37,015 nucleotides of DNA. Origin: Pseudomonadota bacterium. GTDB lineage: Bacteria > Pseudomonadota > Gammaproteobacteria > Burkholderiales > Burkholderiaceae_C. The stretch lies in NCBI GenBank assembly GCA_021841865.1, contig JAKCDM010000007.1:21716-58730 (forward strand), in the 5' to 3' direction. Of the stretch, positions 1-37,015 are shown piece by piece. Every line of letters starts with the position of its first letter. The stretch's first letter is position 1. The notes under the pieces were generated by a model, which did no database searches, had not been told where the DNA came from, and saw only the letters and a list, made by a program, of their open reading frames with translations. The position numbers and the translations under genes are program-made.

Positions 1-120
1 GGATCGTAGCGGCGATGGTCCGGCATGGTCGGCCACCGCACACTTTCCACCACGGCGCTGCCGGCGACCGCGCGCCACTATCATGCGGCGGGCGCGCGGC
101 TGCCATGCCGGCGACTCCCG

Positions 121-165
121 CAACGCCTGCAACGCCCGCAACGCCCGCAACGCCCGCAACGCCTG
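121..165. repeat. Five tandem copies of a 9-bp unit
   Basis: Five adjacent copies of CAACGCC(C/T)G lie just upstream of the chosen start of the DAHP synthase gene. They could be read as coding (Pro-Ala-Thr or Asn-Ala-Arg repeats in two frames), but the homologous part of the enzyme begins after them, so they are more likely in the 5' leader. Bases 1-172 hold nothing else I can support. A slippage-prone microsatellite-like array is the simplest reading. Confidence 0.75.
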
Positions 166-172
166 CCCGGAC

Positions 173-1264
173 ATGCCCACCCGAATCGCCGACCTGCACA
201 TCGCGGCCGAGGAACTGCTGCCGTCCCCGAGCGAGCTGCGCTTGGCCGTGCCGGCCGGCGAGGAGCAGGCGCAGTTCGTCGCGCGCTCGCGCGACGCGGT
301 GCGAGACATCGTGCACGGCCGCGACGACCGCCTGATGGTGGTCACCGGCCCCTGTTCGATCCACGACACCGCCGCCGCGCTGGAATACGCGGCGCGCCTG
401 CGCGACGCCACGGCCAGCGTGGGCGACGCGCTGCTGCCGGTGATGCGCGTGTACTTCGAGAAGCCTCGCACCCGGCTGGGTTGGAAGGGCATGATCTACG
501 ACCCCGACCTCGACGGCCGGGGCGACATCCACAAGGGCCTGCTGGGCGCCCGCAAGCTGCTGGTCGAGTGTGCGCGGCTGGGAGTTCCCGCGGCCTCCGA
601 GATCCTGGACCTGGTCACTCCCCAGTACTACGCCGAACTGCTGTCGTGGGGGGCGATCGGCGCGCGCACCACCGAGAGCCCGCTGCATCGCCAGATGGCC
701 TCGGCGCTGTCGGCGCCGCTGGGTTTCAAGAATCCGACCAGCGGCAAGTTGCAGACCGCGGTGGACGCCATCGTGGTGGCTGCCCAGTCGCATCGCTTTC
801 CGTCGATTTCGCTGGAGGGCCGCGCCATCGTGGTCACCACCACCGGCAACCCGGACTGCCACCTGATCCTGCGAGGTGGCGAATCGGGGCCCAATCACGA
901 CGCGGCCAGCGTGGAGGCCGCGGCAGCCGCGCTGCGTTCCGCGCAGCTTCCGGCGCGCGTGATGATCGATTGCAGCCACGCCAACAGCGGCGGCGATTTC
1001 CGGCGCCAGCCGCAGGTCGCTGCGGACGTGGCCGCGCAGATCGCCAGCGGCAGCCGGCACATTCTGGGCGTGATGCTGGAAAGCCACCTGGTCGAGGGTC
1101 GGCAGACCCTCGCCGGCGACCCCGCGGCGCTGCGCTACGGCCAGAGCATCACCGATGGCTGCATCGGCTGGCAGGCCACCGTCGACTTGCTCGGGCAACT
1201 GGCCGACGCCGTGCGCGCCGGGCGCCGGGCCGCGGGTCTGGCGCGCCGGGGCGAGCCGGCGTAG
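173..1264 (+). CDS. aroG: 3-deoxy-7-phosphoheptulonate synthase (DAHP synthase, class I)
   Basis: Condenses phosphoenolpyruvate with erythrose 4-phosphate to DAHP, the first step of the shikimate pathway, in the cytoplasm. The 363-residue product aligns along its length with E. coli AroG/AroF/AroH (about 350 residues): GPCSIHD near residue 60, the KPRT..GWKG substrate segment, the WGAIGARTTES block, GNxDCHxILRGG, the DxSHAN metal/substrate motif and ESHLVEG. The ATG at 173 is preferred because the following residues (ADLHIAAEELLPSP) match the AroG N terminus. An ATG at 83 would add a low-complexity Asn-Ala-Arg tail. No clear ribosome site precedes either start. Which aromatic amino acid inhibits it cannot be told by eye, so the symbol is by family. 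The gene is separate from the catabolic island that follows. Confidence 0.93.
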   Translation: MPTRIADLHIAAEELLPSPSELRLAVPAGEEQAQFVARSRDAVRDIVHGRDDRLMVVTGPCSIHDTAAALEYAARLRDATASVGDALLPVMRVYFEKPRTRLGWKGMIYDPDLDGRGDIHKGLLGARKLLVECARLGVPAASEILDLVTPQYYAELLSWGAIGARTTESPLHRQMASALSAPLGFKNPTSGKLQTAVDAIVVAAQSHRFPSISLEGRAIVVTTTGNPDCHLILRGGESGPNHDAASVEAAAAALRSAQLPARVMIDCSHANSGGDFRRQPQVAADVAAQIASGSRHILGVMLESHLVEGRQTLAGDPAALRYGQSITDGCIGWQATVDLLGQLADAVRAGRRAAGLARRGEPA

Positions 1265-1399
1265 CCCGGGTCCGCCGGGCGCGCGGATCGGCGCGCGGCC
1301 GCTGCGGGCCATGTTGCCGGCAGACCGCGGTGCGGTCACAATGAAAGGATTGCCGGCGCGATCGCGCCGCCCGTACTGTCGCTGCTGCCGCCGAACACC

Positions 1400-1879
1400 T
1401 TGACCAAGAAAAGCTCACCGTCCGCGAAGGTTTCGCTGGAATCGTTGGCGGGACACTACATTCGCCGCCTGCAGCAAATCGCGGTGGCGATTTTCCTGCA
1501 GGAGAACGAACAGCACGGACTCACGCCGGTGCAGTACGCCGCGCTGCAGGCGGTGCGCAACAGCCCCGGGCTGGACCAGCGAAGCCTCGCGCGATCCATC
1601 GGCTTCGACACGTCGACCATCGCGGGCGTCATCGATCGCCTCGAGTCGCGCGGCCTGGTGCGACGCAATTCCTCTGCCGACGACCGGCGCGTGCGCCTGC
1701 TGCAGGCCACCGCCGACGGCATCGAACTGCTCGATGCCGCGCTGCCCAGCGTGCTGCGAACGCAGGACCGCATTCTCGAGCCGCTGTCGCCTGCCGAGCG
1801 CGCCGAATTCCTGCGCATGCTGCATCGCCTGGTCGACGCCAACAACGGGTTGAGCCGGGCGCCCAGTCGCGGCGCCTGA
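1400..1879 (+). CDS. MarR-family transcriptional regulator, likely repressor of the 3-hydroxybenzoate genes
   Basis: A 159-residue winged-helix protein of normal MarR length. The recognition-helix region (LDQRSLARSIGFDTSTIAGVIDRLESRGLVRR) and the DDRRVRLLQATADG wing are typical, with a helical C terminus for dimerisation. Start TTG at 1400: the nearest ATG (1341) is out of frame and no longer in-frame version exists, but no strong ribosome site is visible, so the start is less certain than the gene. It lies immediately before an ABC importer and the gentisate operon. Both are preceded by palindromes of MarR-operator type, so it probably represses them and is released by 3-hydroxybenzoate or a related acid (inference). 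MarR regulators such as MobR of Comamonas control 3-hydroxybenzoate catabolism. The 135-bp gap before it contains no other gene. Confidence 0.9.
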   Translation: MTKKSSPSAKVSLESLAGHYIRRLQQIAVAIFLQENEQHGLTPVQYAALQAVRNSPGLDQRSLARSIGFDTSTIAGVIDRLESRGLVRRNSSADDRRVRLLQATADGIELLDAALPSVLRTQDRILEPLSPAERAEFLRMLHRLVDANNGLSRAPSRGA

Positions 1880-1933
1880 GCCAGCCCCGGGGCGGCTGGA
1901 TCAGGGTAATCCCCAATGAATGCCGGGCAAATA

Positions 1934-1947
1934 ATCAGCATACTGAT
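1934..1947. promoter_or_regulatory. Probable MarR operator upstream of the ABC importer
   Basis: ATCAGCA/TACTGAT is a 14-bp palindrome with a single mismatched pair. Over 20 bp (1931-1950) it matches 16 positions of the perfect palindrome before the hydroxylase gene. It contains a -10-like CATACT. It lies about 50 bp before the importer's ATG, inside the leader, which argues against the longer reading frame that would start at 1916. No convincing -35 box is visible. Confidence 0.7.
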
Positions 1948-1996
1948 CGTTCGTATACACACATTACGCGATGGGCTCGCCATCGGGGAGATCGGG

Positions 1997-3163
1997 ATGA
2001 ACTGGAAGATGACCTTCGGCGCCGCGGCCGCGGCTGCCGCCATGCTTGCCAACGCGCACGCGGCCGAACCGCTGAAGATCGGCCTGATCCTGCCGATGTC
2101 GGGTCCTTTCGCGACCTACGGCTCCGAGATCAGCGACGGCGTGCAGCTGTGGCTCAAGGAGCACGGCGGCATGGTCGGCGGGCGCAAGGTGCAGATCGTG
2201 CTGCGCAACGACGCACCCGGCACCTCCGGTGACGTCGACAAGCGCCTGGCCCAGTCGCTGATCGTCAAGGACAAGGTCGACCTGCTGGCCGGCTTCGCCC
2301 TCACGCCGTCGGCCTTCGCGGTGGCGCCGCTGGCCACCGAGGCCAAGGTCCCGATGGTGATCATGAACGCCGCGACCTCGTCGGTGACCACCAAGTCGCC
2401 CTACATCGTGCGGGTTTCGATGACCCTGCCGCAAAGCGCCAAGGTCATCGCCGACTGGGCCGCGAAAAACGGCGTGCACAAGGCCTTCGTGCTGGCCGCC
2501 GACTACGCCCCGGGCTTCGACGCCGCCGCGCAATTCAAGAAGTCCTTCACCGCCGATGGCGGCAGCATCGTCGGCGACGTGAAGGCGCCGCTGAGCAACC
2601 CCGACTACTCGCCGTACCTGCAGCGCATCAAGGCCGCCAGGCCCGACGCGGTGTTCCTGTTCCTGCCCCCGGGCGCGGGAACCATCGCGCTGATGAAGGG
2701 CTTCGTCGACCAGGGGCTGCGAGCCAGCGGCATCCGGCTCATCGGCACCGGCGACCTGACCGACGAGGCCATTCTCGACAGCCTGGGCAAGCCTGCGATC
2801 GGCGTGGTCACCGCGTTCCACTACTCCGAGGTGCACGACTCGGCGCAGAACAAGGCCTTCGTGTCGGCCTTCCAGAAGAACTGGCCGACGCTGCGCCCGG
2901 ACTTCATGGCCGTGGGTGGCTACGACGGCATGCAGTTGATCGACCTGGCGCTGGCCCGGACCCACGGCAACGCCAGCGGGCCGGCCTTCATGAGCGCAGT
3001 CAAGGGCTTGCACTGGATGAGTCCGCGCGGCCCGGTGACCATCGACCCGGCGACCCGCGACATCGTGCAGGACGAGTACCTGCGCAAGGTGGAGATGGTC
3101 GACGGGCAGCTGCAGAACGTCGAGTTCGCCACCGTCCCGAACGTCAAGGACCCGGGCAAGTGA
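1997..3163 (+). CDS. Liv-type ABC transporter substrate-binding protein (probable aromatic-acid binder)
   Basis: Periplasmic binding protein of the branched-chain amino acid family (388 residues). It has a signal peptide (Met-Asn-Trp-Lys, an alanine-rich core, probable cleavage after AHA near residue 22) followed by the usual mature start EPLKIGLILPMSGPFATYG. The family fold continues with GGRKVQIVLRND, a Gly-Tyr-Asp segment near the C terminus, and DEYLRKVEMVDGQLQNVEF at the end. The ATG at 1997 is chosen over one at 1916 because it gives a clean signal peptide, has GGGGAG seven bases upstream, and leaves the operator non-coding. It is first in a five-gene importer operon. Its place between a MarR regulator and gentisate-pathway genes suggests 3-hydroxybenzoate, gentisate or a similar acid as ligand. 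That is inference, as the fold alone does not fix specificity. Confidence 0.9.
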   Translation: MNWKMTFGAAAAAAAMLANAHAAEPLKIGLILPMSGPFATYGSEISDGVQLWLKEHGGMVGGRKVQIVLRNDAPGTSGDVDKRLAQSLIVKDKVDLLAGFALTPSAFAVAPLATEAKVPMVIMNAATSSVTTKSPYIVRVSMTLPQSAKVIADWAAKNGVHKAFVLAADYAPGFDAAAQFKKSFTADGGSIVGDVKAPLSNPDYSPYLQRIKAARPDAVFLFLPPGAGTIALMKGFVDQGLRASGIRLIGTGDLTDEAILDSLGKPAIGVVTAFHYSEVHDSAQNKAFVSAFQKNWPTLRPDFMAVGGYDGMQLIDLALARTHGNASGPAFMSAVKGLHWMSPRGPVTIDPATRDIVQDEYLRKVEMVDGQLQNVEFATVPNVKDPGK

Positions 3164-3221
3164 GCCCGGCGCAAGCTCCGGCCCGCGCGGCCGGACATGG
3201 CGCGCTCGGCGCAGCGGTCTC

Positions 3222-4082
3222 ATGTTGACCATCCTGTTCGACGGCATCGCCGAGGGCATGCTGCTGTTCCTGCTCAGCGTGGGACTGTCGGTGACCCTGG
3301 GCCTGATGAACTTCGTCAACCTGGCCCACGGCGCCTTCGCCATGCTGGGGGGCTATGTCTGCGTGCTCGTGCTCGAGCGCCTGGGAATGCCCTTCGCGCT
3401 GGCCGTGCTCGCCGCGGCGCTGGCCGCGGCATTGGCCGGGCTGGTGCTCGAGCGCGCGCTGTACCGCCGCCTCTACAAGGCCTCGCACCTCGACCAGGTG
3501 CTGTTCTCGATCGGCCTGGTGTTCATGTCGGTGGCCGCGGCCACCTACCTGTTCGGCGACCAGCAGCAGGCCTTCACGCTGCCGCGCGCGCTGCGCCAGA
3601 CCTGGCATGCGCCGGGGCTCGACGTCGACGCCTACCGGCTGCTGCTGGTGGTCGTCGGCCTGGTGCTGGCCGCGTCGCTGCACGCGCTGGTCACGCGCAC
3701 CCGCTTCGGTGCCAGCCTGCGCGCGGCGGTCGACAACCAGCGCGCGGCGCGTGGCCTGGGAATCGACGTCGACCGCGTGTTCGTGGCCACGTTCGCGCTG
3801 GGCTCCGGGCTGGCCGGGCTCGGCGGAGCCCTCGGGGTGCAGATGCTCGGGCTGAGCCCGGAATATCCGCTGCAGTACATCGTGTACGTGCTGATCGTCG
3901 TCGCCGTCGGCGGCGCCGGCAGCATCCAGGGCTCGTTGGTCGCGTCGCTGCTGCTGGGCGTGGTCGACGTGGCCGGCAAGTACTACCTGCCGCAGCTCGG
4001 GCCCTTCCTGATCTACGCGGTGATGGTGCTGGCGCTGCTGGTACGGCCCCAGGGCCTGTTCGGCACCCGGCTCGCGAGCTGA
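3222..4082 (+). CDS. Liv-type ABC transporter permease (LivH-like)
   Basis: Inner-membrane permease of 286 residues with the LivH pattern. The N-terminal helix is followed by LSVGLSVTLGLMNFVNLAHGAFAMLGGY, where the N-(L/F)-AHG motif is family-defining. A mid-protein TRFGASLRAAVDNQRAARGLGI loop contacts the ATPases, and a Gly-rich VVAVGGAGSIQGSLVASLLLGV segment is near the end. About eight hydrophobic stretches are visible. It starts 58 bp after the binding-protein gene. It pairs with the next gene, a LivM-like permease, to form the translocation channel. Family membership is secure. The substrate is inferred from context. Confidence 0.92.
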   Translation: MLTILFDGIAEGMLLFLLSVGLSVTLGLMNFVNLAHGAFAMLGGYVCVLVLERLGMPFALAVLAAALAAALAGLVLERALYRRLYKASHLDQVLFSIGLVFMSVAAATYLFGDQQQAFTLPRALRQTWHAPGLDVDAYRLLLVVVGLVLAASLHALVTRTRFGASLRAAVDNQRAARGLGIDVDRVFVATFALGSGLAGLGGALGVQMLGLSPEYPLQYIVYVLIVVAVGGAGSIQGSLVASLLLGVVDVAGKYYLPQLGPFLIYAVMVLALLVRPQGLFGTRLAS

Positions 4083-4092
4083 CGATACGACC

Positions 4093-5088
4093 ATGGCCAA
4101 CCCGTCCGACCTCGCTTCGTCCACCGCCTGGCTGCGCCAGGCAGCTTGCTGGCACTGGGCCGAATACGCCTTCTGGGCCGTGCCCGTGGCCGCCTATTTC
4201 CTGTTCCCCGACGACCTCGCGTTGCTGTCGCAGATCGCCATCACGGCGCTGTTCGCGTTGTCACTCGACCTGGTGCTGGGAGTCGCCGGAATCATCTCCC
4301 TCGGCCAGGCGGCGTTCTTCGGCATCGGCGCCTACATTGCCGGGCTGATCGCGCTGCACGGCTGGGGCGACCCGCTGCTCGGCCTGGCGGCGGCCGCGGC
4401 CGGCAGCGCGGCCTTCGGCTTCGCGACCAGTTTCCTGGTGCTGCGCGGCGCCGACCTCACTCGCCTGATGGTGACCCTGGGCCTGGCGCTGCTGCTGTAC
4501 GCGGTGGCCAACCAGTACACCAGCCTGACCGGCGGCCTGGACGGGCTGCAGGGCATCAGCGTGGCGCCGCTGCTGGGGCGCTTCTCCTTCGGGCTGTACG
4601 GCAGGGCGGCCTACATCTACTGCACGGTGGTGCTGTTCCTGGCGTTCTGGGCGGTGCGCCGCCTGACCCATTCGCCGTTCGGGCTGTCGCTGCGCGGCCT
4701 GCAACAGAATGCGCGGCGCATCCCCGCGCTGGGCATGTCGGTGCGAGCGCGCCTGGTGGCCGCCTATACCCTGGGCGCGGGGCTGGCCGGAATCGCGGGC
4801 GCCTTGCTCACCCAGACCACCCAGTTCGTGTCCATCGACGTGCTCAGCTTCGAGCGCTCCGCCGACGTGCTGCTGATGGTGGTTCTGGGCGGGACCGGGA
4901 CCCTGTACGGCGCGATGCTCGGCGCCGCCGTGTTCATGCTGGTGCACAACATGCTGTCCAACCTCAATCCCCAGTACTGGCAGTTCTGGATGGGGGCCGC
5001 GCTGGTGCTGGTGGTCATGCTGGCGCGCGGAGGCATCGTCGGCGGACTGCGCCAGGCGGCGCGGCGCCCGTGGTGGAGGTCGCGATGA
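4093..5088 (+). CDS. Liv-type ABC transporter permease (LivM-like)
   Basis: Second permease, 331 residues. It carries the LivM hallmarks: LSLDLVLGVAGIISLGQAAFFGIGAYIAG, a conserved SPFGLSLRGLQQNARRIPALGM cytoplasmic loop, and the VVLGGTGTLYGAMLGA segment. The hydrophilic N terminus and basic C-terminal tail fit this family. It starts 10 bp after livH-like, and its TGA overlaps the ATG of the ATPase gene (ATGA), so translation is probably coupled. It forms the heteromeric channel with the preceding gene product. Confidence 0.92.
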   Translation: MANPSDLASSTAWLRQAACWHWAEYAFWAVPVAAYFLFPDDLALLSQIAITALFALSLDLVLGVAGIISLGQAAFFGIGAYIAGLIALHGWGDPLLGLAAAAAGSAAFGFATSFLVLRGADLTRLMVTLGLALLLYAVANQYTSLTGGLDGLQGISVAPLLGRFSFGLYGRAAYIYCTVVLFLAFWAVRRLTHSPFGLSLRGLQQNARRIPALGMSVRARLVAAYTLGAGLAGIAGALLTQTTQFVSIDVLSFERSADVLLMVVLGGTGTLYGAMLGAAVFMLVHNMLSNLNPQYWQFWMGAALVLVVMLARGGIVGGLRQAARRPWWRSR

Positions 5089-5843
5089 GCCCGGCACCGG
5101 CGCTGCAGACGCGCAACCTGGTCAAGCGCTTCGGCGGCTTCACGGCGACCAGCGACGTCAGCCTGAGCCTGGCCGCCGGCGCGCGCCACGCATTGATCGG
5201 GCCGAACGGCGCCGGCAAGACCACGCTGATCCACCTGCTCAGCGGCTACCTCGAGCCCAGCGCCGGGCAGGTGCTGCTCGACGGGCGCGACGTGACCCGG
5301 CTGGCCCAGCACCAGCGCGTGGCGCGCGGGCTGGCGCGCACCTTCCAGATCAACAGCCTGTTTCCCGATCTCAGCGTGCTCGAGAGCGTGGTCATGGCGG
5401 TGGCGCAGCGGCGCGGCCTCGGCGCGCGCCTCTGGCGCGCCGTCGGCAGCCACGCGCAGGCCGTGGACGAGGCCGCCGAGCTGCTGCACAGCCTGGGCCT
5501 GCTCGACGTTGCGCGGCGACCCGCGCGCGAGCTGGCCTACGGGCGCCAGCGCCTGCTGGAAATCGCGCTGGCGCTGGCGCTGCGCCCGCGCGTGCTGCTG
5601 CTCGACGAGCCCGCCGCCGGCGTGCCGACCGGGGAGAGCCGCGCCTTGTTCGAGATCATCGCGCAGCTTCCTCGCGACGTGACCATCGTGCTGATCGAGC
5701 ACGACATGGACCTGGTGTTTCGCTTCGCCGAGCGCATTTCCGTGCTGGTCAACGGGGCCATCCTGACCGAGGGCACGCCCGAGCAGATCGCGCAGGACCC
5801 GCAGGTGCGCGAGGTCTACCTGGGGAGCTCGCTGCATGCCTAG
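5085..5843 (+). CDS. Liv-type ABC transporter ATP-binding protein (LivG-like)
   Basis: 252-residue ATPase. Walker A GPNGAGKTT near residues 40-48, Q-loop in ARTFQINSLFPDLSV, Walker B VLLLDEPAAGVP, and H-loop VLIEHDMDLVF. The signature is AYGRQRLLE in place of LSGGQ, as is normal for LivG proteins. It overlaps the upstream permease by 4 bases and the downstream LivF-like gene by 8 bases. It couples ATP hydrolysis to uptake as a heterodimer with LivF. Confidence 0.93.
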   Translation: MSPAPALQTRNLVKRFGGFTATSDVSLSLAAGARHALIGPNGAGKTTLIHLLSGYLEPSAGQVLLDGRDVTRLAQHQRVARGLARTFQINSLFPDLSVLESVVMAVAQRRGLGARLWRAVGSHAQAVDEAAELLHSLGLLDVARRPARELAYGRQRLLEIALALALRPRVLLLDEPAAGVPTGESRALFEIIAQLPRDVTIVLIEHDMDLVFRFAERISVLVNGAILTEGTPEQIAQDPQVREVYLGSSLHA

Positions 5844-6543
5844 GCTGCTGGAAGTCGAGGAGCTTTGGGCCGGCTACGGCAGCGGCACGGTGCTGCAGGG
5901 CGTGGGCCTGTCGCTGGACAGCGGCGGCAGCCTGGCGCTGCTGGGGCGCAACGGCATGGGCAAGACCACGCTGCTGGCGACGCTGATGGGGGCCACCCGC
6001 CAGTCGCGCGGCAGCATTCGCCTGGCCGGGCGCGAGCTGGTCAAGGTGGCCGGGTTCCGGCGCGCGCGCGCCGGGCTCGGCTGGGTGCCGCAGGAGCGCG
6101 ACATCTTCCCGTCGCTGAGCGTGGAGGAGAACCTGCGCGTCGTGGCGCGGCGAGGGCCCTGGGACCTGGCGCGGGTGTACGCGATGTTCCCGCGGCTTCG
6201 CGAACGCCGTGCCAACCTGGGCAACCAGCTGTCGGGCGGCGAGCAGCAGATGCTGGCCATGGGGCGCGCGCTGATGCTCAATCCTCGGATCCTGCTGCTC
6301 GACGAGCCGCTGGAGGGCCTGGCCCCGCTGATCCGCGAGGAACTGCTGGCGTCGATCGCCCAGATGAGCCAGGCGTCGGAAATGGCCATGATCCTGGTCG
6401 AGCAGCACGCGTGGCAGATCCTGCCCATCACGCAACAGGCGCTGGTGCTCGAGCGCGGCAAGGTCGTGCACCAGGCAAGCAGCGAGGCGCTGCTGGCCGA
6501 ACCCGCCACGCTCGAGCGCTGGCTCGGCGTGACGGGTCATTGA
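5836..6543 (+). CDS. Liv-type ABC transporter ATP-binding protein (LivF-like)
   Basis: 235-residue ATPase and partner of the LivG-like protein. Walker A is GRNGMGKTT (the Met in the loop is typical of LivF), signature LSGGEQQML, Walker B ILLLDEPLEGLAP, and H-loop ILVEQHAWQ. The VPQERDIFPSLSVEENL stretch is also characteristic of LivF. The gene overlaps livG by 8 bp and is followed after 22 bp by a hemerythrin gene, so the importer operon seems to continue into it. Confidence 0.93.
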   Translation: MPRLLEVEELWAGYGSGTVLQGVGLSLDSGGSLALLGRNGMGKTTLLATLMGATRQSRGSIRLAGRELVKVAGFRRARAGLGWVPQERDIFPSLSVEENLRVVARRGPWDLARVYAMFPRLRERRANLGNQLSGGEQQMLAMGRALMLNPRILLLDEPLEGLAPLIREELLASIAQMSQASEMAMILVEQHAWQILPITQQALVLERGKVVHQASSEALLAEPATLERWLGVTGH

Positions 6544-6565
6544 CAGGCAACGGGAGCGGACAGCC

Positions 6566-7162
6566 ATGAGTACGCAGCAACGGGTGGTCGGCGCGATCCT
6601 CGGCGAGCATCGTGCGTTGTCGGCGGTGATCGAGGCCCTGCGCCATGTCGCGCAGGCGGTCGAGCAGGGCTCGCTGCAGCCTGACTACGTCATGCTCTGG
6701 TCGCTGATCTACTACATCGACCAGTACCCGGAAACCCATCACCATCCGATGGAGGAGCAGGCGCTGTTTCCCGCCGTGCGTGCCCGTACCTCGGATCTCG
6801 ACGAGGTGCTCGACGAGCTCGGGCGCCAGCACGGCACCAGCCGCGCGCACCTCGACGAGCTGCGCGCGCTGCTGGGCAACATGGAGGCCGGCATCCCGGG
6901 TGCGCGCCACGCCTTCGCCGCCAAGGCGGCCAGCTACGCGGGCTTCCATCAACGCCACATGCTGCTGGAGGAAAGCCGCGTGCTGCCCACCGCCATCGAG
7001 CTGCTGCTCCCGCAGGACTGGGAGGCGCTGCTGCCGCGCGTGCAGCAGCGCGCGGACCCGCTGGACGGCCACGCGGTGAACAGCGACCCGTGGTTTCGCG
7101 AGTTCTTCCGTCGACTCGTGGCCATCGTCCCGCAGCCCTGGGGGCTCGGCGCGCCGCGCTGA
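6566..7162 (+). CDS. Hemerythrin-domain protein
   Basis: 198-residue soluble protein with a hemerythrin-like four-helix HHE pattern. It has a first-helix His (H15 in LGEHRAL), the cluster H58-H59-H60-P-x-E-E, a third-helix set in RQHGTSRAH, and a fourth-helix FHQRHMLLEE. Such domains bind a di-iron centre and O2 or other small ligands. It has a GGGAG ribosome site about 10 bases upstream and sits 22 bp behind the importer ATPase. It is the last gene before the palindrome-controlled gentisate operon, whose hydroxylase and ring-cleavage dioxygenase both consume O2 and one needs Fe(II). A role in O2 or iron handling for the pathway is possible but only inferred. Confidence 0.88.
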   Translation: MSTQQRVVGAILGEHRALSAVIEALRHVAQAVEQGSLQPDYVMLWSLIYYIDQYPETHHHPMEEQALFPAVRARTSDLDEVLDELGRQHGTSRAHLDELRALLGNMEAGIPGARHAFAAKAASYAGFHQRHMLLEESRVLPTAIELLLPQDWEALLPRVQQRADPLDGHAVNSDPWFREFFRRLVAIVPQPWGLGAPR

Positions 7163-7163
7163 G

Positions 7164-7179
7164 CCGCTCGCCCGAGCGG
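7164..7179 (+). terminator. Possible terminator hairpin after the importer operon
   Basis: CCGCTCG and CGAGCGG are perfect inverted repeats separated by 2 bases, directly after the hemerythrin stop codon. There is no T-run straight after the stem, so intrinsic termination would be weak and this remains tentative. Confidence 0.35.
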
Positions 7180-7206
7180 GCTCCGGGGCATTCATTATGT
7201 TTGTAA

Positions 7207-7234
7207 GCTGATCATCAGTATACTGATGATCAGC
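7207..7234. promoter_or_regulatory. Perfect 28-bp palindrome, probable MarR operator/promoter of the gentisate operon
   Basis: GCTGATCATCAGTA is followed immediately by its exact reverse complement, centred between 7220 and 7221. The core ATCAGTA/TACTGAT is shared with the site at 1934-1947 and contains a -10-like TATACT, so a bound dimer would block transcription. A strong ribosome site (AGGAGGAG) and the hydroxylase ATG follow within 20 bp. No good -35 match is visible. Confidence 0.8.
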
Positions 7235-7251
7235 ACGATCCAGGAGGAGTC

Positions 7252-8451
7252 ATGAACAAGGTCGCGAACGCAGGAACCATGCTGGTGGCGGGCGGAGGCA
7301 TCGGCGGCCTGGCCGCGGCGCTGGCGCTGGCCCGGCGCGGGTTCTCGGTCAAGGTGCTCGAGCAGTCGCCGCAGATCGGGGAGATCGGCGCCGGAATCCA
7401 GCTCGGGCCGAACGCCTTCAACGCGCTCGACGCGCTCGGCGTCGGCGAGCGCGCGCGTGCGCGCGCCGTCTACACCGACTGCATGGTGATGCACGACGCC
7501 ATCGATGGTTCGCTGGTCGGGCGAATTCCCACCGGTGCGGAGTTCCTCGAACGTTTCGGCAACCCCTACGCGGTGATCCACCGCGTGGACATCCACGGCT
7601 CGCTGCTCGAGGGCGTGCAGCAAAGCCGCGACGTCGAGCTGCTGACCTCGACCCGCATCGAGCGCGTCGAGCAGGATGAAAGCGGCGTGTCGGTGACCGA
7701 CCAGCATGGCAAGGTGCATCGCGGCGACGCGCTGATCGGCGCCGACGGAGTCAAGTCCGTGGTGCGCGAGGCCTACGTGGGCGACCCGGCAAGGGTCACC
7801 GGCCACGTCGTGTATCGCGCCGTGGTCGACCGCAACGAGTTCCCGGCCGACCTGCAGTGGAACGCCGCCAGCATCTGGGTCGGCCCCAACTGCCACCTGG
7901 TGCATTACCCGCTGCGCGGTGGAGAGCAGTACAACGTCGTGGTCACCTTCCACAGTCGCCAGCAGGAGCAGTGGGGCGTCACCGAAGGAAGCCGAGACGA
8001 AGTGCAGAGTTACTTCCAGGAGGTGTGCCCGCAGGCGCGCCAGCTCATCGACATGCCCAAGAGCTGGAAGCGCTGGGCGACCGCCGACCGCGAGCCCATC
8101 GGCACCTGGAGCTTCGGTCGCGTGACCCTGCTGGGAGACGCCGCGCATCCGACCACGCAATACATGGCCCAGGGCGCCTGCATGGCCATCGAGGACGCGG
8201 TGACCCTGGGCGAGGCGCTGCGCGAGCACGACAACGCCATCGCGCCGGCCTTCGAGCTGTACCAGCGCTCGCGCGTCGCGCGCACCGCGCGCATCGTGCT
8301 GTCCAGCCGCGAAATGGGGCGTATCTATCACGCCAAGGGGGTCGAGCGCCTGGTGCGCAACGACCTCTGGAAGGGCCGCAGCACCCAGGGCTTCTACGAC
8401 GCCATGCAATGGCTGTACGGCTGGCGCATCGACAACTGCCTCGCCCGTTGA
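7252..8451 (+). CDS. nagX: FAD-dependent 3-hydroxybenzoate 6-hydroxylase
   Basis: Group A flavoprotein monooxygenase of 399 residues. It is predicted to hydroxylate 3-hydroxybenzoate to gentisate with NAD(P)H and O2 in the cytoplasm. Features: Rossmann GxGxxG (G14-G16-G19) with ALALARRGFSVKVLEQ, the GADG motif near residue 160, and a C-terminal FAD-ribityl motif GD (295-296) in LLGDAAHPTTQYMAQGACMAIEDA. The sequence resembles NagX/XlnD/MhbM proteins. Salicylate 1-hydroxylase is the main alternative by family. It is disfavoured because the next three genes form a complete gentisate pathway and no catechol-cleavage gene is present. A very strong Shine-Dalgarno lies at 7241-7249. Likely first gene of a four-gene operon under the upstream palindrome. 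Confidence 0.87.
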   Translation: MNKVANAGTMLVAGGGIGGLAAALALARRGFSVKVLEQSPQIGEIGAGIQLGPNAFNALDALGVGERARARAVYTDCMVMHDAIDGSLVGRIPTGAEFLERFGNPYAVIHRVDIHGSLLEGVQQSRDVELLTSTRIERVEQDESGVSVTDQHGKVHRGDALIGADGVKSVVREAYVGDPARVTGHVVYRAVVDRNEFPADLQWNAASIWVGPNCHLVHYPLRGGEQYNVVVTFHSRQQEQWGVTEGSRDEVQSYFQEVCPQARQLIDMPKSWKRWATADREPIGTWSFGRVTLLGDAAHPTTQYMAQGACMAIEDAVTLGEALREHDNAIAPAFELYQRSRVARTARIVLSSREMGRIYHAKGVERLVRNDLWKGRSTQGFYDAMQWLYGWRIDNCLAR

Positions 8452-8529
8452 CCGAGCGGCCCTGGCCGACCCGCACCCCGGGCGCCAGGGCTTTCGCCTG
8501 TTCTCCCCCCACCGCCTGAAGGACCCCCG

Positions 8530-9237
8530 ATGAGCTCCGCCACCTATCTCTGGACCCCGCCGCGCACGCCGTCGGCCGCAGTGCGCGGCCGCGCCGAGCG
8601 AGCCCCCGTCAACCGCCTGTTCTTCGTCGGGCGCAACTACCACGCCCATGCCGCCGAGATGGGGCGCCCGGTCGACAAGTCGGTCGAGCAGCCCTTTTAC
8701 TTCACCAAGTCGCCGTCCACGCTGGTCGAGTCGGGCGCCACGGTGCCGTATCCGCCGCGCAGCTCCAACTACCACTACGAGATGGAGCTGGTGGTGCTCA
8801 TCGGCAAGCCAGGCTTTCGCGTGGCCGAGGCGCAGGCGCACGAGCTGATCCACGGCTACGCCTGCGGCCTGGACATGACCCGCCGCGACCTGCAGCTGGC
8901 GGCGCGCGACAAGGGCCGGCCCTGGGATACCGGCAAGGACATCGAGCACGGCTCGGTGCTGTCGGAGATCGTGCCGATGCCCGGCGTGGTGATCGAGCGC
9001 GGGGCCATCGAGCTGCGGGTCAACGGCCAGGTGCGCCAGAACTCCGACGTGGACAAGCTGATCTGGAACATCCGCGAACTGATCGCCGACCTGTCGACCC
9101 TGTACCACCTGCAGCCGGGCGACCTGATCTACACCGGCACCCCCGAGGGAGTCGGGCCGGTGCAGCCCGGCGACCGCCTCGAGGGCAGCGTGGCGGGAGT
9201 GGGCGAGATCGCGCTGAGCGTCGGCGCGCCCGAATGA
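8530..9237 (+). CDS. nagK: Fumarylpyruvate hydrolase (FAH family)
   Basis: 235-residue member of the fumarylacetoacetate hydrolase C-terminal-domain family. It cleaves fumarylpyruvate to fumarate and pyruvate, the last step of the GSH-dependent gentisate route. Visible family elements are FFVGRNYHAHAAEMG, FTKSPSTLV, the metal-ligand segment HYEMELVVLIG (two Glu), the later Asp in GYACGLDMTRRDLQ, and the C-terminal TGTPEGVGPVQPGD. GAAGGA is positioned upstream of the ATG. Its TGA at 9235-9237 overlaps an in-frame ATG that could also start the next gene. Neighbouring genes fix the substrate as fumarylpyruvate rather than acylpyruvates in general. Confidence 0.9.
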   Translation: MSSATYLWTPPRTPSAAVRGRAERAPVNRLFFVGRNYHAHAAEMGRPVDKSVEQPFYFTKSPSTLVESGATVPYPPRSSNYHYEMELVVLIGKPGFRVAEAQAHELIHGYACGLDMTRRDLQLAARDKGRPWDTGKDIEHGSVLSEIVPMPGVVIERGAIELRVNGQVRQNSDVDKLIWNIRELIADLSTLYHLQPGDLIYTGTPEGVGPVQPGDRLEGSVAGVGEIALSVGAPE

Positions 9238-9257
9238 GCCGGCCAGGAGACATTGCC

Positions 9258-10385
9258 ATGGAAACTAACAAGGGCCTGAGCCCGGTGCGACTGCAGATGA
9301 AGACCGGAGCCGGCCAGCCGGAGCCGTCGCCGCAGCTGGAGCGTCTGTACCAGGGTTTCGAGCAGGAGTTGCTGGTTCCGCTGTGGACCGAGATCGGCGA
9401 CCTCATGCCGCCGCACCCGCGCAGCAGGGCGCAGGCGCACCTGTGGCGCTGGCAGCGCCTGCTGGAGCTGGCCGACCAGGCCGGGCAGCTGGTGCCGGTG
9501 GGGCGCGGCGGCGAGCGCCGCGCGATCGCGCTGGCCAACCCGTCGCTGGGCGGCAAGCCCTACGCCACCCCCACGCTGTGGGCGGCCATCCAGTACCTGA
9601 TGCCCGGCGAGGACGCGCCCGAGCACCGCCACAGCCAGCATGCCTTTCGCTTCGTGGTCGAAGGCGAGGGGGTGTGGACGGTGGTCGGCGGGGATCCGGT
9701 TCGCATGTCGCGCGGCGACTTCCTGCCGCAGGCCGGGGGCAACTGGCACGCCCACCACAACGCCGCCACGCGTCCGATGGCCTGGATCGACGGGCTGGAC
9801 ATTCCCTTTTCCTACTACACCGAGTCGCAGTTCTTCGAGTTCGGGCGCGACAAGCTCGACGCGGCGGAGAAGGGCACCCCCGAGCGCTCGCGCTCCGAGC
9901 GCCTGTGGGGCTACCCCGGGCTGCGTCCGCTGGCGCAGCCCGACGCGCTGCCGGCCACGCCGCTGCTGGCGTACCGCTGGGTCGACACCGACCGCGCGCT
10001 GGCCGAGCAGCTGGCGCTGGAGGCCGAGGGACACGCGGTGACCGTCAGCCCGGGCCACGCCGCGGTTCGCTTCACCAACCCGAGCAACGGGCGCGACGTG
10101 CTGCCCACCATGCGCACCGAGATGCACCGGCTGCGCGCCGGTGCGCGCACGCGCACCTGGCGCGAGGTCGGCTCGTCGGTGTTCCAGGTGTTCGAGGGGC
10201 AGGGCACGGTGCGCGTGGGCGAGCGCAGCTGGGAGGTTGCGCGCGGCGACCTGTTCGTCGTGCCGTCGTGGCAGCCCTTCTCGGCGCAGGCCGCGCCGTG
10301 CCAGGCGATGGACCTGTTCCGCTTCAGCGACGCGCCGATCTTCGAGGCCCTGCACGCCCACCGTTCGCAGGTCGACCCGGACTGA
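9258..10385 (+). CDS. nagI: Gentisate 1,2-dioxygenase
   Basis: Bicupin Fe(II) dioxygenase of 375 residues that opens the gentisate ring between C1 and C2 to give maleylpyruvate. The N-terminal cupin contains EHRHSQHAFRFVVEG with H123 and H125 as likely iron ligands, followed by the NWHAHHN segment. The second cupin lies in the C-terminal third (VFQVFEGQGTVRVGERSWEVARGDLFVVPSW). The ATG at 9258 is chosen because AGGAGA stands 7 bases before it. The ATG at 9234, overlapping the hydrolase stop, would add eight residues and cannot be excluded. The order hydroxylase, hydrolase, dioxygenase, isomerase supports the assignment. Confidence 0.93.
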   Translation: METNKGLSPVRLQMKTGAGQPEPSPQLERLYQGFEQELLVPLWTEIGDLMPPHPRSRAQAHLWRWQRLLELADQAGQLVPVGRGGERRAIALANPSLGGKPYATPTLWAAIQYLMPGEDAPEHRHSQHAFRFVVEGEGVWTVVGGDPVRMSRGDFLPQAGGNWHAHHNAATRPMAWIDGLDIPFSYYTESQFFEFGRDKLDAAEKGTPERSRSERLWGYPGLRPLAQPDALPATPLLAYRWVDTDRALAEQLALEAEGHAVTVSPGHAAVRFTNPSNGRDVLPTMRTEMHRLRAGARTRTWREVGSSVFQVFEGQGTVRVGERSWEVARGDLFVVPSWQPFSAQAAPCQAMDLFRFSDAPIFEALHAHRSQVDPD

Positions 10386-10396
10386 AGGAGCCGCGA

Positions 10397-11041
10397 ATGA
10401 AGCTGTACGGATTCTTCCGCAGCGGCACCTCGCACCGCCTGCGCATCGCGCTCAATCTCAAGGGCCTGGCCTACGAGACGGTGGCCATCGACCTGCGCCG
10501 CGAGCAGCATGCGGGAGCGCAATACCGCGCGCTCAACCCGCAGGGCCTGGTGCCCACGCTGGACACCGGCGAGGCACTGCTGATCCAGTCGCCGGCGATC
10601 CTCGAATGGCTGGAGGAACGCTACCCGCAGCCTGCGCTGCTGCCTGCCGACCCGCAGGGGCGCGCACGCGTGCGGGCGCTGGCGGCGATCGTCGGCTGCG
10701 ACATCCATCCGGTGAACAACCGGCGGATCCTGCAAGCGCTGCGTGCCGAGTTCGGCGCCGACGAGGCAGCCGTGCAGCGCTGGTGCGAGCGCTGGATCGC
10801 CGACGGCTTCGATGCCATCGAGGCGCTGCTCGCGGCCGATGCCTCGCGCGGGGAGTTCTGCTTCGGCGAGCGCCCGAGCCTGGCCGACGTGTACCTGGTG
10901 CCGCAGGTGGAGAGCGCGCGGCGCTTCCAGGTCGACGTGTCGCGCTGGCCGGGAATCGCCGCCGTCGACCAGGCCTGCCTGCGTCTGGAGGCCTTCCGCC
11001 TGGCCGCTCCGGCGCTGCAACCCGATGCCAGGCAGCCCTGA
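10397..11041 (+). CDS. nagL: Maleylpyruvate isomerase (zeta-class GST)
   Basis: 214-residue glutathione S-transferase fold enzyme that isomerises maleylpyruvate to fumarylpyruvate using glutathione. The thioredoxin-like N domain has MKLYGFFRSGTSHRLRIAL with the active-site Ser/Thr region, NPQGLVPTLD with the cis-Pro, and the IQSPAILEWLEE glutathione-binding motif. The helical C domain carries GCDIHPVNNRR, diagnostic of NagL/maleylacetoacetate isomerase, and SLADVYLVPQV. It starts 11 bp after the dioxygenase gene with GAAGGAG upstream. It completes a four-enzyme pathway from 3-hydroxybenzoate to central metabolites. Confidence 0.92.
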   Translation: MKLYGFFRSGTSHRLRIALNLKGLAYETVAIDLRREQHAGAQYRALNPQGLVPTLDTGEALLIQSPAILEWLEERYPQPALLPADPQGRARVRALAAIVGCDIHPVNNRRILQALRAEFGADEAAVQRWCERWIADGFDAIEALLAADASRGEFCFGERPSLADVYLVPQVESARRFQVDVSRWPGIAAVDQACLRLEAFRLAAPALQPDARQP

Positions 11042-11163
11042 GCCCGAGCCTGCACGCGCCGGGGCTGGCGCCCGGGATTGCGGCGGGTTGAGCCACGTCC
11101 CATCAACAGCCACCCACCCTCGTAGTGCTAAGGTGGGAACCCATCCGTCCGAAAGGAGGCCCC

Positions 11164-11298
11164 ATGGCCAAGCCCAATTACCAGTTCGAAAAGCGCCAGC
11201 GCGAGCAGCAGAAGAAGCAGAAGAAGGCCGAAAAGGCCCAGCGCAAGGCGCAGCCCGCGCCGGCCGCGCAGGAAACGAACACCCCCACCACGTCCTGA
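11164..11298 (+). CDS. Small Lys/Gln/Glu-rich conserved hypothetical protein
   Basis: A 44-residue reading frame beginning MAKPNYQFEKRQREQQKK and rich in Lys, Gln, Glu and Ala. It has a near-perfect AAAGGAGG ribosome site 4 bases before the ATG, the best in this part of the window. Very similar short MAKPNY...EKRQRE proteins are, from memory, common in Burkholderiales. Their function is unknown to me. The charge pattern suggests a single helix, perhaps nucleic-acid or ribosome associated, but that is a guess. It is separated from the gentisate operon by 122 bp and probably has its own promoter. Confidence 0.75.
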   Translation: MAKPNYQFEKRQREQQKKQKKAEKAQRKAQPAPAAQETNTPTTS

Positions 11299-11305
11299 GT
11301 CTTTC

Positions 11306-11326
11306 CGTCGGGCTGGCGGCCCGACG
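11306..11326 (+). terminator. Hairpin after the small protein gene
   Basis: CGTCGGGC and GCCCGACG form a perfect 8-bp stem with a 5-base loop, beginning 8 bases after the stop codon. No T-run follows. The remaining DNA up to 11738 (about 410 bp) holds a second 8-bp stem (CACGCGAG/CTCGCGTG, 11354-11375) and the promoter-like motif at 11647, but no gene I can support. Confidence 0.45.
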
Positions 11327-11646
11327 ACGCAGGCGGCCACCGCCGGCATCGATCACGCGAGCCATGCCTCGCGTGGCGCGGCCTTGGCCGCCGGGCTCAC
11401 GGCCCTGGGCTTGGCGGCGACCTGCGCCGCCGGCGTCCAGGGCGCCAGGAGTCTGGGCGCCTGCTGTGGCGCCTGATCCGGCGTCATCGCCACGCCGTGC
11501 ACGGCCGTCGTCCACGGCCGCCCGATCCCTGGCGCGCGCATCGACGCGCAGGGCACCCGTGAATCGCCTCCCCTGTTGCCCGACCGGGGCCGGCCGCGCC
11601 TGCCCGTCGCTCCGGCAGCCTCGCCACCGCTCGGGCGCTGCGCGGG

Positions 11647-11672
11647 TGTCAGGAACTCCCGGCTGCCGCGAC
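11647..11672 (+). promoter_or_regulatory. Repeated promoter-like motif, copy 1 (before doxX)
   Basis: TGTCAGGAACTCCC then CGAC at 11669, with 17 bases between TGTCA and CGAC. It ends 66 bp before the DoxX start codon. Very similar sequences precede the DsrE gene (16876) and the ArsS gene (19285). The two-block layout resembles promoters of some ECF sigma factors, but no sigma factor is encoded in the window. Confidence 0.6.
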
Positions 11673-11738
11673 CAATGCGCAAGACAAGCGCTGGCGCAAC
11701 GCCGTGCGCGACCCGGTCCACCATCGAGGAGAGCATTC

Positions 11739-12227
11739 ATGACACAGGCAACGTCTGTGGCGCCGCGCAGGGGCGCCATCCAGGGCAATATCGTGGCGCG
11801 ACTGTGGGGCATCGCCGAATGCGTGCTCGACTGGCTGCGCTCACCGGCACTGCTCGCGGCGCGGCTGTACGTGTCGTACGTGTTCTTCAACTCCGGGTTG
11901 CAGAGCCTGCGCGACTGGGCGGGCACGGTTTGGCTGTACCAGAACGAGTTCCACGTCGCCGTGCTGCCTCCCCACGTGGCGGCGGTGGTCGGCACGGCGG
12001 GGGAACTGCTGTTGCCTCCGCTGGTCGCCTTCGGCCTGCTCGGGCGCTTCGGCGCGGTGGGGCTGTTCGTGGTGAACCTGGTGGCGCTGCTGTCCTACAT
12101 GTACGCGCTGCAGGTGCCTGCGATCATGTTTCACTTCATCTGGGGCGGGCTGATCCTGATGATCGCGTTGTGGGGCCCCGGGGCCTGGTCGGTCGACGCC
12201 TGGCGCCTGGCGCGCCGCGACCGCTGA
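11739..12227 (+). CDS. DoxX-like membrane protein
   Basis: 162-residue inner-membrane protein with a short hydrophilic N terminus and about four hydrophobic helices. It includes the family-typical segment LLAARLYVSYVFFNSGLQSLRDW and a later GTAGELLLPPLVAFGLLGRFGA. DoxX/SURF4-like proteins are often found with thiol-redox or oxidative-stress genes, but their biochemical role is mostly unknown. CGAGGAGAG lies just before the ATG. It starts a unit with an MFS transporter 10 bp downstream. The promoter-like motif shared with the ArsS and DsrE units lies 66-92 bp upstream, which links it to that cluster. Confidence 0.8.
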   Translation: MTQATSVAPRRGAIQGNIVARLWGIAECVLDWLRSPALLAARLYVSYVFFNSGLQSLRDWAGTVWLYQNEFHVAVLPPHVAAVVGTAGELLLPPLVAFGLLGRFGAVGLFVVNLVALLSYMYALQVPAIMFHFIWGGLILMIALWGPGAWSVDAWRLARRDR

Positions 12228-12237
12228 GGACCCGGCA

Positions 12238-13614
12238 ATGCAACGTACCGCCATGACGCGGCGCCTCGACGGCGTGCGCTGGAATCGCTTCCACACCACG
12301 GTGGCGCTGGCACTGGGCGTGGGCTGGCTGCTGGACGCCTTCGAGGTCACCATCGTCGGCAACGTGATCGGCGTGTTCAAGCAGCTCTGGCACCTGAGCA
12401 ACCTGGAGGCGTCGTGGGTGCTGAGCATCTGGTTCGCAGGCCTCATGATCGGCGCCTACGGTTTCGGCTTCCTGGCCGACCGCTTCGGGCGCCGCAGGCT
12501 GTTCCTGCTCACGCTGGTGCTGTACGGCAGTTTCACGCTGCTGACCGCGGCGGCCTGGAGCTACGGCGCCTTGCTGGCCTTCAGGCTGCTGACCGCCATC
12601 GGCGTCGGGGCCGAGTACTCGGCGATCAACTCGGCGATCGCCGAGTTCATCCCGGCGCGCAGCCGCGGACGCACCAATGCGGCGGTGATGAATTTCTGGT
12701 CGCTGGGGGCGATCGCCGCTGCGCTGGTGACCCTGTACCTGGTCAACGTGCTGCCGCCGCAATACGGCTGGCGCGTGGCCTTCGGCTTCGGCGCGCTGGT
12801 CGCGCTGAGCACCGCGTTGATGCGCCGCAGCATCCCGGAGTCGCCGCGCTGGCTGTTCGAGCAGGGGCGGGTCGACGAGGCCGAGCAGGTCGTGCAGGGC
12901 ATCGAGCAGGGGCGCACGTCGTGGCAGGCGCCGGCGAGCGGCGCGGTGAAGGGCGATGCACAGCGCGGCGTGTGGGCGCAGACCCGTGAATTGCTCAGGC
13001 GTCATCCGGGGCGGGTGGCGCTGGGTTGCGCGCTCGACTTCTCGGAAGCCGCCGGCTACTACGGGCTGTTCGCCTTCCTGGCCCTGTTCATCCTGCCCGC
13101 GGTGCACGTGCCCGACGGGTTCGCGCCGTTCTTCTACCTGATCGGCAACGTCGGCGCACTGGTGGGAGGCGTGGTGGTCATGCTGGTGCTCGACCGCGCC
13201 GGGCGCAAGTCGACGGTGCCGGTGTTCTACCTGCTGGCCGCCGGCGGGGTGCTGGTCCTGGCCGCTTCCATGCGCACCGGCTCCTGGGTCTGGGTGCTGG
13301 CGGCGTTCACGCTGGCCAACCTGCTGGCCACCGGGGGCTGGATCTCGGCCTACCCGACTTTCTCGGAAATCTTCCCGACCGAGTTGCGGGCCACCGGAAT
13401 CGGGCTTTCGGTCGCCGTCGGCCGCCTGGGGGCGTTCGCCGCGCCGCTGGTGCTGACCGCGGTGGCCGACCGCTACGGCATGCTCCCGGCGCTGCTGTTG
13501 CTGGCCAGCTTCTGGCTGATCGGCGCGGCGGCCATGCTTCCGTGGCTGCGCTGGGGAATCGAGGGGCGGGGCCGGGCGCTCGAGTCGATGATGGCCGCGG
13601 AGGGTGCGCGATGA
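12238..13614 (+). CDS. MFS transporter (metabolite:H+ symporter type)
   Basis: 458-residue 12-helix major facilitator. It shows the loop 2-3 motif FLADRFGRRRLF, the WLLDAFEVTIVGNVIG first helix with an acidic residue as in sugar/aromatic-acid symporters, and IPESPRWLFEQGRVDEAE in the central loop. A repeat of the loop motif, VLDRAGRKSTVP, occurs in the second half. It could move an organic acid or sugar-like compound. The gentisate cluster upstream makes an aromatic substrate possible, but it lies in a different transcription unit. Its operon partners (DoxX, phosphoesterase) and shared promoter motif point instead to the radical-SAM cluster. Direction of transport is unknown. Its stop overlaps the next start (ATGA). 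Confidence 0.87.
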   Translation: MQRTAMTRRLDGVRWNRFHTTVALALGVGWLLDAFEVTIVGNVIGVFKQLWHLSNLEASWVLSIWFAGLMIGAYGFGFLADRFGRRRLFLLTLVLYGSFTLLTAAAWSYGALLAFRLLTAIGVGAEYSAINSAIAEFIPARSRGRTNAAVMNFWSLGAIAAALVTLYLVNVLPPQYGWRVAFGFGALVALSTALMRRSIPESPRWLFEQGRVDEAEQVVQGIEQGRTSWQAPASGAVKGDAQRGVWAQTRELLRRHPGRVALGCALDFSEAAGYYGLFAFLALFILPAVHVPDGFAPFFYLIGNVGALVGGVVVMLVLDRAGRKSTVPVFYLLAAGGVLVLAASMRTGSWVWVLAAFTLANLLATGGWISAYPTFSEIFPTELRATGIGLSVAVGRLGAFAAPLVLTAVADRYGMLPALLLLASFWLIGAAAMLPWLRWGIEGRGRALESMMAAEGAR

Positions 13615-14642
13615 GCGCAAGCCCTGGACGCAGTTGCCCGCTGGACTACCGCTACCGACCCGCCGACATCGCCACGGCGCCGGCCTTGCAGGCCGAGCAT
13701 GCATACGTGATCGGCGGCCTGTATGGCAACGTCGAAGCCTTGCAGGCCATCGAGGCGATGCGCGACCGCGAAGCCGCGCAGGGGCGCGCTGTCACGCTGG
13801 TGTTCAACGGCGACGCCCATTGGTTCGACGTCGCTGCGTCGGACTTCGCTCGCATCGCGGCGGCGCTGGAGACCCACGCGGCCTGCAGCGGCAATGTCGA
13901 GGCCGAGCTGGCGCGTGGTCCGGCTGGCGCGGGATGTGGCTGCGCCTACCCGGAGTTCGTCGATCAGGCGGTCGTGGATCGCTCCAACCGCATCATCGAG
14001 CGTCTGCATTTCACGGCGCAGGGATTGGCTTCCCACGTCGATCGCCTGGGGCGGCTCGCCAAACATCTGCGCCTGCGTATCGGCGCGGTGGATATCGGCG
14101 TGGTGCACGGCGACGCCTGGTCGCTGGCTGGCTGGAGCTTTTCGCAGGAGGCGCTGCGCGACGCGCAGCAGGCCGATTGGCCGGACGGGCCGGGCAGCCT
14201 GCGCGCCGCGTGGGCCGAATCCGGTGCGCGCATCCTGTGCTCGTCGCACAGTTGTCTGCCGGCCGCGGTCGAGCTGGCGCTCGACGACGGCCCGAGGGTG
14301 TTGATGAACAACGGTGCCGCCGGAATGCCCAACTTCCGGGGTGGCCGATTCGGCGTGATCACGCGCATCTCGAGCAGCCCGCAGGTGCCGCCCGACAGCC
14401 TGTACGGCACCATGCTCGAGGGCCTGCGCATCGACGCCATGCCGGTGCGCTATGACCACGCCGCGTGGTGTGCACGTTTTGTTCGCAACTGGCCGCCCGG
14501 CAGCGATGCCCATGTCTCGTACTGGGAGCGCATCGAGCGCGGCCCCGACTACCTTGCCGCCGACGCCCTGTTCGGCGGCTTCGCCGGGCGTCGCGGCAAC
14601 GCGTTCACGCCAGTTGCGCGCGAAGCAGCGCGATGTTCGTGA
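13611..14642 (+). CDS. Metallophosphoesterase-like protein with altered metal motifs
   Basis: 343 residues with the overall order of calcineurin-like phosphoesterase motifs but with changed key residues. IGGLYGN (35-40) occupies the place of the usual SDxHGN, so Asp and His are Gly and Tyr. NGDAHWFD (66-73) corresponds to GDxxDRG. GNV (94-96) replaces GNH. HGD is retained in VVHGDAW, and SSHSCLP stands in place of GHTHxP. The later MNNGAAGMPN is also family-like. The enzyme may use a different metal set or be non-catalytic. It is translationally coupled to the MFS gene and overlaps the convergent dehalogenase-like gene by 38 bp at its 3' end. A substrate such as a sugar phosphate would fit the neighbouring pathway but is speculative. 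Confidence 0.72.
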   Translation: MSASPGRSCPLDYRYRPADIATAPALQAEHAYVIGGLYGNVEALQAIEAMRDREAAQGRAVTLVFNGDAHWFDVAASDFARIAAALETHAACSGNVEAELARGPAGAGCGCAYPEFVDQAVVDRSNRIIERLHFTAQGLASHVDRLGRLAKHLRLRIGAVDIGVVHGDAWSLAGWSFSQEALRDAQQADWPDGPGSLRAAWAESGARILCSSHSCLPAAVELALDDGPRVLMNNGAAGMPNFRGGRFGVITRISSSPQVPPDSLYGTMLEGLRIDAMPVRYDHAAWCARFVRNWPPGSDAHVSYWERIERGPDYLAADALFGGFAGRRGNAFTPVAREAARCS

Positions 14643-15486
14643 CGAGTCCGGGAAGCAGCCACTGGAACAGTCGCGCCACCGCGACGAGCTCGTCCAGCGG
14701 CGCGTCGGCGGTGGCGGCGTCGCGCAGCGCCCGGGCGCGCAGCCCCGCCGGGTTGGGCAGCGCATGGGCCACCCGCTCCAGCACGTCAGCGTGCAGTTCG
14801 TCGCAGATCTGCCGGTAGGCGTCGCTTCGCACATGCGTCGCAAGGTGGTGCCAGGCCGTGGAGAAGTAGCTCGGCCAGCGCGCCAGCGCGCGGTAGTCGG
14901 TGTTCACGAAGGGCAGTCCGAGGGTGCGCTGGATGTCGCCGTACAGCGCGCGCGTCGGCGCATCGGCGTGGTGGGGCTCCATCAACACCAGCGCGGCGCC
15001 GGGCCGGGGCCCGTGAAGACCCTCGAAGGGCGTGGCGTCGCCCGTGCCATCGAGCTCGCCGCCCTCGAGCAGCAGGCGCGCGACGCTGGCGATCAGCAGA
15101 TAGGGCTGGTTGCCGTGCGAGAACACCTCCAGCAACTCGCGGATCGTGTCCAGTTCACGCGGCGCATAGCCCAGCTCGTGCAGCACGGGTTCCAGGCTCG
15201 CAGGCTGCAGGCTCAGCGCGGCCTGCTCGGCCCGCGCGCGCACGGCGCTGCAATGCTCGACGAAGCCGCGGCTGCGCACGACGGGCTCCAGACCCTGCCA
15301 CAGCACGCGGAAAAACGTCGGGTAGTGCGCGTAGGCCATCGTGACCACGCCCATCCAGGGCACCTGCAGCGCCTGCTTCATCGCCGCGTAGGCGGCGGCG
15401 CGCTCGCCGTCGACCAGGTACTCGGGCAGCGGATGCAGGGCCGGGGCTGGGTCGGGCAGCAGGCGCGGCAGCAGGGGGTCAGACAT
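14605..15486 (-). CDS. DehI-family (group I) 2-haloacid dehalogenase homologue
   Basis: 293-residue protein resembling the DehI family (all-helical, two internal repeats). The repeat structure shows as LQVPWMGVVTMAYAHYPTF near residue 40 and LGLPFVNTDYRALARWPSYF in the second half, together with LLEVFSHGNQPYLLIASVARLLL. In characterised DehI enzymes both enantiomers of 2-haloacids are hydrolysed. Whether this homologue is a dehalogenase cannot be told, as many relatives are uncharacterised. It is transcribed divergently from a TetR gene with an 87-bp intergenic region containing an operator-like inverted repeat, so TetR control is likely. The 3' end overlaps the phosphoesterase gene by 38 bp. 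Confidence 0.75.
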   Translation of the reverse strand: MSDPLLPRLLPDPAPALHPLPEYLVDGERAAAYAAMKQALQVPWMGVVTMAYAHYPTFFRVLWQGLEPVVRSRGFVEHCSAVRARAEQAALSLQPASLEPVLHELGYAPRELDTIRELLEVFSHGNQPYLLIASVARLLLEGGELDGTGDATPFEGLHGPRPGAALVLMEPHHADAPTRALYGDIQRTLGLPFVNTDYRALARWPSYFSTAWHHLATHVRSDAYRQICDELHADVLERVAHALPNPAGLRARALRDAATADAPLDELVAVARLFQWLLPGLVTNIALLRAQLA

Positions 15487-15533
15487 GCGAGTCTCCGGTC
15501 GGGGCGCAAGGCAAGGTGCAGGGCCCGTGGAAA

Positions 15534-15552
15534 TTTTGTACCATGTGGTCCA
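15534..15552. promoter_or_regulatory. Probable TetR operator between the DehI homologue and tetR
   Basis: TGTACC-ATGT-GGTCCA (15537-15552) is an inverted repeat with one mismatch, preceded by ATTT. The same ATTTTGTACC block followed at identical distance by TCCA occurs again before the CMD gene at 16148-16167. The position between two divergent genes and the repeat suggest it is bound by the adjacent TetR protein. Confidence 0.6.
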
Positions 15553-15573
15553 TTATTCGTTTCGCACCCTGCC

Positions 15574-16134
15574 ATGTCCAGACCTCGCAGCTTCGACTCC
15601 CGCGCCGTCGTGGACGCCGCGATGCAGGCGTTGTGGAGCGGCGGAGTGGTCGGCACCAGCGTCGACGACCTGCTGCAGGCCACCGGGTTGTCGCGTTCGT
15701 CGCTGTACAACAGCTTCGGCAATCGCGAGGGGCTGCTGGCCGAAGCCGTGCAACGCTACGCCGACCAGCAGATCGCGGCGGTGCGCCAGCTGTTCGCGCA
15801 CGCCGGCCTGGAGCAGGCGATGGGCGCGCTGCTGCTCGACGCCGCCACGAGCAACCACGACGGACGCGGGTGCCTGCTGGTCAACGCGGTCGGCGAACTG
15901 CACGAGCAGGCCGGGCCGACGGTCGACGTCGTGCGTGCTGCGTTCGCCCGCCTGTCCGCTGCCATGGAGCAGGCCATCCGGGACGTGGCGCCGGCGGGCG
16001 TCGACGCGGCCGGGCTGTGCGCCGCGTTGATGGCTGCGATTGCCGGCATGCGCACCCTGCAGCGGGCGGACATGCCGTTGGCGCAGCGCCGGCAGGCGGC
16101 GCTGCACCTCGCGCGGGCCCTGGCGGGAAGCTGA
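15574..16134 (+). CDS. TetR-family transcriptional regulator
   Basis: 186-residue regulator. The N-terminal helix-turn-helix is VGTSVDDLLQATGLSRSSLYNSFGNREGLLAEAV (residues about 24-58), typical of TetR proteins. The C-terminal ligand domain includes GRGCLLVNAVGELHEQ, a pattern seen in regulators acting on electrophile or fatty-acid-like ligands. The ATG at 15574 matches the usual short TetR N-terminal arm. It is divergent from the DehI homologue and followed by a CMD/AhpD gene whose leader has a second copy of the operator-like sequence. Probable repressor of both neighbours and itself. A T-run follows the stop codon (16137-16143) but without a clear stem. Confidence 0.9.
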   Translation: MSRPRSFDSRAVVDAAMQALWSGGVVGTSVDDLLQATGLSRSSLYNSFGNREGLLAEAVQRYADQQIAAVRQLFAHAGLEQAMGALLLDAATSNHDGRGCLLVNAVGELHEQAGPTVDVVRAAFARLSAAMEQAIRDVAPAGVDAAGLCAALMAAIAGMRTLQRADMPLAQRRQAALHLARALAGS

Positions 16135-16147
16135 AATTTTTTTGGCT

Positions 16148-16167
16148 ATTTTGTACCGATCATTCCA
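16148..16167. promoter_or_regulatory. Second TetR operator-like site, before the CMD/AhpD gene
   Basis: ATTTTGTACC, six bases, then TCCA: the same blocks at the same spacing as in the dehI-tetR intergenic region. The inverted-repeat character is weaker here. The site lies 58 bp before the start codon of the CMD gene. Confidence 0.5.
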
Positions 16168-16224
16168 ATTCTTGCACCCTGTGTGCCAACCCGCGCCGAC
16201 AGGCGCAACCATTCGGAGAAGCTC

Positions 16225-16803
16225 ATGACCCAAGCCATCGCCCGACTCGACCTGCCGGCGCAGACCGTCGCTTCCACCAGCGGCAAGGCGCGCGAGATGC
16301 TCGAGACCTCGCAGCGCAACCTCGGTTTCGTGCCGAACATGTACGCCAACATGGTCAACTCGCCCGGGGTGCTGCAGACCTACCTGCTCGGTTACGAGGC
16401 GTTCCGCAACGAAGGCGGCTTCACCCCGCCCGAGCAGGAAGTCGTGTTCCTCAGCATCAGCCGCTTCAACGGCTGCACCTATTGCATGGCCGCGCACAGC
16501 ATGATCGGCGACAAGATGTCCAAGCTCCCGGCGGACTCGCTGGCCGCGCTGCGCGAAGGCAAGCCCCTGCCCGACGCCAGGCTGCAGGCCCTGGCGACCT
16601 TCTCCACCATCATGGTGGAAAGCCGCGGCACGCCGACGCCCGAGCAGCTCGCGGCTTTCAAGGCCGCCGGCTACACCGACCGCCATGCGCTGGAAATCGT
16701 GCTGGCGATCGCTGTGAAGACCCTGAGCAACTACTCCAACCACATGTTCCACACCCAGACCGATGCGGCCTTCCAGGGCTACGCCTGGAATCGCGCGGCC
16801 TGA
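16225..16803 (+). CDS. Carboxymuconolactone decarboxylase/AhpD-family protein
   Basis: 192-residue protein of the CMD fold with the peroxidase-type redox motif C84-T-Y-C87-x-x-x-H91 in FNGCTYCMAAHSMIG, as in AhpD-like alkylhydroperoxidases. The N terminus (MLETSQRNLGFVPNMYANM) and helical core also fit. It probably reduces peroxides or another oxidant with thiol chemistry. The exact substrate is not predictable. The ATG at 16225 follows a CGGAGAA ribosome site. It lies 90 bp after tetR and shares its operator-like sequence with the dehI-tetR region, suggesting that DehI homologue and CMD protein are induced together. Confidence 0.88.
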   Translation: MTQAIARLDLPAQTVASTSGKAREMLETSQRNLGFVPNMYANMVNSPGVLQTYLLGYEAFRNEGGFTPPEQEVVFLSISRFNGCTYCMAAHSMIGDKMSKLPADSLAALREGKPLPDARLQALATFSTIMVESRGTPTPEQLAAFKAAGYTDRHALEIVLAIAVKTLSNYSNHMFHTQTDAAFQGYAWNRAA

Positions 16804-16815
16804 ACGGCCATCGCG

Positions 16816-16838
16816 CGGGAGGCGCCACGGGCCTCCCG
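16816..16838 (+). terminator. Probable terminator after the CMD gene
   Basis: CGGGAGGC and GCCTCCCG form a perfect 8-bp stem with a 7-base loop, 12 bases after the stop codon. The following sequence is pyrimidine-rich (TCTGTCCCGCC) rather than a true T-run. Confidence 0.5.
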
Positions 16839-16875
16839 TCTGTCCCGCCTTGCCCGAAGGAGTCCGGCATGCGAG

Positions 16876-16901
16876 TGTCAGGAATCCCCGGCTCGTCCGA
16901 C
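16876..16901 (+). promoter_or_regulatory. Repeated promoter-like motif, copy 2 (before dsrE)
   Basis: TGTCAGGAATCCCCGGCTCG followed by TCCGAC. TGTCA and CGAC are 17 bases apart, exactly as in copy 1. It ends 78 bp before the start codon of the DsrE gene. A reading frame from an ATG at 16869 runs through it in phase with dsrE, but this lacks a signal-peptide start, so the motif is taken as non-coding. Confidence 0.65.
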
Positions 16902-16979
16902 TCATGGAGTCCGGCCGCCGTCGCGGGTGGACACCTTGTCGCGGGCTGGCCCCGCTTACGACTTTTCTGGAGATTTCCC

Positions 16980-17462
16980 ATGCATTCCTTCAAGTCGACT
17001 GTCCTTGCCGTCGCCGCCGCTGCCGGGCTGATGCTGGCGGCCACCGCGCCGGCGCGCGCCGACTACGTGCAACCGCACATCACCCACCCGGCCTTCGGGC
17101 GCGTGCGCGTGGTCGTTCCGGTGAGCAGCGCCGATCCCGCGGTGTGGAAATTCAAGCTGCTGAACCTGGTCAACAGCGAGAAGACCGTCAAGCAATGGCA
17201 CGGCACGCTGCAGGCGCATGTGGTGCTGTACGGCGGCGGGGTCAAGATGCTGCTGGAGCCGGTGGACGACGGCGTGAAAAAGGCCGTCGACGAACTGCGC
17301 GCAGAAGGCGTGCATTTCGACATCTGCAACAACACCCTCAAGGGCATGAACCTGGACTGGCACCAGCTCTACGGTGTCAAGGAAGGCGACATCGTGCCCG
17401 CCGGCTTCCTGCAGGTCGGCTGGCTGGCCAACCACGGCTGGGCCGTCGAGGCGATGAACTGA
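16980..17462 (+). CDS. Exported DsrE/DsrF-like protein
   Basis: 160 residues with a clear signal peptide (MHSFKSTVLAVAAAAGLML..., probable cleavage after ARA near residue 27), so it acts in the periplasm. The mature part matches secreted DsrE-family proteins: RVRVVVPVSSADPAVWKFKLLNLVN, AHVVLYGGGVKMLLE, and FDICNNTLKGMNLDWHQLYGV with one conserved Cys, ending GFLQVGWLANHGWAVEAMN. DsrE-fold proteins commonly handle sulfur or other chalcogens on a Cys. GGAG lies 7 bases before this ATG. An in-phase ATG at 16869 also has GAAGGAG before it but would destroy the signal peptide. First gene of a unit with a membrane protein and the MTA-phosphorylase homologue, preceded by the shared promoter-like motif. 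Confidence 0.85.
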   Translation: MHSFKSTVLAVAAAAGLMLAATAPARADYVQPHITHPAFGRVRVVVPVSSADPAVWKFKLLNLVNSEKTVKQWHGTLQAHVVLYGGGVKMLLEPVDDGVKKAVDELRAEGVHFDICNNTLKGMNLDWHQLYGVKEGDIVPAGFLQVGWLANHGWAVEAMN

Positions 17463-17464
17463 GC

Positions 17465-18406
17465 ATGCGCTTCGAGCGTGCGCGCGGCGAGGCGCTTGCC
17501 ACGGCCCTGGTGGCCGTGGCCGCGCTGGGCGCGCGCATCAGCGGCGTCGACACGCTGATGTTCCCGGAACTGGGGGCGCTGGCGCACGATGTGTTCACGC
17601 GCCCCCAGGGAGCCTGGGCTCGCGCGCCGCTGCACCTGGCACTCACCCCGGCGCTGGCCGCGCTGATCGGGCTCGGCCTGGCGCGCTGGCTGCCGCCGGG
17701 CCTGCCGGCGCTGGCGCTGAGCCTGGGCAGTTCGCTGTTGCTGCTGGGCCTGCTGCGCTCGCCGCTGGCGCCGGCGATTTCCGCCGGGCTGCTGCCGGTG
17801 GCGCTGCGCGTGCGAAGCCCCTGGTATCCGGCATCGATCCTGCTGGTGACCGCGACGCTGGCCGGCGCGGCGTGGCTGCGCGCTGCCTTGCGCCGCGGCC
17901 CGCAGCAACCCGCCGACGCGCAATCGCGCATCGACGACCAGACAGAGACCGCCGCCAGCGGCTGGCGCTGGCTCGCAGGCTACGCGCTGTTCGCGCTGCT
18001 CGCCGGGGTGTTCGCGCAGGCCTGGCACATGTTGCTGGTCCCGCCGCTGTTCGTCGTTGCCTACGAGATGTTCGCGCACCCCGACGTGTGCCCGTGGCGC
18101 TCGCGCCCCTGGGCGCTGCTGACGGCGTGTGTCGCAGGCGCCGCGTGCGGCGTCGCGGCCGTGGCGTGGCTGGGTGCCGGGCCGCTGTCGGCCGCCGCCA
18201 GCCTGCTCGTCGGCGTGCTGATCGTGCGCGCCCTCGACCTGCATGTGCCTCCGGCGCTGGCCATCGGCCTGCTTCCGCAGATCCTGCCGCGTCCGGGATG
18301 GCACTTCGTCGCATCGGTCGCGCTGCTGTGCGCATGGCTGGTGCTCAGTTTCGCGCTCGCGAGCTTCACGTCGCGGCGCATGTCCATGATGAGGAGACCG
18401 GCATGA
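17465..18406 (+). CDS. Multipass membrane protein, possibly HPP-like
   Basis: 313 residues with roughly eight to ten hydrophobic helices in two halves separated by a hydrophilic linker (RRGPQQPADAQSRIDDQTETAAS, residues about 140-163). Early segments MFPELGALAHDVFTRPQG and LAPAISAGLLPVALRVRSPWYP recall HPP-type membrane proteins, and the LxPxxS pattern suggests a transporter-like channel. I am not certain of the family. It begins 2 bases after the dsrE stop, and its own TGA overlaps the ATG of the phosphorylase gene, so it is firmly in this operon. It may move a pathway precursor or product, but the sequence gives no direct evidence of a substrate. Confidence 0.65.
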   Translation: MRFERARGEALATALVAVAALGARISGVDTLMFPELGALAHDVFTRPQGAWARAPLHLALTPALAALIGLGLARWLPPGLPALALSLGSSLLLLGLLRSPLAPAISAGLLPVALRVRSPWYPASILLVTATLAGAAWLRAALRRGPQQPADAQSRIDDQTETAASGWRWLAGYALFALLAGVFAQAWHMLLVPPLFVVAYEMFAHPDVCPWRSRPWALLTACVAGAACGVAAVAWLGAGPLSAAASLLVGVLIVRALDLHVPPALAIGLLPQILPRPGWHFVASVALLCAWLVLSFALASFTSRRMSMMRRPA

Positions 18407-19272
18407 ACCCCCCGAGCGAGCGCATCGGCATCCTGGGCGGAAGCGGGCTGTATGAGTTCGAGGGCCTCGCCGATGTCGTCGAGCACGCGCTCGACACCCC
18501 CTACGGCAAGCCCTCCGACGTGATCGTCACCGGGCGCCTGGGATCGGCGCAGGTCGCCTTCCTGGCGCGCCATGGCCGCGGCCATCGGCTGATTCCCTCC
18601 GAGGTTCCGTACCGGGCCAACCTGTACGCGCTCAAGAGCCTGGGGGTGCGAACCCTGCTGGCGATCTCGGCCGTGGGCTCGCTGCGCGAGCCCATCGCGC
18701 CTCTCGACCTGGTGCTTCCCGACCAGTTCCTGGACCTGACGCGCAAGCGCGAGTCCACGTTCTTCGGCGACGGAGTCGTCGCCCATGTGGCGATGGCCGA
18801 GCCGACCTGCGCTGCGCTGCGCCAGCGCGTGGCGCAGGCCTTCGAGTCCGTGGCCCTGCCCGGCGCGCAACTGCACCGATCGGCGACCTATGCCTGCATC
18901 GAGGGGCCGGCGTTCTCGACGCGGGCCGAATCCGCGATGCTGCGAACCCTCGGAGCCGACATCGTCGGCATGACCAACATGCCCGAGGCCCGCCTGGCGC
19001 GCGAGGCGCAGATCGCCTACGCCACGCTGGCCCTGGTCACCGACTACGACTGCTGGGATGCCGCGCGCGAGCCGGTCAGCGCCGAGCTGGCGATCGCCAA
19101 CCTGATGCGCAACGCCGCGGCGGCGCAGCGCATCGCCGCCGCGCTGATCCAGGACCTGCATGCGCAGCCGTTGCAGTCCGACGCCCATCGATGCCTGCGC
19201 AGTGCGCTGGTGACTCCGCTCGACAAGCTGAGCCCCGCGCAGCGAGAGCGCGTGGACATGCTGCTGCGCTGA
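18403..19272 (+). CDS. mtnP: 5'-methylthioadenosine phosphorylase homologue (PNP/MTAP family)
   Basis: 289 residues, close to human MTAP in length and sequence. GGSGLY (12-17) is the phosphate loop, followed by LDTPYGKPSD, ARHGRGHRLIPSEVPYRANL, ISAVGSLREPI, IEGPAFSTRAES (166-177) and MTNMPEA (190-196). T-D-Y-D-C-W (213-218) supplies the two Asp residues that select adenine over hypoxanthine or guanine. The family cleaves 5'-deoxy-5'-substituted adenosines with phosphate, giving adenine and a 5-substituted ribose 1-phosphate. No other methionine-salvage genes are nearby. Instead it directly precedes an ArsS-type radical SAM gene whose known product is a 5'-deoxyadenosyl arsenical. It may therefore act on that adduct rather than, or besides, methylthioadenosine (inference). 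Translation is coupled to the membrane protein (ATGA), with GAGGAG upstream. Confidence 0.9.
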   Translation: MNPPSERIGILGGSGLYEFEGLADVVEHALDTPYGKPSDVIVTGRLGSAQVAFLARHGRGHRLIPSEVPYRANLYALKSLGVRTLLAISAVGSLREPIAPLDLVLPDQFLDLTRKRESTFFGDGVVAHVAMAEPTCAALRQRVAQAFESVALPGAQLHRSATYACIEGPAFSTRAESAMLRTLGADIVGMTNMPEARLAREAQIAYATLALVTDYDCWDAAREPVSAELAIANLMRNAAAAQRIAAALIQDLHAQPLQSDAHRCLRSALVTPLDKLSPAQRERVDMLLR

Positions 19273-19284
19273 GCGTCCCTGCGC

Positions 19285-19311
19285 TGTCAGGATTTCCCCG
19301 CCCCGTCCGAC
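19285..19311 (+). promoter_or_regulatory. Repeated promoter-like motif, copy 3 (before arsS)
   Basis: TGTCAGGATTTCCCC then GTCCGAC, with 18 bases between TGTCA and CGAC (17 in the other two copies). It sits between the phosphorylase stop and the ArsS start, ending 50 bp before the ATG, so arsS can be transcribed independently of the upstream operon. It shares TGTCAGGA, a CCC run, and CCGAC with copy 2. Confidence 0.65.
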
Positions 19312-19361
19312 CAAGAACCATCGGCGGCCCGGCGGGCCGCCCGCCGACCGGAGATCCACCG

Positions 19362-20366
19362 ATGCACTCCACCGTCCATTTGTTGCGCAAGACCGACTTT
19401 CCGGCGATCCGGCGCCGCACGCTGCGCACCTTGCAGGTCAACCTGGGCTACCGCTGCAACCAGAGCTGCCAGCACTGCCACGTCAACGCCGGCCCGCATC
19501 GCACCGAGGCGCTGGACGCCGACAACGCGCAGTTGATCGTGCAACTGCTGCGCCGCGGCGGCATCCAGACCCTGGACCTGACCGGCGGCGCGCCCGAACT
19601 CAACCCGCATTTCCGCATGCTGGTGGCGCAGGCCCGCTCCAGCGGCGTGCGCGTGATCGACCGCTGCAATCTCAGCATCCTGTTCGAGCCGGGGCAGCAG
19701 GACCTGGCGGACTTTCTCGCCGAGCAGCGGGTCGACATCACCGCGTCGCTGCCCTGCTACACCGAGGACAACGTCGACGCGCAGCGCGGCGACGGGGTGT
19801 TCGAGAAAAGCATCCACGCGCTGCAGTGGCTCAACCGGCTCGGCTACGGCGACCCCGACAGCGGCCTGGCGCTGGACCTGGTCTACAACCCGCTCGGCCC
19901 GCACCTGCCGCCTCCGCAGAGCCGGCTCGAGGCGGACTACAAGCGCCTGCTCGGCGAGCGCTACGGCATCGTGTTCAACCGGCTGCTGACCATCGCCAAC
20001 ATGCCCATCCAGCGCTTCGGAAGCACGCTGGTGTCCAAGGGCCAGTTCGACGACTACATGGCGCTGCTGCGCGCCAGCCACCGCGACGACAACCTCGACG
20101 CGGTGATGTGCCGCGACACGGTGTCGGTGGACTGGCAGGGATACCTGTTCGACTGCGACTTCCACCAGATGCTCGGCCTTCCGCTGGGCGCGCGCGGCGC
20201 CGCCGGCCAGCCGGCCCGACCGCACCTGCGCGACCTGCTCGCAGCCCCCGACGCACTGACCGGGCAGCCGATCACGGTGGCCGCGCACTGCTACGGCTGC
20301 ACGGCGGGGCAGGGCAGCAGCTGCGGCGGTGCGCTGAACGCGTCGAACCCCGCCGTGGCTGCCTGA
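19362..20366 (+). CDS. arsS: ArsS-type radical SAM/Cys-rich protein
   Basis: 334-residue radical SAM enzyme. The [4Fe-4S] ligands are C32-x3-C36-x2-C39 in GYRCNQSCQHCHVNAGP, followed by the TGGAPE SAM-binding motif and NLSILFEPGQ. A C-terminal Cys-rich tail has C310-x2-C313 and C321 in HCYGCTAGQGSSCGGA, the region where some relatives carry selenocysteine. Here it is all cysteine, with no in-frame TGA. Characterised ArsS uses the 5'-deoxyadenosyl radical to attach deoxyadenosine to a dimethylated arsenical in arsenosugar synthesis. No ArsM methyltransferase is encoded in the window, so the acceptor here is open. Neighbours on both sides fit further processing of a deoxyadenosyl adduct. CGGAG is upstream of the ATG. 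Confidence 0.9.
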   Translation: MHSTVHLLRKTDFPAIRRRTLRTLQVNLGYRCNQSCQHCHVNAGPHRTEALDADNAQLIVQLLRRGGIQTLDLTGGAPELNPHFRMLVAQARSSGVRVIDRCNLSILFEPGQQDLADFLAEQRVDITASLPCYTEDNVDAQRGDGVFEKSIHALQWLNRLGYGDPDSGLALDLVYNPLGPHLPPPQSRLEADYKRLLGERYGIVFNRLLTIANMPIQRFGSTLVSKGQFDDYMALLRASHRDDNLDAVMCRDTVSVDWQGYLFDCDFHQMLGLPLGARGAAGQPARPHLRDLLAAPDALTGQPITVAAHCYGCTAGQGSSCGGALNASNPAVAA

Positions 20367-20378
20367 GGTACTGACGTG

Positions 20379-22553
20379 ATGGGTGCTTCCGCTCGTTCGC
20401 CGCAGTACCGGACGGTGCGCATCCTGCTGGCGTTGGCCCTCGTCGCGGCGGCGGCGGCCGCGATCGCAAGCCTGCCGCACGGCGCGTCGGGCCTGGGCGA
20501 ACTGCACCAGCGGCTGGGCCAGCTGCGCGCGCAGCGTGCCGGGCATCCGTTCGAGTTCGCAGCAAGCTTTTTCGCCTTGTACGTTGCCGTTGCCGCGTTG
20601 TCGGTACCCGCCGCGGCGCTGTTCACCCTGGCGGCGGGCGCCTTGTTCGGGCTCTGGCAGGGCATCTTGCTGGTTTCCTTCGCGTCCGCTGCCGGCGCCA
20701 CGCTGGCCTTTGCCTCTGCCCGCTGGATTCTCGCGCCCTGGGTACGCGAGCGCCTGGGTGCGAAGCTGGCTGCGATCAACTCCGGGGTGCGGCGCGACGG
20801 CGCCTTCTACCTGTTCGGCATGCGCCTGGTGCCGGTTTTCCCCTTTTTCGTGATCAACCTGGCGATGGGCCTGACCGAAATGCCCGCGCGGCGTTTCTAT
20901 TGGGTCAGCCAGCTCGGCATGCTTCCGGCTACCGTGATCTACGTCGGGGCCGGAACCCGGCTTGCGCAGATCCACGACCTGCGCTCCATCGCCTCGCCGT
21001 CGCTGTGGCTGGTGCTGGCGCTGCTCGGCGCGCTGCCGCTGGCCGCCCGCGGGGTGTTGCGCCGCATCGACTCGGCGCGTCGCCTGGCGCGCTGGCCGCG
21101 GCCCAGGCGCTTCGAGCGCAACGTGGTGGTGATCGGCGCCGGCGCGGCCGGACTGGTCGCCTCCTACGTCGCCGCCGCCGCCAAGGCGCGGGTCACGCTG
21201 GTCGAGTCGGGCGCGATGGGCGGCGACTGCCTCAACACCGGCTGCGTGCCGTCGAAGGCGCTGCTGCACGTCGCGCGCAGCGTGCACGCGATGCGTCACG
21301 CCGCCGAACTGGGCCTGCGCGTCACGCCGCCGGTGGTGGATTTCGCCGCGGTGATGGCCCGCGTGCGCGAGGTCGTAGCCGAGGTCGCGCCGCACGACTC
21401 GGTCGAGCGTTACACCCAACTGGGCGTTGAGGTGCTGCGCGGACGCGCGCGCATCACGTCGCCGTGGACGGTGCGGGTCGATGGCGATGGCGGTGTGGTG
21501 GAGCTGAGCACGCGCTCGATCGTGGTCGCCGCCGGCGCCAGGCCGCTGGTGCCGCCGATCCCCGGGCTCGACGAGGTGGGCTACCTGACCTCCGACACCG
21601 TGTGGGACCTGCGCGAGCTTCCCCGCCGCCTGCTGGTGCTCGGCGGCGGACCCATAGGCTGCGAGCTGGCCCAGGCCTTCGCGCGCCTGGGCAGCCAGGT
21701 CACGCTGATGGAAATGCAAGCTCGCATTCTGCTTCGCGAGGACGCCGACGTGGCCGAGCAGGTCGCGGCCGCGCTGCGCGCCGACGGTGTCGAGCTGCTG
21801 ACCGGGCACAAGGCGCTGCGGGCGCGCATCGAGGCCGGCGAGCGGCGCATGCTGGCGCAGGGTCCCGCTGGCGACACGGAGTTCGGCTTCGACGTGCTGC
21901 TGTGCGCGCTGGGCCGGGTGGCGCGCACCCAGGGCTACGGGCTCGAGGAGCTCGGCGTCGCGCTGCGTGGCAACGGCACCGTGCAGGCCGATGCCGCGCT
22001 GCGCACCAGCATTCCCAACCTCTACGTGTGCGGTGACGTCACCGGCCCGTTGCAGTTCACCCATGTCGCGGCACATCAGGCGTGGACCGCGTCGTTCAAC
22101 GCGCTGCTGGACGGCTGGTGGAGCCTGAAGTCGGACCTTTCGGTCATTCCGTGGACCACCTTCACCGACCCCGAGGTCGCGCGCGTCGGGCTGAGTGAGG
22201 ACGAGGCTCGCGCCAGGGGCATCGAGTTCGAGCTCACGCGCCATGAACTCGCCGAGCTCGACCGCGCCATCGCTGAAGGTGCCACCGGCGGTTTCGTCAA
22301 GGTGCTGACAGCGCCGGGCAAGGACCGCATCCTGGGTGCGGTGATCGTCGGCGCGCACGCCGGGGAACTGCTGGCCGAATTCGTGCTGGCGATGCGCAAG
22401 GGCCTGGGATTGAGCGCCATCCTGGGAACGGTGCATGCCTACCCGACCTGGAGCGAAGCCGCGCGCGCGACGGCCGGGGCCTGGAAGCGCGGCCACGTCT
22501 CGCCCCGGCTGTTGCGCTGGAGCGAAGGATTCTTCGCATGGCGCCGCCGATGA
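20379..22553 (+). CDS. TVP38/TMEM64 membrane domain fused to a mercuric-reductase-like flavoprotein
   Basis: 724-residue fusion. Residues about 10-230 form a DedA-like TVP38/TMEM64 membrane domain (VAALSVPAAALFTLAAGALFGLWQG, FYLFGMRLVPVFPFFVINLAMG, YVGAGTRLAQI). From about 245 a class I pyridine-nucleotide disulfide oxidoreductase follows: FAD GxGxxG starting at G253, redox pair C284/C289 in GDCLNTGCVPSKALL, NAD-binding LVLGGGPIGCELA, second FAD motif NLYVCGDVTG, and dimer-interface HAYPTWSEA. It lacks the N-terminal HMA domain and C-terminal Cys pair of true mercuric reductase, so it should not be called MerA. A membrane-anchored thiol, arsenic or selenium reductase role in this cluster is plausible. 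The ATG at 20379 is preferred; a GTG at 20376 adds one residue. It lies 12 bp after arsS. Confidence 0.85.
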   Translation: MGASARSPQYRTVRILLALALVAAAAAAIASLPHGASGLGELHQRLGQLRAQRAGHPFEFAASFFALYVAVAALSVPAAALFTLAAGALFGLWQGILLVSFASAAGATLAFASARWILAPWVRERLGAKLAAINSGVRRDGAFYLFGMRLVPVFPFFVINLAMGLTEMPARRFYWVSQLGMLPATVIYVGAGTRLAQIHDLRSIASPSLWLVLALLGALPLAARGVLRRIDSARRLARWPRPRRFERNVVVIGAGAAGLVASYVAAAAKARVTLVESGAMGGDCLNTGCVPSKALLHVARSVHAMRHAAELGLRVTPPVVDFAAVMARVREVVAEVAPHDSVERYTQLGVEVLRGRARITSPWTVRVDGDGGVVELSTRSIVVAAGARPLVPPIPGLDEVGYLTSDTVWDLRELPRRLLVLGGGPIGCELAQAFARLGSQVTLMEMQARILLREDADVAEQVAAALRADGVELLTGHKALRARIEAGERRMLAQGPAGDTEFGFDVLLCALGRVARTQGYGLEELGVALRGNGTVQADAALRTSIPNLYVCGDVTGPLQFTHVAAHQAWTASFNALLDGWWSLKSDLSVIPWTTFTDPEVARVGLSEDEARARGIEFELTRHELAELDRAIAEGATGGFVKVLTAPGKDRILGAVIVGAHAGELLAEFVLAMRKGLGLSAILGTVHAYPTWSEAARATAGAWKRGHVSPRLLRWSEGFFAWRRR

Positions 22554-23254
22554 GCTGCCAGCAGACCTGGGCTCAGCGTCTGGCCATCGTCGTTCCCATG
22601 CGCAACGAGGCGGCGGTGCTGGAGCCGGCGCTGGCGCGCCTGCAGGAACTGCGCGATGCAGGTGTCGAGCTCATCGTGGTCGACGGCCAGAGCGACGACG
22701 ACAGCGCGCGGCGGGCGCGAGCACTGGCCGATCGCGTGCTGCGCTCGCCCGCCGGGCGCGCGTTGCAGATGAATGCCGGCGCGGCGGCCACCGACAGGCC
22801 GCTGCTGCTGTTCCTGCATATCGACACCGAATTGCCGGCCGGCGCGGTTCCCGCATTGCTGGCCGCGCTCGACGGCGGCTTCGACTGGGGGCGTTTCGAC
22901 GTCGCCATCGAACCGGCCACTCCGCTGCTCCGGCTGGTGGCCGCGATGATGAACCTGCGCTCGCGCGCAAGTGGCATCTGCACCGGAGATCAGGCCCTGT
23001 TCATGCGCCGCGAAGCCTTCGACGCGGTTGGTGGCTTCCCCCGCCAGGACCTGATGGAGGACATCGAGATCAGCTGCCGCCTGCGTCGGCTCGGCCGCCC
23101 GGCCTGCCTGCCGCTGCGCGTGCGCACCTCGTCGCGGCGCTGGATGCGCCACGGCGTCGTGCGCACGGTGCTGCTGATGTGGTGGCTGCGCCTGCGCTAC
23201 GCGCTGGGGGCCGAGCCGTCCGCGCTGGCGCGTCTGTACCGCGAGGCACGCTGA
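22538..23254 (+). CDS. rSAM-associated GT2-type glycosyltransferase (TIGR04283-like)
   Basis: 238-residue family 2 glycosyltransferase. N-terminal LAIVVPMRNEAAVLEPAL, nucleotide-binding VELIVVDGQSDDDSARRA, an LHIDTELP segment in the DxD position, SGICTGDQALFMRREAF, and FPRQDLMEDIEISCRLRR with the acceptor-site ED. This matches the family described as transferase 2 associated with ArsS-type radical SAM proteins. It would transfer the modified sugar to an aglycone such as glycerol (known for arsenosugars generally, inferred here). The ATG at 22538 overlaps the previous gene by 16 bp and has AAGGA eight bases upstream. An ATG at 22550 is an alternative without a ribosome site. Confidence 0.87.
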   Translation: MAPPMSCQQTWAQRLAIVVPMRNEAAVLEPALARLQELRDAGVELIVVDGQSDDDSARRARALADRVLRSPAGRALQMNAGAAATDRPLLLFLHIDTELPAGAVPALLAALDGGFDWGRFDVAIEPATPLLRLVAAMMNLRSRASGICTGDQALFMRREAFDAVGGFPRQDLMEDIEISCRLRRLGRPACLPLRVRTSSRRWMRHGVVRTVLLMWWLRLRYALGAEPSALARLYREAR

Positions 23255-23256
23255 CC

Positions 23257-23898
23257 ATGGACCACACCGCGCTGCTGGTGTTCGCCAAGCCCCCGCTGGC
23301 GGGCCTGGCCAAGACCCGGCTGATTCCGGCGCTCGGCGCGGCGGGCGCCGCGCGCCTGGCCGCGGCGCTGCTGGAACACACGTTGCGCCAGGCGTCGGGC
23401 GCGGACCTGGGCGCCTTGTGGCTCTACGGCACGGAGCGCCACCCGCTGCTCGCGCGCGCGGCCGCCCGGCATGGCGCGCGGCGCAGGTTGCAGCGCGGCG
23501 CCGACCTCGGCGAGCGCATGGCGCAGGCGCTGCAGCGCAGCTGCCGCGAAGCCCCGGGCGCGCTGCTGCTCGGTGCCGACTGTCCGGCGCTCGACGCGGC
23601 CTGCCTGCGCCGCGCCGCGCTCGCGTTGCGGCAGGCCGACGTGGTGTTCGTGCCGGCACTCGATGGCGGATTCGCGCTGGTCGGCTGTCGGGCACCGGCC
23701 GCCGCGGCCATGAGCCGGCTGTTCGCGCACCAGGCCTGGAGCGTTCCCGACGTGATGCAGCGCATGCGCGAAGGGCTTGGCGCACTCGCGCTGCACTGGG
23801 TCGAGCTCGACGCGCTGGCCGACATCGATACCCCGGAAGATCTCGCCGCGCTGCCCGCCGGGATGCGAGACGCCCTGCGATGCGACGCCTGCTGCTGA
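23257..23898 (+). CDS. rSAM-associated CofC/MobA-like transferase (TIGR04282-like, DUF2064)
   Basis: 213 residues with a nucleotidyltransferase-like fold. It has the N-terminal FAKPPLAGLAKTRLIPALG loop (PxxGxxKTRL), GADLGERMAQALQR, LLGADCPAL, the PALDGGFALVG metal-site segment, and ADIDTPEDL at the end. The family is annotated as transferase 1 associated with ArsS-type radical SAM enzymes and is related to CofC and MobA, which move nucleotidyl groups. It could activate a sugar 1-phosphate, giving the donor for the GT2 protein encoded just before it. That division of labour is inference. It starts 2 bases after the GT2 stop codon and overlaps the next gene by 19 bases. Confidence 0.87.
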   Translation: MDHTALLVFAKPPLAGLAKTRLIPALGAAGAARLAAALLEHTLRQASGADLGALWLYGTERHPLLARAAARHGARRRLQRGADLGERMAQALQRSCREAPGALLLGADCPALDAACLRRAALALRQADVVFVPALDGGFALVGCRAPAAAAMSRLFAHQAWSVPDVMQRMREGLGALALHWVELDALADIDTPEDLAALPAGMRDALRCDACC

Positions 23899-24983
23899 TC
23901 GGCGCCGGACACGCGGGCGCCGAGCTGCTGCGGCGCTGGGCCGCCGCGCCGCCGCGCGACGTCGAGCTCACGCTGGTCAGCCCGGACACGCTGGCTGCGT
24001 ATTCGGGCATGGTTCCGGGCTGGCTCGCCGGAGACTACGCCTGGGAGGACTGCTGCATCGACTTCGCCCGTCTCGCTGCCCGTGCGGGAGCGAGCCTGGT
24101 CCTCGATCGCGTGGTCGCGCTCGACACGGGGCGGCGCGAGGTCCTGCTGGCCGGTGGCGCAGTGCTCGGCGCCGACGCGATGGTGTTGAACATCGGATCG
24201 ACCGTTCGCATGCCGCAGGCGCCGGCAGGGTCGGGGCCCTGGCTGCTGCCGACGCGGCCGCTGGCCGCGTTGCACGACGCGGCGCTGGCGCTGGCGTCGG
24301 CGCAGGGGCGGGCGCAGGCCCCTGAACTGGTCGGGGTCGGAGGCGGCGCGGCGGGCATCGAGACCCTGCTGGCGCTGCGCAGACGCTTGCTGCACAGTGG
24401 CGTCGCAGCGCGCTGCACGCTGCTGACCCGCGACGCCGAAGCGCTGCGCAGCCTCAACCCCCGCGCGCGCAGGCTGGCGCATGCCGCGCTGGCGCGGGCC
24501 GCAGTCGTGGTCCGCGGGGGTTTCGACGTGCAGTCCATCGAGCCCGCCGGGCTGCTGGCGCGCGATGGAACATTCCAGGCGGCCGATCTGGTGCTGTGGG
24601 CAGCCGGAGCCGTGGCGCACGCATGGCCGGCGGCCAGTGGGCTGGATGTCGACCCCTCGGGCTTCGTGCGCGTCGACCCGACGCTGCGCTCGACCTCGCA
24701 CCCGTGGCTGTTCGCGGTCGGCGACTGTGCGGCGTTCAGCCCGTCGCTGGCCAAGTCCGGCGTGCATTCGGTGCGCATGGGGCCGGTGCTGGCGCACAAC
24801 GTCGCGGCCGCCTTCGCGGGGTGGGAGCTGCAGGCCTACCGGCCGCGGCGCGATCAGCTGGTACTGCTCAACACCGCGGACGGGCGCGCCATCGCCAGCC
24901 GCGGGCGCTTCGCGGCGGCTGGGCGCTGGGCCATGCGCTGGAAGGATTCGATCGACCGCGGCTTTGTCGAGCGTTACCGCTGA
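23880..24983 (+). CDS. FAD-dependent pyridine nucleotide-disulfide oxidoreductase (SelD N-terminal-like)
   Basis: 367-residue NDH-2-like flavoprotein. N-terminal RLLLIGAGHAGAELLRRW (GxGxxG), a central NAD-binding LVGVGGGAAGIETLLALRRR, and LFAVGDCAAF as the second FAD motif. The SPDTLAAYSGMVPGWLAGDY segment is typical of the family that occurs either alone or as the N-terminal part of SelD (selenide, water dikinase) fusions. The SelD kinase domain itself is absent here. It is last in the arsS unit, overlapping the CofC-like gene by 19 bases. Its 3' end overlaps the convergent unknown gene by 10 bp. It probably supplies reducing equivalents or a reduced metalloid/selenium species to the pathway, which is not shown by sequence. 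Confidence 0.85.
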   Translation: MRRLLLIGAGHAGAELLRRWAAAPPRDVELTLVSPDTLAAYSGMVPGWLAGDYAWEDCCIDFARLAARAGASLVLDRVVALDTGRREVLLAGGAVLGADAMVLNIGSTVRMPQAPAGSGPWLLPTRPLAALHDAALALASAQGRAQAPELVGVGGGAAGIETLLALRRRLLHSGVAARCTLLTRDAEALRSLNPRARRLAHAALARAAVVVRGGFDVQSIEPAGLLARDGTFQAADLVLWAAGAVAHAWPAASGLDVDPSGFVRVDPTLRSTSHPWLFAVGDCAAFSPSLAKSGVHSVRMGPVLAHNVAAAFAGWELQAYRPRRDQLVLLNTADGRAIASRGRFAAAGRWAMRWKDSIDRGFVERYR

Positions 24984-25564
24984 CAGCCTGGCGAGGCAAG
25001 GCCCGGCGCTGGGTCGCTGTCAGTGCCGCGAGTCGAGACGTGGATGTTGTCGAACGACAAGTGGTGCAACCACTCGCGCAGCACGAGCAGACTCGCGGCG
25101 AAATCGGCATCCAGCGGGATCGTGTCCTGGGTGGCCGGCCGGCCGAGCGCGATGGACACCCAGCGGTTGAATCCGTGTTCCACCGCATCGGTGCCCAGGC
25201 AGGCCCCGGCCCCACGCGTCACCCCGAGCGCCTCGGCGATGCGGATCACGCGAGGGTCCGCCGTGACGCATCGCGAATCGCGTGGCACGAGCGGGCGTAG
25301 CGGCATGATGAGCTCCTCGACCTCGGCGATCGCCGCCTCGATCGCGCTTTCGCCGGGCCTGGGTGCGTGGAAGTGCCTGCGCGCCAGCTCGACCACGCCC
25401 AGGTCCAGCCGGATCACCCGCTCGGGCGCGGAGCTCGCGCCGAGCGCCACGGCCGACGCCGTGTCGCCGAGTTCGAGCGCGGTGACGGGCCCGCCCCACT
25501 GCCGGCGCGCCCGCAGCCATGTGGCACGCGCCCTGGCATCGCTGTCGTGGCCGGGGTCGCTCAT
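24974..25564 (-). CDS. Hypothetical protein co-transcribed with the LysR regulator
   Basis: 196-residue soluble protein of a family I do not recognise. Start ATG overlaps the TGA of the LysR gene (ATGA), so it is translated with it. Visible segments are MSDPGHDSDARARATWLRARRQWGG, LDLGVVELARRHFHAPRPGE, EVEELIMPLRPLVP, GAGACLGTDAVEHGFNRW and REWLHHLSFDNIHVSTRG. No signal peptide or membrane helix. Two Cys residues (one each in SRCVT and GACLG) plus several His could form a metal or redox site. It is convergent with the FAD gene and overlaps it by 10 bp. Antisense frames here are less protein-like, so the gene is probably real. Confidence 0.6.
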   Translation of the reverse strand: MSDPGHDSDARARATWLRARRQWGGPVTALELGDTASAVALGASSAPERVIRLDLGVVELARRHFHAPRPGESAIEAAIAEVEELIMPLRPLVPRDSRCVTADPRVIRIAEALGVTRGAGACLGTDAVEHGFNRWVSIALGRPATQDTIPLDADFAASLLVLREWLHHLSFDNIHVSTRGTDSDPAPGLASPGCQR

Positions 25565-26460
25565 GCCGGCTCTCGCGTTCCCAGCGCGTCGACCAGGAAA
25601 TCGATGAACACCCGCACCTTGCTCGGCAGGAAGCGGTGGCTGAGGTACACGGCGTGCAGGTTCAGGTCGAGCGTGCGGTACGACTCCAGGATCGGCACCA
25701 GCGCGCCTTGTTGCAGCGCCTGCTCGACGATGAAGCGCGGCTGCAGGATGATCCCGCCGCCGGCGATCGCCAACTCGCGCAACAGCTCGCCGTTGCTCGA
25801 GTGCACGTCGGGATGAACCCGGATGTGCTCGCGGCGGCCATCGGGGGCCGTGAACGGCCACTCGTCGCCGGCCCACAGGTAGCTGAAGCCCAGCGTGTCG
25901 TGCCCCGCGAGTTCGGCCGGCTTGCCCGGCGTGCCGCGCTTTCGCAGATAGTCGGGGGAGGCGCAGACCACGGCGTCCAGCCTGGCGATGCGCCGCGAGA
26001 CGATTCCGGGGTCGAGGCGGCTGGCGATTCGCAGCGCCACGTCGATGCCTTCGTTGGCGAGATCGACCAGGCGGTCGTTCAGGTCCACGTCCAGGCGCAG
26101 TTGCGGGTGGAGCTGACGAAACCTGGCCAGCACCGGAGCCAGGTGCGAGATCCCGTAGGACAGTGGAGCCGATATCCGCAGCAGCCCGACGGGACTGCGC
26201 GTGCCCTGCGAGGCCACGGCCTCGGCCTCGGCGAGTTGTTCCAGGATGGAACGGCTGCGGCCGTAGAACTCCTCGCCGGAGTCGGTCAGCGACATGCGCC
26301 GCGTCGTGCGGTTGAGCAGGCGCGCACCCAGGTGTCGCTCGAGCGCGGCGACCTGGCGCGTGACCACCGCGTTGGACACATCCAGCGCCGTGGCGGCTCG
26401 CGCGAAGCTGCCCGAGTCGACCACCTGCACGAACACCCGGGTTGCCGCGAACAGGTCCAT
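25561..26460 (-). CDS. LysR-family transcriptional regulator
   Basis: 299-residue LysR regulator. The helix-turn-helix is in FVQVVDSGSFARAATALDVSNAVVTRQVAALERHLGARLLNRTTRRMSLTDSG (residues about 10-62). The effector domain follows (GLLRISAPLSYGISHLAPVLARF, RLDAVVCASPDYLRKRG, ELAIAGGGIILQPRFIV), of the common CrgA-like type. It is divergent from the F420-reductase-like gene across a 158-bp region that carries a perfect inverted repeat close to the LysR start. It probably regulates the redox gene series to its right as well as itself. Confidence 0.92.
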   Translation of the reverse strand: MDLFAATRVFVQVVDSGSFARAATALDVSNAVVTRQVAALERHLGARLLNRTTRRMSLTDSGEEFYGRSRSILEQLAEAEAVASQGTRSPVGLLRISAPLSYGISHLAPVLARFRQLHPQLRLDVDLNDRLVDLANEGIDVALRIASRLDPGIVSRRIARLDAVVCASPDYLRKRGTPGKPAELAGHDTLGFSYLWAGDEWPFTAPDGRREHIRVHPDVHSSNGELLRELAIAGGGIILQPRFIVEQALQQGALVPILESYRTLDLNLHAVYLSHRFLPSKVRVFIDFLVDALGTREPA

Positions 26461-26473
26461 GATGCCTTCATTT

Positions 26474-26492
26474 TATTGCGTATCACGCAATA
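26474..26492. promoter_or_regulatory. Inverted repeat, probable LysR binding site
   Basis: TATTGCGT-ATC-ACGCAATA is a perfect 8+3+8 inverted repeat containing a T-N11-A type pattern. It lies 14 bp upstream of the LysR start, within the divergent intergenic region. This is the usual place for autoregulation plus control of the divergent gene. Confidence 0.7.
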
Positions 26493-26618
26493 GTGCATTG
26501 TCATGTATCGGCTTTTTTTGTCGAATCATGGGGCATAAAGTGCTGTTCATGGCCCAGTTGATGCTCGCGGCACCGCGAGCCGGCTGGCAGACACCATCCG
26601 CATCGAAGGACATCGATC

Positions 26619-27242
26619 ATGAACATCACCATTCTCGGTACAGGCAACATGGGCACGGCCTTCGCCCAGCAACTCCAGGCCGCCGGACACCGGCTCAACA
26701 TCCTGGGCCGCGACCCCGCCAAGGCGCGTGCCGCGGCCGAGCGATTCGGCGCGAACTCGGAGCCGGCACGCGCGGCCTCCAACGACATCGTGGTGCTGGC
26801 CACCGGCTACGACGACGCCGTCGCTGCGCTGCGTGCTGCCGGCCTGCCCGAAGGCGCCGTGGTGGTCGACATCACCAACCCGCTGACGCCCGACTACACG
26901 GGCCTGACCATCGGGCACACGAGCTCCGCGGCGGAGCAGATCGCAGCCGCGCTGCCGCGGCTGCGCGTGGTCAAGGCCTTCAACACGGTGTTCGCGCAGC
27001 GCCTGGCGGCAGGTGCGCGGCTGCCCGATGGGCAGGTGGTCCCGGTGTTCGTCGCGACCGACGACGCGCAGGCCCGGCAGCGCGTGGCGGATCTGGCGCG
27101 CTCCATGGGCTTCGACGTGATCGACGCCGGGCCGCTGCGCAACGCCCGCTACCTGGAGCCGCTGGCCGGGCTCAACATCCATCTGGGCTACGGCGCGGGC
27201 CTGGGCACGTTGATCGCGCCGACCTGGTTGCGCCAGGCCTGA
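26619..27242 (+). CDS. NADPH-dependent F420 reductase-like NAD(P)-binding protein
   Basis: 207-residue single Rossmann-domain protein. MNITILGTGNMGTAFAQQLQAAGH is a classic dinucleotide-binding start, followed by ILGRDPAKARAAAERFG, VVVDITNPLTPDY, VVKAFNTVFAQRL, and PVFVATDDAQARQRVADLARSMGFDVIDAGPLRNARYLEPLA. This matches the COG2085 group named after F420:NADPH oxidoreductase. Burkholderiales generally lack F420, so the electron acceptor is probably something else. GAAGGA precedes the ATG. It begins the series divergent from LysR, with DoxX 28 bp downstream. Confidence 0.87.
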   Translation: MNITILGTGNMGTAFAQQLQAAGHRLNILGRDPAKARAAAERFGANSEPARAASNDIVVLATGYDDAVAALRAAGLPEGAVVVDITNPLTPDYTGLTIGHTSSAAEQIAAALPRLRVVKAFNTVFAQRLAAGARLPDGQVVPVFVATDDAQARQRVADLARSMGFDVIDAGPLRNARYLEPLAGLNIHLGYGAGLGTLIAPTWLRQA

Positions 27243-27270
27243 TTTCCTTCCACCCTTGCTGGAGTACACC

Positions 27271-27681
27271 ATGATTCGCACTTCGACCGCTCCCTACGGC
27301 ACCACGCTGCTGCGCGTGAGCCTGGGCATCCTGTTCCTCGCCCACGTCGCGCTGAAGGTGTTCGTGTTCACCATCCCCGGCTTCGTCGCCTACTTCGCGT
27401 CGCTGCACCTGCCGGCGATCCTCGCCTACGGCACCATCGCGCTGGAAGCGCTCGGGGGAATCGCGCTGGTCCTGGGAATCTACGCCCCCTGGGTAGCCAT
27501 TCCGCTGGCGCTGGAAATGCTGGGCACCATCGTGATCGTGCACGGCGCCAACGGGTGGCTTTTCACCAACAAGGGCGGGGGCTGGGAATATCCTGCGTTC
27601 TGGGCGGTATCCCTGGTCGTGCTGAGCCTGCTCGGCGACGGCGCCCTGGCCCTTCGGCCTACCGGGGCTCATCGAACCTGA
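27271..27681 (+). CDS. DoxX-family membrane protein
   Basis: 136-residue protein with four hydrophobic helices: LLRVSLGILFLAHVALKVFVF, LPAILAYGTIALEALGGIALVLGIY, VAIPLALEMLGTIVIVHG and PAFWAVSLVVLSLLGDGALAL. This is the standard DoxX arrangement. The start at ATG 27271 is set by CTGGAG six bases upstream. A TTG at 27256 would extend it into that ribosome site. It is not closely similar to the other DoxX-like protein of the window. Function in the redox operon is unknown. Confidence 0.87.
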   Translation: MIRTSTAPYGTTLLRVSLGILFLAHVALKVFVFTIPGFVAYFASLHLPAILAYGTIALEALGGIALVLGIYAPWVAIPLALEMLGTIVIVHGANGWLFTNKGGGWEYPAFWAVSLVVLSLLGDGALALRPTGAHRT

Positions 27682-27749
27682 GGGTTCCGGGCCTGTCGCC
27701 GCGGCGCGGGCATCGGGCCCGTGTCCGCTCTTCGAAGGAGAACATCGCG

Positions 27750-28556
27750 ATGAGATTGCCGACCCTGTTCCTGTCGCACGGTGGCGGCCCCTGGCCCTGG
27801 ATGAAGGACGAGTGGCATGGCGCGTACGACCTGTTGCGTGCCGCGCTGAGCCGCGTGCCCGAGGAGATCGGGCGGCGGCCGGACGCGGTGCTGATGGTTT
27901 CGGCACATTGGGAGGAGCCGGTGTTCACGGCGCAGTCCCATGCGGCGCCGGGCATGATCTACGACTACGGCGGGTTCCCGGACTACACCTACGGCATTCG
28001 TTACCCGGCTCCAGGCACGCCCAGGCTCGCGCAACGCGTGCAGGAACTGCTTCGCGCGCACGGCATCGCGGTGGCCGAGGACCGTGAACGAGGTTTCGAT
28101 CACGGCATGTATGCCCCGATGGCCGTGATGTACCCCGAGGCCGACATGCCGACGATGCAGCTTTCGCTGCGACGCGGCCTCGACCCCCGCGAGCACCTGG
28201 CCATGGGCCGGGCCCTGGCGCCGCTACGCGACGAAGGCGTGTTGATCGTCGGCAGCGGGTTGAGCTATCACAACCTGCGTGCGTTCGGTCCTGCGGGCAG
28301 GCAGGCGTCCGCCGCCTTCGACCGGTGGCTCGATGCGTCGCTGGCCAGGACCGGCGCGCAGCGTTCGGAGGCATTGATCGAATGGGACAAGGCACCGGCG
28401 GCGCGCCAGGCGCACCCGAGGGAAGAGCACCTGCTGCCGCTGATGGTGGCCGTCGGCGCAGCGGAACACGACGTGGCCTCGCGCACTTACCACGAAGACG
28501 CGTTCTTCGGCGCGCTGTCGGTGTCGAACTGGTGCTTCGGGATGCCTGCGCGATGA
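27750..28556 (+). CDS. DODA-type extradiol ring-opening dioxygenase
   Basis: 268-residue member of the LigB/YgiD (4,5-DOPA dioxygenase) family, a non-haem Fe(II) or Zn enzyme. The family pattern is complete: PTLFLSHGGGPWP with H10, VLMVSAHWEEP, IYDYGGFPDYTYGIRYPAPG, ERGFDHGMYAPMAVMYPEADMP, VGSGLSYHNLRAF, and the C-terminal AEHDVASRTYHEDAFFGALSVSNWCFG. Natural substrates of bacterial members are usually unknown; catecholic compounds are cleaved in tests of relatives. CGAAGGAG lies upstream of the ATG. It follows DoxX by 68 bp. Confidence 0.9.
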   Translation: MRLPTLFLSHGGGPWPWMKDEWHGAYDLLRAALSRVPEEIGRRPDAVLMVSAHWEEPVFTAQSHAAPGMIYDYGGFPDYTYGIRYPAPGTPRLAQRVQELLRAHGIAVAEDRERGFDHGMYAPMAVMYPEADMPTMQLSLRRGLDPREHLAMGRALAPLRDEGVLIVGSGLSYHNLRAFGPAGRQASAAFDRWLDASLARTGAQRSEALIEWDKAPAARQAHPREEHLLPLMVAVGAAEHDVASRTYHEDAFFGALSVSNWCFGMPAR

Positions 28557-28682
28557 AGCGCCCGCGCCGGCTCATGCTGTCGTGCGCCTGGCCGAGTGCG
28601 GGCCCGCCAGAGCGCCCACCCGGCTGGAGTCAAGACCATCGAGCCGCAAGGAGCAGCGGCTGACTCACGGCGCGTCGCCGCG

Positions 28683-28711
28683 TTAAACTGGAATATCCAT
28701 TCCACTTTATA
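28683..28711 (+). promoter_or_regulatory. Putative promoter/operator before the Old Yellow Enzyme gene
   Basis: TTAAAC (28683) and TTTATA (28706) are 17 bases apart and could be -35 and -10 boxes. Between them lies a perfect inverted repeat, TGGAAT-ATCC-ATTCCA (28689-28704), so a repressor bound there would block RNA polymerase. It sits in a 249-bp gap that contains no gene. Confidence 0.55.
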
Positions 28712-28805
28712 GTCCCGGCTGGCAGCCGAATGGCCTCGTGCCGGCCGCGCGCGACGATTCGCATACCTCTGCTGGGCCTCATCCAACTCCAAGAAAGGAA
28801 GCCTC

Positions 28806-30970
<2,165 letters not shown>

Positions 30971-31003
30971 AGCCGGCCACGGCCATCCACACGCAGGCAG
31001 CAA

Positions 31004-31028
31004 GCGACCCAGGATGGGCCTGGGTCGC
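31004..31028. terminator. Strong hairpin between convergent operons
   Basis: GCGACCCAGG and CCTGGGTCGC form a perfect 10-bp stem with a 5-base loop, 33 bases after the aldo/keto reductase stop. There is no T-run. It lies between convergent genes and may serve both directions. Confidence 0.6.
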
Positions 31029-31072
31029 GATGGCGATCATCCGTCACCCGCTCATGCCTTCGACATGACGTC

Positions 31073-31094
31073 GCCCATAGTGCCCACTATGGGC
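31073..31094. terminator. 22-bp palindrome between convergent operons
   Basis: GCCCATAGTG-CC-CACTATGGGC is a perfect inverted repeat 69 bp from the histidine kinase stop. Its position suggests a terminator for the minus-strand operon, though the two-base loop and lack of a T-run would also fit a protein-binding site. The rest of the 193-bp gap holds no gene. Confidence 0.5.
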
Positions 31095-31163
31095 TCCTCA
31101 CCGCCGCCGAACTATCCTCGCCCCTGGCGAATTTCGCGGCGACTCCCTCTGCCGCCCAGACTC

Positions 31164-32477
31164 CTAGGACTCGCTCCCGTCGCTTGCGCGCCCACCAGGC
31201 AGATCCACGCGCACGACCAGCCCCTTGCGCCGGTCGTCCCGGTCTTGCAGCGAGATCCTCGCGCCGATGCGCCGCGCAGCCTCGCGTGCGATGGCCAGTC
31301 CGAGGCCGGTGCCCCCGATCTCCTGGCCCGCCAGGCGGTGGAAGGGCTTGAAGACCTGGTCACGCTGGGTCGGCTCCACCCCGGGGCCGCTGTCGACGAT
31401 CTCGCAGCGCGCACCATCGCCGAGCGCTGCGATTCGCAGCGTGACGTCGCCACCGGCAGGGGTGTACTTCAGGGCATTGTCGATCGCGTTGCCCAGGATG
31501 GTGCGCAGCAAGCGCGCGGAGCTGACGACGCACAGCGCATCGGCGGCCTCCATGCCGAGGTCGATTCCGCGCTGTTCGGCGACCGGGAAATGCATCGCCA
31601 GCAGCTCGCGGCCGAGCGCCACGAGGTCCACGCTTTCGCGTGGCGCATCGCCGCTTTCGATGCGCGCCAGGTCGAGCAACTGCTCGCTGAGCCTGCGCGC
31701 GCGCTCGATTCCCTGCTCGAGGGGCAGCAGGCGAAGCCGGGCCTCGTCGAGGGACTTCGCGTGACGCAGGTTGCGCGCCTGCAGCGCCAGCGCCGTCAAC
31801 GGCGAGCGCAGTTCATGGGCGGCGTCGGCGACGAAGCGCTGCTGCTGGAGCATCAATTCGCGCGTGCGCCCGAGCAGCCCTTCGATGGCGTCGACAAAGG
31901 GCTGGATCTCGGCCGGCATTCCCTGCAACTCCAGCGAGGGCTGCTGCACGGTGTCGAGCGCCTCCAGGCGCCTGGCGGCGCGCACCACGGGCTCGAACTC
32001 CCGGCGCACGCCGCGGCCGATCAGCCAGACCAGCAAGGGCACCAGCAGCAACGACGGCAGCAGCGCTCGCAGCGCCCCGTTCCAGGCCAGCTCGTCGCGC
32101 GCGTCGGTGGCCTGCGCGACCACCGCGGTGTAGCGCCCCTGCCGCTGGATGAACACCCGCATGCGGCCCGCGCGGGTGTCGACCGTGCGCAGCCCGGAAG
32201 TCATGCTCGACCCCAGCCATGCAGGAGCCGGATCGATGGGAAGCATCGCCAGGTGGATGCGTGAGTCGTGGTCGCCGAGCTCCCCGCGCCCCGGGGCGGA
32301 CATTTCATGTCCGGGGCGCCGCAGCGCGAGCGCGGCGACCTGGCGCAGCATGTCGTCCTGCGATTCGCGCAGCTCGCGCCACGCGAGCACGAACTGGGCG
32401 GTGGCGGCCAGAAGCCCGAGGCCGAGCACGGCGACCCCGAGGTGCAGCACCAGTCGACGCTGGAAGGAGCTGGTCAT
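31164..32477 (-). CDS. Sensor histidine kinase (two-component, PmrB/QseC-like)
   Basis: 437-residue inner-membrane kinase. The first membrane helix is near residues 9-33. A periplasmic sensor region follows to about 136, then a second helix (LLPSLLLVPLLVWLIG, about 139-154). The linker region leads to the dimerisation domain with the phosphorylated His in ADAAHELRSPLTAL (H221). The ATPase domain has N box GNAIDNALKYTP, G1 DSGPGV and G2 GGTGLGLAIA. Its ATG overlaps the response regulator stop (ATGA). The short sensor domain carries several His and Asp/Glu residues (GELGDHDSRIH) that might bind a cation, which is speculative. Confidence 0.93.
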   Translation of the reverse strand: MTSSFQRRLVLHLGVAVLGLGLLAATAQFVLAWRELRESQDDMLRQVAALALRRPGHEMSAPGRGELGDHDSRIHLAMLPIDPAPAWLGSSMTSGLRTVDTRAGRMRVFIQRQGRYTAVVAQATDARDELAWNGALRALLPSLLLVPLLVWLIGRGVRREFEPVVRAARRLEALDTVQQPSLELQGMPAEIQPFVDAIEGLLGRTRELMLQQQRFVADAAHELRSPLTALALQARNLRHAKSLDEARLRLLPLEQGIERARRLSEQLLDLARIESGDAPRESVDLVALGRELLAMHFPVAEQRGIDLGMEAADALCVVSSARLLRTILGNAIDNALKYTPAGGDVTLRIAALGDGARCEIVDSGPGVEPTQRDQVFKPFHRLAGQEIGGTGLGLAIAREAARRIGARISLQDRDDRRKGLVVRVDLPGGRASDGSES

Positions 32478-33136
32478 CGCGCCCTGTCCACCATCCATCC
32501 CGCTCCGCGCACGTTCTTGATCACATCGGCACCGAGCTTCCTGCGTACGCCGTGGATCAGGAAGTCGACCGCGCTGCTCTCGACCTCCTCGTTCCAGCCG
32601 TACAGCCGGTCCTCGAGCTGGGCACGCGTGAGGATGGTTCCCGGGCGCAGCAGCAGCGCGTGCAGCAGCGCGAATTCGCGAGCGGTCAACACCACGTGCA
32701 GCTCGCCGCGCCGGGCCTCGCGGGTGGCGGGATCGAGCCGCACGTCGCCGTTGCCCAGTTCGGCCGCGGCCTGGCCGGACTGCCGGCGCACGACCGCGCG
32801 CATTCGCGCCAGCAGTTCGTCCATGTCGAAGGGCTTGACCACGTAGTCGTCGGCGCCGAGGTCGAGCCCGCGCACCCGGTCGGCGGCCGCGTCGCGGGCC
32901 GTGATCAGCAGCACCGGCACGCGGTCGCCCCGCTCGCGCAGTCGCTTCAGCACACTGAGCCCGTCGCGCCCGGGAAGCCCGATGTCGAGCAGCACGATCT
33001 GGTGCTGGCTGTCGCGCAACACACGGTCGGCGGTTTCGCCGTCGCGCACCAGGTCGACCGCGTAGGCGGCGTCGCGCAGCGCGACTTCGATCGCCGCCGA
33101 GATCATCGGATCGTCCTCGATCAGCAGCGCGCGCAT
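32474..33136 (-). CDS. OmpR-family response regulator
   Basis: 220 residues. The receiver domain carries the acidic pair in LIEDD, phosphoacceptor D51 in VLLDIGLPGRDG, Thr in LLITARD and Lys in YVVKPFD. The winged-helix output domain follows (LTAREFALLHALLLRPGTILTRAQLEDRLYGWNEEVESSAVDFLIHGVRRKLG), of the PmrA/QseB/TctD branch. It sits between the COG4705 gene and the kinase gene. Regulators of this class bind two direct half-sites 11 bp apart, and such a repeat is present upstream of the first gene of the operon. Confidence 0.93.
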   Translation of the reverse strand: MRALLIEDDPMISAAIEVALRDAAYAVDLVRDGETADRVLRDSQHQIVLLDIGLPGRDGLSVLKRLRERGDRVPVLLITARDAAADRVRGLDLGADDYVVKPFDMDELLARMRAVVRRQSGQAAAELGNGDVRLDPATREARRGELHVVLTAREFALLHALLLRPGTILTRAQLEDRLYGWNEEVESSAVDFLIHGVRRKLGADVIKNVRGAGWMVDRAR

Positions 33137-33153
33137 CGGGCGTTCCCGGCGGC

Positions 33154-33915
33154 TCAGTGTGCCACGGCCGCGGCACGCTGCGGCAGCAGGCGAAGCGCGA
33201 TCACCATGCACCCGAGCAGCACGAACGAAGCCGCGAACCGACTGAGTTCGAGCCCGCCGGAGGCGATCGGCTTGTCGAGGAAGTCCCCCAGCACGGCGCC
33301 CAGCGGGCGCGTCAGGATGAAGGCAGCCCAGAACAGCGCGGTGCGCGATGCGGCGCTGCGCCAGTACAACAGCGCGACCACGGCGAGCGCCGACCCGAAC
33401 ACCATGGCCGCACCCTGGTAGCCCAGTCTCGCCGTGTCGGCGCTCCAGTCGCCCAGCGCGGTGCCGAGGGTCTGCGAGAACATGATGGTCACCCAGTAGA
33501 ACACTTCGGCCTTGCCCGATTGCACACTGCCCACCGCGACACTGCCGGTGGAGCGCTGCCACAGCAGCAGCGAGGCGCCGAGCAGGGCCAGCAGCAGGCT
33601 GGTTCCGCCAGCGTAGCCGATGCCCAGCGAGCGGTCGGCGAAATCGGCCAGGGTCGTGCCCACCGTGGTCGTGGCGATGATGGTCGACCAGTACAGGAGG
33701 GGGTGAAAGCGCGTGGCGCGCATCTGCGCGAAGACCAGCGCGGCGAACAGGGCCGCGAAAATTCCCGTGGCCGCCAGGTAGCCCAGGTGCAGGGACATCG
33801 ACACGGCGTCCCCGGCGGTCTCGCCGAGGGTCGTGGCGGCGATCTTGACCAGCCAGAAGCCCATGGTGGCTTCGGGGACCTTGGCAAGGACGGATTCAAC
33901 GCTTGTGGTTTTCAT
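33154..33915 (-). CDS. COG4705-type multipass membrane protein
   Basis: 253 residues with about eight membrane helices and a fourfold internal repeat of the type T-(T/L)-G-x-x-x-(G/A)-D: KIAATTLGETAGD, IIATTTVGTTLAD, IMFSQTLGTALGD and FILTRPLGAVLGD. The repeated polar Thr and Asp inside helices suggests a transport or ion path. Function of the family is not established as far as I know. It lies 17 bp before the response regulator gene and 61 bp after pepSY in the same operon, and is probably a target of the kinase-regulator pair. Confidence 0.85.
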   Translation of the reverse strand: MKTTSVESVLAKVPEATMGFWLVKIAATTLGETAGDAVSMSLHLGYLAATGIFAALFAALVFAQMRATRFHPLLYWSTIIATTTVGTTLADFADRSLGIGYAGGTSLLLALLGASLLLWQRSTGSVAVGSVQSGKAEVFYWVTIMFSQTLGTALGDWSADTARLGYQGAAMVFGSALAVVALLYWRSAASRTALFWAAFILTRPLGAVLGDFLDKPIASGGLELSRFAASFVLLGCMVIALRLLPQRAAAVAH

Positions 33916-33943
33916 GGGTCGGCGGCCGAGCGACGCAAGGGTA

Positions 33944-33967
33944 GGGCCCCGGCGTTCGCCGGAGCCC
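33944..33967 (-). other. Intergenic hairpin between pepSY and the COG4705 gene
   Basis: On the minus strand GGGCTCCGGC and GCCGGGGCCC pair over 10 bp (one T-G wobble) around a 4-base loop, 9 bases after the pepSY stop. There is no T-run. It may act as a partial terminator or mRNA-stability element that raises pepSY over the genes downstream. Confidence 0.45.
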
Positions 33968-33976
33968 GCTTTGGGG

Positions 33977-34291
33977 TCAATCCTTGTTCGGCCCCTCGGC
34001 GCTGTCCTCGAGCACCTTGCCCGTGCTGGCGTCGACGCCGACTTCCCGCTCTCCCTGCGGAGTCTTCAGGTCGAAGGAATAGCGCAGTCCGCTGCCGCCC
34101 TTTTCGCGTTCGAGCTCGCGATCGGTGATGGTCGCGCCGGGAACGGCCTTCAGGGCAATCTGCGCGGCCTGCTCCATGGTGATGGCCGCGTCCTTGGCGT
34201 ATTTCTGGCCGTCGTAGGCATGCGCCACGGTGGCGGCCATCAGTGCTACGCCCGCGGCGCTGAGGATGGTCAGACTCTTGTGCAACTTCAT
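33977..34291 (-). CDS. Exported PepSY-domain protein
   Basis: 104 residues. Signal peptide MKLHKSLTILSAAGVALMAATVAHA (cleavage near residue 25), then a single PepSY domain: AITMEQAAQIALKAVPGATITDRELEREKGGSGLRYSFDLKTPQGEREVGVDASTGKVLED. Small periplasmic PepSY proteins commonly neighbour two-component systems and may modulate sensors or periplasmic enzymes. AGGAG is placed 7 bases before the ATG. First gene of a four-gene operon, with a tandem regulator-box upstream. Confidence 0.9.
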   Translation of the reverse strand: MKLHKSLTILSAAGVALMAATVAHAYDGQKYAKDAAITMEQAAQIALKAVPGATITDRELEREKGGSGLRYSFDLKTPQGEREVGVDASTGKVLEDSAEGPNKD

Positions 34292-34379
34292 GGAAACACT
34301 CCTGAGAATGATGGGCCCGACGGCCCGGTGGCCGAGGGCAGCGCCGATGCGGCGCATGGGCAGGAGTGTGCTGGGGGAG

Positions 34380-34397
34380 ATTTAGCCCACATTTAGC
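34380..34397 (-). promoter_or_regulatory. Tandem response-regulator box upstream of pepSY
   Basis: On the minus strand GCTAAAT-GTGG-GCTAAAT, two identical 7-bp half-sites with 11-bp periodicity. This is the arrangement bound by OmpR/PmrA-class regulators. It lies 88 bp before the pepSY start. It is notably AT-rich for this DNA. Likely autoregulation of the operon by its own response regulator. Confidence 0.65.
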
Positions 34398-34591
34398 GTG
34401 GGGCGCCTCGGCCTTTTTCAGGTGCGCCGCGTCTGCCATGTCGACGCCAAGATCGGGAGCAGGCATCGAGGACGAAAACCCGCGCCGGCGGCACGCTGGT
34501 CCAGACCACCTGGCTGCTGCGCTGCTCGAGGCCCGACGGTTCATTGCGCAGTCTGCTGCGCAGGTCGCAGCTGAACGGCACGGCGTGTCCG

Positions 34592-34987
34592 CTACGGCGG
34601 GTCGGTCAACGGATGACGAGCAGGCAGCGCCGGGTCATGCTCGCAGGCAGCCAGCGGGCGAACCCAGGCACGCAGGATGCGCCGGATCTGGTGGCTGCGC
34701 GCATCGTCGAGCACTTGCAGGCAGGCGCAGCCGTAGCCGTAATGGCCATTGGTCGATACCCATTGCCGGTCGGGGAAATCCGGCCAGTCGCCCGCTGCCT
34801 GATGACCTCCCTGGATGCCGACCACCCACTGCGCCCGGCGGTCGGTGAGCCAGGCGTTGCCGGGGGTCGGATTGTCGAACCATCCGCAGCGCGTGGGCGC
34901 CCTGTGTGCGGCGGCGGGTGTCGCGTGCGCGGCGCTACAGGATACGAGGGCTGCCAGCGCGAGCACGATGGGGGCGAGCAGATTCAT
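34592..34987 (-). CDS. DUF4087 family exported protein
   Basis: 131 residues with a signal peptide (MNLLAPIVLALAALVSCSAAHA, cleavage near residue 22, possibly a lipoprotein-like LVSC but with poor lipobox). The mature domain matches DUF4087: RCGWFDNPTPGNAWLTDRRAQW, VGIQGGHQAAGDWPDF, WVSTNGHYGYGCACLQV, and a C-terminal IRRILRAWVRPLAACEHD. The four Cys residues of the mature domain could form disulfides. Function is unknown. The 190 bp between its stop and the regulator box at 34380 show a 62-codon minus-strand frame without family resemblance, which I do not call a gene. Confidence 0.85.
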   Translation of the reverse strand: MNLLAPIVLALAALVSCSAAHATPAAAHRAPTRCGWFDNPTPGNAWLTDRRAQWVVGIQGGHQAAGDWPDFPDRQWVSTNGHYGYGCACLQVLDDARSHQIRRILRAWVRPLAACEHDPALPARHPLTDPP

Positions 34988-35037
34988 GGTGACGGAGGGG
35001 CAAGTCGACGGCCACCGACATGGCGCCGGCCAGGGCG

Positions 35038-35328
35038 TCATGTCTGAGCTGGCCTGGCCGTCAGGTCGATATGCAGGGCTTTCATCACCGCCAAGGTCGT
35101 CTTCAGGGTTGGATTGCCGCGGGCACTGAATGATCGGTAAAGCTGTTCCCGCGAAAGCCCGGTTTCGCGCGCGATATCGCTCATGCCCTTTGCTCGCGCC
35201 ACGACGCCCAGTGCCTGGGCGATGTAGCCGGCGTCGCCGGACTCGAACGCATCGGCCATGAAGACCGCAATGGCCTCGTCCGAATCCAGGAGTTCCGGCG
35301 GATCGAAGTTTGTCAATCGATCGTTCAA
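35038..35328 (-). CDS. HigA-like addiction-module antidote protein
   Basis: About 96 residues, DNA-binding antitoxin of the family that pairs with RelE/HigB-type toxins. Family features: LLDSDEAIAVFMADAFESGDAGYIAQALGVVARAKGM, helix-turn-helix MSDIARETGLSREQLYRSFS, and GNPTLKTTLAVMKALHIDL. There is no ATG. The start is TTG at 35328, or TTG at 35316 (LTNFDPPELL), which matches typical N termini of the family well. It follows a truncated toxin gene by 6 bases, in the same reading frame. The antidote itself looks intact. Confidence 0.85.
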   Translation of the reverse strand: MNDRLTNFDPPELLDSDEAIAVFMADAFESGDAGYIAQALGVVARAKGMSDIARETGLSREQLYRSFSARGNPTLKTTLAVMKALHIDLTARPAQT

Positions 35329-35334
35329 CTGTCT

Positions 35335-35412
35335 TCACTCCTCCCACGCCCGCGCGTCACGCAGCTTGCCCCACCCATTCCGGAGGACGCTCGTTGGCCG
35401 GAGTTCAAGCAT
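35335..35412 (-). pseudogene. Truncated RelE/HigB-type toxin gene
   Basis: A 25-codon frame, MLELRPTSVLRNGWGKLRDARAW then Glu-Glu-stop (an in-frame ATG at 35430 adds six residues). The start resembles the N terminus of the toxins that precede this antidote family (M-x-E-L-R-x-T...W...L-R-D-x-R-A), which are normally about 95-100 residues. Here the frame stops after the first helix, six bases before the antidote, so the catalytic part is missing. Just upstream, 35434-35540 reads on the minus strand as NLSHLSGLYTHVPDTKLR... ending at a stop, without a start codon, and may be another remnant. No functional toxin can be made. Confidence 0.6.
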
Positions 35413-35579
35413 GGTGGAACTGTAGTCCATAAACTACAGATGAGCAATGTCCCTGATCCGCTCCAGGCCACGCCGTGCCTTGTTGATCGTGCGCAGTTTC
35501 GTGTCAGGCACATGGGTGTAGAGACCCGACAGATGCGATAGGTTCTACGCATCGCTGCGCTGACCTGGGAGGGCGTCGC

Positions 35580-36299
35580 ATGACTACGTTGCTTGCACGA
35601 TGCAGCCTTGTGGCTTTGCTATGTGGGGTTTCGGTCGCCGCGCAGGCCCAGAACGCGTACACCGTGAAAGACGTGAACCTGCGCGCAGGTCCGGCACGGG
35701 AATATCCCGTCGTCTACATCCTGCCCGCCGGCACCGGCCTGGACGTTCTGGGTTGCCTGTCCGACTACAGTTGGTGTGACGTGATGGCGGGCCCTTATCG
35801 GGGCTGGGTCTATGCGGGGAACATCGACTACGCCTACCAGGGCCAGTACGTGGCCGTCCTCGGTTACGGACCGGTGCTCGGCATTTCGATCATCAGTTTC
35901 ACGTTGCTCGATTACTGGGGGCGCCATTACCCGCATCAACCGTTCTATCGCGACCGCGATCGATGGGAGCACTACGCGCCGCCTCGCCAGCGGCACCCGC
36001 CCGTACAACCAGTGCCGGAAAGAGGCCCCGAGCACATGCCGCCGGCGCCCCGGGTCCAGCCGGCGCCCCGGGTCCAGCCGTCGCCTCGGGTCCAGCCGCC
36101 GCCCCGGGTCCAGCCGCCGCCCCGGGTGCAGCCGTCGCCCCGGGTCCAGCCGCCCGGGCCCATGCAGGCACCGCGCGAAGTCCGACCAGCCGCACCGCAG
36201 GGCCGCGGGCCTGCCCAGGCTCCGCGTCCGCAGACAGGATCCCATGAAGCGCACGGCCGCCAAGGGGGCGACCGTGATCGGGGACGCGTGAATCCGTAG
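35580..36299 (+). CDS. Exported bacterial SH3-domain protein with proline-rich repeat tail
   Basis: 239 residues. Signal peptide of about 23 residues (cleavage after AQA), then a bacterial SH3 domain (AYTVKDVNLRAGPAREYPVVYILPAGTGLDVLGCL..WCDVMAGPYRGWVYAGNIDY, residues 26-83). A hydrophobic segment (GYGPVLGISIISFTLLDYW) and a HYPHQPFYRDRDRW stretch follow. A long Pro/Arg/Gln tail holds six copies of a P-x-P-R-V-Q hexapeptide. SH3b domains often bind cell-wall material. The tail may span the periplasm. GGGAGG precedes the ATG. An inverted repeat GATGCG-N10-CGCATC (35532-35553) lies upstream and may be regulatory. Confidence 0.87.
   Translation: MTTLLARCSLVALLCGVSVAAQAQNAYTVKDVNLRAGPAREYPVVYILPAGTGLDVLGCLSDYSWCDVMAGPYRGWVYAGNIDYAYQGQYVAVLGYGPVLGISIISFTLLDYWGRHYPHQPFYRDRDRWEHYAPPRQRHPPVQPVPERGPEHMPPAPRVQPAPRVQPSPRVQPPPRVQPPPRVQPSPRVQPPGPMQAPREVRPAAPQGRGPAQAPRPQTGSHEAHGRQGGDRDRGRVNP
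36042..36149 (+). repeat. Six tandem 18-bp units encoding P-x-P-R-V-Q
   Basis: Six in-phase 18-bp copies (start positions 36042, 36060, 36078, 36096, 36114, 36132) encode the hexapeptide with Ala, Ala, Ser, Pro, Pro, Ser at the second position, followed by a degenerate seventh copy. Near-identity at the DNA level points to recent expansion. Confidence 0.85.
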
Positions 36300-36470
36300 C
36301 CGGCGGTTGAATGACTGGAGGGCGTCCGGCGTCCGGGCGCCGAGCAACTGCAGTCCCAGCAGTCGCCGACCCTGTCGCAGTGCGTGCTCGGCGATTTCGA
36401 TGCGCTGAACGAGGTCAAGCGATGGCGGGCCCTCAAAGACTACGGCACTTCGAATCGCTTCACTGTTCAC
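36300..36470 (-). other. Possible reading frame coupled to the carbamoyltransferase gene
   Basis: A GTG at 36470 overlaps the stop of the aspartate carbamoyltransferase gene (GTGA). It opens a minus-strand frame with protein-like sequence, VNSEAIRSAVVFEGPPSLDL then VQRIEIAEHALRQGRRLLGL and onward. The frame then continues without a stop antisense to the SH3 gene as far as 35619, where its composition looks like a shadow. It may be the remnant of a second gene of the pyrimidine operon whose 3' end was replaced. I recognise no family. Confidence 0.3.
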
Positions 36471-37015
36471 CCAGGGCTTAGGGCGTGGAAGTCCGCGTCC
36501 AGGGGGCCGATGCGACGCGGATGTCGCCAAGGGGTATCGCGCAGCCCTCGCTGCAACAGCGACTCGACCCCGAGCAGGGTGGCAAAGATCGCCATGCGTA
36601 CCGCGACGCCGTTGTCTGTCTGCCGAAAGATGGCCAGCCGCGGATCGCCGTCAAGGTCGGTGCTCAGATCGTTGGCGCCAGGCGACGAATCGCGCGGCAG
36701 CGGGTGCATGAGCACAGTCGAGGCCCCGCAATGGGTATCGACGAATGCACGGTCCACGCGGAAATCCGGCGTATACCCCTCGCGCATCTCGCCCGACATC
36801 CGTTCGCGCTGGATGCGCGTTGCGTAGACGAGATCGGCGTCATGCAAGCTCTGGCGCAGCACGCGCCGCGTTTGAATCAAATGGCCACTCGCAGCGACCC
36901 TGTCACAGATCGCCGGAGGCATTTCCAGTCCTGGCGGGGCGATCAACGTGAAACGCATGCGCGATCGCTGTGCAAGCAATTTGATCAGTGAGTGCACCGT
37001 ACGCCCATGACGCAG
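36467..37015 (-). CDS. pyrB: Aspartate carbamoyltransferase catalytic protein, C-terminal part (partial)
   Basis: 183 codons that enter from the right edge with no start. The visible part begins HGRTVHSLIKLLA, then RFTLIAPPGLEMP, DADLVYATRIQRERM, the substrate-binding STVLMHPLPRDSS and DPRLAIFRQTDNGVAVRMAIFATLLGV. All belong to the aspartate-binding domain of PyrB, which makes carbamoyl-aspartate in pyrimidine synthesis. The C terminus extends about 30 residues past the usual end (LQRGLRDTPWRHPRRIGPLDADFHALSPG). The MSGEMREGYTPDFRVDRAFVD insert is also unlike E. coli PyrB, so it may belong to a longer ATCase form seen in some betaproteobacteria. A different carbamoyltransferase is unlikely. 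Confidence 0.85.
   Translation of the reverse strand: MRHGRTVHSLIKLLAQRSRMRFTLIAPPGLEMPPAICDRVAASGHLIQTRRVLRQSLHDADLVYATRIQRERMSGEMREGYTPDFRVDRAFVDTHCGASTVLMHPLPRDSSPGANDLSTDLDGDPRLAIFRQTDNGVAVRMAIFATLLGVESLLQRGLRDTPWRHPRRIGPLDADFHALSPG

Follow-up and report, generated by a model that had tools for sequence, protein, structure and literature searches.

A methylthioadenosine phosphorylase homologue beside arsS as a probable nucleoside phosphorylase of the ArsS pathway

Introduction

The radical SAM enzyme ArsS adenosylates arsenic en route to oxo-arsenosugars. How adenine would leave the adenosylated product is the question raised by a Burkholderiaceae_C genome, in which a homologue of methylthioadenosine phosphorylase (MTAP) is encoded directly before arsS. 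The window, i.e., the whole stretch of 37,015 nucleotides that was analysed (GCA_021841865.1, contig JAKCDM010000007.1, positions 21,716 to 58,730), had been predicted possibly to hold a complete pathway for a metalloid sugar with the MTAP homologue as the missing step. Judging from sequence comparison, the homologue probably serves the ArsS pathway as its dedicated nucleoside phosphorylase, cleaving an arsenonucleoside. Its tie to this pathway is well supported by the linkage of its clade, the failure to find mtnA in most linked genomes and the alanines at both 5'-side contacts. The word "complete" was too strong, as ArsM was found neither in the genome nor in its three closest relatives.

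In edible marine algae, arsenic is described as occurring mainly in the form of arsenosugars (PMC13197290). For the early pathway steps, ArsM and ArsS are the only enzymes named in the available parts of two papers (PMC12159101, PMC8552651). If the proposal is true, the phosphorylase would be the next arsenosugar enzyme after ArsS and would explain how adenine leaves. The 'arsenosugar glycosyltransferase' labels would become a testable route via a sugar 1-phosphate, and a salvage enzyme would have been retuned for another element. A group of mtnP-named genes, probably including a crystallised protein, may then be misnamed as methionine salvage. A full-text literature search for arsenosugar together with methylthioadenosine phosphorylase, in a collection mostly outside the subscription journals, returned no paper. 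When the query was widened by mtnP, nucleoside phosphorylase and nucleosidase, arsenosugars were not mentioned among the matches listed.

Gene content of the cluster

Gene calls and inspection of starts and stops placed the genes where the original prediction had them, all on the forward strand:

16980..17462, + strand: small DsrE-like protein whose N-terminus has a signal-like stretch (PF02635, 18.4 bits, below the cut-off of 22.7)
17465..18406, + strand: HPP-type membrane protein, TM_HPP (PF04982, 33.3 bits, cut-off 27.2)
18403..19272, + strand: MTAP homologue, proposed 5'-deoxy-5'-arsinoyl-adenosine phosphorylase (TIGR01694, 309.7 bits, cut-off 274.85)
19081-19083 and 19090-19092, + strand: alanine codons 227 and 230 of the MTAP homologue
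19362..20366, + strand: ArsS radical SAM enzyme, proposed maker of the 5'-deoxyadenosyl arsenical (TIGR04167, 445.1 bits, cut-off 300)
20379..22553, + strand: VTT (TVP38-type) membrane domain fused to a MerA/lipoamide-dehydrogenase-like flavoprotein (PF09335, PF07992, PF02852)
22538..23254 (or from 22550), + strand: GT2-like protein, 'arsenosugar biosynthesis glycosyltransferase' (TIGR04283, 251.4 bits, cut-off 182)
23257..23898, + strand: CofC-like protein, DUF2064, possible nucleotidyltransferase (TIGR04282, 166.6 bits, cut-off 134)
23880..24983, + strand: FAD oxidoreductase resembling the N-terminus of SelD fusions, Nterm_to_SelD-like (TIGR03169, 316.1 bits, cut-off 310)

The packing is operon-like, but the description of mostly overlapping stops and starts was overstated. 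Only three of the seven junctions overlap, namely HPP/MTAP (4 bases), fusion/GT2 (16 or 4, by start choice) and CofC-like/SelD-N-like (19). Three others are gaps of 2, 9-12 and 2 bases, the fusion having a possible earlier GTG start at 20376, and 89 bases separate the MTAP gene from arsS. The dsrE gene is present as predicted, and its family name is reasonable yet unproven with a score under the Pfam cut-off.

The ArsS translation contains the CX3CX2C motif. The CofC-like protein has as its nearest solved structure by sequence PDB 3cgx, a 'putative nucleotide-diphospho-sugar transferase' (E 2.2e-14), and scores 62.5 bits against the 105 required for 2-phospho-L-lactate guanylyltransferase (TIGR03552). 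A homologue of the VTT-flavoprotein, fused or separate, is encoded by 18 of the 20 ArsS loci compared that are MTAP-less and by 23 of the 33 that carry MTAP. The NCBI family names assign TIGR04167, TIGR04282 and TIGR04283 to arsenosugar biosynthesis, and in the window all three are over their cut-offs. Because ArsM was not found, it is filed here as an ArsS cluster and not as a proven arsenosugar pathway.

Linkage and phylogeny of the MTAP homologue

Of the order's 93 ArsS genomes, 80 were surveyed. Eight of them have an MTAP gene no more than about 12 kb from arsS, against a chance expectation of about 0.5; in the other 72 no linked MTAP was found, though some may be hidden by draft contig breaks. 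Linkage of mtnP to arsS is thus conserved, though in a minority of genomes, and the idea that mtnP always accompanies arsS is ruled out. With the linked MTAPs as query, 80 genome loci were fetched, comprising 25 clade members and 55 others. An arsenosugar-type gene was present in the fetched flank of 24 of the 25 clade members (ArsS itself in 22) and of 0 of the 55 others, both flanks reaching at least 9.5 kb in 21 clade loci and 27 others, while 28 of the 55 end early at contig ends.

Gene order is variable. In the 30 loci with both MTAP and arsS, of which the window is one, the two genes are arranged co-directionally 13 times, divergently 11 times and convergently 6 times, and the gap is below 400 bases in 15. 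A Burkholderia glumae plasmid has genes for TIGR04283, TIGR04282 and the FAD protein after MTAP and in its direction, with arsS about 6 kb away on the opposite strand; this locus also encodes an HPP-type homologue (48%). In the 20 MTAP-less ArsS loci, searches with MtnN, MTIP, PNP and MTAP queries gave no homologue of any of them. In those loci the adenine-removal step would hence be done otherwise or be unneeded.

In the tree, 32 beta- and gamma-proteobacterial MTAPs form a single clade (support 100/96), of which 31 are in arsenosugar neighbourhoods. The adjoining branch is cyanobacterial. A second lineage (99% SH-aLRT) unites an MTAP from a related cluster (L044) with one from Cupriavidus (L172), both in arsenosugar-type clusters.

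Residues of the 5' pocket

The 32 clade MTAPs were compared with 57 others over 289 alignment columns. Columns 227 and 230 alone were of one type in at least 90% of the clade and at most 10% of the others. At column 230, alanine is found in 32/32 clade members, and the others have V (42) or I (15). At column 227, alanine occurs in 29/32, with V or T in the three exceptions, and the others have V (45), I (6), A (4), M (1) and S (1). The window MTAP has alanine at both and departs from the V or I expected from other MTAPs. By an inferred alignment offset, the two columns correspond to human V233 and V236, which are reported to contact the methylthio-ribose of the substrate (PMC5738077).

The two columns differ in robustness. 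After thinning, A230 is retained in 16/16 clade members and 0/40 others; column 227 leaves the top eight columns. Among hold-out plasmid MTAPs, A230 is present in 2 of 3 linked sequences and in none of the 9 unlinked ones fetched from 20 unlinked records listed. The linked MTAP of B. glumae keeps V227. In the second lineage, residue 230 is I or V, and Cupriavidus has H aligned at 227. The view that both pocket changes are required was dropped, as A227 is absent from B. glumae and three clade members and A230 from the second lineage. A230 may also stem from a single ancestral substitution of no functional consequence. Outside these columns, T213, D214, D216, G12-G15 and R56-H57 are invariant among the seven linked sequences aligned; we take them to be adenine-side and phosphate-side residues. 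Part of these roles is described in PMC5738077.

Methionine salvage or clearance

As a whole protein, the window MTAP matches MtnP of methionine salvage (TIGR01694) over the cut-off and keeps the adenine-side T-D-x-D. It differs from MtnP in having A227 and A230 in place of V/I, and in its context. The profile for mtnA (TIGR00512), whose product acts directly after MTAP in methylthioadenosine salvage, had no match in the window's genome, so this genome's only MTAP lies outside any MtnA salvage operon, in agreement with the original prediction. Likewise, mtnA was not found in 30 of the 32 genomes with an arsenosugar-linked MTAP, and in the remaining two (G251 and G115) it lies 0.8-1.7 kb from a different MTAP.

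Radical SAM chemistry yields 5'-deoxyadenosine, and a housekeeping or anti-inhibition enzyme clearing this compound or methylthioadenosine near ArsS would also explain the linkage. Synechococcus MtnP is reported to cleave both compounds, and 5'-deoxyadenosine to inhibit radical SAM enzymes (PMC8102628). Moreover, the linked copy is the sole MTAP match in the window's genome and in three others (G209, G087 and G042). Clearance is nonetheless unlikely. 5'-deoxyadenosine is smaller than methylthioadenosine, and a change from V to A at both 5'-side contacts is not favoured by it. The failure to find mtnA in 30 of the 32 genomes and the presence of MtnN in the window's genome also speak against it, as does the B. 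glumae plasmid, where MTAP heads the glycosyltransferase genes and not arsS.

Arsenic methylation and the element

The statement that no ArsM is present agrees with the genome searches. In the window's genome, all matches to the ArsM profile NF008823 were weak and partial (best 51.2 bits against a cut-off of 263), and so were those to the ArsM of the related cluster L044 used as query (best 32.7 bits). The genome is a draft of 212 contigs, 92% complete and 5.5% contaminated. Incompleteness is a less likely reason for the absence, because ArsM was not found in the three sister MAGs, its closest relatives, either. The search for selD did find the gene (415.1 bits).

These results bear on the possibility that the cluster handles another element, for example selenium, and that the substrate of the phosphorylase is a 5'-seleno-adenosine or an adenosine with some other 5' substituent. 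In its favour, besides selD and the failure to find ArsM, the NCBI name of the ArsS family includes '(seleno)protein', TIGR03169 is named after the N-terminus of SelD fusions, and an ArsM orthologue scoring at least 490 bits is lacking in 69 of the 80 surveyed ArsS genomes. Another element is still improbable, as ArsM is found in 11 of the 33 related MTAP-carrying loci (the L044 query source among them) and co-occurs with linked MTAP, which is present in 6 of the 11 ArsM genomes vs 2 of the 69 others.

Descent from a single ancestral MTAP insertion, kept without pathway function, would suit a tree with one main origin and the whole gene orders common to the closest loci, but is very improbable given that linkage persists in all three layouts across several families, that a second lineage shows the same association and that the two cleanest clade-defining columns are 5'-side contacts.

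Proposed pathway

In the arsenonucleoside phosphorylase reading, ArsS would make a 5'-deoxyadenosyl arsenical. As ArsM was not found in the window's genome, the cell would have to take up the methylated arsenical or produce it with a methyltransferase not recognised as such. The MTAP homologue, with its adenine-side residues kept and its 5' pocket enlarged, would use phosphate to convert the arsenonucleoside to adenine and 5-deoxy-5-arsinoyl-ribose 1-phosphate. The sugar 1-phosphate might then be activated to a nucleotide sugar by the CofC-like protein and transferred by the GT2 protein to an acceptor to give the arsenosugar. Family resemblance and co-occurrence weakly suggest these two steps. 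MTAP-less clusters also carry CofC-like and GT2 genes, so these genes alone do not demand a sugar 1-phosphate.

A broader version can be put forward only tentatively. Arsenonucleoside phosphorylases may be a new kind of enzyme with origins in two or more MTAP lineages, in the larger one via widening of the 5' pocket (V230A, then V227A). From their arsenoribose 1-phosphate, the CofC-like protein might make a nucleotide arsenosugar for GT2, which to our knowledge would be the first arsenic-bearing nucleotide sugar. Genomes lacking ArsM might use dimethylarsenic from their neighbours.

Relation to known systems

The window shares ArsS, TIGR04282 and TIGR04283 with the Synechocystis SsArsM/SsArsS arsenosugar route, as far as described in PMC12159101 and PMC8552651. 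In contrast to that route, it adds an MTAP-type phosphorylase, and its genome lacks a recognised ArsM. A precedent by analogy of function is FlB of the fluorometabolite cluster, a 5'-fluoro-5'-deoxyadenosine phosphorylase reported from the cluster of the enzyme that attaches a foreign element to C5' of an adenosyl group derived from SAM (PMC8694150, PMC3999930). The systems differ in the element, which is proposed to be arsenic and not fluorine, and in the enzyme, a radical SAM enzyme and not a fluorinase.

The closest solved structure to the window MTAP is RsfP (PDB 4glf, 4glj; E 1.4e-99), an MTAP-like protein from Antarctic soil DNA whose active cleft was reportedly examined as a binding site for rhodamine B, with an enzyme assay announced for later work (PMC3561333). 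In the alignment, RsfP, which is not among the sequences of the tree, has A and A at 227 and 230.

The window MTAP shares its fold family with S-methyl-5'-thioinosine phosphorylase (PRK09136), which occurs in the same order. An unlinked MTAP-family copy (L050) in ArsS genome G069 exceeds the PRK09136 cut-off, and three further unlinked copies (L053-L055) align with it. Where the window MTAP has T-D-x-D, copies of this type have N-x-A-A-G, from which a preference for 6-oxopurines is presumably to be expected.

A probable wider cluster upstream

Further genes precede the dsrE gene:

11757..12227, + strand: DoxX family protein (PF07681), possible member of the wider cluster
12238..13614, + strand: MFS transporter, probable member
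13611..14642, + strand: metallophosphoesterase-fold protein, probably a member
16225..16803, + strand: carboxymuconolactone-decarboxylase/peroxidase-related protein (TIGR01926, 70.2 bits, below 81.8; PF02627, 25.7 bits vs 23)

The protein at 13611..14642 has no Pfam or NCBIfam match. Its AF2 model (pLDDT 90.8) has as best Foldseek match in the PDB 3qfn, the Ap4A hydrolase/phosphodiesterase SapH (E 2.6e-10, TM 0.53 by query length). Homologues occur in 12 of the 20 MTAP-less ArsS loci and in 6 of the 33 MTAP-carrying loci. It might trim phosphate off an intermediate or product, a weaker suggestion than the phosphorylase step. The MFS transporter has a homologue of 90% identity in one of the 33 MTAP-carrying loci (L088) and of 68% in the B. 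glumae locus (L171). For the DoxX protein, homologues were found in 3 of the 33, including L088 (89%), and in L171 (40%). At the score used, the carboxymuconolactone-decarboxylase-related gene is present in 5 of the 33 and in 0 of the 20. The DsrE-like gene occurs in 3 of the 33, namely the three closest relatives, whose sequences are near-identical, and in 0 of the 20.

Organization of the cluster

Gene calls and family scans bear out the genes named in the original prediction, all on the plus strand. Three of the seven junctions within the cluster overlap, and the sole larger gap is the 89 bases between the MTA phosphorylase (MTAP) homologue and arsS. NCBIfam already labels ArsS, TIGR04282 and TIGR04283 as arsenosugar biosynthesis. 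Thus, the pathway label itself is not new, and the novel element is the MTAP. The cluster is probably wider than first described. A phosphoesterase, a transporter and a DoxX gene lie upstream on the same strand. They have the identical order in L088, the locus of a close relative, and a Burkholderia glumae plasmid carries homologues of all three in its arsenosugar locus. In the window, this trio is separated from the DsrE-like gene by a DehI-like gene (opposite strand), a TetR regulator and a CMD protein. In L088, these three are absent from that place, and about 75 bases separate the end of the phosphoesterase gene from the DsrE-like gene.

ArsS cluster and upstream genes in the window
11757-12227, plus strand, DoxX protein, upstream of the cluster
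12238-13614, plus strand, MFS transporter, upstream of the cluster
13611-14642, plus strand, metallophosphoesterase-fold protein, upstream of the cluster
16980-24983, plus strand, in order: DsrE-like protein, HPP-type membrane protein, MTAP homologue, ArsS, VTT-flavoprotein fusion, TIGR04283 GT2-like protein, TIGR04282 CofC-like protein, TIGR03169 flavoprotein

Linkage of MTAP to arsS

Of 300 genomes sampled from the Burkholderiales, 93 have an ArsS scoring over the cut-off, and MTAP was searched in 80 of these 93. An MTAP gene lies within about 12 kb of arsS in eight of the 80 (the window's genome G000, G251, G209, G115, G120, G087, G042 and G298), against a chance expectation of about 0.5 linked genomes (one gene in 4 Mb). 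A survey of mtnP next to arsS had been proposed as a check. Linkage does exist, but it is partial, as no linked MTAP was seen in the other 72 genomes. No MTAP, PNP or MtnN homologue was found in 20 arsS loci without a linked MTAP. Identity to the window's MTAP is 44-62% for linked copies and 29-49% for the 13 unlinked copies fetched. By family score, the latter include one MTI phosphorylase and two MTAPs of the PRK08931 type.

In a maximum-likelihood tree of 94 MTAPs, 32 sequences from beta- and gammaproteobacterial families, the window's included, form one clade (bootstrap 100, SH-aLRT 96), adjoined by a cyanobacterial branch. All members but one (L070) carry the arsenosugar label (31/32). 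A wider sample was drawn from species genomes with seven close linked MTAPs as queries, and the best 80 of 588 candidate loci were kept. Among these, 25 are clade loci, of which 24 carry at least one arsenosugar-type gene within the stretch fetched around the MTAP, and 22 have ArsS itself there. None of the 55 non-clade loci has such a gene in the fetched flank, with both flanks reaching at least 9.5 kb in only 27 of the 55, compared to 21 of the 25 clade loci. Three clade loci have no ArsS nearby. The genomes of two of them, L070 and L071, do encode ArsS, outside the fetched stretch. No ArsS over the cut-off was found in the genome of the third, L082, whose locus nonetheless holds ArsM, GT2, CofC and flavoprotein genes. 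Eight further genomes with unlinked MTAPs include two with ArsS elsewhere (L095 and L091).

The pairing withstands rearrangement. Both genes are present in 30 loci, counting the window; they are co-directional in 13, diverge in 11 and converge in six, and the gap between them can be as short as 24 bases or as long as 11 kb. In the B. glumae plasmid cluster, the MTAP, GT2, CofC and flavoprotein genes are consecutive in one direction, and arsS lies about 6 kb off on the other strand. This arrangement links the MTAP with the genes for sugar transfer, rather than with ArsS itself. The MTAP-containing cluster occurs on B. glumae plasmids (L171 and others), many from rice. ArsS was seen in 52 plasmid records, 47 of them from Burkholderia.

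The MTAP of L044 falls outside the clade on a long branch. In a second, quicker tree with plasmid sequences, it groups with the MTAP of a Cupriavidus plasmid, L172 (99% SH-aLRT), to which it is 55% identical. The Cupriavidus gene begins about 35 bases past the CofC-like match of an arsenosugar cluster. A second MTAP lineage thus has the same association. Its members have a different loop after the adenine-side motif.

Second-lineage MTAPs, both in arsenosugar clusters
L044, 8356-9201
L172 (Cupriavidus plasmid), 7903-8754

Methionine salvage

In both methionine salvage and the DHAP shunt, the step after MTAP is catalyzed by the mtnA product. The two pathways have been outlined (PMC8102628). The arsenosugar-linked MTAPs are probably not methionine salvage enzymes. 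mtnA was not found in 30 of the 32 genomes with a linked MTAP (31 of the clade and G298), including the window's draft genome, and among 14 control genomes the same search scored above the cut-off in eight. In the two positive genomes, G251 and G115, mtnA lies 1.7 and 0.8 kb, respectively, from a different MTAP copy. Since 24 of the 32 genomes have no stated completeness, single absences are soft; the overall pattern is not.

Residues probably in the 5' pocket

All 289 alignment columns were ranked, with no residues preselected, for how well they set the clade (32 members) apart from 57 other MTAPs, after leaving out four MTI phosphorylases and L044. Only two columns, 230 and 227 in the numbering of the window's MTAP, have a residue present in at least 90% of the clade and at most 10% outside. 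Column 230 (first in the plain ranking) is alanine in 32/32 members and valine (42) or isoleucine (15) elsewhere. Column 227 (fifth) is alanine in 29/32; outside, it is valine (45), isoleucine (6), alanine (4), methionine (1) or serine (1). After thinning at 75% identity, column 230 still separates perfectly (16/16 against 0/40), and 227 leaves the top eight.

The HMMER table pairs residues 6-255 of the window's MTAP with human MTAP 10-261, and a shared motif matches D214/D216 to human D220/D222. With the resulting offset of 6 in this stretch, columns 227 and 230 would correspond to human V233 and V236, which make hydrophobic contact with the methylthio-ribose (PMC5738077). In that comparison of four proteins, V236 is conserved, and V233 is alanine in two trypanosomatid MTAPs, for one of which a bulkier hydroxyethylthio analogue is termed a specific inhibitor (PMC5738077).

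Among previously unused plasmid MTAPs, A230 is present in two of three arsenosugar-linked copies (B. glumae and Acinetobacter, not Cupriavidus) and in none of nine unlinked ones fetched, out of 20 unlinked records among those listed. The B. glumae MTAP, placed as the earliest branch of the clade at modest support (84-85% SH-aLRT), retains V227, which would mean that V230A came before V227A. RsfP, a crystallised protein originating from Antarctic soil DNA (PDB 4glf, 4glj), resembles the main clade, with alanine aligned at both positions. Its active cleft is occupied by rhodamine B, and the structure report defers its enzyme activity to later work (PMC3561333).

Host genome and source of the ArsS substrate

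The window's genome is a 3.45 Mb draft in 212 contigs (92% complete, 5.5% contaminated). Genome searches found a single MTAP, one MTA/SAH nucleosidase and selD, which the original prediction had marked for such a search. ArsM was not found, either with family NF008823 or with an ArsM query from a related cluster, nor in the genomes of the three closest relatives found (L064, L065 and L088). The query works, as it gave matches of about 600 bits in two of the ten genomes of the search including these relatives.

Just 11 of the order's 80 searched ArsS genomes have an ArsM orthologue of at least 490 bits, and seven more give weak matches (75-105 bits). With 69 genomes lacking such an orthologue, most sampled ArsS genomes seem to be without the methyltransferase that should supply ArsS with its substrate. 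ArsM accompanies linked MTAP in 6 of the 11 ArsM genomes versus 2 of the 69 others (Fisher p 4e-5, with no correction for relatedness). The two exceptions include the window. Cells without ArsM therefore either take up methylated arsenic, or their clusters make something else.

Proposed role of MTAP

In oxo-arsenosugar biosynthesis, a radical SAM enzyme adenosylates arsenic (PMC12159101, citing work on ArsS). The MTAP would then take adenine off this product by phosphorolysis. FlB of the fluorinase cluster offers a close parallel, its phosphorolysis substrate being 5'-fluoro-5'-deoxyadenosine (PMC8694150; PMC3999930). Linkage, clade, mtnA absences and pocket columns together suggest that the central proposal, MTAP as part of the ArsS pathway, is probably right. 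It is better supported than could be known when it was made. The "complete pathway" is not borne out: ArsM was not found in the window's genome, and the later steps, in which the CofC-like protein and sugar transfer would follow adenine removal, are proposed less firmly. The CofC-like protein scores under the CofC family cut-off, and its solved relative 3cgx is annotated as a putative nucleotide-diphospho-sugar transferase. The metallophosphoesterase could dephosphorylate an intermediate or the product. The cluster is best described as a variant of a known pathway with predicted activity, metabolite and element.

Other genes near arsS

The metallophosphoesterase-fold family, without a Pfam or NCBIfam match, recurs beside arsS in 12 of the 20 loci L148-L167. 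DUF547 and DUF3047 proteins recur around ArsS in several of the fetched loci L038-L044, L148-L167, L171 and L173, and a sigma-70 family factor, a zf-HC2 protein, CcdA and thioredoxin in some of them. In the window, the last ten bases of the flavoprotein gene are shared with an ORF on the minus strand (24974-25564) that gives a weak Ppx/GppA match (15.4 bits, below the cut-off). The gene at 7252-8451 encodes a 3-hydroxybenzoate 6-monooxygenase (688.6 versus 459 bits), so this region may serve aromatic degradation.
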